Part shown: positions 1 through 64,000 of the stretch, one piece after another
How positions within the stretch are numbered: the stretch's first letter is position 1
Layout of the letters: each line of letters opens with the position of its first letter
Origin: Isoetes taiwanensis
Taxonomy: Eukaryota > Streptophyta > Lycopodiopsida > Isoetales > Isoetaceae
Assembly: GCA_021234155.1 (NCBI GenBank)
Contig: JAJEKV010000051.1
Location: 5,460,698-5,524,697 of the forward strand
Reading direction: 5' to 3'
Length of the DNA stretch: 64,000 nt
Position numbers and translations under genes: made by a program
Notes under the pieces: generated by a model
The model's database searches: none
What the model saw: only the letters and a program-made list of their open reading frames with translations
Told to the model about the DNA's origin: nothing

Positions 1-513
1 CTTCTGTGAAGTTTAGGAATGAACATAACTACAATGCAGATATATATTTGAATAGAGAAAACTGGATGGGAACAAGCTTTCCACCGTAGCTTATATGTAT
101 AACAGACACGACTATTCATATCAGACATGACTCTTTATGTAGATTGCCTCATCACCTTGATGACGTGGCCTATATTGCTGAGGTGGAGGATTGTCATATA
201 TGAACACCCTCCCTCAAGACTAGCACCTCAGCTAACCAAAATCATCATGTCCAGGTTCATGACTAAGCCATCTTTGGCTTCTCCTTCTTGCTTTGTGATT
301 ATTCATGTTCTTCAAATTTGAAGCAACAATTTTTCTCTTCATATATGAATTTTCCCTTTCAAATTCTCCATTTTTAGCTCGCGGATTTAACTTCCGTGAA
401 CATCAAATTTATATTACTGCTTTTCATGATTGATTGCATCATATCTGGAACATCTGCAAACTCATAACACATATTCCAAAGATCTGCCCTCTCTCTTCGA
501 CGTGCTAAATCAG

Positions 514-1502
514 TCATCTCCTCTTTTGAATGTTTGACATTTCTATTCTGGTAGCATTCTTTAGGCTGCTTATATCTGTCATTCCCTCCCTTAAACACCT
601 AAAGATTATGCAATTAGAACTCAAATGAGCACCTTTGAAATTGGTTTCTTCATCTTTATCTTGATCTGCAATCTGAGGCTTGGGCTTTTTCACATTCTCC
701 TTGGCTGCTTCAGTTCTCTCCTTGGCTGCATCTTTCTTTTTATTAGCCAGCAAAAAGTTCTCTGGCTTCAAATCCCTATGGATAACCCCGTTGTTGTGAC
801 AAGTGTGAACCACCTTAACAATAGTTCTACATATTTCTGCAGCAGCCTTTTCTGTATAATGGCCCTTTGCTACAATTCTGTCAAAAAACTCTCCACCAGC
901 ACATAATTCCATTACTAGATTTACAGATCCCTTATCTTCAAATGTGTCCACCAATTCAACAATGTTGGGCTTGTTGAGGAGGTGCTTCATGATTTGTACT
1001 TCCCGTCTGACATTTTCCACATCTGCGTTTAGTAATTGTTTTGCAAGCATAAACACTGCCAGAAGTCTTGTGAGTACACAGAAACGTAACTCCAACTTGC
1101 CCCCGCCCCAGCTCCTTCAATTCTGGAGACGTCCCTTCCTGCTTATTAGAAATCCATTCTGCTGGAATTTTTCCATCTAGGGAAGCGGCATCCTTCTGGC
1201 CATCTCCAACCGGCTTGTCACCCGGCCTCATCAACAGCAGCAAAGGACCCTGGGATATCTTCATCAAGATCGGCCTGGGCATGATGTCTAGAAGATTCGT
1301 CATAGTATTTTTCATCAAGAGGCCCCGAGTATTTTTCATCTCTAACATCAGAGAGTTGAGCACCATGGACTTGCACATGAGCATCTCTGACATCATTAAT
1401 GCTTGTGCCGCTATTAGTGCGCCTTCGATCTGAAGGAACAGGAGGCGCTGCAAAGGATTGCATATTGGGAGGTCCAGGGACATTCTGCAATGCAAATGTC
1501 AC
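514..1502 (-). pseudogene. Calcium-dependent protein kinase (CDPK) 5' part, frameshifted
   Basis: Read on the minus strand, the N-terminal variable region starts near 1502. It is followed by an ATP-binding segment ([25 protein letters not shown]), then [31 protein letters not shown] and the catalytic-loop start [18 protein letters not shown]. This order and wording are those of plant CDPK exon 1. Three frames are needed, with shifts near 1220 and near 1030. After LANKKKDA the protein runs into a Lys/Glu-rich tail instead of the usual K-x-DFGLS segment. No DFG, APE or EF-hand exons are visible down to position 1, though they could lie outside the window. The frameshifts suggest a decayed copy, but consensus errors cannot be excluded. 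The family assignment is secure; pseudogene status is probable. Confidence 0.8.
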
Positions 1503-1771
1503 ATAAGTTCCAGGTCCAGGGAACTGTATATTCTGTGCTCTGAAAGGGCGTGGGTTATTTGAACGCCCAACAAAATCGGCCTATTCTGACCCTGTCATAA
1601 GGCAGATTTGCCTCTTAATTCTTCTGCGATAACGGTCCCTTCTATTACGGCTCCTTCTACATTAACTGATTCCTTGAAGGTTTCTGATTGAGGGCTCTTC
1701 TAGAATATTCTAAAGCTACCTACAACATTCTAGAACATCTTAGAACAATCTTGAATTAATTAGATATCATC

Positions 1772-1866
1772 CTTAACTATATGTGAACTTTGAATTATTT
1801 CAAGAAATCAATGCTTGATCTAGTGGTAGGTATGGGGGGTTTGGGGGGCAATGATCAGGGTTTGAA
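1772..1866 (+). repeat. SINE-like unit 1 (tRNA-derived, degenerate)
   Basis: The unit has an A-box-like word, TGATCTAGTGGTAGG, followed about 35 bases later by a degraded B-box, GGGTTTGAA. The preceding bases (CCTTAACTATATGTGAACTTTGAATT) match those in front of the unit at 2000-2102, so the two are related copies. The B-box is damaged, so internal pol III promotion is unlikely. Confidence 0.45.
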
Positions 1867-1999
1867 AAAAGTTTTAAAAGGCTTCTCAATAAGATTTGGG
1901 GTGGGGGGATGGGGAGGAGGATATGGAGGGCCAAGATCGCGTCACGTGGTGCCAAGCAAAATGCATGTGGGATATATGTGCAACATCTTAAAATTGATC

Positions 2000-2105
2000 A
2001 CCCTTAACTATATTTGAGCTTTAATTTTTATCAATGAATTAATGCTTGGCCTAGTGATACGGATGAGATTTTTTTGTTGCAGTGACCAAGGTTCGAATCC
2101 TGCAC
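2000..2105 (+). repeat. SINE-like unit 2 (tRNA-derived)
   Basis: A-box-like TTGGCCTAGTGATACGG lies at about 2046, and an intact B-box GGTTCGAATCC at about 2090. The spacing is that of tRNA-derived plant SINEs. No tRNA cloverleaf can be closed around them, so this is not a tRNA gene. The 3' boundary is not clear; there is no obvious poly(A) or poly(T) tail. Confidence 0.55.
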
Positions 2106-3040
2106 AAAACATAAAAAGTGTTCAAAGGCCTTAGAAACCTAGAATTCGATAGCCTTCTACATTTGAGATAGCCAAATATGCCAAAGCTAGAGTTGCTGGC
2201 TTTGAAACAGAGCAAAAGAAATGAAGAACTTCATGACTCATCGGGATATGGCAGATTCAAATCCCTTCATTCCATCATTCTACAGCCTGAATTCGCCATA
2301 ACTGGATCTTGCTGCTTCATGCTTAGGCGCTGCTTGATTTTATGCGTGTGCTTGGTTTGTGGTTTTTGATTCTCTTTATTTCAGGTGCTTGATGATAATG
2401 TTGTTTCCTTTGCAAGGGTTTCTACTGGTGCTTCAAGGCAGAAGATGAATCGTTCTTGAGGTGCTTTAACGTATCAATTTAAGAAGCTCAAGAAACATGG
2501 AAAACATGCCACAAATCTGTGTGGAAATTGCTGGGCCTTACTATATAAAATCATTATACACTGGCTCTTGTGGATCAGGCCAAAAATTTTCTACATGCAT
2601 TAGTCTCAGTGAAAGGTAGCCTGCAAACTTCTCTCAATTGTTATACATGAAGTATCGCTATGCTAGAACAAATATTCAAGGGATGTGTACCTCTTTTCCT
2701 TTAGTTGATGCAGAGAGAGAATGCAAGAAGGATCAATTTCTCAGCTCTCCCAGAGCTACTTCAATATCTGTAACCCACTATCCTATGGTGGGTCGGAAGG
2801 TGGAGCTTAAGGTGCATAAAATCTAACAGATCTTTTTAATCCTATGTATATCTTACGCATTGATGATTATTTGTATGCATTTGGTTGGCAGTGAAGAAGG
2901 CAAATGGCTGGGTTTGTTCCTTATATTTAGCGCTGGAGATGTAGCTTTTTTCAAATTCTATGTCGCTACTGTGGGCAATCATAGGTCTCTACATAACCCA
3001 TTGTCTGTTAATTATATATATTCCTGAATTGATAGGCATG
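2106..3040. other. No recognisable gene
   Basis: This stretch is AT-rich. The longest open frames are about 60 codons and match nothing I recognise. Splice-like borders occur but cannot be assembled into a gene. Confidence 0.5.
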
Positions 3041-3049
3041 CCTTAGTGC

Positions 3050-4340
3050 ACCTATACAGATTCATATTAAAGGTAAGCATGATGTTTGTATCATTGTATG
3101 GAATTATCTTCAATAATATTCCCTGAGATTCTATAGTAATTCATATTGTACTTCAGCACCTTCCTTACTATATGCTCATTCTAAGTTACATCACGCTAAT
3201 ATTAAATTGCCATATTTACCATAAAGAACCTCATTATATATGAACACACATTAAGAATGCAGCTTGGTTGATTGCAAATGGGTTCAGAGCGATAAAATTC
3301 AAAAACGTTCAAACTCGTATTGAAAGTAAGCATCCTATTTGTATGCTTCTATGGAATTATGTCAAATAACTCTCCGCTTCTATTACACAATACAATACAC
3401 AACGTAAACCTTTAATTCTGTTTACCTAAACAGAAAACATACGTGAGAAAGCTAAGTTGTTGCTGCATTATATTATACCAGATTATAATCAATTAAAAGC
3501 CTGCATACATCGATCCTGCAGACAAAACTATGCCATTACATCATATGAAGCTATAGCCGATCCTTCATTCCCTTTCCCCAGGTGGTTACGAACTGTTTGT
3601 AGGCATTTATTTGAAACTTATTTAAAAATTTATTTGTATTTAAAGTTACGTTTGTCTCTTTTAGGTATAGGTATTGTAGGGTATATCCACCCAACAATAC
3701 AATCTCCATTTCTAGCGCACAAATTAAGGCAAATTCTTTTGACGTTCGACAGTTTGCAACATGCAATTGTAAGGCTGAAAGCTTTTGTTCCCTTTTTTAT
3801 TGCCATGATCGGTTGACAATCTAGTTTGTCATTTACATACGTGCCTATGCTATATTAACATAATTCACATTTTCTTCTGTACGGCTCGTAGCACCCATGT
3901 AGTGGGGAAGGGGCCCACAGGAACCATACAGACTGCATTATCGTTTTTCTATTTTTGTCATCTTTCAAAGAACTCCTACACACATTCCTATTAAAGATAA
4001 GCATGTTGTTTGTATCATTATATGGAATTACACCAACTAATTCAATTGTGAGAAAATTAAGCATGTTGTATTATATTATTAATTATAAGCCTACATACAT
4101 AGATCCTGCTGAAAAACTTATGCTATGACATCCGATGTAACACCTCCATGCTGCCCCTGAACATATTGAAGCGATTATAAATGAAAATGGACAAGATATC
4201 AATTTCTATCTTCTATCTATTTACTATAAAGCTGATGCGCTGCCACCATATATCCACCCATCAATACAATGTCTGTATCTGGAGCACAAAATAAGGCAAA
4301 TACCTTAGATCTTCCACAATATGCAACAGGCAAATTCCTT
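3050..4340. repeat. Diverged direct duplication
   Basis: The word AAG(G/A)TAAGCATG(A/T)TGTTTGTATCATT(G/A)TATGGAATTA occurs at about 3071 and 3995, with a weaker version at 3325. The block around 3465-3770 (GCCTGCATACATCGATCCTGC, then TATATCCACCCAACAATACAATC, then GGCAAATTC) reappears in order at about 4068-4335 with many substitutions. The two blocks are old copies of one sequence of unknown nature. They carry no intact ORF of note. Confidence 0.6.
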
Positions 4341-5250
4341 CTCTTAAACTTTTTGTATGTAAACACATGGGACTTCATTGATGTCTTGGAGACGGTAGGC
4401 TAGGTAGACTCTGCAGAGTTTGTGATTAACAACATGCCATACGAACTAGACATCATATTGTGATGGACAGCTCTGCTTGCCTGATACAACCAATGTTCTC
4501 TTTCAAAACTAAAATTAAACAATTACTACAATGTCATTATCCCTCATACATCACTAATAACAAAATACATGCTAAAAATACATAAACCAACCACAAGTCA
4601 AACTATAACATCCACTACTTCTTCAACTGCTTCATATAAAACAATCAGGGTGTTAATATTCTTATAATGCAACTTTATTCCAAATAACATCAGATTGCAA
4701 CTTTGTTCCAAATAACAAAAAGTCACATAACGACTCTTGAATGTATGTTACAAAAAGTGACATAACAACTCTTGAATATTTGTTAAGATGATTGATGGTA
4801 ACAAGATACCTTACATTCTTCGTTTTCAATCAAAAGCAAAGCCCACCGAAGATGGGCAATTTTCTAGTTGATGTATAAAATCATGGAGTATATTTTCTAA
4901 CAAGTTCAAAAATCCTATGTTATGGGTGTTTTATTAAAGAAATGGCGTATATAGGGGTTTTTTTTTTACCACCCTTCGCATCCAGGTGGTGTATTCCTTT
5001 TGAAGGAATTGCATCTCCAGGGATTCCCATACGGAAAAAGCCCGAAGAGCAAAGGTACATGCATCCAGTTGTTATCTAAAACTCTACCTCTATACCCGGT
5101 CCCAGATATGGCTAATGAAATGGGAGATATAGAGGCTAGAACTACTCTTAAGCAAAGGTGCTAGCAGATCCAATGATGGCATAGCTTGTTGTAGCGGCGG
5201 CTACGGCTGCTCCCTCCATGGTGCTCCATGGCTCCTTCCCTGTGCTGCAA
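4340..5250. other. Intergenic, no recognisable gene
   Basis: AT-rich sequence with short direct repeats: CAAATAACA...AGTCACATAACGACTCTTGAATGT followed by AAAGTGACATAACAACTCTTGAATAT at 4715-4780. There is a T9 run near 4960. No coding region can be supported. Confidence 0.5.
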
Positions 5251-5365
<115 letters not shown>

Positions 5366-5370
5366 AAAAA

Positions 5371-6400
5371 ATGGCGCTAGCAACTAGGTCAAAAAAACCT
5401 GTGAAGAATACATCGAGCCTCTCTTCTAGTCCGGTGGATAATACTATTGATGATGATGTGACCCTGTCTAATCCAGCAAGTGCATCGAAAGGAAAAAACT
5501 TTCCAGGGTTAAGCATTGACCATTCGAATAAAACAAAGGGGTCTGGGTCTATACAGGCGGCTGCATCCAATAGTCCAGTGGTTACTGCATTTCCGGATAG
5601 TGTACAGGCCGCATGTGGTAAAGCTCCCCCAGTAACGGATGAATAGGCTGCACCGAATGGTCAGAATGCTTCAGGTTTAGGCTCTGACACAGGAACAGAA
5701 GACTCTGCTGTAACGAAGACGGATTTATTCATGCCAATTGGGCAAATGAAAGAAGCTATGGAGGGTTCTCTGCACATTATGAAACAATCCATGGAGCAGT
5801 TAGTGCAAGGTATGGTCATTGATTTGAAAAGTTTTCTGCTTGCTCATGTGAAGTCTGAAATAGATAAGTGCCAATCTGAAATGATCAGCGAACTTGAACA
5901 GTTTAAAAAAAGCATGAAAATGGAATTTGAGCAGTTCAAACTGGAGATTGCTAACAATCGTGCAGATGAGGGTACTTCCAATGATGAAGAGGGATATGTA
6001 GACAATTCCAGTGAGATATGTGAGGTCAAGAAACAGCTAGATATATTTATAGAAGATCAAGAGAGAAAAGCCCGAGCTTTAAACCACCGTCTGGTGGGCA
6101 TTCCTGAAAACACAAAAGAAAAAACAAAAGAGGTTGTTGAGAAGTTCTTTCAAGAAGAACTTGAAATTGATGATGCAGGTATTACAGAGGCATTTCGGGT
6201 TGGGAGACAAACTGAAAAAGGTAGGCATATCATTGTGAAGCTCTGCTCTCGTAATGATAAGTTGAATCTGTTGAAGAGACGCACAGAGTTGAAGGGCAAA
6301 CCTGTATGGATAAATGAGGATTTCACTAAATCCCAGCTGCACTCTTTGGATGCAGCGGCATTATTATGCCAAGTACGCAAACTGTATTTTGCGCCAAATG
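5371..6400 (+). pseudogene. LINE-A ORF1-like protein (coiled coil plus RRM-like region)
   Basis: Starting at the ATG just after the (CT)n, the frame encodes a Ser/Lys-rich N-terminus and then a stop (TAG at 5644). The same frame continues with a Met-rich helical segment, a coiled coil (EIDKCQSEMISELEQFKKSMK; KKQLDIFIEDQERKA) and an L1-ORF1p-like domain (ALNHRLVGIPENTKEK, AFRVGRQTEKGRHIIVKLCS, PVWINEDFTKSQ). The same architecture occurs in LINE-D ORF1. In L1 elements this protein binds the element RNA. From about 6400 the frame passes straight into RT sequence. Confidence 0.75.
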
Positions 6401-6429
6401 TTATTGGCACGACAGAGGTCGAGTACCTA

Positions 6430-8432
6430 CCTGCAGATAAACTTATGTTCACTGAAGAAGATCTTGAGCATGGTCTTAGCAAACTAGCAAATGGGAAGGC
6501 TGCGGACATATTAGGCTTGGTAGCAGAGATGTTTAAATGGGCGGGTGAATCAGTACATCATGCTCTATTGCAGCTATTTAATCTGGCAAATACATGAGGG
6601 ATTCCCCGAGCATGGCAAATGAACAGGGTTATTCCCTCTATAAAGCGGGGAGATGCTAACGATCCAGGTAATTATAGGATGATTATGGTTAGTAGCCTCT
6701 TTGCTAAATTGTTTGCCACCATGTTAAACAATAAGCTTAGTATGTGGGCAGAAGAACATAATGCTAGAGCCATAGGGCAAGCTGGATTTAGACCCAAAAG
6801 ATCTACAATAGATCACCTGGTTACTTTGCATGCCATGGTAGGTAGATTCACATGTAAAAGAAACCCATTATATGCTTTTTTGTGGATTTTGCTAAAGCCT
6901 TTGATGACAAATCAATAGAAATAATCGTGGTATAGAATGGATATGATTGGAGTACCCGGAAGAAATCGAGACCTGCTTGTTAAGATACTATACGAGAAGG
7001 TTCTGATACAATTGTCTTTTCCATACTTGGAGACTTGTAAAGAAGTAGTGGAAAGCAACTTGGGAGTCAAGCAAGGATGTCCGTTGTCACCTACATTATT
7101 CGGATTGTTTATTGACCAGTTAGAGGATTGGATAGAAAATCATGGTGGGGGTGGAACTTCCTTGTATGGGCATGTGATAATGTTACTATTATATGCAGAT
7201 GATGTGGTTATCCTATCGCGTTCAATTATAGGAATGCAGCGTCATTTGAAAGCCTTATCACAATTTTGTGCTGAGAAGGGGATGCAGGTGAATTTAAATA
7301 AAACCAAGATAATTGTTTTTGGTGCTAATAAAGTGGACCATCTCAATTTTTATTATGAAGAGAAACAAATAGAAATTGTGAATACATATAAGTATCTGGG
7401 AGTGGAGGTTGATAAGAGCCCCAGTTGGAATGATGCGGCAGAGCATAGGGTGAATGCGGCATTGAAAGCCTTGTATAGTATGCAACGCAGAAGTAATAAG
7501 GCGGAGATATGGAAATTTGACATAAAGAGAATGCTCTATAAAGTGCTTGTTCAAACGGTACTATTGTATGGATGTGAAGTATGGGGCCCAGGGCTAGCAG
7601 CTGACACATGGAAGAAAATAGAAAAAGTTCAAAAAAAGTTTCTAAGATTTGAATTGGGGGTTAAAGCACAAACGCCGTATGACATGATGCTCGTGGAATG
7701 TGGATTGATGCCTTTAGAGGCGGAAGCTTTATGTAGAGTGCTTACGTATCTTCATAAGGTACGGTTTGAAATGGCTAATGATAGCTTTCCGCGGTTAGCT
7801 CTAGAAGAAACAAAAGATAAAGGCTTGTATGCTGACATTGAAGCATGGATGGGAAAATGGGGGTTAAACATACAAGATCTGAGTGAGAATCATTCTGACA
7901 TTAGAACATGGGTATATGAGCATGTTATTAGTAAGCAATGGAGGGTCCCAGAAGTAAAAAAAGCATTTTATATGCAATATATTAACCCTAGCATGCAAGA
8001 GGGTATAAGTACCTGTCAGAAGGGGTATCGCTCAAGCTTAGACATGGAATTAGCAGAATGTGGCTTAGCTCCCATCGGCTTGGGGTGGAGATTGGTCGAT
8101 GGAATGATATCCCTCATGAAGTTAGATACTGTAAAATGTGTGATTTGCAGGTGGTTGAAGATGAACATCATGTGCTTATAGGTTGCCCATCTTATAGACA
8201 TATACGAGGTAAGTATGGCATTAATGTATCCACTTTAGTAGATTTTTTTGATCTACCTGGGCATGATACAGGCAAATTTATAAGGGAGATTCTGGATAGG
8301 AGAGAACATGTTTTAAATATTTTAAATAAAACTAATACTACTATGAGGGAAGAAGAGGATGGAGAGTCCACTGCATTCATGTCTGAGGATGCATTGGATG
8401 AATTTTTTTATAATTTTGAATGTAGCCATTGA
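6430..8432 (+). pseudogene. LINE-A reverse transcriptase (ORF2 C-terminal part)
   Basis: RT motifs in order: GLSKLANGKAAD, RVIPSIKRGD, NYRMIMVSSLFAKL, GQAGFRPKRSTIDHL, the VDFAKAFD region (shifted frame near 6885), GVKQGCPLSPTLFGLFIDQL, the active site LLLYADDVVIL near 7190, and YKYLGVEVD. A C-terminal zinc knuckle CKMCDLQVVEDEHHVLIGC (CX2CX9HX4C) lies near 8135-8190 after another frameshift at about 8040-8090. Breaks: a TGA stop at 6595, a frameshifted zone 6878-6930, and the late frameshift. The catalytic Asp pair is retained. Confidence 0.9.
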
Positions 8433-8463
8433 ACGTCTCATAGACCTGGTGGTTTGCAGACGT
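8433..8463 (+). promoter_or_regulatory. LINE-A 3'-terminal hairpin
   Basis: The outer stem is ACGTCT/AGACGT and the inner stem is AGACC/GGTTT closing a TGGT loop. AATAAA follows. Equivalent hairpins are at 15075-15104 (LINE-B), 24627-24657 (LINE-C) and 56793-56826 (LINE-D, minus strand). Confidence 0.7.
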
Positions 8464-8484
8464 GACTAATAAACATTTCATTTC

Positions 8485-8487
<3 letters not shown>

Positions 8488-8536
<49 letters not shown>
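8488..8536 (+). repeat. (CT)n microsatellite at the 3' edge of LINE-A
   Basis: About 49 bases of pure CT follow the short ATTTC-type tail of LINE-A. Harbinger-associated sequence begins immediately after. Confidence 0.95.
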
Positions 8537-8539
<3 letters not shown>

Positions 8540-8733
8540 TCCACACGAGCTCCTATTTGTCTCCGGCGATCCATCCCATATGGGATATTTCTTTCCTCAA
8601 TCGATCTTCAAAATGACAGATATGGGATATTTCGAGCTCGTCTTCCCGCGTCCCATTTCCATTCGAAATCTCTGAAAAATCCATCCCTCACACCTTCGAG
8701 GCAGGAAATCTTCGCCTATAGCGTCTTCCAAGC

Positions 8734-10087
8734 ATGGATCCAGTAATTTTAGGTATGATTGCAATGCTTCTTAAAGCTATTTTGCTAGGTTTAGCATTGC
8801 AGAAGTTCTGCTTGGATCTCATTCAAGAGAACGAACTGGAAGATCCTATGGCAATAGTCGAGGAAGAAGAGTTCGAAGAAGACAACACTAGTCTTCAATG
8901 TGTATGTTCAATATTGCTCTTGGCTGCAACCTCTCGACTAAGAAGACCACCGAGAAGATTTTGGGTTTGTCCGAGGCAGACCACACAATGGGATAACATT
9001 GACAATCATGCTTGGAATTGCCTTCCCTCATTTGAAGATGATATGTGGCATCAGTTCTATAGAATGAAGAGAAGGTCATTTGAAAAATTGGTTGGACTGA
9101 TTGTGCCATACCTGATCAGGCCGGGTCAGAAAGTTAGGCTCCCTGTAGATCCCAGGAAAGCAGTAGCCATGGTACTTTACTTTCTTGCTCATGGAGAGAT
9201 GCCATTGCATGTCGGCCAAAGATTTTATGTTGGAAAGGCCACAGTCCAGAAATACACCAAGAAAGTGACTTTAGTTTTAGCATCCAAGACTATGCTTTAC
9301 AAAAGGTTTGTTGCCTTACCCTCAGGTCAAAGACTACTTGATATCATTAAGGAATTTGAAGATGCCACAGGTCTGCCTAATATTTTTGGTGCTGTTGATG
9401 GTTCTCACATATTTCTGTACAGAAAGCCATGGAGAAAAGACAAAGGGGATGTTTATTACAGTGAGACACAAAAGACATTCCTGCCTCATGCAAGGTGTAG
9501 TAACACACTCTCGAATATTTGTCAATGTATGCGTTAGTAGAACAGGTTCTGTGCATGATTCCAATCAGTTTAAGAAGAGCCTATTGTACAAGAGGCTAGC
9601 ATCAAAGCAGATTTTGCAGGAACCTATTGTTCAAATGACAGGAAAAAAGATTAACAGAAGAGGTGAATTACTGGATGCAGATGTAACAGTTAGTATACCT
9701 CCAATGCTTTTGGGGGATTCGGCTTATCCAAGCAGAAGGTTTTTGATTAAGGTTTTTCCAGATGGCACGGGTGCTTCTGGCAAGTTCAATAAGAGGATTT
9801 GCAAGGGCAGGGTTTGTGTTGAGAATGGTTTTGGTATAGTGAAAGAAAAATTCAGAATTTTGAAAGCTCTGCCTATTCATGTTGGTAGGGCAGCCAAGAT
9901 TATTCATGCTGCCTGTGTCTTGTGGAATTTCTACATAATGGAAGACCTGGATATGGAAATGCTGCCCTTAGAACCAGAATTGCCAGATGTTGCCTACTAT
10001 GAGACAGAGGACATGAATAAGAAATTGAAGAAGGAAGGGGATTTGATAAGACATGTAATTTTTCAGAATAGAGAAGGTAGAAACTAG
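8734..10087 (+). pseudogene. Harbinger DDE transposase, one frameshift
   Basis: A N-terminal helix and acidic segment lead into the Harbinger core: WHQFYRMKRRSFEKLV, a helix-turn-helix-like stretch (HVGQRFYVGKATVQKY), the first catalytic Asp in FGAVDGSHIFLYR (near 9388), the second in RTGSVHDSNQF (near 9548), and the Glu in VCVENGFGIVKEKFRIL (near 9820). The reading frame changes once, between about 9455 and 9475, where GDVYYS in one frame is continued by RHKRHSCLMQGVV in the next. Otherwise about 430 codons are open and all three acidic residues are kept. A one-base consensus error or a recent mutation would explain this. The protein would cut and paste the element together with its Myb-like partner. 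Confidence 0.88.
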
Positions 10088-10910
10088 TTTGATTCATTCC
10101 ACACACCTCATCTGGTTTGAGGTGTTCCCATTAATTGAATGTATTCTGCCATTTGTTGAGCAGAAATATGTACATGAACTTTCATGGAATCATTGAATTG
10201 AAACATTTGAATTGAAACAATGTTTGGATTTTGTGCACTTCACCTAGGTATAGCAAAAGTAAAACAATGTTTGTATCTTAATAGATTGTTTGCAGACTTT
10301 AAAGAATGTTTGCAGAGTTTAAAGGAGGTTTGCAGACGAAAAATAATGTTTCCACAGTGAAACAATGTTTGCATGTTTCCTTCTAGTGAATGAACATATA
10401 CAGCAGAACAAATACAGCAGATAATGAATAAGACAATGAAAACAAGATAATAGACAAGTGTAGAAGATGATGAGCTGCTTTTATTTCCAAAAACTCAGGT
10501 TTGTTACATGAACAAATGCTGGAAAATAGAGTAGCCACAGAAATGTTTGTGGTCCCTGGAATGCTTCTAAACTACAACTAAACAATCCTAAACTCCATGA
10601 ACCTCCTCCACTTAACCTGTAACAATAGCATTTACGAAAAATGGGTTAGTGAAAATGTAGAATATGCACAACTGAAGAATATCTGTGGAAATCTGAAAAC
10701 CTGTATTCACATTTCAATGATTTACAAAAATAAGACCATTTCATCATGGTCTGAGTCCAAAATAAGGCCTATGGCCGATTCAGTATCATACAACATTTCA
10801 GAACTAAGAACTAAACCACAAACGAAAAAAAAGGCACTGAAGTAAAAAAAAAAAGGCTGAGTTCATGAAGAGGCTGCGTTCGAGAGACAAAAAAGGTTCT
10901 TCAAAGCAGT
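10088..10910. other. Between Harbinger genes; interspersed AATGTTTGCA words
   Basis: The region 10200-10390 repeats the word (A)ACAATGTTTG or AATGTTTGCAGA seven or more times at irregular spacing, for example 10219, 10265, 10303 and 10366. No ORF is recognised. This is probably 3' untranslated or spacer sequence of the transposon. Confidence 0.5.
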
Positions 10911-11539
10911 AGGCTATTCTAGGCAGTTCTCACATGCAACTGAAGGAATCCGGACCTCCCAAAGGCACCATCTACCATGATGCTTGACGTGCAGAAGCTC
11001 AACATGTGCTCTCTGGCGAAAGGGGGCTTGCTCAGCCCATGCAATCAACTCCGCTTCCACAAAAACCTCTTCCATAGCCATGTAACCAAGAATAACTCTT
11101 TGGTTGAGAGGCATGGAAACTCTTGTCTTCTTGACTCCACAATTTCGTTGGACTACTTTGTCATCTTTCTTTGGAAGCACTACTTGTCGCTACCGCCATA
11201 TCGAAGAGCTCAAGAGCGAGTACCGCAGGGGGAAATGGCGCGGACCAAGACCTTAGCCTTGCCATCTTCGAGCCCAAAACAATAAAGATTCTAGCGCGAG
11301 AAACGAGACATGCATAATGGAATTTAAAGAGACATAGTACGAAACCTTTATGGTATTATAATTTCATACTAGTCAAGATCAGGAATATTATTTCTCTCTC
11401 ATTTTAATTCCAATTGAGATCCCCAAACCACTTAGAAAGGTATGTTCCAATCATACTGAACCCGAACAGAACATAGTCTTTTAACTAACTTCCATAAACT
11501 GAAGAACATAACAGAAACCAGAGAATAAAAAAATTGAAA

Positions 11540-12779
11540 ATGGCGAGTGTGGGACAAAGGTCCATACCTCTAGATTGCATACTAATTTGTCCGTTTCGAT
11601 GCAACCAACTTAGCAATTTCGGAAGAGTGTCTTTGGTCATTTGGCAAATGCTTTCTGTCATTGTAGCCATTGATTGGGCAATTTTTAAAGTATTGGCAGA
11701 CCTCATGGACTCCAATTCCCTAATCAGTTCATGTTTCTTAACAGATTCCTCCTTCATGAAATCTAGTTTCCTTTTTTTTCATTTTCACCAAATTTGGTAG
11801 CCATGTTTGATATCCCCTGCTGCAATTTCTTCATCAATATGAACCCTAGATCTCTTTTTACTTGTTGGCTTACCACTAACCCCCGGCTGATTACATGCGT
11901 GCAGACCGAGGACTTGTGTCCAGGAAGGATTGAAAGCACTTGGAGTTTCTTTGCGTATTTTTTTTCTTGTGCACTTGACTTGTCTTTGCTACCATTTGCT
12001 TCATTTGCAACAGGGGGACCATGGGGTTATCATCTGGAACGTTTACAAATTCTTCTTCCACAAATGAAGCATTTGTTCCAATTGTCTCATAGAATGCATC
12101 AGACATGTAGGTATTTGGAAACATATCAGCATCCTGGAATGCCTCGGCCCCAAATTCCCCATCATCCCCACTTTTGGAATGTCTCTCTCATTAGTAACTC
12201 CATGTTTCAGATCTTCCATAGCTTCAAACCAAGGCGGATAGATGGTTACGATCCAGTTCTCTCGGATGCCTCTTTTTCATCCCTGAATTTGATCTGCAAT
12301 TTATCCCACTTGTTCCTTAACTGTCTCAAATCTTCAAGCCCATGAACTGTGGGTTGTAATTTCAACATAATCTCTCTCCATTGCCCTGCAGAAAGATTAA
12401 TACTACCATTATTGTGAACCTTGTACTCCTTCATCAAAGCAAGCATGGTGGAGATTGCATTGTCCGACCAATCAACCGGAGTTTTCCTTTTCTTGGCCGG
12501 GTTCATAGCAACAGAATTGCTATCGTGCACAACTAAGGCTAATTCATTGGGGAGGGGTTCAGATTGAACCTCACGCAATCCATTTTCCTGCTGATCCCTC
12601 TTCTTTCCCCGTGCAATGCCATTGGAAGCCCGTGAAGGTTCAGAATTTATCTCAATGGCCACAGATTGGGAAACTGATCCAGTCATCCTTTTAGTTCTTC
12701 TAGGAACCAATTTCTCGCTCCTCGGTGGAATGAAAGGCTTCTTAGCAGTCGGCATGGAGGATCTGGTAGCCTTTGTCAT
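11540..12779 (-). pseudogene. Harbinger-associated Myb/SANT-like protein
   Basis: Minus-strand ORF from 12779. A basic N-terminus (PRRTKRMTGS) is followed by a trihelix/Myb-like domain: VDWSDNAISTMLALMKEYK, LSAGQWREIMLKLQP, LRQLRNKWDKLQIKF. The frame then breaks near 12245. Acidic and Lys-rich segments (FVEEEFVNVPDDN; GKPTSKKRSRVHIDEEIAAG) and a C-terminal helix (FMKEESVKKHELIRELESM) follow in other frames, the last shift falling at a run of eight A (minus strand) near 11770. Such proteins bind the transposon ends and help import the transposase. A further minus-strand ORF at 10914-11180 could be a final exon but is unassigned. Confidence 0.7.
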
Positions 12780-12929
12780 GTTCTTTAGAAAATTTGTGTC
12801 TGCTATTTCAATCTATTAGATGCTAAAAAAATGCCTATCACCAAAGCAATGAACGAATTGAAGTAAAGTAATTCTCGAAATGCTTGGGATTGAGAATTGG
12901 CGCTTTAATGCTCGGCGCTAGGAGGGAAG

Positions 12930-13198
12930 GAATTGGGATCTGATTCTTGGAGCCCCCCACCTAGAACGAGAGGCGGAATTAAAGGTCGAAATTTCCGGCC
13001 TCCAAAAGCGATCCCCATAAATTTTTGGGGCGTTGGGCTTAGCGGCCCATTAATTGATGGAAGCGCCCTAACGGCGGTTAGGGCGAATTCCTCTAAATGC
13101 GAGAGTCCACTAAGTGGACTCTCGCATTACTCCCATTATCTCTCCTCCCATTTCGTCTCTCAAATTATCTCTCATGATCTCTGGCTCTCATGTATGGG
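12930..13198. other. Spacer with a perfect 33-bp palindrome
   Basis: Positions 13096-13128 form a perfect inverted repeat with 16-base arms (AATGCGAGAGTCCACT) around a single A. The rest is pyrimidine-rich sequence leading into the (CT)n. The palindrome could be the end of a foldback or MITE element; no target duplication is recognised. Confidence 0.6.
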
Positions 13199-15246
<2,048 letters not shown>

Positions 15247-15338
15247 GCCGGCACTGTCGAAGGGATCTTGTTTAGTTGCTCGCTCACAATATGCTAGCTG
15301 TAACCATGAAAGTGGGAAACATCAAGGCTGGAAAGGAA

Positions 15339-15805
15339 ACAGATAATGACCTGGTCCACTTTCCTCTCCATAATCAAATAGAAGTTGTAGACCCAGGCAT
15401 ATACCAAGAAAGGGTCGATCTTCTTTAATGTAATCACGTAAAGGGTCTAGAAGCCACGCAATAAATAGAACCGAAAGAAATGCTAGGTGAGAAGTAGGAC
15501 ACATAGAAATGTAGAAGTGTTTTAATAAGTTGGATGAAAATGTTAGAATCTGAGACCTTTTGCTTTGAAGGGCATGTCTGCAGATGCAAATGAACCTACC
15601 CCGGAAAAATCGGGCGTTTTGCACTCTGTATATCTTGAGGGCTAGAAACTTGCAATCCCCACGGATTATGTAATATAGCTTGATTATCCAGTTTAATGAG
15701 CACGCAAATGAAGAAAACTTACATCTTTGATTCTAAAGCCCATAAGATGGATGGCATTTGAACAACTGCGCAGCAAGACGTTACCGGCCTCATAGTCCCA
15801 CTTCT
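15339..15805 (-). pseudogene. HISN4: Relic of imidazole-glycerol-phosphate synthase (HISN4), glutaminase exons
   Basis: Three consecutive minus-strand exons of the glutamine amidotransferase half are visible. Exon 15723-15805 gives WDYEAGNV..NAIHLMGFRIKD (family: DYGAGN..S..NAI..LGF), ending at a GT donor. Exon about 15571-15650 gives SSPQDIQSAKRPIFPG then VGSFASADM in a shifted frame (family: FPGVGAF). Exon 15339-15432 gives LRDYIKEDRPFLGICLGLQL with the nucleophile Cys, then a GT donor. Introns are kept, so this is a DNA-level duplication, not a retrocopy. The frameshift inside the FPG motif argues for a pseudogene. The enzyme would supply ammonia for histidine synthesis in plastids. The cyclase half is not seen. 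Confidence 0.75.
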
Positions 15806-16305
15806 AACCTTCCATAATTTCAAATGGCATTAATCTTTTCTTTGAGATACCTAGATCTTTGATGTATTAAAACACTCACCTGCATCATCTGAAGTATGAC
15901 CTCGAACTGTTATGTCACGATGACTAGCGTGGAGACAGATTATTGAAGCTGCTGTACCGAGGAAGGAACAAATCTTCTTGCATGAAAATTCTCATAATGG
16001 ATCGGGGGAATCACAGTGGCCGCCATGCTTGTGGGGTTTTTTTAATCCCAAAAACTTGTGAATCTTCTTCCTGCGTACTCTGTTTCCCGCAATCAACACG
16101 ATATGGGGCATAAGCTCTCTCGCACGCATGCACAACTTGCAGTCCAGAGCTCCCAACTAGTCCATGAGCGCCCCGTAGGAAGCTTTTCCCGATGCCAAAT
16201 GTAATTTTTTTTAGGTTTTTTTGCCCTGAAAGATTTATTTTTGGATTTTTTTTTGCCGGAAAATCACTTTTTTTTTTTGCTATTAATCATATATATAGGA
16301 AGAAT
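15806..16305. other. No recognisable gene
   Basis: Mixed sequence with T-rich runs at 16204-16275. No coding potential can be supported. Confidence 0.5.
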
Positions 16306-16423
<118 letters not shown>

Positions 16424-18300
16424 CTCATTCATTTCGCAGCCCCTTCCTCACGCTATCTGCCCCTTCCATGAGGAATGATGGTCTATCCCAAAAGGTGGAT
16501 GACGCATTCCCATGCACGTCGATCATAAGGGCCTTTCACTTTATGGTGTCACCCATAATTACTAGAATTACTATATTATCTCTGTATTTCCTTATTACTA
16601 AAGAAAGAAAACCGAATTGTGAGTTAAAGGAGCTCGTTATCAACCTCCAAGACTAATATCGAGTCCCTGTAACAACGTCATGGTACAACGTGATAAGGTC
16701 CCTTGCAGTTCTCTGATTATATTCTGTGAGGACATGCGCTAGCTTACGGAGTGTTTCTGCTAGGTTCATGACCACAAAAATAGTGATATCTTACTATTGA
16801 ATGATTTCTAAGCCAAGACACCTAATACCCATTTGTTGTTTTGATGCATATTCGTTTGAAGGCTTTACCAGTTGGCTCGACCATTGAATGAGAATTTAGA
16901 ACGATTCAGAGGGTCAGAGGGCGCAACTAGTGAAAATATAAAAACATATGTGTTGTTGGTGCATATGGATTTCTTGCAATGGTTGGATTAACATATGTAG
17001 GGGTGTCTAAGCTCTCGCCTACTGATAGACGCCTTCGCAAAAATATGCACCAAAACAAAAGCGGGGTCAAGGGGGATTTAATTTCTATCAATTGTTTTCA
17101 CGCATTTTAATTAATGTCAATGTTCATTGCGTATTATTATTATATGTATAGAAAATTTTCGGGTCCAAAAACAATAGCACAAGTATTATACAACAAATAT
17201 CCAAATCATATTAAAAAAGGTGATCCAAGTGTTATATAACACATATACAAATTACATTCAAATAATATGTCTTCATAGAAATTTGAAATCATGAAAACAA
17301 TTAAAGGTTGTTCAAAATTTAATACCCATGGTTTGCAATCATCATCATCATCGTCATCATGATGGAGTATTGACACACATATCTAGCATAACAACATGGG
17401 GTTTTTCCTGTATTTTTGAACGCTTTTTGCTATGGTTTTCATGATTTGATGGGCATATTGGACGAGGCCTACATCTAGAGTGGACATACACGAGATAGTT
17501 ATTAATGGAATACTTCAATCTAGCCTCTTGTACGTTTTTATAAGCATGCAAGGGTCGATTCTTTCATTTTAGGGTTCATGGTGTGGATCCTGGCTGCGAG
17601 CAAAACCATTTGAAGCATTTGGATGTTTGAAATTGGAATAGCCAAGCAACATGCAGATTCCGGAATTGGAGCTGTAGCCTTTAGATTAGCCTTTACTTTG
17701 GAATTCCATTGTGCGTGGCATTGACAAGATCTTCTGATACTCAGCTTACTATCAAGCCTCGAAAACCAAAAGTGATTAAGATGCATCTTCAATCCTCTGT
17801 ACTAGTTTGAATGATCCATGAAAAAAGACACTTGTGGAATGCATGATCCCTGTCAAATCCAAATGTACGAGACTTGGAAATTTATGAACTTGGTAATTGC
17901 ATATGGGCAAACACATTGTTTCAGAATCCCAAGCTCCGGAATTAGAGATCGGCAATGAACAATAGCATAAAATGGAGAAGCGTCCACAACAAATGGTTCC
18001 ATAGAACTTGCCGCCATGGTGTGCAAATAGGCAGAAGATCAAGCGCATCATTACTATTGTGAGAATACATCATGCTTATTGGCGTTCTCAATACTGCATT
18101 ATATCGCCACTCTTATTGAAGCAGATAAACCTTATATGTTGCCTTATAAGCCTTATTTGCTATGTTGAATTTCTAAATAAACATATCAATAAAATGTTTG
18201 AATATGCATGTAATATCATTACAAATGTTTTTACCTTGTTTATCAATCCCTGCACAATTATCAAGGCCTCGAAGGAGCTAAGAAAATTTTGAAATAGTAC
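16424..18300. other. Long non-coding stretch
   Basis: No gene is recognised. At 17050-17085 the words AATATGCACCAAAACAAAAGC and AAGGGGGATTTAATTT resemble the right arm of the inverted-repeat element at 18300-18683 and may be an older member of that family. An (ATC)n tract lies at 17340-17360. Confidence 0.5.
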
Positions 18301-18683
18301 AAACCATTATATCCAACACTTTAAAATTAAATTCACCCTTGAACCCCCTTGGGTTTGGGTGCATATTCACATGGGGCTTGACATAGGGCAGCGGGAGCCT
18401 CTTTTATACTCCCTAAATCATATAATACATGTATCAAATCAACACCTTAGTACATTGTTTCAAACCTTATAGTATTTTGTAAGCCTCACTATATAGTACA
18501 CCCAAACTTGTATGAGCATACCGCACAAACGAGGAACACGATCTATGGTCTAGATTGAGGAATAACTTGCAAATATGCCCATCCAACAGCTTTCAATGCC
18601 CAACGTCACCCCCCATGTGAATATGCAACCAAACTAAAGGGGGTTTAATGGGGAATTTATTTTTATTGGACGTAATGGTTTAA
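18300..18683. mobile_element. Non-autonomous element with long terminal inverted repeats (MITE-like)
   Basis: The left arm (AAACCATTATATCCAA ... AAATTCACCCTTGAACCCCC ... GTGCATATTCACATGGGG) is matched by the reverse complement of the right arm (AAACCATTACGTCCAA ... AAATTCCCCATTAAACCCCC ... TTGCATATTCACATGGGG). The arms span about 75-80 bases with a few mismatches and small gaps. No ORF lies between them. A target-site duplication was not recognised, so the superfamily is undetermined. Confidence 0.6.
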
Positions 18684-18930
18684 AGGGGTTAAATCATCAT
18701 GGAATTTAGTTCTATATATTTATAACATGTTACACAAACTCACTATAACTAACACATGTAACGATACACAAGCTCATGGCATTTGGGGATTCATGCATTT
18801 ATGAGCATACGTTTTCACTGTTAACATTTTCCTCCATTGTGTGATCCATCATCTTGTGCTTGTTTATATATGATTGCATAACTTCGAATGGCATGACAAG
18901 GATATACCAGCTTGTTCATGCTGCCCTTTT
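18509..18930. repeat. Direct repeat, copy 1
   Basis: This block matches 20366-20790 over about 420 bases with roughly 2-3% differences by eye. It begins at AAACTTGTATGAGCATACCGC and ends at GATATACCAGCTTGTTCAT before a poly(T) run. It covers the right half of the inverted-repeat element plus about 250 bases of flank. Confidence 0.85.
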
Positions 18931-19399
18931 TTTTTTTTTTTTTTTGTAAACATATAATGTAGGCATTAAGCAAGCTAGGCAAGTCTAGACAATAATGTTT
19001 AACTTGTGTAAAAAGTCAGTTATAAACAACCGTATTTGGCTTAAACTGTTCTATGAGCGTATAAAGATATGGTGATGGGCTAAAAATTCTGGAACCTATA
19101 TCTAAATAGCATAAATGGAGTATTTTGGATATAAGGAGATGCATATCGATAATGATTCAGCTAAAGCCCAAATGAGGAAAAAAAAGGAAAAAAAATAGTT
19201 AAGGGCTGAAGATAGTTGAATGGGTTTACAAGGGGACAAAAAATCCCGATTTGACTAAACCTAAGGTTATAGAAACAAAGAGAATTTAGGGTTACATTCT
19301 GGCTGGCTGTATTGAATTCACGCCCAATTTTGGCGCCTCGAAACCATGGCCTTGAGCATCGGGCAGGCAAATCCAGTGGCAGGCAGCATCGAGATGCCT

Positions 19400-20365
19400 G
19401 CATTAAACCCTTAAGATTTTGGAGGCAAAAATGGCTTTATGCTGCAGTGACGTAGGGGATGAGGAAGCACATGCAGATATTGCTTTTGCTGAACAGAAAT
19501 ATTCAGAAAGAGAGGTGCGCATGTGTCATTTGGGCGCAATCACAGATCTTCAAGAATGGAGAGACAAGGCAGAGGAAGAGGGTTTGATGCCAAAAGGAGC
19601 TTTGGCGAAAATACTGGAGGACATTATGCTAAGAGGACTAGCTCCTTCAACCGTGGTAGGCAGCAAAATTTTCCACAGGGGAGCCCTTCCATGGAGCATT
19701 ACATTCCTGAAACCCAAATTGATAATGATTTTCTGCAAGAGCATGATGATCAGGTATTTCAATAAATGGGTCATTTGTTATGATAGAAGGAATAGAAATA
19801 GCAGAAATAGAGAATAGGTGAGGCCAAATGCTTGAGCTGGTCCCAATCCAATATTTGGCACTTGTGAGGTGTGATTCAATAGCCTTTAGGCATGTACGTC
19901 TACATTTTTGAGAAATATAAGCATGAGAACTTAAATGCATTGGTTTTCTGTTTTATTATGATAATGGCAAGATGATTGCTTGGTGAAGCCAAATGCATTA
20001 GGTTTCAATCCTGAAAGCATCATTAATCTCTTCCAGGATATCAAGGATTAAAAGGTCTATCTGATATAAAGAAGGAGCAGTAGCAGAGGCAATCCAATTT
20101 AATGCACTCATGTTGCTTCATGCAGTCTCTAGAATAATTATTTCTGACACCATTTGATTGGGCCGATTCTTCCAAGGTCTTGAAAACAAGCTAAAGAAGC
20201 AACTCCGTTTTCTTCATTCTCGGCATCAGAGTTAGAAGAAGAGCTAGGGCTAGATTCGTTGGTCCTTTACCATCAATTGTAGGAGGGCCTTTAAGGCATC
20301 AGATTTTTTATAGAGATCTAAATCGGGACAAAAGCTTTGTACAATATTGTAATGTTCCTCCATCC
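19400..20365 (+). other. Unassigned ORFs between the direct repeats
   Basis: Overlapping ORFs at 19419-19817 and 19523-19765 are open on the plus strand. The second is Arg/Gly-rich (RMERQGRGRGF, TSSFNRGRQQNF), resembling a nucleic-acid-binding tail. I cannot place either in a family, and no splice structure is convincing. They may be fragments carried between the repeats. Confidence 0.3.
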
Positions 20366-20790
20366 AAACTTGTACGAGCATACCGCACAAACGAGGAACA
20401 TGATCTATGGTATAGATTGAGGAATAACTTGCAAATATGCCCATCCAACAGCTTTCAATGCCCAACGTCACCCCCCATGTGAATATGCACCCAAACTAAA
20501 GGGGGTTTAATGGGGAATTTATTTTTATTGGACGTAATGGTTTAAGGGGGTTAAATCATCATGGAATTTAGTTCTATGTATTCATAACATGTTACACAAA
20601 CTCAGTATAACTAACACATGTAACGATACACAAGCTCATGGCATTTGGGGATTCATGCATTTATAAGCGTACGTTTTCACTGTTAACATTTTCCTCCATT
20701 GTGTGATCCATCATCTTGTGCTTGTTTATATATGATTGCATAACTTCGAATGGCATGTCAAGGATATACCAGCTTGTTCATTTTTTTTTT
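20366..20790. repeat. Direct repeat, copy 2
   Basis: Second copy of the 18509-18930 block, again ending in a poly(T) run. The left arm of the inverted-repeat element is missing here, so this copy arose by a separate duplication of the right half and flank. No primer-binding or polypurine signals lie inside, so it is not an LTR pair. Confidence 0.85.
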
Positions 20791-21945
20791 TTTTTTTTTT
20801 CATTTTTCATTTCAAACATTTTATCTGCTGATGCGTTTCTACCTCTTAAGGTTTCTCAATTTAATTGTTCTAAGTGGAGGCAAGCACTGGTAGATAATGA
20901 ATTACCATAACCAAAAAGAATAGTGGAGACATAATTGTGATGGAGTAGTCCGACACCAAAATCCCAAATTGCAGATGAGATGCCACACATTTTCTAAGCA
21001 ATCTCAACAAAGTATCCCCTCTTTTATATTCTCTCTTTCTGATGATCCTTTTGAATGAAGCAGGATCCTCAATTCCTTGAGAACAAGAAGAGATGAGAGA
21101 ATATACAGCCTCAGGATTTTTTCTCATTATAGTTACAATTTTCTATATCTATTTTTTGCCAGGAAGGGACCCGTTTTTTTCTTGTTATAATCTGCAACAG
21201 CACTACTACCCACTACATCAGATTCATCGCCATTAGAAGAATTAAAATTCCTAGGTTGTGAATTCTAGTTCCTAAACATGTGCCATACAAAGCTTCTTTG
21301 TTAAGAACCATACATCCATGTGCATTTTCCATCAGCTGGTGAACAGAACAGAAAGTGCTGCATGTATAACCATTATAATATCGAAAACCCTTGGAGAACG
21401 AAATGCAGAGAACATGAGCATCGTTTTGTAAAGATACTCATGAAATTTGAAGATAAAAAAGAGTTTGGAGATTAAAAGTGTATGCACATGCTCTATGATT
21501 GCATGTAAATTCCAAAATACTAAAAAAAAAGAAAAAAAAAAATACAGATGAAACCATGAAAAATAACAAAAGTGACTAACAAAAATACGTGCACCTTCTA
21601 AAAGTACTAAATAGTATGCCACTCAAAAATACAACTGCAAAATCATATAAAAACTTTAGTTTAAAGGTGTACAAATCTACACTTTGTGCTACTCAAAAAC
21701 ATTTGAGGTTTTGCATAAGGCTGTGAATATATCATCCTCTTTATAGAACCTTGACCATAATGTCTACCTTCAGTTTCTAGAGATGTGAAAGTCTGCAGCT
21801 TCCTCTCTACTTCCGAAATGTCCATCTTCAGCATATAAATATATAGAACTACAACTCTCTTTGTTCTTCCCAAGGTTCTATGGTCGAGCTCCAAAGTGGC
21901 CAAGTTTTGCTCATCATCCCTTGTCTTTATATTACTGCTGATTAA
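20791..21945. other. No recognisable gene
   Basis: AT-rich sequence with short ORFs only; nothing supports a gene or RNA. Confidence 0.5.
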
Positions 21946-21959
21946 TACTACTAACTTGG

Positions 21960-24479
21960 ATTGGAGATATTCGGTGGCGTGGCCACAGGATAGACGCTCT
22001 CGGGGTTTGGGATACATCCCGAACTATCGGAAGCAAGCAGAATATGAGGTTGCACTTGAACATGAGCTACAAGAGATTGATGCCCTCTATACATTGCATG
22101 ATAAGTGTGAGTGGTTGGTGAAGGCCTTACTCGCAGCAGCCAGTGAATGCTTTGCAGCAAGAAAGCCCCCGCGAAGGGACACTACGCAATTCCCTCAGAA
22201 CCCCTGGTTTGACACCGAATGTAAGGCTCTAAAGAGCCAGCTACGCCCCATTTTAGATCCACAGCTCCGGCAATAGGCCATTAGGGACTATAAGGCATTC
22301 TTAAAATCCAAAAAGCATCGGTATATTGCAGAAAATCAGCAGTGCGTGTTTGATCTGCTGATGATTGAGCCAAAAGCCTTTTGGCATAGAGTGTTGTATA
22401 AGAGGCATCAACCACCTGGCAATGTTACCTCAGACCAGTGGAGACAACGGTTGGAGGAGTTGTATGACCCCCCAGGAGCAATCGCTGAGGTACCAGATCA
22501 TGAGGAGGACATCCACCAGGGTCTTAGACATCTTGCTAATGGTAAAGCAAAGGACTTGCAGGGACTTCAGGCCGAGCTGTTGACATGGGGTGGACCAGCT
22601 TTGCTAGGGCCTTTGACAGTGATAATCAATCAGGCCATTAGAGAGGGCCTCCCACAGGAATGGATGGCTAGCAAGGTCACCCCTATTCATAAGACGGGAA
22701 GTAGGGATGACTCCACCAACTACCGTATGATCATGGTGAGCCCATTACTCGCAAAACTTCTAGCAGGTGTGCTGGAGAAGAAGTTAACGCGATGAAATTT
22801 GAGGAAACCGGAGTAACGCGCGCGGTTGGCGGATTGGTTTTCGCCCTGCCCACTCCACGATTGACCATATTTTTACCCTCAGAATTCTTATGGAAGCTAG
22901 CCGCAATGCACGACGTGACTTGTATTGCTATTTCGTGGATTTTAAGATGGCATATGATACGGTCCCTCGAGGCCTGTTGTGGCAGCACTTGCAGGAGCTA
23001 CATGTCCCACGGGACTTGCAAAATGCCATCTACAGGCTCTATGACGGAATATATGCCACTTTGTCTGCGTCAGATCACCGAGTGAGTAGCACTATAGGTG
23101 TTAAACAGGGATGTCCGTTATCTCCAATGCTTTTTGGACTCTATATTGACAAGTTGGAGACCTGGATGCAAGAACATGGAGGTGGTGGCCCACAGTTGCC
23201 AGAGGCATATACAGTAAAATAGTAATCATATTCTATTCTATTCTATTCTATTCTATTCTATTCTATTCTATTCTATTCTATTCTATTCTATTCTATTCTA
23301 TGCAGACGATGTGGGCTTATTATCCCATACATCTAGGAATATGCAGGAACATTTGGGTGCTCGGTGGATTACGTGACATAGCGGGGAATGACCGGAACCG
23401 TGAGAAAACCAAGTCTGGCGGCAATCCGTCCGTAGCAAACATGATATCCCATACTTCTATTACAGAGGACAAATGATAGATGTTGTAAGGACCTTTAAGT
23501 ATTTGGGAATCGATTTTTTTGCTAACATGCTATGGGATGACTGTGTAGAAAGAAGGGTCAGCGCGGGATGGAAAGCCCTGTATGCAATGCAGAATAGCTG
23601 TTACAAAATAGATCTCTGCGATTGGGCGCATAAAGCACACTGCTTGAGCACTCGTTGAACCGGTATTCTTTGTTAGCAAGAAACACAGGATAAGCTAGAG
23701 AGGATACAGAAGGCCTTCTTGACATACAGCCTAGGCGTCAGGGACACGGTGCCTTACCCGATTTTGCTGTATGAGACGGGTTTTTGGCCCCTGCAGCATT
23801 CTGTTATGCGCAGGCACCTTGCATATTTCCATAAGGTTGACAGAATGGATGCGTAACGTCTCCCTCCCCGGGCTCTGTTATTGGCACAAGGGCCACAACG
23901 ACTGAAGAGAGTGTGGCAGGAGCATTGTAAGGGGTGGTTCACAAGATGGTCCATAGACTATCAATAAATTATGGCTATGCCGGATATCGGGGAACAGGAG
24001 CTGCATTTGAATGAGCGATTTGCTGCCTCTCTGTGGGATGTACTCACTCTTACGAAGCCTAAAACAGAGCACTACCATACACGGGTTAATCCGTCACAGG
24101 TTAATCCGTCACTGGAACATGGCCCACACCGATATTTGAAGGCACACATCTCTACCAAGAAACGGAGAGCCATAGCTGCAATGAGGACAGGTCCCACCAT
24201 CTCAGAATTGAGACAGGCCGTTGGGGTACGGATGGAGGGCAGAGAATCCCCCGGCATGAGAGACTATGCCAGTATTGCCACATGCAGATAGTAGAAGATG
24301 AACACTATGCTCTACAGGAGTGTCCGGCATATGCACACATCCGAGCAGCTCATGCCGACCTCAGATGCTCTGAGATAGCAATTCATCAATTGTTGGCTTC
24401 GCCGATGGTTGCACGTCTTGCGTCCTACATTCTGCAAGTCTCCACCGTCAGAGAGTCCCTCACAGCACAGGGAATTTGA
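21960..24479 (+). pseudogene. LINE-C reverse transcriptase and C-terminal domain
   Basis: Segments in order: linker ORF to 22276; DHEEDIHQGLRHLANGKAKD and NYRMIMVSPLLAKL (22346-22795); a frameshift; STIDHIFTLRI, YFVDFKMAYDTVPRGLLW and IGVKQGCPLSPMLFGLYIDK (22850-23222); the (TTCTA)n interruption; active-site remnant ADDVGLLS at 23302; VVRTFKYLGIDFF; then a degraded C-terminus. The zinc knuckle YCHMQIVEDEHYALQECP is near 24275-24330. At least five breaks make it inactive. Confidence 0.88.
23231..23300 (+). repeat. (TTCTA)14 expansion inside the RT active-site codons
   Basis: Fourteen perfect copies of TTCTA sit exactly where the codons for F-Y of the F/L-Y-A-D-D motif should be. The flanks read ATAGTAATCATA before the array and TGCAGACGATGTG after it. 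A single TTCTA would restore a continuous I-I-F-Y-A-D-D-V reading. Confidence 0.9.
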
Positions 24480-24690
24480 GCACCCGGATAGGGAATTTGA
24501 ACGCCTACTACAAGGGTTTTTCCTCCCACATGGGGGGTTTTTTTGTCCCAGTGCAGAGACACATTGTATAGGGCTTTTGTGGTTTTCTTTTGTGTTTGGG
24601 TACTATCTGATATATTGTATTGTGAGCGTCTCATAGGCCAGTTGGCCTCTGTGGACGTTAAAATGTACTTCCTTCCTTCCTTCCTATTTC

Positions 24691-25075
24691 TGAAGGAGTC
24701 AAGTAATCATTTTATTGCTTCTTTTATTTCTCTTTTATCTGTTAACTGGAATATCTTATTGCTTTCTTGTTTCTCTTTTATTTGTTATTTTTATAGAATA
24801 GAACGCATGTACTGAATATTAGAAAAACAGATAGAGGCGCTAACAAGCAGCTAATAGACTCTACCAAAAGTAAACACTTTTCTGACATAGCTTACGTATT
24901 AAAAAACACACTTAGGCATGTACAATACAGTACATTAAGTTATCTACACAAATACATATACATATTTTATGCTAACATCCCCCTGATGACCAACATAGCT
25001 GTTTATTACATGGAAAAAATATGAAATCATCCCCCTTAACTGAGAGCAGCAGATTAAAAAAATGAAGACTTTGTG
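24691..25075. other. No recognisable gene
   Basis: AT-rich sequence between LINE-C and a copia scrap. It may include the 3' untranslated part of the minus-strand copia remnant that follows. Confidence 0.45.
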
Positions 25076-25077
25076 CT

Positions 25078-25290
25078 TCATGTGGGTAAAATTAGCTCCA
25101 GATAGAGGTTTAGTAATTCCAACTGATTCTTAGTAGAACAATAGTGAAGCTTCATTACTCCGTGCTTCAAAGGTTTGCGAACATAACATAGTTTTATCTC
25201 CAAATGCTTGATCTGCAAATGCATTTTGTAATCTTTGGCATGGGAAGTATCTCCATTATTATTACAAAACAAATGTGCTGGCGTAATCGC
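25078..25290 (-). pseudogene. Ty1/copia RNase H C-terminal scrap
   Basis: The minus-strand frame reads LFCNNNGDTSHAKDYK, KHLEIKLCYVRK and KLHYCSTKNQLELLN. This is the order of copia RNase H ends (CDN.SAI.L..NP..H.RTKHI, followed by the V-STE-QLAD region). Key residues are substituted and no upstream pol is present. It is an old fragment. Confidence 0.65.
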
Positions 25291-25740
25291 TCTGGCATCT
25301 TTGTATAATTGGATGATCTAGAGAGAGGACACTTTGGCATCAAATGCCCTGTTTGTGCATTTTGCAAAGCAATTGGACATTATGAGGATAGATGTAGTGT
25401 GAAAAAGTATTTTGCAAGACATGAAGCAGCTAAAGCAACTGAACCAAGTGTTGCAAGCAGATTCACCCCTGAACCAAGTTCTTCTACCTCAGTAATATTT
25501 GCTACTGATCCGGTTGTATCAATCAGGTTTATGCAGGAGCTAAAGGAGCAGGAATAAATCATGGCTCTGCACACCAGGGCCATGCAAGGCACGAGATATG
25601 AAGAAAATATCCGTGGCAAATTTGAAACAAAGGTGTCCAAAGAAAAAACAAGGACGATGATCAGGTTGTACCTATCCCTCCCCATTAAAAATATGCTATA
25701 AAAGAGAAAGAGTCTGATGAGTTTGATTCTTTAATGAAAA

Positions 25741-26199
25741 ATGCAAAAAATATGTGTAGACATGCTTACACTGCTAAGAATTGCACCATTCTATAGAGAA
25801 AAGATTTTGAGTATGACCAAAGAAGAGCATGTCAATTTATCACAAGGAGAACAATTAGCTCTCACAGGTCATATTAATGAACAAATGCTAGTACAAAATG
25901 AATATGACCCAGGTGCTTTCACATGTGCAGCTAAGGTGGGCAAGAGAACACTAACTAAAGTGCTACTTGATGGAGGATCCCCTCTTAATGTCATGCCTCA
26001 TCATGTAATGAAAATGTGTGGCCTGGAAATAGACAGAAAAGCATCCGTGGTTTTAAAATCTTTCTCGAATTCAAAAATAAATCCTATAAGCATTTTAAGC
26101 AATGTTTTGATAGATGTGGAAGGCATTGTGGTTGCTGCTAACTTTGTAGTGGTTACCTTTGAAGGAATGGATGACAAGACATATATGACTTGCTTTTAG
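25741..26199 (+). pseudogene. Gypsy aspartic protease remnant
   Basis: The frame contains the flap-less retropepsin pattern VLLDGGSPLNVMPHHV; the second Asp-Gly position reads D-G-G-S where D-T/S-G-S is usual. Downstream hydrophobic strands (LSNVLIDVEGIVVAANFVVV) fit the fold. The usual IL-GR end is seen as LLGRRWL just past a shifted stop near 26195. The flanking RT has been deleted. Confidence 0.65.
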
Positions 26200-26429
26200 G
26201 GAGGAGATGGCTTTCCACAGTGGATGCAAGACCTACTTGGTCAAATGGAGAATGCACTATATTAGATGGCAAGAGAACAATAACTCTACTCAACAAATTA
26301 GGTGAGTTTGAATCTCTCAATTTTATTGAAGAAGACTTATTGGTTCCAAATCTTTTTGGGGAATATGAAATGGCTATTGCTGTCTCCAATGCAAGTTCAG
26401 AACCATCAGCAAAGGATGATGCATCTTCA

Positions 26430-26963
26430 CAAGAAAGTTTTGCCTTCCTGTGGTTTGATGAGGGAGTCTTTAAAAAATTAAATACTGCTTCTTCTGCTGC
26501 TATTTTAAAAGACAGAAACATCAGGCTGTTGGCCAACGTTGGCAGAATACACCATAACACTACTTCAACCGTGGCTGAATACAAGGCCATTATTGCAGGG
26601 CTTCAAGAGGCCAAACACATTGGCATAACTAACATTGTCATCTTTGGTGATTCACAATTGGTTTGCAGGCAAATTTCAGGAGAATATCAAGCCAAATAGG
26701 AGGAAATGATAGCACTCAGGGACCAAACCATAGAAGAGCTTTCAGATTTCAAAAGTTGGGAGTTGCAACATGTGGCAAGAGACCTAAACAATGAGGCTGA
26801 TGCCCTTTGCAAAAGTGTTCTACTTGAACATTTGTCTGAGGGAGCAATTAGAGAAGAAGAATTGGAGGCGGAAGACCTAAGGCAATTACATCCCATCCTG
26901 GTGATCAATGCAAGCAATGAAAAGTCGGCGAGAGAGGTAAAAATAGAGAAAAATAGCCAATAA
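26430..26963 (+). pseudogene. Gypsy RNase H (RVT_3 type) remnant
   Basis: Recognisable strands and helices carry an acidic residue in TVAEYKAIIAGL, an Asp in FGDSQLV, and an Asn-Asp region in HVARDLNNEADAL. An in-frame TAG at about 26697 separates the two ORFs. It digests the RNA strand of RNA-DNA hybrids during reverse transcription in intact relatives. Confidence 0.7.
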
Positions 26964-27045
26964 AGAATTGTATATGTTGGAGATCTATTCAAAAAGGAAG
27001 ATGAAGGTAAGGTCACTCAAATTTTAGAGAAATGGAAGGACATTT

Positions 27046-27803
27046 TTGGCTAGGATTACAAAGAACTACTTGGTGTTGTCAAAAAAGTCTGTGAGTTTGA
27101 AACAAATATTAAAGAAAATGTACTTTTGCCCTACTCTTTTCAAAGATTGCTATGAAAAGATTAGAAGTTGTCACAAATGTCAAATATTTGGCAGAAGAGT
27201 CTTACAACCAACTCCTCTCACTGCCATAACTTCCCCTGGACCATTCCAAGTTTGGGGGTTGGACATTCCATCCTCTTATGCACAACATGAATATGTACTT
27301 GTGACCACAGACTATTTCACCAAATGGGATGAGGTAGCACCATTGAGGCAAGCAATTCTCTAACTACAACAAGGTTTCTACATGAGAACATATGTGCCAT
27401 GTTTGGTATCCCTCTCAAATTGATATCTGACAGAGGTATTCAATTCATCATGGAGGTCATTCGCACATGGCTAACCACTCTTAAAGTCAAGCACGTAAAA
27501 AGCTCTTCTCATTACCCCCAAGGGAATGGTCAGGCTGAATCCACCAATAAAGTCCTCAAATCAATTATGCAGAAGACTATAAGCATATCCAAAAGAGATT
27601 GGCATGTCAGGCTACATGATGCATTATGGGCCTACAGGACTACTATCAAAACAACCACCACGCACACACCTTTCAGCCTTGTATATGTCATAGAATCAGT
27701 TGTACCAATAGAGCTTGAACTACCATCTCTAAGGCTGGCACACAAAATAAACTTGGAAATGGAAGAGGCACTTAAAGATAGATTTGTCAGGTTGTTGCAA
27801 TAG
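27046..27803 (+). pseudogene. Gypsy integrase remnant
   Basis: The zinc-binding CHKCQ remnant, first Asp in WGLDIP, second Asp in ISDRGIQF and catalytic Glu in GNGQAESTNKV are all visible. A stop at 27361 and a frameshift separate the halves. C-terminal integrase sequence (FVRLLQ, then LKWNKAKEKVASKFENLWEGPF and VVGATCKDSYWLRSL) continues to about 27965 with stops. Confidence 0.75.
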
Positions 27804-28055
27804 GAGGAACACAGATTTGTCAGGGCACTCTCAAGGATGGTGAACTAGTGCTAAAATGGAACAAAGCCAAAGAGAAAGTAGCCAGCAAGTTTGAGAATTT
27901 GTGGGAAGGACCTTTTTAAGTTGTTGGTGCAACATGCAAAGATTCTTACTGGCTGAGGTCACTTGTAGATGGAAATGAGCTGCTCAACCCTATCAACATT
28001 TTGCACCCAAAGAGGTATTGGCAACAACATGTTGCTTTAGTCTTATTTGAATAAA

Positions 28056-29100
28056 TGTGCAGTAGGATTAATCATTAGGCTGCAGTAGGTTAGTTCTTTT
28101 TTCAACTAGTTTAAAATAGCTTAAGTAGCGAGCAGACTAAAATCTTATTTACTTCAGTAAAAGTTGGTGTATTTCAGTACAAAAGGGACTAAGCAACTTT
28201 TCAAGTGAACACAAATGTGCAGGATCAGAAATCATTTGAGAACAGTACGCAAGAAAGTCAAATCCAAGGATTCAAGCTTAACAAACACTTAGTTTCCATG
28301 CAGGAGCATCTGCCATGCATTTTGTTATGCATTATTCTCATCCACCTTCCCAATTCATCTCATCAAGTTGCTGACATCCCTACCATAACAGCAACTCAAG
28401 GTTTTGCTAACAAACTCTTGTCATTTGCAGAATCATCACCAAAGAACTTCCATAGTCATCAGTTCATGAGTTGGCCAGAATTCATTCGGACTCTCTTCCT
28501 TTCTTACAATTTCATGCACTAAATCAAACTGCCTTCACAATTCCACAGGGCAGTATCAATGCACTAATATTTATGCTTACTTGTCATGCAGGTTTATCAG
28601 TCATGCCATTATCATCCTTCATATGTTGCCCATTACCATACAGACTTGGCTCTTTTTCCACACAAAATACCTATGTTGCCTATCACCTTCCCATCTAAGG
28701 CAACTATATGGAGTTGGCAAATGGAGATACTTTATAGCCCTAAGAGGCTGGAAGACCAGCCTGCTTTCTTTTTTTAGCATGATGCTGCCACCACTTGGCA
28801 GCATAGAAGAGCAATTCACACATCATGTTTGCTGAAGACTTCTAGAAGAAGACCCAAAGCAAGGACTCTCATTTGAGCATCATAAAAAGGACAAAGGATA
28901 AAGTTGCATATGTGGAAGCTCAAAGTCAACATGGGAAGACTCTTGACAAGACCAAGTTTGGATGACCCCTCTAAAGTAAACTTTTAGCTCAATGCAAGTT
29001 CTTGGCATAATTCATGTTTGGCTACATCCCTTGGCTCCATCCATCCCATTTGTTTTGCCCCATAGACCCTCATCATCTCCCTAATCCAAGTTGGCCAAGA
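28056..29100. other. Downstream of the gypsy remnant, no recognised gene
   Basis: Possibly the 3' untranslated and LTR remains of the Tat-like element. The ORF at 28205-28522 is not recognised. No second LTR copy is visible to confirm. Confidence 0.4.
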
Positions 29101-29921
29101 TCTTTCCCCTAGTCATGAACAACTCACACACTCCATTACAGCCCAACCACTTTTAAAAAATGCTAAAATTCCTATCGAAAATGACCTCTCAATGCTCATG
29201 GCAACACATTCTCTATCAGAAACAAAGTAGAGAGAGAAAGGTGCACATCCTCAACACAAAGTTTGCAAGGTCAAAAAGTTGGCCTAAGCACTACCAATAT
29301 TCTAAGTTTGAAGTGCTCTTACCATTATGAGATTTGCAAAACATGCCACGTCACCACATATCATCGACCTCACCAAGAAAAATGCCACATCATCATCACA
29401 AGTCATCCACATCATTTTCTCATCTCTCAAAAGTTTTTGACTAGGAGGAAGATTCTTTGCCACATCATCATGCCATGTCATCATGAGACTACCCACTCAC
29501 ATACCAAACTTGCCATATCATCATTTCCTAGCCATTTTGTTCAAAAATAAAAATCTTTTTTTCAAAGAAAGATTCTCCCATGAAGAAGGGTATCAAAAAA
29601 AGATGCCATTTGGTGCGAAAATGTTCCAAAAAGACCTTGCTTTGACCTTTAAATTTGAATTATTGGGATTCGTGCCTTAGCTCATGAAATTAAAAAATGT
29701 TTCCTATACCCCCCAAAAAAAAAAAAAAAAAAAAAAAAAAGACCTCATTTCACCCAACCCCCCGTCGCCACGTGGTACTCTCAGGGGTGTGGGGCGGCGA
29801 CGGGCTGAATCCCACATGAAGCATATCTTGCCTGAAAAAATTTCGAACCCTAAAAGCGTCAGGCCAAGATCCGGCCTTTTTGTCGGATCTAACTAAGCAA
29901 TCATGAGCCTGAGCTCCTGCA

Positions 29922-30110
29922 TTGGACTTTTTTGCATCAAGAAACCTTAAACCCGCCCAAAGACAAACAAAAAAACTCAAATGCCAAGAACAGACCGGAA
30001 TGATAAAATTTAAAAAAGGGAAATCATCTCAAAGACGGGGTCGGCTTCTGCATGAGTTTATTGACCTTTGCAACTTGTTGCTTGATTGGTTTGATGAGCT
30101 TCGATTGTGA
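29922..30110 (+). CDS. Small unidentified ORF, duplicated at 33641
   Basis: A 62-codon ORF (MDFFASRNLKPAQRQTKK ... FIDLCNLLLDWFDELRL) is identical in both tandem units. It may be the first exon or 5' leader of the unidentified gene whose exons follow at 31040. No family is recognised and translation is unproven. Confidence 0.3.
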   Translation: MDFFASRNLKPAQRQTKKLKCQEQTGMIKFKKGKSSQRRGRLLHEFIDLCNLLLDWFDELRL

Positions 30111-31034
30111 ATGACCTACCTTGCTTCAGAGTTTCTGCAGACCTGATGCAAATTCAATGAATTGATTATATTCTGTTACTTTGATCCTATGCCCAAGACT
30201 AAGATCTTTGATATGTACCTTTTTCATGATGTGCAATTGAGGGAAAAACCCGAGTTTGGTAAGAAAAAGTTGCTTTTGATTTCACTTTAAAATAGACTTT
30301 TGAGATGAAAGATACTCTAAATAATGCATTCTAAGTGTCACACCACAAATGATGTTGTTGCATGCATTGTGAATCGCATATAAGAGAAAGGCAGGAAGAA
30401 GATAAAGTTGCTTAGAATAGACTCAGCCTTTTGAAAGAAAAAAAGGAGAACCTTACAACGAATCTAAATATAGTTTTTGGATTGTAGCAGGCTTAGTATT
30501 CATGCCATACAACATTGCGTTAGTATCAAAAGTTATTCAACACCCATATAAAAGCTATATCTAGCACAAAAATACAACTAGTAATAGGACTATCAGATTA
30601 GATTCTTTGTTTTCATGCACAAAAAAATATTAGTCAGAAAACAATCTATAGCAGTATTACCAACAAATCATTGAGCAAGATCCTCAGGGTGCATACTCCA
30701 GGGTATCCAAGGAACACAAACCATAAAACAAAAATTTGAAAGGCAGCCTACAAATTGAGTGTCTTAAAAGAGCTCTCGGGTTGGGCTGTTGGCTCAAATT
30801 TGACTGGGTTAGGGAACTCTATATCTTTAGATCTGTTTGGGTATTTGTTGCTGACTTTCTGGGGTATAATCAAGATACACTTGAGAAGCTTTAGGAATTG
30901 GAATTGAGCAAAAAAATGATATGAAGATCATTTGGTGCAACTTTTGCTGGAACTATTCTTTTACTGTTTTGGGAAACTGATATCTTCTTGATAATTGAGC
31001 ATTATCTCAGCAAGTTTTCAGAAAAGAGTGGTCG

Positions 31035-31690
31035 CCTTTAGCAATCTGGAGGTCCTGTACCAGTGAAGTTGGAGGTTCTGCCAGGAATACCTCCAATAAA
31101 CCCCGCCCACTGCATGCTATCTGATGTCAGGACTATCCTGTTTGGTTTGCATGCAGTGTATGTGGCTGTGGAACGGAATGGCCTTGGCCGCCGACAATAC
31201 TGGGATAATTCCATGCCATCTGATGATTTGGGTGACTCTATATGTAGTTTGTTTGCTGTACAACTTCAATTGTGTGCTTGTTTTGTTTTCTTTGAGCATG
31301 GTTTGTGCTCATGATGCCTTTTTGCAGGGTTGATATCGAAAGCAATGGGAATTCTGTGAGGGAGACATGGCATCCCATCTTAAGCTTGGACCCCTCCTCG
31401 ATAAGCTCCAGAATTGATGCATCCCGTCCTGATCCTCAGGCGTATCCTCCTAAGGGTGAACAAGCCTTCACTGCAGAGGAGTTCATAACAAGCATTGTGC
31501 AGGTTGGCACCGAGGCCCACAAAATTGCCGCTTCCCTTAGGATCTTGAGGAGGCAGTTGACAAATTTTTATGTGGCTATTGATTGCGATTTCTAATGTTG
31601 TTTGGGAGCAACTTGGGGCTCCAAATCCTGAGTTGTACGCACTGAGATCATACATGAGCCTTGCTGGGTCTGCTGACCCAGGAGATTTGC
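31035..31690 (+). pseudogene. Exons of an unidentified plant gene, copy 1
   Basis: One exon (about 31035-31248) reads KLEVLPGIPPINPAHCMLSD, LFGLHAVYVAVERNGLGRRQ and WDNSMPSDDLGD, ending at a GT donor. The next, after a TTTTTGCAG acceptor at 31326, reads GVDIESNGNSVRETWHPILS, RPDPQAYPPKGEQAFTAEEF and VQVGTEAHKIAASLRILRR. A frame change then leads to SNVVWEQLGAPNPELYALRS and YMSLAGSADPGDLPP. The wording looks like conserved eukaryotic protein, but I cannot name the family. Copy 2 differs by small indels that break the frame elsewhere. Confidence 0.5.
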
Positions 31691-31807
31691 CACCTTGATG
31701 TTGTCATCAGGCGGGCTGCATTTGGAGAACCTAGCTTTGTCTTTTTGCTGTTGTGTGAAGTCTTCTTATTGTGCAGTTGCATGTCGGTGGCATTTCTGCC
31801 ACATGTA

Positions 31808-32788
31808 TGTGACGTTCCAAGGGAATATATGCCATAAAGACGTATATTCCTGGACCCGTCACCATACAAGTCTACCTAGGTAGCCTTGTATGCCTTGGAT
31901 AAGTGGCAAGGGGTGCACATCTAAGTTAATTGCTTAACTTAGATAACCTTAGGATAAGGCCCATTTCCACATGGCCTTATCCTATTGGAGCAACCGCCAC
32001 ACGGCCTCATCCTAGTGGTGCCACGTGGCATCCCACGTGGACCCACACCTATATGAGCTCTAACCCTAACCCTAGACCCTTTTCCACGACCTAGCTTTTG
32101 AGCTCTCATCCCCGTGCGAAACCCCGTTTGAGAGCACCGTTAAATCATAGTCTAGCACTGGGCGGCGGCCCACGGAGGGTGTGTATGATCGTGGGGAGCA
32201 AGCCTTGAACCCGTCTCACGAGCATGGAGGCGCCGAGGGATGGGAGGAAGCTTACGGAGGAGGTAGGTTGAGTAGAGTTCATGTTAGTTCATCACGGAAG
32301 TTAGCACTCCGGATGGGTTAGTGATTCGTGTCTAGAGTAGAGCCACCCTAGATCCTTTGTTGAACATCTTGAACCTAATCAAGGAACCCTAAGCGATAGT
32401 TAGATATGTATGATTAAGTTAAGATGTTCATATGATGTGTTCATGATGATTATGTGATGATGGTTGATCATGTTGTTCCTCTTGTGTTGGGGCGGGGGTA
32501 GAGACCTAGGGCCATATGTAGTATGCTCTAGTGTAGATCCCTTAGTTCCTATTAGTTCTTGGCTTGTGCATAGGAAACCCAGGGCTATGGAAGCTATGAT
32601 GTGACTCGGCACCACACAGCGGGGCTAGAGGCAAGATGGAGGTGGATCCTGCCAGAAGTGGGGGCCGGGGGATCCCACGATTGGGCTAGGCTTATGATTA
32701 CGGTCACTTAAATTGTGGGCGGGCATGGGTCCGACACCTCACGGGGCAATGGTATAAGCCACGCCTCTCAAAGAGTTGCAAGTGTGAC
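31808..32788 (+). repeat. Partial LTR (first about 980 bases) in unit 1
   Basis: It begins TGTGACGTTCCAAGGGAATATA directly after ATGTA, exactly as the 5' LTR does at 35522. It stops at TTGCAAGTGT, well short of the LTR end. It is therefore a copy of the 5' junction of the retrotransposon, made by the tandem duplication. Confidence 0.9.
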
Positions 32789-33409
32789 ATGCTCCCTAGT
32801 CATGAACAACTCCACACTCCATTACAGCCCAACCACTTTTAAAAAAATGCTAAAATTCCTATCGAAAATGACCTCTCAATGCTCATGGCAACACATTCTC
32901 TATCAGAAACAAAGTAGAGAGAGAAAGGTGCACATCCTCAACACAAAGTTTGCAAGGTCAAAAAGTTGGCCTAAGCACTACCAATATTCTAAGTTTGAAG
33001 TGCTCTTACCATTATGAGATTTTGCAAAACATGCCACGCCACCACATATCATCGACCTCACCAAGAAAAATGCCACATCATCATCACAAGTCATCCACAT
33101 CATTTTCTCATCTCTCAAAAAGTTTTTGACTAGGAGGAAGATTCTTTGCCACATCATCATGCCATGTCATCATGAGACTACCCACTCACATACCAAACTT
33201 GCCATATCATCATTTCCTAGCCATTTTGTTCAAAAAATAAAAATCTTTTTTCAAAGAAAGATTCTCCCATGAAGAAGGGTATCAAAAAAAGATGCCATTT
33301 GGTGCTTAAAATGTTCCAAAAAAAGACCTTGCTTTGACCTTTAAATTTGAATTATTGGGATTCGTGCCTTAGCTCATGAAATTAAAAAATGTTTCCTATA
33401 CCCCACCCC

Positions 33410-33454
<45 letters not shown>

Positions 33455-34734
33455 AGACCTCATTTCACCCAACCCCTCATTAAGCCACGTGGTACTCTCG
33501 GGGTGTGGGGGCGGGCGACGGGCTGAATCCCATGATGAAGCATATCTTGCCTGAAAAAATTTCGAACCCTAAAAGCGTCAGGCCAAGATCCGGCCTTTTT
33601 GTCGGATCTAACTAAGCAATCATGAGCCTGAGCTCCTGCATTGGACTTTTTTGCATCAAGAAACCTTAAACCCGCCCAAAGACAAACAAAAAAACTCAAA
33701 TGCCAAGAACAGACCGGAATGATAAAATTTAAAAAAGGGAAATCATCTCAAAGACGGGGTCGGCTTCTGCATGAGTTTATTGACCTTTGCAACTTGTTGC
33801 TTGATTGGTTTGATGAGCTTCGATTGTGAATGACCTACCTTGCTTCAGAGTTTCTGCAGACCTGATGCAAATTCAATGAATTGATTATATTCTGTTACTT
33901 TGATCCTATGCCCAAGACTAAGATCTTTGATATGTACCTTTTTCATGATGTGCAATTGAGGGAAAATCCGAGTTTGGTAAGAAAAAGTTGCTTTTGATTT
34001 CACTTTAAAATAGACTTTTGAGATGAAAGATACTCTAAATAATGCATTCTAAGTGTCACACCACAAATGATGTTGTTGCATGCATTGTGAATCGCATATA
34101 AGAGAAAGGCAGGAAGAAGATAAAGTTGCTTAGAATAGACTCAGCCTTTTGAAAGAAAAAAAGGAGAACCTTACAACGAATCTAAATATAGTTTTTGGAT
34201 TGTAGCAGGCTTAGTATTCATGCCATACAACATTGCGTTAGTATCAAAAGTTATTCAACACCCATATAAAAGCTATATCTAGCACAAAAATACAACTAGT
34301 AATAGGACTATCAGATTAGATTCTTTGTTTTCATGCACAAAAAAATATTAGTCAGAAAACAATCTATAGCAGTATTACCAACAAATCATTGAGCAAGATC
34401 CTCAGGGTGCATACTCCAGGGTATCCAAGGAACACAAACCATAAAACAAAAATTTGAAAGGCAGCCTACAAATTGAGTGTCTTAAAAGAGCTCGGGTTGG
34501 GTCATTGGCTCAAATTTGACCGGGTTAGGGAACTCTATATCTTTAGATCCTGTTTGGGTATTTGTTGCTTTACTTTAAGGGTATAATCAAGATACACTTG
34601 AGAAGCTTTAGGAATTGGAATTGAGCAAAAAAATGATATGAAGATCATTTGGTGCAACTTTTGCTGGAACTATTCTTTTACTGTTTTGGGAAACTGATAT
34701 CTTCTTGATAATTGAGCATTATCTCAGCAAGTTT

Positions 34735-35410
34735 TCAGAAAAGAGTGGTCGCCTTTAGCAATCTGGAGGTCCCAGTGAAGTTGGAGGTTCTGCCAGGAAT
34801 ACCTCCAATAAACCCCGCCCACTGCATGCTATCTGATGTCAGGACTATCCTGTTTGGTTTGCATGCAGTGTATGTGGCTGTGGAACGGAATGGCCTTGGC
34901 CGCCGACAATACTGGGATAATTCCATGCCATCTGATGATTTGGGTGACTCTATATGTAGTTTGTTTGCTGTACAACTTCAATTGTGTGCTTGTTTTGTTT
35001 TCTTTGAGCATGGTTTGTGCTCATGATGCCTTTTTGCAGGGTTGATATCGAAAGCAATGGGAATTCTGTGAGGGAGACATGGCATCCCATCTTAAGCTTG
35101 GACCCCTCCCTCGATAAGCTCCGCATTGATGCATCCCGCCCCGATCCTCAGGCGTATCCTCCTAAGGGTGAACAAGCCTTCACCTGCAGAGGAGTTCATA
35201 ACAAGCATTGTGCGTGGTTGGCACCGAGGCCCACAAAATTGCCGCCTTCCCCTAGGGATCTTGAGGAGGCAGTTGACAAATTTTTATGTGGCTATTGATT
35301 GCGATTTCTAATGTTGTTTGGGAGCAACTTGGGGCTCCAAATCCTGAGTTGTACGCACTGAGATCATACATGAGCCTTGCTGGGTCTGCTGACCCAGGAG
35401 ATTTGCCACC
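34735..35410 (+). pseudogene. Exons of the unidentified gene, copy 2
   Basis: The same two exons as at 31035-31690 are present. The first is intact (KLEVLPGIPPINPAHCMLSD). The second carries indels that change frame after QAYPPKGEQAFT. The same intron and the same terminal SLAGSADPGDLPP are present. The LTR retrotransposon lies 110 bases downstream of that point. Confidence 0.5.
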
Positions 35411-35516
35411 TTGATGTTGTCATCAATGGCTGCATTTGGAGAACCTAGCTTTGTCTTTTTCTTTGTTGTGAAGTCTTCTTATTGTGCAGGTTGCATGTCG
35501 GTGGCATTTACGCCAC

Positions 35517-35521
35517 ATGTA
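35517..35521. repeat. Target-site duplication, left copy (ATGTA)
   Basis: ATGTA immediately precedes the 5' LTR start TGTGACG. The same five bases follow the 3' LTR at 48673-48677. A perfect 5-bp duplication is what Ty3/gypsy integrases leave. Confidence 0.95.
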
Positions 35522-37164
35522 TGTGACGCCTTCAAGGAATATATGCCATAAAGACGTATATTCTGGACCTCGCCACCATACAAGTCTACCTAGGTAGCCT
35601 TGTATGCCTTGGATAAGTGGCAGGGTGCACATCTAAAGTTAATTGCTTAACTTAGATAACCTTAGGATAAGGCCCATTTCCACATGGCCTTATCCTATTG
35701 GAGCAACCGCCACACGGCCTCATCCTAGTGGTGCCACGTGGCATCCCACGGGACCCACACCTATATGAGCTCTAACCCTAACCCTAGACCCTTTTTCACC
35801 CCTGACCTAGCACCTCGAAAGCTCTCATCCCGTGCAAAACCCCGTTTCGAAAGCACCGCAAATCATAGTCTAGCCCGGAGCAAAGCACCTCGGAGGGTGT
35901 GTATGATCGTAGAGGGAGCAAGCCTTGAACCACGCCTCACGAGCATGGAGACGCCAGGGATGGGAGGAAGCGCGAGGAGGTAGGTTGAGTAGAGTTCATG
36001 TTAGTTCATCTGGAAGTTAGCACTCCAGATGGGTTAGTGATTCGTGTCTAGAGTAGAGCCACCCTAGATCCTTTGTTGAACATCTTGAACCCTAATCAAG
36101 GAACCCTAACTGATAGTTAGATATGTATGATTAAGTTAAGATGTTCATATGATATTGTTCATGATGATTATGTGATGATGGTTGATCATGTTGTTCCTCT
36201 TGTGTTGGGACGGGGGGTAGAGACCTAGGGCCATATGTAGTATGCTCCTAGTGTAGATCCCTTAGTTCCTATTAGTTCTTGCCAGTGCATAGGAACCCAC
36301 CTGCTATGGAAGCTATGATGTGACTCAAAGACCACACAACGGGCTAGAGGCAAGATGGAGGGTGGATCCCCGCCGAAAGTGGGGGCTTCGGGATCCCACA
36401 AAGGCTAGGCTTATGGTCTGGTCACTCGCGTGTGGGCCGAGCATGGGTCCCACACCTCCCGGGGCAATGGTGTCGCCGCCTCTCAAGAGTTGCAAGTGTC
36501 AGCTTTGGCTCTTGTTTTGGGGGTTCAATCGGTGCGAATCGCGGTGCGCCACGATTCTCTAGCCGCCTGTGGAGCCTCTAGGACCCCTGGGAGGGGAGAT
36601 GCAACCCTTCCTACCTCGCGTCGACCGGAGATGCAACCTGGAGTAGTCCCCGATGGGTGATGCCATGGGATTGCGTGATCCCGGAAGGTTAGAGTCATGC
36701 CACGCCTTTGATCTAGCCCATCCGCAAAGTATGCACGTGAGGGGCGGATGGAGTGGTCAACCCTAGCCATTGTCTTATGCCAGCCCGCCATTGTTATGAT
36801 TCTGTCTCGCTTCTATCTTGAGGCCTATCCAGTCAGTCGATTTCCTTTCGTGTCGGAGCCACGGGTAGGAGCTCTCATGTTTTATGGCATATGATTATGT
36901 TCTTTGCATCTATGGATATGCGATTGAGCTACCCCTCGAGGTAGCATATTGTATTGTATTGCTAGTTCTGACGTGTTATGCTTCCGCTGTGATAGAAGCC
37001 CATAGGGAAGGGCGCAAGAAGACACCTTTCAGGAACCTTCCCGCGACCGGGGAGGATTCCGAAAAGGGATAGATGGAGGGCCCTGGTGGCGTTGATGAGC
37101 CGGACGAGGGATTTCTGCCGAAAGTGTACGGTAAGGCGCCGTATGTTTAGCAGGGAGCGTCACA
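35522..37164 (+). repeat. 5' LTR
   Basis: It starts TGTGACG and ends CGTCACA. It shares with the 3' LTR a series of short perfect inverted repeats in U3, two CACGTG G-boxes (one damaged in this copy), a CTATATGAG TATA-like word at about 35760 and a telo-box-like CTAACCCTAACCCTAG just after it. Differences from the 3' LTR are mostly small indels clustered at CG-rich words. Confidence 0.95.
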
Positions 37165-37165
37165 A

Positions 37166-37177
37166 TGGTATCAGAGC
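37166..37177 (+). other. Primer binding site (initiator tRNA-Met)
   Basis: TGGTATCAGAGC begins one base after the 5' LTR. It is complementary to the 3' end of plant initiator tRNA-Met, the usual minus-strand primer of plant gypsy and copia elements. Confidence 0.95.
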
Positions 37178-37731
37178 GATGTTCTTGGTTGACCAAGAAC
37201 TAGCACTGACCATAACCATGAAAGTAGTCTAACAGACCTATAGGGGTGCGAAATAAAAATTTCCACCATCGAACCTCGAAATAGGGGAAAAATTTTTCAC
37301 CTAGGTAGTGGGTCCGAAATTAGGTTAAGAAGCAAATGAGTCAAATTCACCTTCTAGTAAAATTGGAGTGAAAATTATGCATCTGCATCAAATTTCACCT
37401 AAAATGGGTCGAAGAATCATGCCAATCGGAGACCTGGGTGAAAAATGGCGCAAATCTATAATTAATACTTCAAACTATTAGGAAATTTGAAATTCTTAAG
37501 GTATAATACGAATTTTAGCATATGTATTAGAAATTAAACATATATTAATAATAAGGGTACTATGGGGTAATTAATAAGGGGGGCTAATAAGTAGGCCTAT
37601 TAATGGTAGGAGAATATTCCCAGGGACCCTTCCTTTTAAATAGTCTTGCCACCTCATTTTTCCCTCCAAACTTTCCTCCACCTTATCTCTCTTGATCAGC
37701 CTTACGTCATCTGTTTTCCCCACCGTTAAGT
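37178..37731 (+). promoter_or_regulatory. Leader with TATA-like word before the H3-like gene
   Basis: About 550 bases of AT-rich leader. TTTTAAATAG at 37634 lies about 95 bases before the ATG. ACGTCA at 37704-37709 equals the hexamer core known from plant histone promoters, but here it sits only 23 bases before the ATG, so this may be chance. A transcription start separate from the LTR is an inference. Confidence 0.35.
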
Positions 37732-38828
37732 ATGGCAAGAACCAAGCAGATAGCTAGGAAGTTCGGCGAGCGACCCACGCTCTCGCAGGTAGCAGCGGGA
37801 CGCCACACGAAGAAAATCCTGGAGCACCTCCGACCTAAGAAGGGCGAAGAGGAGTTTCCCTCCAGCAGCAGCGACGCAACCTATCACGACGCTGAGGAGG
37901 ACGCACCTAGCAGTAGCTCTTCATCAGCAGGCACCCAGAGGACCGGAGAATCCCGTCACTTCGGGCCTTCGGACACCGAGGTGGAAGAACAGGTGGAAGA
38001 GCAGCCCCAGCACCAGACCCAAGAGGCGGGCCCTTCAGTGCCGAAGAAGAAGGGCAAGGAGAAGGTTGTTGAGTGGCCAGAAGAGAGGGCCGCTAGGAAG
38101 AAGAGGGAACGGGAGCGGGAGTTGCGGCAGCAAGAGAGAAGAACGAAGAGAAGGAACGACCGGCCTCGCAAGACCGTCGTTATTGAAGAACCGCAGCGGA
38201 AGGAGGTAGAAGAGGAGGTCGAAGAGGAAGAAAACGAGGAGGACGAGCGCGCCGGGGAACCCTCAAACCCCGACGCTAGACCACCTTACCCAAAGTGGCC
38301 CGAGCCACCTAAGGTGGTCAAGAAGCAGAAGGCGGGCGAGCGTCCGTTCGCCCTGAAGGAGGAGCGCCTGTTCAGACGCCGCCTCAAAGCATACCAGGAA
38401 TACCTCCGTCGGTGGAAGAGGTATAATGACTGGTATTGGCGTCAGAACGTCGACCGCTACGTGGAGGGGGGGCGTCCAGCCAAGAACCAGCCCAAGCCGC
38501 CACCGCCACCACCGGAGAAGGCGAAGAAGGTCCATCACAGGCCTAATTCGATACACTCCCGTGTCTTCCGGGAGATTAAGCACTTTCAACAGTGCACTAA
38601 TCTCCTGATTAGGAAGGCACCGTTCGAGCGGCTCATGCGGGAGGTGATGCAGGAGTTCGTCACCGACTACAGGACGGTGCCGCCACAACTCGGTGCCGCA
38701 GGTGGTCCGAGGCCGAGCTCACCCAGTTGTTCGAGGAAGGGAACCTCTGCGCGATCCACGCGAAGAGGGTGACCCTGATGCCCAAGGACATACACCTGGC
38801 GCGTCGCATCCGCAAGGAACGCCCTTGA
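37732..38828 (+). CDS. Histone H3-like protein with long linker, carried by the retrotransposon
   Basis: Three parts are visible. (1) Residues 1-28 imitate the H3 tail: [10 protein letters not shown], keeping R2, T3, K4, R8, K9 and K27 but with T6I and S10F. (2) Residues about 30-265 form a linker: Ser/Glu-rich, then Lys/Arg-rich ([17 protein letters not shown]), acidic, an aromatic helix ([16 protein letters not shown]) and a Pro run. (3) From residue 268 comes the H3 fold: [36 protein letters not shown], then after one frameshift near 38700 [15 protein letters not shown] and [16 protein letters not shown] with TGA at 38826. Without the frameshift the product ends as an unrelated tail at 38772. 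Loop 1 has canonical-H3 length, so it derives from H3 rather than CENH3. The ORF is GC-rich and intronless, unlike its surroundings, suggesting capture. Confidence 0.9.
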
Positions 38829-39611
38829 GGATGCAAATTTTTGTGTAAAATAGTGTAATTGTTAAGTTTTTCCCCTATAAATATAAAATTTTGTTGTAAA
38901 CTGACCTTAATTCTTGTATGAAAATGTGTTTAAGTAGCTCAAATTTTACTTTAGTTTTGACCATTGAAATTGGAATGTTGAAAGAAAAATTAATTAGTTA
39001 GAAACCCTAGCTTAATTAGTCAAAAAAATTGCCAAACTGGCGAAACCGGGTCGCATCGCGAAAAACCTGTCTGCGCCCTCGACGCAGAGCTATTTCTCGC
39101 GACGTCACCCGATTTCGGCATTTTGATACTAATACGTGTCCAATTCAAGTAAGAAAAGTTGCTAGTTAGGTTAGAAGCATGCTGAAAACTTATGTTAGGA
39201 TGTTTAAATTCCCAAAAACCTTTCATAGGAATAGAAATGACCCGAAACCGGGTCGCATCGCGAAAAACCTGTCTGCGCCCTCGACGCAGAGCTATTTCTC
39301 GCGACGCCACCCGATTTCGCCCAAATTTGCCCAGATTGACCAATTTTGACCCAACAAACTGTCATGTAGTGTTTCTTGCTTTGCTTTGCTTAGAATTGCA
39401 CTTCATGGTAGTTCATTTGGACACCCATGGCCATAGATTTGAGGTCTTCTCTCATCAAGAACCCCTGTGCACAGAACCCGAGGTATTCCTAGTCTATAAA
39501 AAGGGCCTCATTTGTCATTTTTCCCCCATCAGAACTGCTCTCAGCCCCTTTGGCGATTTCCTAGGCCTTTGCTCATTCCCATCAACCATTTTTCATAGCC
39601 ATCTTTGCTCA
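38829..39611 (+). promoter_or_regulatory. Intergenic region with duplicated hairpin and a TATA box
   Basis: A block of about 76 bases (GAAACCGGGTCGCATCGCG ... CGCGACG(T/C)CACCCGATTTCG) occurs at 39040-39115 and again at 39242-39317. Each copy folds: TCGCGA pairs with TCGCGA at the ends and CTGCG with CGCAG in the centre. Downstream, TATAAA at 39495-39500 (CTATAAAAAGGG) lies about 110 bases before the next ATG, a good match to a plant core promoter. Confidence 0.6.
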
Positions 39612-40433
39612 ATGGCGCCATCAAGCTTTGTTAGATGGTACAATGACTCCAATCACATCCGTGAATTCCCTGCTGAGCAAGCCTTTCATGTCTTTGATCA
39701 TCTCTTTGATCTTCATGCCACCTTAACCAGAACTCCTTACTACACTGACATCATTTGCCAATACGATCAGAACATTCTACCCTGGGAAGTTAGCTTGCCA
39801 CCTAGGGGAGGGAAATGGGTTTCCTTAGACACTCTTACCCAAGCCATAGGTGGGGGATCCAGGGGCAAGAGTAGGCTGTGGGATAGAACCAGAAACATGC
39901 CAGACTACATGACCTGTAAGCATCATAGGCATAGATACGTTTCAAACCAAGCAGCTTTAGCCTTATTCATGCAGTACAGGGCAGTCAACCAACCAGGGGA
40001 GCCGTCAATTCAACCTTTGGATTTGGCACCTCTCGACACTCGGGCAGCCCAGATAAGCATCCATGAGATCGAGACTACGACGTACGAGCATTATGGCTCC
40101 ACATCAGAAGCACCTATGTTGCAGATTGAACAGGATTACGAAGAGGAGGAGGAAGAGAACCCAAGTTGGGAGATGAGGGAGGCAAGAAGGATGGAGAGGC
40201 GTCTAGCTCGACAACAGGAAACACTAAGGCGGGATTTCGAGCCACCAATGGGTATCACAGCCCTCACCCCGGTGATCATCGACGACGAGGAGTATATATT
40301 CGCCACCGATATCCTCAATCTTCCCTATTGTCGAGAGGAGGGCCTCAGGATCGATGAGCTCCTAAGCCTTATGGCACAAGAGCAGGGTAGTGACTTCATC
40401 GACTACTCCTACCAAGAGATTCCACCGAGGTAG
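39612..40433 (+). CDS. Retrotransposon accessory ORF 2, unknown function
   Basis: ATG at 39612 (MAPSSFVRWYNDSNHIREF) opens a frame of 273 codons ending at TAG. The open frame extends upstream to 39192, but that part runs through the hairpin repeat and is probably untranslated. Features: an N-terminal globular-looking part rich in aromatic residues, DYMTCKHHRHRYVSNQAALA, an acidic run (DYEEEEEENP), an Arg-rich helix (REARRMERRLARQQETLRR) and an acidic C-terminus. It does not resemble gag, envelope or integrase. It is uninterrupted, unlike pol, which suggests it has been under selection. Confidence 0.6.
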   Translation: MAPSSFVRWYNDSNHIREFPAEQAFHVFDHLFDLHATLTRTPYYTDIICQYDQNILPWEVSLPPRGGKWVSLDTLTQAIGGGSRGKSRLWDRTRNMPDYMTCKHHRHRYVSNQAALALFMQYRAVNQPGEPSIQPLDLAPLDTRAAQISIHEIETTTYEHYGSTSEAPMLQIEQDYEEEEEENPSWEMREARRMERRLARQQETLRRDFEPPMGITALTPVIIDDEEYIFATDILNLPYCREEGLRIDELLSLMAQEQGSDFIDYSYQEIPPR

Positions 40434-40438
40434 CCGAA

Positions 40439-41126
40439 ATGACACTCCTATGCGGGGAAACTATGTCTGACATCCAGCGTATCAACAGATTAGGTATATG
40501 TTTCAAAGAAATAGAACCCATCATCCCGTAAGAAGAGTTTCAGAAATCCAAAGCAAAGTTGTACAAGCCGAAGAGGCCCAAGCTCCAAATTTACCACCAA
40601 GGCGCTCGGGAGCATGCATGAATCATCTAGCAGCATCAATTTGGAGAACGCAACAACTATGTGGAGAGACCACGAAGATCTTACCGCAATAGATGTGTTC
40701 GGCGAGGCGGCTCAAAGGAAGAGTACGGGAGCCACGGGGCCGCACAGGGGTAAATCACTCAGGTACTATCTTCCGGCCCTTAGCCAAGGACAGATGATAG
40801 TCTTCCACAAGGAGTTCAGCCCAAGGGGTGAAGAATCCGTGGCGCTCCTCATAGCACTCTCAGGCTTTGGACACCACGCCAGGATAGATTTCGGGATGGA
40901 CCATGTGATTCTCTTCAAAAGATCTGTAGCCCTTCATGCCCTCGACTTCGCAAGGGGCCACCTCAGGGATGCGCACTTGTCAGTAGTGGCGGCAACTGCA
41001 CCAGAACTCCCAGCACCACAGGTGGCAAGAGCATTGGAGGGAGGATCGGCGGCCAGAATCCTGCAGAACATGGGCAAGGGCACAGGATTCAAGAAAATCA
41101 AGAACTTCTTCAAGCGACATCGTTGA
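40439..41126 (+). CDS. Retrotransposon accessory ORF 3, unknown function, probably interrupted
   Basis: An ATG at 40439 opens a short frame (MTLLCGETMSDIQRINRLG) that stops at TAA near 40530. The main open frame is 40614-41126 (170 codons). It contains HRGKSLRYYLPALSQGQMIV, EESVALLIALSGFGHHARID, MDHVILFKRSVALHALDFAR and a basic C-terminus, GFKKIKNFFKRHR. The two may be one gene broken by indels or two small genes. No family is recognised. The basic tail would fit a nucleic-acid-binding or membrane-binding role, which is inference only. Confidence 0.45.
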
Positions 41127-41360
41127 TGGAAGACTTGTTTTGTTAATTAATTAAAGTGTATTGTAACTCTCCTTTCGCTATTATCATGTAATTCATGAAA
41201 TGTACTTCTAAATACTAATTAATGTCTTACCATGATCTTGACTTGTAAGTGGAGTTTTCATATGATTTCTTTTGTACCTAACAAACAATTTAATTGTAAG
41301 CAAAAAATCAATCTTGTGTAACTTAATAACAAGCATTGATGATTAATCCTTGCAGCAAGG
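41127..41360 (+). promoter_or_regulatory. Spacer with splice-acceptor-like site before gag
   Basis: An AT-rich region ends in GATTAATCCTTGCAG (about 41341-41355), a good plant 3' splice site. The gag reading frame is open immediately after it. The site could let gag-pol be made from a spliced RNA that skips the three upstream ORFs. Confidence 0.45.
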
Positions 41361-42560
41361 AACACAGGCTCAGGTTCCCAAGGTCAAGGCCGACACCACC
41401 AGTGGGTACCCAGAAACCTATTTGGACGTGATCAAGATGACAACAACGACGATATGACGCCGGAAGCAATCAACGCAAGGCTCGTCCAGATGAGGAACCA
41501 GATGCATCAGCTGATCCACTGGGCCACCCCATTGATGAATGCCCAAGAATATGCACCTGCTCCACCACCACCTCCACCGCTACCTCAGCAAGGCATCGAG
41601 GAAGGTCCACAGCAGGAGGGGCAGGACAATCAAGGGAATGTCAGAGACAGGAAGAGGAAAAGGAGAAACAGAAGGAGTCCAACACCACCTAGCTCCAGCT
41701 CATCGCACACACCCCGCATCATGGCAGGTTCTAGCTCAGAAAGTGAGTCCGACACTCCACAGGTAAGAGCCAGGGCAAGGAAGGAAGATGATTATCAAAA
41801 GAAAGTTGACAGTGCTATGAGCAATGTGTGGAAGACTAGGAAGTTGGGTCAGTTCTCAGGGAAGGACAGGTCATGTATGGAGGCGTAAGCACGGCTTGAC
41901 GAGATGGAAGAGTTCGGCAACTCTTATGGCATGAAGGATAAGGACATAGGGAAGGTTGCTACAAAGAAATTTGATAGGGGCAGCTAGAATCTGGTGGAAA
42001 GGCTATGCGAAGTCCAACAAGCTCAAAAGGAACAGTTGCAGATTCAAGACCTTCAGCAAGGCTTTTCGCAGACATTATGTGCCTAGGTCACATACTAGCA
42101 GGCAGATCCAGCAGTTCTATAGATTGAACCAGGGTACATTGTCGGGCCACAAAGTATACAGAGGAATTTATGCTACTTAGACTCCATGTTCCCGAGGTCG
42201 AAAGGCAAGCAAATAAACTTACATTGAGGGATTGAACAAAGAATATCAAAAGGCTAGTCCGAGCAATCAACCCCAAGTCAAGGCGTAGTTTGAGGATAAA
42301 GCCATAAGTTTGAAGAAGCTCCAAAGAACGCCGTGAGAGACAATCGGCCTTCAAAGGAAAGTCAACCCGGGCAAGCATCAAGGGCAAGAACAGAGTAAGC
42401 AATCAAAAACTACGCCATCGAGGCCAAAGAAGATGAAAGAGCTCGTGGTAAGAACTTTGGGGACCGTAAGTCGCAGAATGCATCAGTGGGGCAGATGCTA
42501 AAGCCGATTCTAGACACCGACGAAAGAGAAGAGACAGGAATGTATTGAGAAGAAGCTTTG
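41356..42560 (+). pseudogene. gag of the chromovirus (frameshifted)
   Basis: After the putative acceptor the frame reads RNTGSGSQGQGRHHQWVPR and continues through the ATG at 41454, a Pro-rich stretch, a Lys/Arg-rich stretch (RDRKRKRRNRRS) and KKVDSAMSNVWKTRKLGQF to a TAA at 41886. Capsid-type sequence continues in another frame: ARIWWKGYAKSNKL, FSKAFRRHYVPRSHTSRQIQ, FYRLNQGTLSGHK (41956-42180). This is the Retrotrans_gag signature. The rest toward 42560 is broken in all frames and no zinc knuckle could be read with confidence. The domain family is clear; function in this copy is doubtful. Confidence 0.75.
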
Positions 42561-42594
42561 TTCAGTGCTTCCACCGTAGGCAATCAACACATGA

Positions 42595-43110
42595 TTGCCC
42601 ATTCGCCATGCAAAGCGACTTGGCGAGCTTATGGATTGGGGTTCACCAACAGAAGAAGATAAAGACGACGACCAGCATGAGGCCCAGGACTTCATAGATG
42701 GTGAGTGCCACATATGTGCAAACATTGAGTCTGATGACATTGAAAATCAGTCAACAGTCATTGCGGCTGAGGGGATCATAGATAGCAGTCCATATCTAGT
42801 ATTGATAGATACAGGTAGCTCTCATAACTTTGCCTCTCCTAGGCTGGCTGCCCTAATGAAGAACAAGGTATTGAAGTCTAAGCCAAGGCCAGTTGCTATG
42901 GCAAACGGCGCCATTCGGCATACTAAGGGGAGGAGGATCACATTCGACATAGACCTTAGTGGAAGTAAATGGCCGATGGGGGCAGAGGTTATGGAGATTG
43001 GAAGGTATGACTTTATAGTAGGAATGGAGTTCCTAAAGCCAGCGAAAGCCATGGTCGACTGCGACCGCAATGAAGTCGCCATGACAGCACCGGACGGCAC
43101 CAAATTCATA
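42595..43110 (+). CDS. Chromovirus aspartic protease (N-terminal part of the pol ORF)
   Basis: The ORF opens by 42595 and is continuous with RT. The active site is [19 protein letters not shown] near 42800, a canonical D-T-G-S. It is followed by [20 protein letters not shown] and [18 protein letters not shown], the usual I-L-G-x-x-F-L end of gypsy proteases. It would process Gag-Pol in the virus-like particle. This half of pol is intact here. Confidence 0.85.
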
Positions 43111-43872
43111 GTGAGAGGTAAGAAGACAACTTCTTCTATGCAGTGTATTTCTTTGAAGCAACTAAGGAAAAGTATAGAAAGAAATAAGGTGGATTACATC
43201 TTGAGATTGGAGGCAATTGAGCCCAATAAGCAGGATGGAAACGATCAAAAGGGAAAGCAATTGCCCAAGCCAGTAGCAAGGCTTATTTCTGAATTCAAGG
43301 ATGTATTTCCGGATGAAATCCGGCAGCTACCACCTTATAGGGGTGTGGAGTGTGAGATCACATTAGCTCCAGATGCTAAGCCTACAAGCAAGGCACCATA
43401 CAGGATGAGCACCCCGGAATTGATTGAGCTCAAGAAGCAGCTTCAGGAATTGCTTGAGCTTGGGTTCATTCGAGCAAGTGTGTCTCCTTTTGGAGCACCC
43501 ATACTCTTCGTGAAGAAGAAAGATGGCAGTCTAAGAATGTGCATAGACTATCGCCAGCTCAATAAGCAGACGATAAAGAACAAGTATGCATTGCCAAGGG
43601 CAGATGATTTAATGGACCAGCTCCAAGGAGCAAAGGTATTCTCTAAGATTGATTTGAGGTCAGGGTACCACCAAATAAGAATAAAAGAAGAGGATATCCA
43701 TAAGACCGCATTCAGAACGCGGTATGGTCACTTTGAGTTGACAGTAATGCCCTTTGGATTGTCGAATGCTCCAAAGAACTTTTATCGCCTCATGAACGAC
43801 GTCTTCGGGGATTTTCTAGACGAGTTTGTCATTGTCTTCTTCGACGACATTCTAGTCTACAAAGTCCATTGA
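43111..43872 (+). CDS. Chromovirus reverse transcriptase (fingers and palm)
   Basis: RT motifs: [93 protein letters not shown] (usual Thr of NAP-x-T-F replaced by Lys-Asn), and the catalytic [11 protein letters not shown] near 43845. The ORF ends at TGA 43872, a few codons after the active site, by a frameshift. Palm and thumb sequence goes on in the next frame. The order and wording place it among plant chromoviruses. Confidence 0.9.
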
Positions 43873-44640
43873 AGATCATAGTCAAAGATTTGAGAAGGGT
43901 GTTAGAAAAGTTGAGGCTGCATCGTTTGTATAGAAAGCTCTCCAAATGCCACTTTGCTACTTTGAAGAGAGGGAGTACTTGGGCCATGTCATATCGGCGG
44001 AAGGAATCTCCACCGACCCCGCAAAGATCGAAAAAGTAGTAGATTGGCCAGCTCCAAAGAATGTGGCGGAAGTAAGAAGCTTTCTAGGTCTGGCAGGTTA
44101 TTACAGAAAGTTCGTGAAGGACTTCGCTAAGTGGGCGTCCCCCTTGACGGACCTCACTAAGAGTGTTAAGGTGAAAGATTGGAGAACACATTGGTTAGAA
44201 AATGTTCAAGCTTCATTTGAAAAAGCTTAAGGAGGCCTTAACAACAACACCGGTGCTAGTTCTCGCCAGATCCGACAAGGACAAGATAGTAGCAACAGAT
44301 GCAAGTAAGATAGCAAATGTGGGAGTCCTTATGCAAGAAGGAAGAGTGATAGCTTATGATTCCAAGAAGTTGAACGACACCGAGCAGCGCTATCCAACCC
44401 ATGATCAGGAACTTCTAGCTATTGTCAGGGCTCTTCGTATTTGGAGGCATTATTTGCTTGGGAGGAAGTTTCGCTTAGATAATCTTGATCACCGAGCCTC
44501 CAATACATCTTTACCCAACCACTCCCCGAATCTAAGGCAAAGGAGGTGGATGGAATTCCTAGAAGAGTATGACTTTGAGATTGCTTATAAGCCGTAAGTT
44601 GAATGTGGTCACGATGCTCTTTCTAGAAGACCTCTTGAGA
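43873..44640 (+). pseudogene. Chromovirus RT thumb and RNase H (frameshifted)
   Basis: RT end: [40 protein letters not shown]. RNase H: IVATDASKIANVGVLMQEGR, SKKLNDTEQRYPTHDQELLA, IVRALRIWRHYLLGRKF, RRWMEFLEEYDFEIAYKP, with the D/E/D pattern mostly kept; the third-Asp segment (usual FT-T-D-H) reads RLDNLDHRASN. Breaks occur near 43870, 43960, 44220 and 44597. GHDALSRRP after the last break closes the domain. Confidence 0.85.
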
Positions 44641-45965
44641 CCGTAATTCATTGTAATGCTATATCAACTCTTTCGAGTGGGTATGGCAAGAAAAATTGAG
44701 GAGACATTACCATCCGATGGTGATTTCAAGGAGGTATGGGAAAGCCTTTCTAGAGAGGCTATAACAACAGATAAGGAACGAGAAGCCTTCAAGCATTATA
44801 AGAAGGAAGGCAACTTGTTGTATCATAAGCATAAGTTGTGTGTGCCCTAATCATCGGGGGTAAGGAAGCTAATTCTCCATGACACACACAACAGCCCAAT
44901 AGCGGGCATGCAGGGTTTTATGAAGACCTACTTCAAGATTCAAGTAGCTACTTTTGGCCGGAATGAAGAAGCGATAGCAAGATATATTCGCGAGTGTCGG
45001 TTGTGCCAAAGAAACCAAAGCGAGCAGCGGCCAAATTCCAGGTGCCTTGAACCTCTAGCGTGGTCGAATGCGAAGGGGAAGTGGTAAGTATGGATTTTAT
45101 CACATGACTTCGCAAGACTCTTCGAGGCAAAGATGCATTGATGGTCGTAGTAGACAAATTATCTAAGATGGCACATTTTGTGCCTTGTAGAACTACCGAC
45201 ACAGCATTAGATACTGCCAATCTATTTGTGAAGGAGATTTTTAGGCTCCATGGCATGCCTCGGGAGATAATATCGGATAGAGATTCCAAGTTTATGAGTG
45301 CTTTTGGCGGGACCTCTTCAAAGACCATTCGCATCGAAGCTCTCCATGAGCACGGCATATCATCCCAAACAGACGGTCAGACGGAGAGGACGAATCGAAT
45401 CATTGAAGATATGCTTAGAAGCTTTGTGTGGAATAAGCAGTCCAAGTGGGATGAGTACATCCACTTGGTGGAATTCGCCTACAATAGTGCCAAAATGTGA
45501 GTCATCTCGGATGTCTCCTTTCATGGTAAATTACGGGTACGGCAGGGTGCTTAACCCCGGACACTTGGCCAAATCCCGTGTCAAAGGTTGAAGTGTCCCA
45601 GCAGATGCTAGGAGATATGCGCCAGTTGGTGGAAGAAGTAAGGGGTTACCTCCTAGCAAAGAAGAAGTCGGCGTAAGAGTGTAGCCGGCAAGCAAACCGG
45701 ACCATAAGAGAGTTCAAAGTAGGCGATAGCGCGTGTGGTTGAAGATCAAGGTCAAGCAAGCTAAGCTTGGATTGAGAGTTGCAAGAAGCTTGCCCCCCTA
45801 GATGGGCTGGTCCGCTCAAGATTTTGGAGAGAGTGGGCTCCCAAGCCTACAAGTTGGATCTCCCCGCCCATCTCAAAGTTCACAAGGTTTTCCACGTAAG
45901 TTTATTAAAAGGCACAATCCTAACCCCGAGGAGGTCTTGGATACTCCAACTTTGTTGGAAATGAC
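44640..45965 (+). pseudogene. Chromovirus integrase (frameshifted)
   Basis: Zinc-binding part: LILHDTHNSPIAG followed by YIRECRLCQRNQ (H..H..C..C), 44865-45015. Catalytic core: MVVVDKLSKMAHFVP downstream of the first Asp region; the second Asp in EIISDRDSKFMSAF; the Glu in SSQTDGQTERTNRIIEDMLR, 45138-45500. The C-terminal GPY/F-like region reads WAGPLKILERVGSQAYKLDL and LKVHKVFHVSLLK, 45802-45910. Breaks near 44850, 45090, 45320, 45500, 45600 and 45780 are small indels. Confidence 0.85.
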
Positions 45966-45989
45966 GGAAGAGCAAGTGGAAATTGTGCC

Positions 45990-46146
45990 CGAAGTTACTT
46001 CTTGATAAGTCATTCAAGAAGACTAGAAGGTCTCGAGCCTCCTCCAAGATTTGGTCAAGTGGAAGCACTTGCCCGTGGAAGACGCAACTTGGGTATTGAA
46101 GCAAGATTTGGAGAAGCAATACCCGAGTTTTTATGAAGGAGTTTGA
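45990..46146 (+). pseudogene. C-terminal chromodomain remnant
   Basis: After the integrase, one frame reads LLLDKSFKKTRRSRASS and the next QDLVKWKHLPVEDATWVLKQ, then DLEKQYPSFYEGV and a stop at 46144-46146. LVKWK-x-LP-x-E-x-ATW is the chromodomain signature of plant chromoviruses, here with one frameshift inside. In this group the chromodomain directs integration to particular chromatin. Residues of the aromatic cage cannot be judged with certainty because of the shift. Confidence 0.8.
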
Positions 46147-47013
46147 TGGGCTAGTCGCCTCCCGACTTGGTCGAATCCCGACTCGCCGTGAGGTTAGCTT
46201 AGTATGCTTCTTAGTTAGTTTCTAGCTCTGCGCATGTATTCTAGTTAGTGGAATACATATGCCGTAATCTTGGAACATGTGGGAGATGATGGGATAAGCC
46301 TTTAAAAGGCTCCCTAGGCAACATGCACCAAGAGGTGCGCATGACCACTAGGGTCATGCGAGAGAGAGAGGAAAGGCATGGTGCGCGATGATGGGACATC
46401 GGTCGGATGCTCTCTATGCCACGATGTGGGGGTCGCACACCTGGCCATAGGGGGGTCATGGTGAAGGTCAAAGTGATCATGTGCGATGATGGGATCGTGA
46501 GACGTTCCCTAGCTTAAAACCCTTGGGGCATGATGCACTAGGGGTACTTTCGACCGGTAACCGAAAGTACAAGGTAGCACTTGATCATGGGCGATGATGG
46601 GATCATCTTAAATGGTCCTTAAGCTCAAATCCGAAAGGGCCATGATCGAGTGCAAGGTATGGTAAGGGGGGTGGTCCCCTAAAACCACAAACTTATTAAT
46701 TAAACTAACGTAATGTGCTCCATGTGCAGGCAAGTGAGAAGGAGCTTCGAGGTGGGGCGCATTACGAGAAGATGGGGGAACCATAATTTAGATTATGAAC
46801 CCTAATAACTCTTATAATAATGTTTTGAATTATTGTAAGAAATAACCTTGTTAAGGCTATATAATTTTGTATAAGTACAAATATAGCCTAAATTTTGACA
46901 CTTAACTTTAATAGGAAGTTGATTGTTTAAATTAAACTTGTGTGTATGATCTTATGTGTTTTGCAGGATAGATATGCTCGTCACCTTAGCGCAATGCTGA
47001 GGACAGCATCGTC
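46147..47013 (+). other. Structured 3' region with about 100-bp quasi-repeats
   Basis: The word GATGATGGGA recurs at 46285, 46387, 46485 and 46593, spacing 98-108 bases, three times within GCGATGATGGGA. Each unit carries short hairpins, such as AGCCTT/AAGGCT (46297), GCATGACC/GGTCATGC (about 46338) and GTACTTTCG/CGAAAGTAC (46544-46570). There is no ORF. This is probably untranslated RNA of the element. Confidence 0.6.
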
Positions 47014-47015
47014 CT

Positions 47016-47028
47016 AAGGGGGGGAGAA
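47016..47028 (+). other. Polypurine tract
   Basis: An A/G run, AAGGGGGGGAGAA, ends directly before the 3' LTR start TGTGACG. It is the expected plus-strand primer position. Confidence 0.92.
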
Positions 47029-48672
47029 TGTGACGTTCAAAGGGAATATACGCCATAAAGACGTATATTCCTGGACCCGTCACCATACAAGTCTACCTAG
47101 GTAGCCTTGTATGCCTTGGATAAGTGGCAAGGGGTGCACATCTAAGTTAATTGCTTAACTTAGATAACCTTAGGATAAGGCCCATTTCCACATGGCCTTA
47201 TCCTATTGGAGCAACCGCCACACGGCCTCATCCTAGTGGTGCCACGTGGCATCCCACGTGGACCCACACCTATATGAGCTCTAACCCTAACCCTAGACCC
47301 TTTTCCCTGACCTAGCACCTGAGCTCTCATCCACGTGCCCGAAACCCCGCTTTAAAGCACCGCTCGTCATAGTCTAGCCTCGAGCAAAATTCCCACGGAG
47401 GGTGTGTATGATCGTAGAGGGAGCAAGCCTTCGAACCACGTCTAGGAGCATGGAGACGCCAGGGATGGGAGGAAGCGCTCGAGGAGGTAGGTTGAGTAGA
47501 GTTCATGTTAGTTCATCCGAAGTTAGCACTCCGTGATGGGTTAGTGATTCGTGTCTAGAGTAGAGCCACCCTAGATCCTTTGTTGAACATCTTGAACCCT
47601 AATCAAGGAACCCTAACTGATAGTTAGATATGTATGATTAAGTTAAGATGTTCATATGATATTGTTCTTGATGATTATGTGATTATGGTTGATCATGTTG
47701 TTCCTCTTGTGTTGGGATCTGGGGTAGAGACCTAGGGCCATATGTAGTATGCTCCTAGTGTAGATCCCTTAGTTCCTATTAGTTCGACTTTGTGCATAGG
47801 AACCCACCGGGCTATGGAAGCTATGATGTGACTCAAAGACCACACAACGGGGCTAGAGGCAAGATGGAGGGTGGATCCCCGCCGAGTGGGGGCTTCGGGG
47901 GATCCCACAAGTGGGCTAGGCTTATGGTCGGTCACTTCGGTGTGGGCGAGCATGGGTCCCACACCTCCCAGGGCAATGGTGTCATGCCTCTCAAGAGTTG
48001 CAAGTGTCGGCTTGGCTCTTGTTTTGGGGGTTCACGCTCAGTGCGAATCGTGTGTGCCGCCCGCGATTCTCTAGCCAGCCTGGAGCCTCTAGACCCCGGA
48101 AGGGGAGATGCAACCCTTCCTACCTCGTCCGGACCCGGGGAGATGCAACCCGAGTAGTCCCGATGGGTGATGCCATGGGATTGCGTGATCCCGAAGGTTA
48201 GAGTCATGCCACGCCTTGATCTAGCCCATCCGCAGTATGCATGCACAGGGGGCGGGATGGAGTGGTCAACCCTAGCCATTGTCTTATGCCAGCCCCGCCA
48301 TTGTTATGATTCTGGTCGCTCTATCTTGAGGCCTATCCAAAGGCCGACTTCCTTTTCGTGGCTCCGAGCCACGGGTAGGAGCTCTCATGTTTTATGGCAT
48401 ATGATTATGTTCTTTGCATCTATGGATATGCGATTGAGCTACCCCTCGAGGTAGCATATTGTATTGTATTGCTAGTTCTGACGTGTTATGCTTCCGCTGT
48501 GATAGAAGCCCATAGGGGAAGGGCGCGCAAGACACCTTCGTGTCCCCTTCCCGCACTGCGGAGGATTCCAGAGTGCGGGATAGACGGAGGGCCTGTGCGG
48601 TTGATGAGCCGGACGGGGGATTTCCTGCCGAGTGTACGGCCGGGCGCCGTATGTTTAGCAGGGAGCGTCACA
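47029..48672 (+). repeat. 3' LTR
   Basis: It spans TGTGACG to CGTCACA. U3 contains three perfect inverted repeats: 47043-47071 (GGAATATACG/CGTATATTCC), 47142-47163 (CTAAGTTAA/TTAACTTAG) and 47172-47204 (AGGATAAGGCC/GGCCTTATCCT). Two CACGTG G-boxes lie at 47243 and 47255. TATATGAG is at 47271, followed by a telo-box-like CTAACCCTAACCCTAG. It is closely similar to the 5' LTR. Confidence 0.95.
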
Positions 48673-48677
48673 ATGTA
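48673..48677. repeat. Target-site duplication, right copy (ATGTA)
   Basis: ATGTA follows the 3' LTR end and equals 35517-35521. Confidence 0.95.
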
Positions 48678-48750
48678 CATTTAGTGACTTCGTAAATATG
48701 TGATGTTTGTTGATCTGATGCCTTTCCTCAGAGTAGTTTTCTTGTTGCAG

Positions 48751-48909
48751 ATTTGTGGCCATGGTTACTAACACTTGTGGACTTTCAGCGGGCCTCGGCC
48801 CCCAAGCATAAGGGCAACCCCCTCTTCTGGGATCTCCCTTATGTCTGGCTAAGCATTGGCATTGCCCTGGGGTTCAATTCCCTGATAGCCTCCCTTTGTG
48901 GTCTTACAG
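48751..48909 (+). CDS. Exon of an unidentified gene, downstream of the insertion
   Basis: After a TTGCAG acceptor the frame reads LWPWLLTLVDFQRASAPKHK, GNPLFWDLPYVWLSIGIALG and FNSLIASLCGLTG, ending at CTTACAG followed by GTATTG. The second half is hydrophobic, like a membrane segment. It lies beyond the 13-kb element from the exons at 34735-35410 and on the same strand, so it may belong to the same gene, with the element sitting in an intron. A TGA after the SLAGSADPGDLPP end of those exons leaves open that they are separate genes. Confidence 0.5.
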
Positions 48910-49344
48910 GTATTGTTCTTCGTCATGGCAAGCACTATGTATAGGGATCATCGAATGCATGCCACTGACTGTTGCAACTTGGAGTGGCAGTCAATGGCAC
49001 ATGTTCGATCTTCCCTATGCATGGAATTACTGTAACTATGAGGAGGCCTGACATTATCTTCAGATAAGATAGTTGGAGACGTCCTCTTCATGCTGTTCCA
49101 AATAAGCCCTAGGCATTGGATTGGAACTGGGGTTCGATTCCCCAGGCTCGTGTCATGTTGGAATCCTGTTGCTATGTTTGAGTTGTGCAGTACTGGATTG
49201 TATTAGTATGACACTATACTGTACAGATGCTAGTATACTATCTTAATCCATGGTATGTGGTCTTCAAGCGCCCCCTTTAAAATCAGATCAACAGGGGCCA
49301 GTTTGACTTCAGAAAGACTTCAGATGGGCGAACAGGATGTTATA

Positions 49345-49441
49345 TGGAAGGGCAACAACGAATGAATTCCAGACAGGCAGGGGCAGCTGGCTACTGCCAT
49401 CAGTCCTGCCTGTCTGGAATTCATGAGCTGTTGCCCTTCCA
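49345..49441 (+). ncRNA. Candidate MIRNA-like foldback
   Basis: The 37-base arms TGGAAGGGCAACA(ACGA)ATGAATTCC..GACAGGCAGG pair with the matching 3' arm with about four mismatches. The loop of about 23 bases holds a small inner stem (GGCAG/CTGCC). Length, near-perfect arms and a short loop resemble a young plant MIRNA precursor. A small foldback transposon is equally possible. I recognise no known miRNA. Confidence 0.35.
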
Positions 49442-50155
49442 CGACGTCAAGGAAAGGTATGGCAGAGACAATTTGGTGCAAATGCAGATTATTAGCAGGT
49501 ATGGCAAGAATAAAGTTATTTTTCTTTTTTTTTTTTTTATGTTTTATCTAATGATCTTAAGATTTGAGGCTGATCCGGTTCTAGGGCGTCCACGAAGCCG
49601 AAGATAGGACTGATCCGGTGCTATGGCTTCCAGGATTCGGTGAGGCTTCAGAAATCTTCAGCAAAGCTTCAACAAACATTTAGAAAACTTCGGCTATGGC
49701 TGCTCCGTTGGCTATGGCAATAATCAGAAAATACTCAGCAAATATTCCGTTGGTCAACAACGAACTGGCTGCAGGAGGTCATGCCAGAATGGAGCAACCA
49801 CTTTACATTCTTGGATAGAATGGTTGCCACATGGCAGTCTGCCATTGGCTCTCAAACAAGAATCAACACGAACTTTCCTTGACGTGTGGAGAGGGAATAT
49901 TCTATGAATTGTGCCACCATAAAAATAATTCACGCTTTGGCTATAATACACGCTTTGGCTTAAATTTGAAGTGAAGAGAAGAATAAGTTTTTAGGGCATC
50001 ACCAAAGAGCACTCCTTGTCACTAGGGGGCGCATGTAGCCCACATTTTATGAGGTCTACGTGGCATCCATCATCCACGACCGTATTATGTATTCCTCATG
50101 GGAGGGTTTTAAAAAGATACGTATAACAGTGGATCTCCTAGTTCGCTGATTTTTG
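49442..50155. other. Intergenic / upstream of the kinase gene
   Basis: It contains a T12 run (about 49528), short GGATCCGGT-type repeats around 49570-49640 (CTGATCCGGTTCTAGGGCGTC; CTGATCCGGTGCTATGGCTTC) and no recognised gene. The promoter of the kinase gene should lie here, but no TATA box was chosen with confidence. Confidence 0.4.
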
Positions 50156-53100
50156 ATGCATAAGGCTTTTAGTAAGGCATCGGGATCAGGTGTTGGAAGC
50201 TTTTCTAAGCTAATACTGCTTTTGTCAATTCTGACAATTACATTGCAACAAAACCAGGATCTCGCAAGGAAAGGAAACGTACCGGATGTCAAGGTAGGCA
50301 AGGAATTGATACCACTTAATCAGGAACGACTGGGAATAAACTTGCCATCCCGCTGGTTCAATGGGTGTATGGATCAAGTGGAGAAACGTGAAGAAACGGA
50401 AGATAAGATGTTGCAAAATTTGGATTCTGGGCTGGAGTCAGCAAGTAGAACTTTAGCTTCGGAAGCTCTCCAAAGTCAAGAGGAATTCGAGATTCGTTCA
50501 GGTGTGTAGTTGTTCATCTGATTGCAGTGCACAAGGTTAAACACGTAAAACTACGAAAACCAAAGTAGCTTCCTTCATGGATAGGTGGAAAATCAGTTTC
50601 CTCAAACTACGTAAGTTGGGTTACAATTTGTTGATGCAAGGGCCTTAAAAATGGCCTACAATTTCTCTTGAAGAATAATCACATTATGCTATATTCGGCA
50701 CATTCCCGTTTGCCTGCATTTATGGAATCTTAGTGAACTCATAAGACGTTACCACCAATGCGAGCAATTGCTACTCATTAAAAATATGTTGATGATGAGG
50801 GAATGTATTGATACATAAAAACATCCCGGAGGGTAAGACAATACTAGCGAATGCCACCGAACAAAATTTCAGTGAAGTATAATCAGTGTCATAGTTACAT
50901 AAAATAGCCGAGGCCTTAACACACGCAGCCCGAGAGTTTTATGGTCATCATCCATAACAAGCTAGGTGTTTATGGCCATTTGGCATAACAAACTAGTTTG
51001 CACCCTCAATGTGTTACTGGTGGGTAACATCACCACAACCTGATCTCAGTTATAAAACTCGAGGGCCAGTGGGTTAATGATGCATACCCAACAAAATTTC
51101 AGCGAAATATAATCAGTGTCATAGTTACATAAATAACCGAGGACGTATAATTTCGTAAGCTGAAGTTCAATCAAGCTTTGAATGTGAGAGAAGAAACTTT
51201 AGATTATTTTATATGATTCATGCGCTCAGTATTAATTACAAGAGGATGTGGCTATAGTATTTTAGAATCATTTCTGTCTAATGGAGAAATCTTAACTAAT
51301 ATAGACCATGGTATGTTTCTATTCTACATGATAGCCGAGTTCTCTATTTGCATTGATCAGTGGCATCCTCCATTACAGGTACAAATTATGAAACTCCAAA
51401 TGAAAATTATGGATCTGGAAGATTTGTTCCTGGAGGCCATGCTGAAGTTTCAGTGCTGGTAATTGTCGTTCTCAAAAGTCTTTGAGTTCCATCAAAAAAT
51501 TACACTTTGGTCTATGAGGGACTTGGACAGTACTATAGTGCGGGCGAAATGTAGCTTCAACTGCCTGGATTTATTTGATTGCCAACCCAAAAAAAAGATT
51601 CTTTGTAGCCTGTTGTAATTCCTTACAAAAAGAGCATGCATCAACCCTTCAGGTCCACAGTACAGCAAAAGCATGGGATTTATAGGACCTTCACCTGGAA
51701 ACAGTTCGAAGAAGTTTTGAGCTATTTGGTTAATTATCAGTTCCAGATGGCAGAAGTATAATGACCCATGGCCATGTCCAGAATCTAAGTTCATATCTTG
51801 ACTAGTGGTGGAGTATCTTAACAAAACAGCAAGGGAAAGGACTTGTATTTGTGTGCTGCTTATCTCCAATATTGCAGCAAAACAATAAGAAGCTGTTATA
51901 TGTATGACCACGATAAGTCCATTTTCTGGATGGCTGATTGGACCCTTGTTTTCCATGGGGTATCAGCAGGTCTACATGGGGTTATTGTTAAATATGGCAA
52001 TGCAATAAGAAACTTTTTTGCAGAAGCCAATGCCTGCATTGACATTGTCATTGTCATTGAATATGCATGTTAGCATGCAAGTTCTAGGACGATAGTAAGA
52101 ACTATGTAAAATGTATTTGCCATAAAGATTGATATATGCAAATTATAACTTCTGTTATTTTTTTGTTTCTAGCGCTTTGAGTAACGGGGTTCTCCTTGCA
52201 GCCTGTGAAAGATGGGTTGTTGCTTTGCTATGAGCTGATTCAACCGTTAACTCTGGAGAAAGTATTTCCCTTGCAACTTGCTCTAAATAATATGAAACAT
52301 GCATATTCCAAGTACGAAGATGGTATTTATTTTGGGAAGCCAGAGGATTTGTTATGGAAGTATAAATTGCAAAGAGGTATGGCAAGTTAATATATTTCTT
52401 TTTCTTTTTTATTAATGCTTATTGTATATGTAAAAGCTGTGTTGAGAAAATAGACTAGTGGGCGAGATGTACATATTTGTTCCTTGCATGCTTGTGTTGC
52501 ATGGGCAATTTTGGCCTTTTGTGCATCATCATGCCATTAAACTGCATGGCCATAACCTGTTTGCACTAGTGTTCTAATGTAGAACCTTTTTTTGTTGTAG
52601 ACGAGTGTTCCTTGAGGGATATGGCGATCCACAATTATCCTTTGGCATCCTGGCCCAAAACAATGGAAGCAAAGTTATTGGAAAATGTGTCAAACTTAAG
52701 AAGTATCACATCTATCTTACCTTCCAACAACCAGAGTTTACTCCGAGATCATCCGATTGCTTTTCTGGACTCGTCGCATTCTGACCAAGATTATGAGTAC
52801 AGGTATGCTTTATGTTGCTTTATCTACATTCTGGAGATTTTAAATGCAAATTAAAGTGTAAACCAAAAGTGTAAATACTATGTTGTGCCAACTCTGTGTG
52901 TGATGGACTAGAGTAGATCTATGTTTTGATATAAAGCAGTAGGTTCTTTTCTTGTTGCTATCTTCTTGATATTATCTAGTGCAAACCTGTTTTTGAGAAA
53001 CTCGAGGAAAACCTAGAATTCAAACAATTTTGGGATTGGATCAGTTATTGTCAACTATTTCTTAGTGCTTGGCTTTACTGGATACAGAGCAGAATCTAGT

Positions 53101-53266
53101 CTTTGTTTTAACCTTGGTAGTCAGTGATGCAGTATAGTTTTATTCTTAGATGGTACTATCATGACAGGTTATGCTATAGATGTGGCTTACTCGGGCTCAC
53201 CAAGGATGCAAAATGGCATCCTGCCACCAAGCATCTAAAGACACAACTTCGTTCTGTCAGGCAAGG
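50156..53266 (+). CDS. N-terminal exons of a multi-exon protein kinase gene
   Basis: Exons whose phases join in order: 50156-50501 (ATG; hydrophobic LILLLSILTITL at residues about 20-31, a possible signal or anchor; KGNVPDVKVGKELIPLNQER); 51379-51458 (NYGSGRFVPGGHAEVSVL); 52202-52376 (PVKDGLLLCYELIQPLTLEK, KYEDGIYFGKPEDLLWKYKL); 52601-52802 (ECSLRDMAIHNYPLASWPKT); about 53169-53266 (LCYRCGLLGLTKDAKWHPAT). The 52202, 52601 and 53169 exons join without a frame break, which supports them strongly. An exon between 51458 and 52202 may be missing from this list. The N-terminal domain is not recognised. The kinase domain follows. Confidence 0.65.
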
Positions 53267-53611
53267 GTGTCCTAGATCTGCCTATTGAAAATTACGTAGA
53301 AACATTAACAGGCCAAATGTTCAAGTACGAAGGGAATGTTGGACTTCTTTGAAGCTATAAACGTATAGCTTCTCAGTTTATTTAGGTTCATAGTCTTAGT
53401 TAGAAGAGTCTATGAATCTGATATCTAATCTGGCTAAGATATCATGTCATGCCTAGGGTAGCTAAAAAGTGTATTGGTGTACATAGATCTTTTCGATTTA
53501 GACGATTTTTCCTAGAAAGTCCGTCTGTCATCTCAATTTATCATTCATATGTAAATTATTCCAGTAATTGTATATTTTATTCGAAGTGTCACTTGAACAG
53601 TTATATTTTGA

Positions 53612-56487
53612 AGAGAAATTTTGCACGTGGGGCATTTGGCGAATTATGGCTGGCAGTTAGAAGGGAGTGCAATGCCACAAACAGCAAAATGGAGGATTCA
53701 CATGCCATAAATTACGATGAGATATTTGTCCTGAAGAAAATAATGGTCAGCCCATCCCATTCCCTATTATCGTTTTGTAACTTCAAAGGAAATATGCTAG
53801 TATAGAAAAACTAATTTCTTGTTGTATCACGTTTAACCTAAGTATGGAGAAATTAATCTTTTATTGTATCACATTGTTAAACAAAAGTCAGGCGAAGCAG
53901 CTTAACACCATTATAGTGCTTAAAATCCCTTCCTCTCAACATTTTATAGTCTGAGCCCACATGCTTGGTATGTCTTATTCCATTAACCATATAGCAGGAG
54001 TATACCATAGAATCTGTTTATTATTGTTTGTTAATCAGTATGAATTTGGTAGAAACATTGTCCACATTTACCTGCATTGGCCTATATTGGAAACAGGCTA
54101 GCGCTATGAATTAGATGGTTCACATGTATCGTCTATTTTCAAATTTCTCAATGGAAAAGGGTTTGAAGAACTAATGAACTGCATGCACAGGCTTTTATAG
54201 ATGCAATGTGCATTTTGTTAATTTGCATGAAAGCAGACATCCTTATTACTTTATAAAGCAGGTTTTGACATGCCTTTCTGTCACAGTCAAGTGCAGATGA
54301 CGCCAAGCATTTGAGTGGTCTTCGTGAAAAGTATTTCGGTGAAGTGTTCTTAAATGCATCTAAATCATCAGACCTGTCATCTCAAGGAACATGTATAAAT
54401 GATTGTGGAGTAAAGCGAGAACTTCAAAATGGATTGAGTAATATTGTTCGATACATTTCTTCATATGAGACGAAGGAAAAGGGGCTTTGGTTAATTTTTA
54501 AAATGGAGGGACAGTCTTTGTCAAAACTGCTATATGATGCAGAAGAGATTCCTGGGTTTCATTCAAAAACTGGAAAGTATAAGGTCTTAACATCATCGGC
54601 TTGGTGGAAGTGGCTAAGGACCACAAAGGCAGGCCAACAAGAAATGCAAAGTCTTCTGAGACAATTGGTAACACATGATTGTCCTTTCTGCTCTCTAACA
54701 TATCAAATTGTCCTTTGGATCTAAGTTAAGCCATAATATTTGCACCTAGAAAATTGCCATTTATTCTGCCATATATCACATAATAATTGTACGTGGATGG
54801 ATCCTGTAACCTCTATATCACACTTAATTTCTTGTAGGTGCATGCACTCTAATACAGGAGCATTGACCTAGGGAAAAGTCAAAGAAAAGCTATCTCTAGT
54901 CTCTCCCCTTTCAACTTGTGAATCATACTGCCATTTTGGGCTTGCTTGGGCGAGTTGATCATGATCTGCTAGCTGTGGTTACAGTAACGAGGTTCTGAAG
55001 CAAAATACTAGACAGTAGATTCTGTTGACTCCTGAAATGTGTGGGCAATCTCCTTGTTTATAGCCGGCACAAAAGTAACCATTGACCCATGATTTAGTTT
55101 CATGGTCTAGATCTAATGCATGTAGAGGCCATATTACAAGGCGGCGTGTACATGGCTTTATCTCACCAGAAAATGTACCAAGGCAAATTTGCGGAATCTA
55201 CCGTTTTCCTTAGAAGTATCTCAAACCATGTCACACAGAGTACTTATGCTGAGAAACCTTGGTAGATGCACTTTCTAATATGCTGGACTTATAAGCAGAA
55301 GTGTTTGTGGAATTACAAGAAATTGTTAATGTGGAAACTCATTTTAGTTGGAAGGGGGTTCTCTGAGATGTGCTGGATGGTCTGCTAGTTATAATCTTGT
55401 TGTAGATAATGCCTTTTTAGGTGAGGTTGTTTGCTACATTTCTCTCTCACATGTGATTCAGATGTGTGGCATAAGTGATGAAGTTTTGAAGAAAGTGTCA
55501 TATGCAGAAGCGCAAGCCTTAAGTAATGGTCCAATACAAGCAGATTTTGCAACATTCTTTCGAAGTAAGAAAAAAAGAAGGAATGTGTAGTCTGCTATTC
55601 GAGTAGAATGTAGAAGTTGAAGACTTGTTCAAGGGACTAACAACAAAAAATTCAAGAAAAACCAAGAAGCAGCATAATATCATCAAGATATCCATTCATG
55701 GAGAAATAAGAAAGGGTTCAGCTTGTAGAAAATATGATGTGGTTGTCTTGGATATTTTCGATTCAATATTTTCATTGGATTTAGAAAATAAAGTGGGCCT
55801 TATTTTCTCTTTATCTATATCTGTCTCCTCAAATGAACACCGATTTAAGTTCTACTTGTTCTGACTGTTTATATGTCGACCTTTTGCTATCTACAGTTAC
55901 TTGCTGTGAAGGCATGCCATGATCGCAATATCACTCATCGAGACATTAAGCCAGGTTCGTAATGCACACTTATTGTATGGTAGCTACATTAGTCCTCAAA
56001 TACACTTACTTTATGGTAGCTACATTAGTCCTCAAATGCATTACCAAACGCAAAGGCTTCTCAAAAGTGAAGCAATTTAGAATATCTGCAGAACAGTCTC
56101 GCATGTTGCAAGGTTTCTTGTTCTAGACAGGAATGAGAGATCACGTTTTTTAGTCTGTCAAGTAGATTTAGGTTGGACTCCATCTTTGATAGCTACATCA
56201 AGCTTGTTTTCACAGTTGAGCAGAAGGACCATGGTTGAATACCAAAATAAGAGAATATATACCCATGGCACTGGATCTGCAAGGGGATGTACAAGCACTT
56301 TTTTCCAATATCTGTAGTAGCTTGCCTATGTTTAGGAGTGGCTTAGCTAATGTAGCGTAAAGCCAGTTAGAGTTCTGTTTGAAAGGGATACTCTATGATA
56401 CTTCTATAAAGTTTAGTTTCTTGCATTTTGGATAATGAACTCATTTTATTTAATGGCAGAAAATTTGGTGGTTGGCAGTTTGGGCAA
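53612..56487 (+). CDS. Protein kinase exons: N-lobe to catalytic loop
   Basis: Exon 53612-53745: RNFARGAFGELWLAVRREC (Gly-rich loop with its first Gly replaced by Ala) and IFVLKKIM (catalytic Lys). Exon 54287-54667: HLSGLREKYFGEVFLNASKS, NIVRYISSYETKEKGLWLIF, QSLSKLLYDAEEIPGF, WWKWLRTTKAGQQEMQSLLR. Exon 55897-55954: LLAVKACHDRNITHRDIKP. Exon 56460-56487: ENLVVGSLG. Splice phases agree throughout (ATG|TCA, CAATTG|TTACTT, CCAG|AAAAT). The gene is an atypical Ser/Thr kinase. From memory, it resembles the kinase half of plant proteins related to PP2C-kinase fusions; this is unverified. LINE-D sits in the next intron. Confidence 0.85.
55348..55590 (+). other. Unassigned open segment within the kinase intron
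   Basis: Preceded by an acceptor-like TTTTAG, the frame reads LEGGSLRCAGWSASYNLVVD, FLGEVVCYISLSHVIQMCGI, SDEVLKKVSYAEAQALSNGP and ends FFRSKKKRRNV with a stop. It lies between the 54287 and 55897 kinase exons, which already join in phase without it. It may be an alternative last exon or a fragment of another gene. No family is recognised. Confidence 0.35.
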
Positions 56488-56939
56488 GTACTCAGTATTT
56501 AATATTTCCAAAGACAATATGCCTGCAAACCTGACATTGTACAGTAAAATGTTTCTACACCTAATGACTTCTGTCTGTTTTCATTAGCACAATAAAATGT
56601 CTGATGGATGAAGTAAAGCTACAACAAAATTTATATTAATGCTAGAAATTTGCATTAGCAGGAAATGTTTTTTTTTTCTTTTGTGTCTGGGGCATAACTA
56701 AAGTGTTTTATTAGAGGAGGGGTACAAATTATAGTTTTCACATAGGCATATGTTACCAAGAAAGAAAGAAAAAAAGAAAGAAAGATTTATTAACGTCCAC
56801 GTAAGACCCGAAGGGTCTATGAGACCATAACACATACAGAACTCAAGACCTCCAGGAGGAAAACCCTCCTGTTATCTAAAGTATGCAAACAAAATTTTTT
56901 AAGTTAACAAAAACTTAAAGTGAAAATCTAAGAATCTGC

Positions 56940-59900
56940 TCAGATAGGGTTTGATGGAGATAGCCCATTCATTCCTGTGACTGCTGCAAAGTAATTCATA
57001 ATACCCCTTCTTGGTTTGCTTTGATGCTTGATGCTTGGCCTCTTCTGGAAAGACCTTTTATGTTCCATGGTTGCTGATCGTTTTATCTCCTTAGACAGTG
57101 CAAAAGTCACCCCTTTAGGGTCAGGATACTTCCTCTTCTGTGATGTCTCCATTATCATCTTATCATCATTTGACTCGGATGAAAAGAAATCACTTATTTC
57201 TGTTTGCTTCAGGCCCATTGGATTCTTTTGTTTGAGAATATTTCTCCCTTCTAGAGATAGTTCATATACAAAGTGAGATACACATTTCTGATCGTAATAT
57301 TCTACCAGCTGTCGTAGAGATGTGGGGTCTCTAAAAAGACAATGATATCTGCCTCTAATAATGTAGTAGGTTGGGCAGGTAAAAATAAAATGTTTTTCTG
57401 ACTCAACCATATTTAGATCGCACATTGGGCATTTCCGATCTTCACGGCTAATATTTTTTGCCCTACCAACCTCAATCTCCAACTGGTGAGATGACACTCT
57501 AAACTGCCCCATAGAGTATCTCACTTTACTCGGCAGATCAATATCCAAATATCCAGGCCTTACGATGAAACCATCTGCTGATATATTTAGGAAGTTATCC
57601 TTATAGACTTTCTTTTTAGCAGACAGATCTTTGACGGGATTTACCCATGTATTTGAAACATAACATAAAGACACTCCAAGTCATGGCGTATAAGCTGATT
57701 AACTTCTTGCTGAGTAAAATTCAGATTATCATCCATTATACTGTATTGAAAAGGTGGGATATTTCCCATAGAGAAACCCATCTCTTCAAACAATTTAGAT
57801 ATCCTTGAGAACCAACAACGCTTACCCTGGTCTGCCAATGTTTTAGACGACACATATGCCAACCAGGGAAGTCTTTTTTGACCTTCTTGTGACTGTCCAA
57901 AACGGTGTAACTTATGTAAATAAGTCACTGTTTGAAAGGCAATTTCAACCTTCAGAGGTTTCGCATTAAATTCAGCAAGCATTATATCATGGGGTACAGA
58001 ATGTTTGCTTCTAATCATTCTAGAAAGAAGAGAAATTTGGAGCCTCTCTAGTTGACCCCAGTCATCGGCTCGTAGGCCAACTCCCCATATTTGTGCACCA
58101 TATAAAGCTGCCGGCTTCACCCAACGTGTCGAACAGGAAGAGCTTTGTATGAACATCTTGGAAATGGAGTTGGTAGCACTGTTTTTCTAGCTGTACAAGA
58201 GAAGCATGTCCTTTTGCAATCCTTGCCTGATCAGCCTCCCTCAATCTGAAAAAGAGGGCCCGCAAACTCAACACCCAAGTAGGTGTATGTAGAAACAATT
58301 TCTACAGGCTGCCCTTGGAAAGTAAAAGAGTTAGTTTTCCAATTTTTCCACAAGGTATTGAATACCATCACTTTGGTCTTGTAGAGATTTACTTGCAGCT
58401 CTCTATCTTTGCAAAAGGCTTCTAGGGCAGCCAAATGTTTTTGGAGCCCTTGAGGAGATGGTGAGATTAGAACCACATCATCCGCATAAAGCAAAATTGG
58501 AATGCATTCCTGAGCAAGCATGGAGCCTTCTCCGCTTAAGGACTGAACAAAGTTTTCAAGCTCGTCAATGTAAAGGCCAAATAGAGTAGGAGAGAGGGGA
58601 CACCCTTGTTTAACCCCGATTGTACTGAAAACTTCCTCTGGAAACTGCCTATCTATTTTCACTCTACCTATTACATTCTCATATAATGTCAACACTGCCC
58701 AGATCAGCACGTGAGAAAGCCCCAACATTTTGAGCCTCTGAAACAACTTGTTCCGAGGAACAGTATCAAAGGCTTTTCAGAAAACAGCAATAAACTTTAC
58801 TTTTTCTTGCCTTTGCTTCCTCAATGATTGCCCTCAAAGAAAAAATACGATCAATTGTGGAAAAGGTTTTCCTGAAACCAGCTTGTCCCTTGGCTCCAAG
58901 GCTGTGATTTTCTGCAAAATCACTAAGGACCATTTCCAACACGGATCCATACAGTTTTGCCATCACATGCCCAATCATAATTAGGCGATAATTAGTAGGA
59001 TTCATAGAATCACCCGCCTTATGGATAGGCTTTATAACATTATTTGACCAAACCAGCGGGAAACCAATGCAAATAGCTTCATTAAACAGATCTGCAACCA
59101 CTGGTGCCAATGTCTTAGCCCCATGTAGAATCATTTCAGCTTGTAATTCTTCACAATCTTTTGCTTTCCCTGTGTTCAACTTTTGTATGGCCCTTTCAAT
59201 GAGAGAGACCGTAAAAAAGGTAGAAGCTTGAGGCCTCGGATCTAGCTCGTCCTGAGAGAACTGTTGGTTCTTAACATCTAAGAGAGAGTTTGCATATGCT
59301 GACCACACCCCTAGATCTTTTAAAGGACAATCTGATTTTCTAGCTGACAATTTCCTCCAAAACTGTCCAGAAGCATTACTGTAAAGAAGATTTAGCATGT
59401 GTTCTCTGTTTCTGGATTCGAAAGCCCTCTTTTTGTGCCGTGTCAATCTTTTATATTCAGCTTTAATTTCTGGTACTATATCAGGGCTGAAGTTCAAAGC
59501 ACGTTTAACTTCCTGTGCAATGTTTTACAATCCTGGTCATACCAGCCATTTTGAGGCATAGATCCAACTTTTGCCTGCTGTTCTTTGCATTCCCTGACAG
59601 AATATGGAAAGCAACCTTTAGAAGCTTCTAGCATGGCGTGAGATAGAAGCGCCGCTTTGTTCTCTAGTGAGCCCCTTTCCTCAATACCTTGAAGGTGAGA
59701 ATTCAAGACATCATTATAAACCGTGTCCATGCAGTGATCAAACTCAAAATGATAATCAAGTATCCTACCGATTGGTTTTGTTTCTACTTGAGTATTTGGT
59801 GATTTAATGGTAAAAACCAAAGGAACATGATCTCCTTTTGCAGGTCTCTTATCAACATAGAAAGAACCGATCTCACATATGAAGTCAGGAGAACCAATAA

Positions 59901-60665
59901 GATAGTCCACGACACTATTTCCACCTTTGTGCGGAAAACATGTGTATTTGGCAGACTCAAGCCATTGGAGGAGCCGGTTGTATATAATCAGGTTATGAAT
60001 CTGCCCAAGATTCAAAAGATGGCATCCATATTCAGCTATGGGTGCATTTTCTCTTATATCAGCAGATGTTCTTGCTATACCTGTTTCCCTAGGATGAATC
60101 TCTGGGATTAGAATAGGGTCGGAGCTAAAATCATTAAGGTGGACCTGTTCATCTCTTGTTCGCGCATTTAAAATCACCAACCAAAATCACATCTTTAAAA
60201 GTGGAAAATTCCACAATATCCATATAGAGTGCTTGGTATGGGGAGGCTCCCTCATATATTTCCTGATCTGTATATTCCGAGCCTTTAGGAGGAAAAAGGC
60301 ATGCTGCAACATATAGATCTCAACATGGAGATTTAGAGAGCTTGATCCAAATAAAACTTGCTTTATCATCCTTTTTCACTACCTGTAATGTCTTTGCAAG
60401 ATTCTTGCGAAATAGAACTCCTACCCCACCTGAGCCTTTGAAAATGTCTTTATTTGGTGGAATCTTCCTATACACCGATTCCCATAAGTACCCCTCAAGT
60501 ACCCCTCAACGGTTAGAAGACCTTCCTCTTCCAATTCTTATGTTTCTATAAGAAAAACGATATCTTTCTCTTTTATGACATCCATAAAATCTCTAGGCTC
60601 ATTCCATAATTTCTCATTGCAATTCCAGACTGCCAGTGATAACGAGCCTGTGGTCTCATAGACCC
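56940..60665 (-). pseudogene. LINE-D ORF2 (endonuclease, RT, zinc knuckle)
   Basis: Endonuclease: LSLAVWNCNEKLWNEPRDF and DIVFLIET near 60540-60660, then a broken middle; LLNLGQIHNLIIYNRLLQW, HKGGNSVVDYLIGSPDFICE and the AKGDHVPLVF motif (59820-59950). RT: QKLNTGKAKDCEELQAEMIL, NYRLIMIGHVMAKLYGSVLE, GQAGFRKTFSTIDRI, IGVKQGCPLSPTLFGLYIDE, ILLYADDVVLISPS (active site near 58480), TYTYLGVEF. Zinc knuckle: CPMCDLNMVESEKHFIFTC near 57380. Frameshifts occur near 60185-60590, 59495, 58760, 58235, 58100 and 57650. It is inactive. Confidence 0.9.
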
Positions 60666-60672
60666 TCATTTC

Positions 60673-61525
60673 CTATTTGGGACGCTTTTCCCTGATGATC
60701 ACTCGGCCATCCCGATAAACAGCCCACGTATTTTCTTTCCGAGCTTTCATGACTTCTTCTAAACACTTCCTCTTAAGTTCCACATGCATCATGGTTAAAT
60801 CTTCATCCATGAAGATATTTGGGAATTTCTGCATGTTCCTCCTCCTTTTCAAAGCTTCCAGCCTCGCTTTTGCTGACCGAAAGCGGATAATCAATGCTGG
60901 GCAGCGAGTTCCATTGTTCACCTTCCAGGATTTATCAATTTCATGATCTTGGATATCAAGATTATGCTGGACAAAATCAATTGCTGCTTTGGAAGGATCT
61001 GATAAATCCTTCAATCCTGTAACTCTGATATTGAGAGCTTTATCGGCTCTCCTTTGCCCTTCCTCTAAAGTGGCTGAAATGGTGTTTTTCATATAATGGT
61101 TCAGTAGGTCTGTGCTTCCTAACCACTTCAACCCACTTATTAGTTTCTGCCTGTTGTTCCTTAACAACTGTCTGTAATTCCTCAATTTTGTCAATCTGAT
61201 TTGACTGTGCTTTGATGCTGATAATTTCCTTCTCCTGCTCCGCCACAGTGGCTTTCAAACTCATTATTCTAGACCTGCTCTACCACCTTAGCCTTCAGGC
61301 TTACCAGTTCTGTTTCAATTCTGAGCATCCTGTCAAGCATTTATGTCTATTAGAGATTTCGACCATTATGTCTGGTCCAGCAGTGGGTGAATAGGGGGTG
61401 CCAACTCCTGCATTGCACCCAGTAGGTGATTGAACTGGGGTGTCTATCGGGGTCAGAGACAGACATGTCGGGAGGCTAGAATGGTGAGGAAGTTGCCGCT
61501 GATGGTTGATCAACGAGCCAGGCAA
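60673..61525 (-). pseudogene. LINE-D ORF1 (coiled coil, RRM-like)
   Basis: Minus strand. A Pro/Ser-rich start near 61525 (MPGSLINHQRQLPHHSSLPT) leads to a long coiled coil (LDRMLRIETELVSLKAKVVE; MSLKATVAEQEKEIISIKAQ; KIEELQTVVKEQQAETNKW). An L1-ORF1p-like domain follows: RADKALNIRVTGLKDL, SWKVNNGTRCPALIIRFRSA, RLEALKRRRNMQKFPNIFMD, NTWAVYRDGRVIIREKRPK. Breaks near 61265, 61320 and 61120. The protein would coat the element RNA. Confidence 0.8.
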
Positions 61526-61859
61526 ACAACGTCAGAAACGTCAAAAAGTGGAACGTAAGGTGGTCATCGACACCAAAAATTGGTAAACGGTGGTCATCGA
61601 CACTAAAAATTGGCATCGACGCTCAGTCGGGCTGTCCCGACTCACTTTGTCGTTACCGCCATCGCTATCGCCCCCGCCAGGAAAACAATCTCTATGTCAG
61701 GGCAATCTCTATGTATATGATACATGATCGATAGAAAAAATTGCTTCCCTCTTGCTTTAGCGTCTTTTGCAGTACAAATCTGTGTCAATAGAGTCGGTAC
61801 AAAAAAAATTATTTGTCCATCGCTCTTAACTCGACCGTTTATTCACTGAATCTGTTCAG

Positions 61860-63238
61860 ACGCCTTATTGACTTTGGAAGTGCCATTGATGTCTTTACAA
61901 TGAAGAACCTATATGGATCAGATGGCCCAACCCAGTAAGATTGCTCGACTCCTTTAAAGCAGAAGCACCATAAAGCATTACTGACAGACTTTGTTTGCAG
62001 GAAGGAGCAAACAATGGAATATGCCCCGCCAGAGGCATTATTTTTCAAACATTGGTTGCATTTGCATCCAGATCAGACCACTTCGTGAGTTCGATTCACC
62101 TTTTTATCCAATCATACATAGTTATCATGGCTCAAGTAATTGGTTAATTGCTTTAGTTGCATGTGGGCAGAACATGCAGCATCACATGCATTTAAGACAA
62201 ACATAAGACCTCACCCACTTCTCTATTTGTTCATCAGCATCATGTCTCTATTTGAAAATCTTGGTGGTTTTATTACTACAGATATGACATGTGGAGCATT
62301 GGGGTAGTGATGCTAGAATTGGTGCTAGGGACACCTCATGTTTTCCAGATTAGTTCCCGTGTGCGTGCATTTCTTAATCAACAGTATAAAGAGCTGGATG
62401 ACGATTCAAAACAAACATTATATTTGTAAGTTATTACAGAGATCTGTATTATTTCTTTGTTAAGCCAGTCTGAAGAAATAGCTATAAGTGAAATACTGCT
62501 ATTAAAACTATTACCTCGGACTGAAACACTTGAGAAGCTTGCTTCGTCATTTTTGCCTCCCTCATCATGAGCTGATCCTAAAAATACCCGTACAGTTTCA
62601 AAATTAAATTCTTTTTAGAGACATTGATTGCATGTCAATGTTTACTGGTTCAGAACTGGTGGAAATCCACTCAAGATAATAAAAAGGTTTCATATCTGAG
62701 TCCCTTGCAATTTCTTGTATATGTATGTTATTTGTTACACTTTAGTGGCTATTTCAGCAGTTTGTTAAGCCTCGCCTTTTTCAACAGGCTCAGGGCTTTC
62801 ATAGAAATGTGCATTTTGATTCCTTATGCATCACCTCAACATCATGATCATCTGCCACTGCAGCCGGTTAGTACCATGGTGATTCTAATATGCATTGGGT
62901 TGCCGAAAGCTAAAAAATTTCATTGAACTTATTTATTTGCTGTCTTATTTGGTTCTTAGATGACATAATAGTGCTAGGTAATTGCAAGTTACACAAGACT
63001 GTATTACTTTGTAGGATAGAAAACCTGCAAAGTCTCTACATGCCTGCCTCAATGATATTAAACTTGTAGCATAGCATGACCATGCCATTGATAGGAATTC
63101 ATATATCCTTAACGTGTCCCTAAATATTCTTAATATGTTCCTATTTTGTTCTTTGAAGGAGGTGCATCCAGTTTCATGGGATTGTAGCGAATCTGCAGTT
63201 ATGCAACAAATAAAGCAACGGGATCCACTAAACTTGGG
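61860..63238 (+). CDS. Protein kinase exons: DFG to C-lobe
   Basis: Exon 61860-61934: RLIDFGSAIDVFTMKNLYGS (DFG present). Exon 62001-62084: KEQTMEYAPPEALFFKHWLH (P-P-E activation-segment end). Exon 62282-62425: YDMWSIGVVMLELVLGTPHV, RVRAFLNQQYKELDDDSKQT. Exon 62788-62866: LLRAFIEMCILIPYASPQHH. Exon 63159-63238: EVHPVSWDCSESAVMQQIKQ, RDPLNLG. All four junctions keep phase. With the upstream exons this makes a kinase that retains Lys, HRD and DFG, so it is probably active. Last exons are not found before 64000 and may lie beyond the window. Confidence 0.88.
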
Positions 63239-63773
63239 GTATTTTCCACCCTACAATTTTTCTCTTTTCATAAAATAGTCTGTGTATTGTACTCAATACA
63301 TGTGGTCTGCGTGTATACAATAAAGAACAGGTAGGTATCTTGTGTGCTTAGCACCTGAAAAGATGGGTGTGAGCTTGAATGTGGGCTTTAGTAACGTAAT
63401 GGAATGATGAAAGCTGAGGTCTCGTATGTAGTCCTCCACGGTCCCATTTTGAACTTCCATGCCTCCCTAAATGAAGTAAATGTCTATGGAAGGGATTGTA
63501 CAGAATTGGGAATACAAAGGAGAGATGCAAGAAGCTTTTATTGATCAAGGTGGTCTTTGTAGACAAATTAAATGTCTCCTTACTTACCGATTAGCCATTA
63601 AATTGACCATTGATACTTTAGTTTGTGTTATTGACATCCATTTAAACTTAAGTGTGAACTTTTATTGAAGTCAACTTTGACACTCCCTTTAAACTAGAGT
63701 GTGAAGTTCAGTAAATTTTAAACACTGCTGGTTTTCCCCTTTAGGCAGAATGCAAACCATGGTAAGCTGTTTC

Positions 63774-63990
63774 TTAAACTTGGTGATCTGAAGTTCCTGC
63801 TGGAGGTTTGATGAACAAGTCAGCAAGCTGGTCACGAGTGAATGGTAGGCCAATCCAAGTTGACCCCCCAGAGATAAATGCTGGCAGCTGCAGTTCCATC
63901 CATAAGTTCTTCAGGCATAAGGCTATCTGTACGCACAGATTAAATTCGTCTTCAGCACTGCTCAATGTAGGCTGCTTCTTTGACATGGAG
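63774..63990 (-). pseudogene. Ty1/copia RNase H scrap at the window edge
   Basis: The minus-strand frame reads MSKKQPTLSSAEDEFNLCVQ, LCLKNLWMELQL and FTRDQLADLFIKPPAG, matching copia RNase H (SKKQ..V..S..EAEY; LW...L..L; QLAD-x-FTK-L). The segment between the Leu-Trp motif and QLAD is too short, so an internal deletion is present. More of the element should lie to the right of the window. Confidence 0.75.
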
Positions 63991-64000
63991 CATCTTGTAT

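Follow-up and report, generated by a model that had tools for sequence, protein, structure and literature searches.

Does an LTR retrotransposon of Isoetes taiwanensis carry a gene for histone H3 as part of its own equipment, and if so, what would the element use it for? The question is raised by positions 37732 to 38828 of the window, the whole stretch of 64,000 nucleotides analysed here, for which an H3-like gene inside such an element had been predicted. ATG, tail, alpha-N and frame break were all found in this place, and sequence comparison with further copies supports the view that an H3-derived gene is an inherited part of the element.

The element in the window and its first ORF

Positions 35522 to 48672 of the window are occupied by a chromovirus of the Ty3/gypsy type, flanked on both sides by a perfect target-site duplication (TSD) of 5 bp. 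Its parts are:

35517–35521, no strand: 5′ TSD, ATGTA
35522–37164, + strand: 5′ LTR, 1643 bp, TG...CA, aligned to the 3′ LTR
37166–37177, + strand: primer binding site (PBS), TGGTATCAGAGC
37732–37761, + strand: ORF1, tail, with the ATG at 37732
37762–38562, + strand: ORF1, linker, element-specific, without homologue found
38563–38673, + strand: ORF1, H3 fold 5′ of the frame break (alpha-N, alpha-1, start of alpha-2)
38703–38828, + strand: ORF1, rest of the H3 fold in the +2 frame (remaining alpha-2, alpha-3, C-terminus, including the stop)
39612–41126, + strand: ORF2, broken in the window copy, without known domain
41343–41888, + strand: gag-region ORF fragment 5′ of pol, assigned by position, no Pfam domain above cut-off
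42595–43872, + strand: protease and reverse transcriptase (PF08284, PF00078)
44199–44597, + strand: RNase H (PF17917)
45108–45500, + strand: integrase core fragment (PF00665, below Pfam cut-off)
46048–46143, + strand: chromodomain (PF00385, E 7.6e-6, above cut-off, 39-aa piece)
47016–47028, + strand: polypurine tract (PPT), directly 5′ of the 3′ LTR
47029–48672, + strand: 3′ LTR, 1644 bp
48673–48677, no strand: 3′ TSD, ATGTA

Since the two LTRs, the ATGTA duplication at both sides, the PBS and the PPT enclose ORF1, the gene lies inside the element, as predicted. The PBS TGGTATCAGAGC is presumably the complement of initiator tRNA-Met. We assign the element to the chromoviruses because it encodes protease, reverse transcriptase, RNase H and an integrase fragment together with a chromodomain at the end of the integrase; LTRs, TSD, PBS, PPT and the order PR-RT-RH-INT were all found, the integrase of this broken copy being below the Pfam cut-off. 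ORF1 had been placed where gag is expected. It is indeed the first ORF after PBS and leader, but it does not replace gag, as it is followed by the long ORF2 and then by gag-pol.

In the window the element is old and dead, with ORF1, ORF2 and pol all broken and LTRs that are 10% apart (163 differences at 1619 aligned sites). The ORF1 frame is broken inside alpha-2 after about position 38673, the +2 frame then being open to the stop at 38826–38828, and ORF2 contains four stops within its match. Between ORF1 and ORF2 a 77-bp sequence is present twice (39041–39319), 202 bp apart and 99% identical.

The 5′ flank of the element and the first ~980 bp of its LTR are part of a tandem duplication of about 3.7 kb (29107–36499, 95% identical), which is probably later than the insertion because it is less diverged than the two LTRs. 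The surroundings are rich in other features. A protein-kinase fragment on the minus strand (517–1116; PF00069, E 3e-28) resembles plant calcium-dependent kinases by eye. LINE-like reverse transcriptase ORFs were recognized by eye at 6925–8181, 13574–14896 and 57641–60186, and PF00078 was present in the two that were scanned (6925–8178 and 58234–58776). A DDE_Tnp_4 transposase (9281–10084) and a Myb/SANT-like ORF lie in 8722–10087 and 12246–12812 (minus strand), a pair presumably as in a PIF/Harbinger element. A 446-bp direct repeat (18499–18944 and 20361–20800; 96% identical, 1.9 kb apart) is possibly a small LTR element, and fragments of another retroelement occupy 25738–27803 (RNase H-like PF13456; integrase core PF00665, below cut-off). 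Long TC runs are found at 5256–5363, 13201–13344 and 15139–15244.

Unbroken ORF1 copies from elsewhere in the genome encode 360–379 aa, consisting of H3 residues 1–9, a long linker with long charged runs and a ~90-residue H3 fold at the C-terminus, so that in total it exceeds H3 by about 235 residues. In all three unbroken copies scanned, PF00125 matched with E values of 1e-27 to 1e-29 and reached profile position 122 of 122, and an H3 match in the PDB (5e-29) covered H3 residues 47–133 (87 columns) without a gap. This places the C-terminal part in H3, a check that had been proposed together with the prediction. From the broken window copy the first piece matched Pfam Histone with E 6e-8, while the 43-aa second piece by itself matched nothing in Pfam. 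The expectation that both ends match H3 is thus confirmed by tail residues 1–9 and by the fold, and chance or convergence, already considered implausible, is ruled out by E values down to 1e-29, by both ends and by the many copies. When annotated proteins were searched with the window ORF1 piece, four proteins were matched, all with a histone Pfam domain. The unbroken copy L011 gave 1888 matches (7999 candidates scored), of which the best 120 all have a histone domain. The linker of L011 alone matched none of these 124 annotated proteins; this database is weak on masked transposons, and absence elsewhere is not implied.

Of the 89 positions from 45 to 133 (H3 numbering), 55 have the residue of canonical H3 as the majority residue of ORF1. 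R63, K64, R72, R83, C110, H113, K115, R116, T118, K122 and L126 are present in all 24 unbroken copies, R69 in 22 and D123 in 23; we take these thirteen residues to be DNA contacts or part of the H3-H3′ interface. K56 is lost in 24/24 copies (Q in 23), position 79 is V instead of K in 24/24, and the alpha-2 chaperone site reads L-T-T-R in 24/24, unlike host H3. CENH3 has a longer loop 1 and a divergent tail; a CENH3 origin of the window family is ruled out by the gapless alignment through loop 1 and by the canonical tail start.

The tail is kept over a short distance. K4 and K9 are found in 24/24 unbroken copies, and past K9 the tail bears no likeness to H3. S10 is absent, position 10 varying freely between A, P, F and Y; K14 is replaced by P and K18 by M in 24/24, and K23 is lost in 24/24 and K27 in 22/24. 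Of the modifiable lysines K4, K9, K14, K18, K23 and K27, K4 and K9 alone are therefore kept. The claim that K27 is in register does not hold, as only 2 of the 24 copies have Lys at this position. We consider the first ORF of the window element almost certainly to be an H3-derived element gene.

Copies of the family and selection on ORF1

The genome (1,658,258,908 bases, 1110 contigs) was searched with the window ORF1, which gave at least 124 scored loci including the window, 87 of the 124 without internal stop. A second query reaching the end of the fold gave at least 130 scored loci, 103 of the 130 without internal stop. The union of both queries places window-type ORF1 at 148 loci or more. 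Out of the 123 loci that the first query gave besides the window, 40 were fetched, namely the best-scoring ones with a match from residue 1; C801 and C1007, which scored better but whose matches start later, were dropped. ORF1 is unbroken in 24 of these 40 copies, and 35 have the MARTKQTARK tail start. The leader was matched over at least 200 bases in all 40, the LTR end in 38 and some ORF2 in 37, the ORF2 match being missing in three.

For the 24 unbroken copies, which were picked for likeness to the window copy and form pairs that are not independent, the pooled Nei-Gojobori dN/dS was 0.132 for whole ORF1. Among the parts (same copies, pooled), residues 1–10 gave the lowest value (0.028), followed by the H3 fold (0.075), which is below the linker (0.153); alignment columns 11–38 gave 0.154. 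The mean differences at codon positions 1, 2 and 3 of ORF1 were 0.087, 0.066 and 0.280, compared to 0.102 in the leader and 0.138 in the LTR end (22 copies each), and 0.303 in the 250 bases 3′ of ORF1. An intact ORF in other copies and purifying selection had been named as ways to check the prediction: the 24 unbroken ORFs among 40 fetched copies, the 148 or more loci and a dN/dS far below 1 bear it out on both counts. Passive capture would be marked by near-identity to the host gene and by relaxed selection; observed were 55 of 89 shared fold positions and a dN/dS of 0.13.

ORF2 is 504–507 aa long and unbroken in 9 of the 40 fetched copies. Its codon positions 1, 2 and 3 differ at 0.111, 0.074 and 0.318 (10 copies), the pattern of a selected gene. 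Nothing in Pfam matched ORF2 above cut-off, and the PDB offered no convincing relative; its single-sequence structure models had a mean pLDDT of 37 and 35, too poor for use.

It had been stated that the prediction would fall if other copies lacked the gene and the window copy were due to a single chance insertion. A lone chance insertion into one copy is ruled out by the many loci, the 24 unbroken copies among 40 and the low dN/dS. For the presence of the gene in other copies the picture is mixed: among the best 85 ORF2 loci a listed window-type ORF1 was found within 6 kb in 25 (within 10 kb in 26) but none in 60, a comparison of best-match lists that misses other ORF1 types and does not imply absence. 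With 60 of 85 loci in this class, ORF1 may be optional or replaceable, so that some elements may be without ORF1 or may have exchanged it. On contig C1078 (20994065–20996349) an H3-like match lies 3′ of an ORF2 match, an order unlike that of the window element.

In Mantel tests, distances in ORF1 were weakly correlated with those in the LTR end (r 0.20, p 0.08), and more strongly with those in the leader (r 0.43) and in ORF2 (r 0.84, 8 copies). Some mosaicism among the element copies is therefore likely. ORF1 forms part of the element, recurs at many loci, has kept its frame in 24 of the 40 fetched copies and, among these, shows strong purifying selection. This argues that it served the element, and we think it very probable, judging from these sequences, that it was useful while the element multiplied.

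The tail start was also followed on its own. ATG-MARTKQTARK is spelled by the genome DNA 516 + 535 = 1051 times, and the reversed-pattern control 0 times. With one mismatch allowed, 359 more were found (1410 in total), so 75% of the near matches are exact. The 95 places for which letters were available showed 54 DNA spellings of one and the same peptide; Ser at either Arg position, which the pattern allowed, occurred in none of the 95. Most of the 1051 tail starts lie beyond the listed window-type loci (148 or more), and may head other ORF1 families. Three exact tail starts with identical spelling are spaced about 5.8 kb apart on contig C217 (120970, 126779 and 132560).

A second H3-bearing family

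With canonical H3 as query, the best 150 of 9022 candidates were scored. Among these are 15 near-canonical H3 genes (96–98% identical, no stop). The other 135 are H3-like matches with 71–86% identity, most of them spanning H3 from about 25 to 135. Of these 135, 50 sit in frames of 400–520 aa and 18 in frames of at most 150 aa; the latter could be host variants or pseudogenes.

From the long frames we know a second family by three copies (L049, L050 and L051), L049 being the one that was followed to an LTR end. Their ORFs of 409–425 aa have an N-terminal part unlike the linker of the window family and the H3 part at the end. The H3 part is identical to canonical H3 at 83–84 of 98 positions and the H3 tail is absent, both in all three copies. 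Pairwise dN/dS of the H3 part was 0.035–0.045 for L049 versus L050 and L051, and L050 and L051 differ by zero amino-acid changes in this part. At the alpha-2 chaperone site this family has F-A-I-L. L049 shares its primer site with the window element, and its LTR end resembles the window LTR (80% in 167 columns); further downstream ORF2 is weakly matched (E 5e-7, against that one sequence). Its ORF1 as query gave 99 rows from 98 scored candidates. Residues 1–300 of the second-family ORF1 gave no match among annotated proteins, in a database that is weak on masked transposons and from which absence elsewhere is not implied. Merging the loci from the queries of both families and from canonical H3 gave at least 331 non-native H3-type loci on 110 contigs.

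Possible roles of ORF1 and comparison with known systems

That an element family has kept its own version of H3 suggests that such elements interfere with chromatin or build it themselves. As the overall explanation we tentatively favour that the element's H3 variant is assembled with host H4 and alters chromatin or silencing at element DNA. The ORF1 protein would pair with host H4 and, together with it, enter nucleosomes on or near element DNA. These nucleosomes would be unable to bear all of the usual marks for silencing and the cell cycle, and the element DNA would thereby be transcribed or persist despite H3K9me-based silencing. H4 pairing and nucleosome entry are the simplest reading because the residues that we take to be DNA contacts and H3-H3′ interface are kept; that ORF1 works in nucleosomes is, as far as sequence can tell, somewhat probable. 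The normal marks would be impossible because S10, K14, K18, K23 and, in 22/24 copies, K27 are lost, and the second family lacks the whole tail. As the fold residues are kept, the marks lost and the chaperone sites as described, a role in anti-silencing or chromatin marking is favoured, although anti-silencing as the actual purpose of ORF1 is possible rather than probable. Equally open to doubt is the wider idea that the lineage makes its own chromatin, depositing H3 variants with rebuilt tails, either followed by the long insert or exchanged for an element-specific domain, together with host H4 on its own DNA and so controlling silencing or integration.

The element's own chromodomain is in line with assembly into nucleosomes, as it points to a chromatin-reading life cycle. 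The same is true for the second-family F-A-I-L, which resembles the TAIL/SAIL of viral H3s that were judged likely to enter chromatin (PMC9145170). The L-T-T-R of the window family does not resemble these and is not host-like, which speaks against this reading, since a non-conserved chaperone site is considered a sign of viral histones that are not assembled into nuclear chromatin (PMC9145170). A nucleosome with the window ORF1 may also be abnormal because of the lost K56 and the V at position 79. Further points against assembly at element DNA as a means of escape are the retention of K4 and K9 in 24/24 copies, which is odd if H3K9 methylation is to be avoided, the 60 of 85 best ORF2 loci without listed window-type ORF1, and the weak link between ORF1 and LTR distances.

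The retention of K9 in 24/24 copies and the lowest dN/dS at residues 1–10 (0.028) would fit another function, targeting: ORF1, seated in chromatin or else part of the integration complex, would guide the integrase to chosen sites via its linker, its N-terminal domain or methylated K9, which in one variant is read by the element's own chromodomain. The presence of this chromodomain and the direct fusion of an element-specific part to the H3 fold agree with such a tether. We nevertheless regard it as unlikely: the listed loci spread over many contigs (at least 331 merged loci on 110 contigs), so that no simple site preference is visible, the second family lacks the H3 tail in 3/3 copies, and the methyl-lysine cage of the window chromodomain is presumably short of one aromatic residue.

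Rather improbable is that ORF1 is a packaging protein which condenses element RNA or cDNA in the particle or pre-integration complex. For DNA to be wrapped, an H3 fold should require H4 as its partner, and no H4 was found in the element ORFs scanned by Pfam; moreover, H3 tail residues 1–9 seem needless for packaging. The unfamiliar chaperone site of the window family would suit a role outside host chromatin, as would the long charged runs of the linker, and a precedent exists in some giant-virus histones, those of marseillevirus, which package their genomes (PMC9145170).

Slightly less probable again is a decoy, in which MARTKQTARK would imitate the H3 tail and occupy H3K9 methyltransferases or readers, the fold providing only stability or H4 binding. 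Residues 1–9 are kept while position 10 varies freely, and the genome has 1051 exact tail starts, which speaks for a decoy; a fold more constrained than the linker (0.075 versus 0.153) and a second family that keeps the fold without the tail argue against it. Finally, it is very improbable that ORF1 is a passenger without a role, acquired when one element happened to take in a host H3 gene. Against this stand purifying selection in both families, ORF1 unbroken in 24/40 copies, 148 or more window-type loci, the existence of two families and residues that deviate from host H3 in 24/24 unbroken copies; in its favour, host-gene capture by transposons is known, with decay as the most common fate (PMC13317346).

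If it is true that the lineage makes its own chromatin, element-borne H3-type genes (at least 331 loci, 1051 tail starts) would far exceed the 15 host H3 genes. Resistance of transposons to H3K9-based silencing and guidance of a chromodomain integrase by the element's own histone now become testable, and natural H3 proteins with replaced tails are a means to ask what the H3 tail does. They also carry a warning, as element-borne copies can swamp H3-like counts in plant genomes.

The original prediction held that no retrotransposon with an H3 gene had been described. Text searches of the open-licence PMC literature, which does not extend to preprints and most subscription papers, listed no paper describing a retroelement with a histone among their best matches, and to this extent the statement stands; a fungal hAT DNA transposon with H3 is known, however (PMC6710886). 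A review on gene capture by plant transposons (PMC13317346) does not contain the word 'histone' in its main text, nor do a paper on additional ORFs (PMC7264820) and the Isoetes genome paper (PMC8566536). Likewise, the main text of PMC9145170 contains 'retrotransposon' and 'retrovirus' 0 times and 'transposon' and 'transposable' once each, neither referring to a histone-bearing element. A survey of 121 angiosperm genomes (25,565 consensus sequences) lists 15 extra domains, and no histone is named among them in the text consulted (PMC9289625).

The Ty3/gypsy elements of orchids with an AlkB RNA demethylase (PMC9289625) resemble the present case in that an extra ORF with a host-derived domain is kept through family diversification, although the domain is a different one. 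VANDALs are DNA transposons. Their protein VANC is element-encoded and acts on host silencing of the element, which makes it a model for ORF1, but it is sequence-specific and not a histone (PMC5735166). Helentron-Cq-32A likewise has histone H4/H1 sequence in a mobile element, as fragments with a premature stop, a frameshift and indels, in eight copies (PMC4067079).

Closer are the single H3 proteins of xenomavirus, DSLPV1, Sylvanvirus and other viruses, which have 73–87% fold identity, are in some cases N-terminally extended and are thought to enter host nucleosomes (PMC9145170). The second family is like them in its fold (83–84 of 98); the window family differs by the long insertion between tail and fold, and here the H3 gene is carried not by a DNA virus but by an LTR retrotransposon of which the genome contains many copies. 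In the hAT DNA transposons of Dothideomycete fungi, an H3 gene was captured and multiplied, as here; Pyrenophora tritici-repentis has 26 putatively functional hAT/H3 copies, many of them transcriptionally active, and in Pseudocercospora fijiensis all H3 copies except the original were inactivated by RIP (PMC6710886). Unlike these, the H3-derived gene described here is a retrotransposon ORF, remodelled by a linker and by loss of the tail and maintained by selection. Histones had thus been described in viruses with DNA genomes and in DNA transposons of fungi, which carry them as cargo; a retroelement that keeps an H3 variant under purifying selection would show directly that a selfish element makes use of the basic unit of its host's chromatin.
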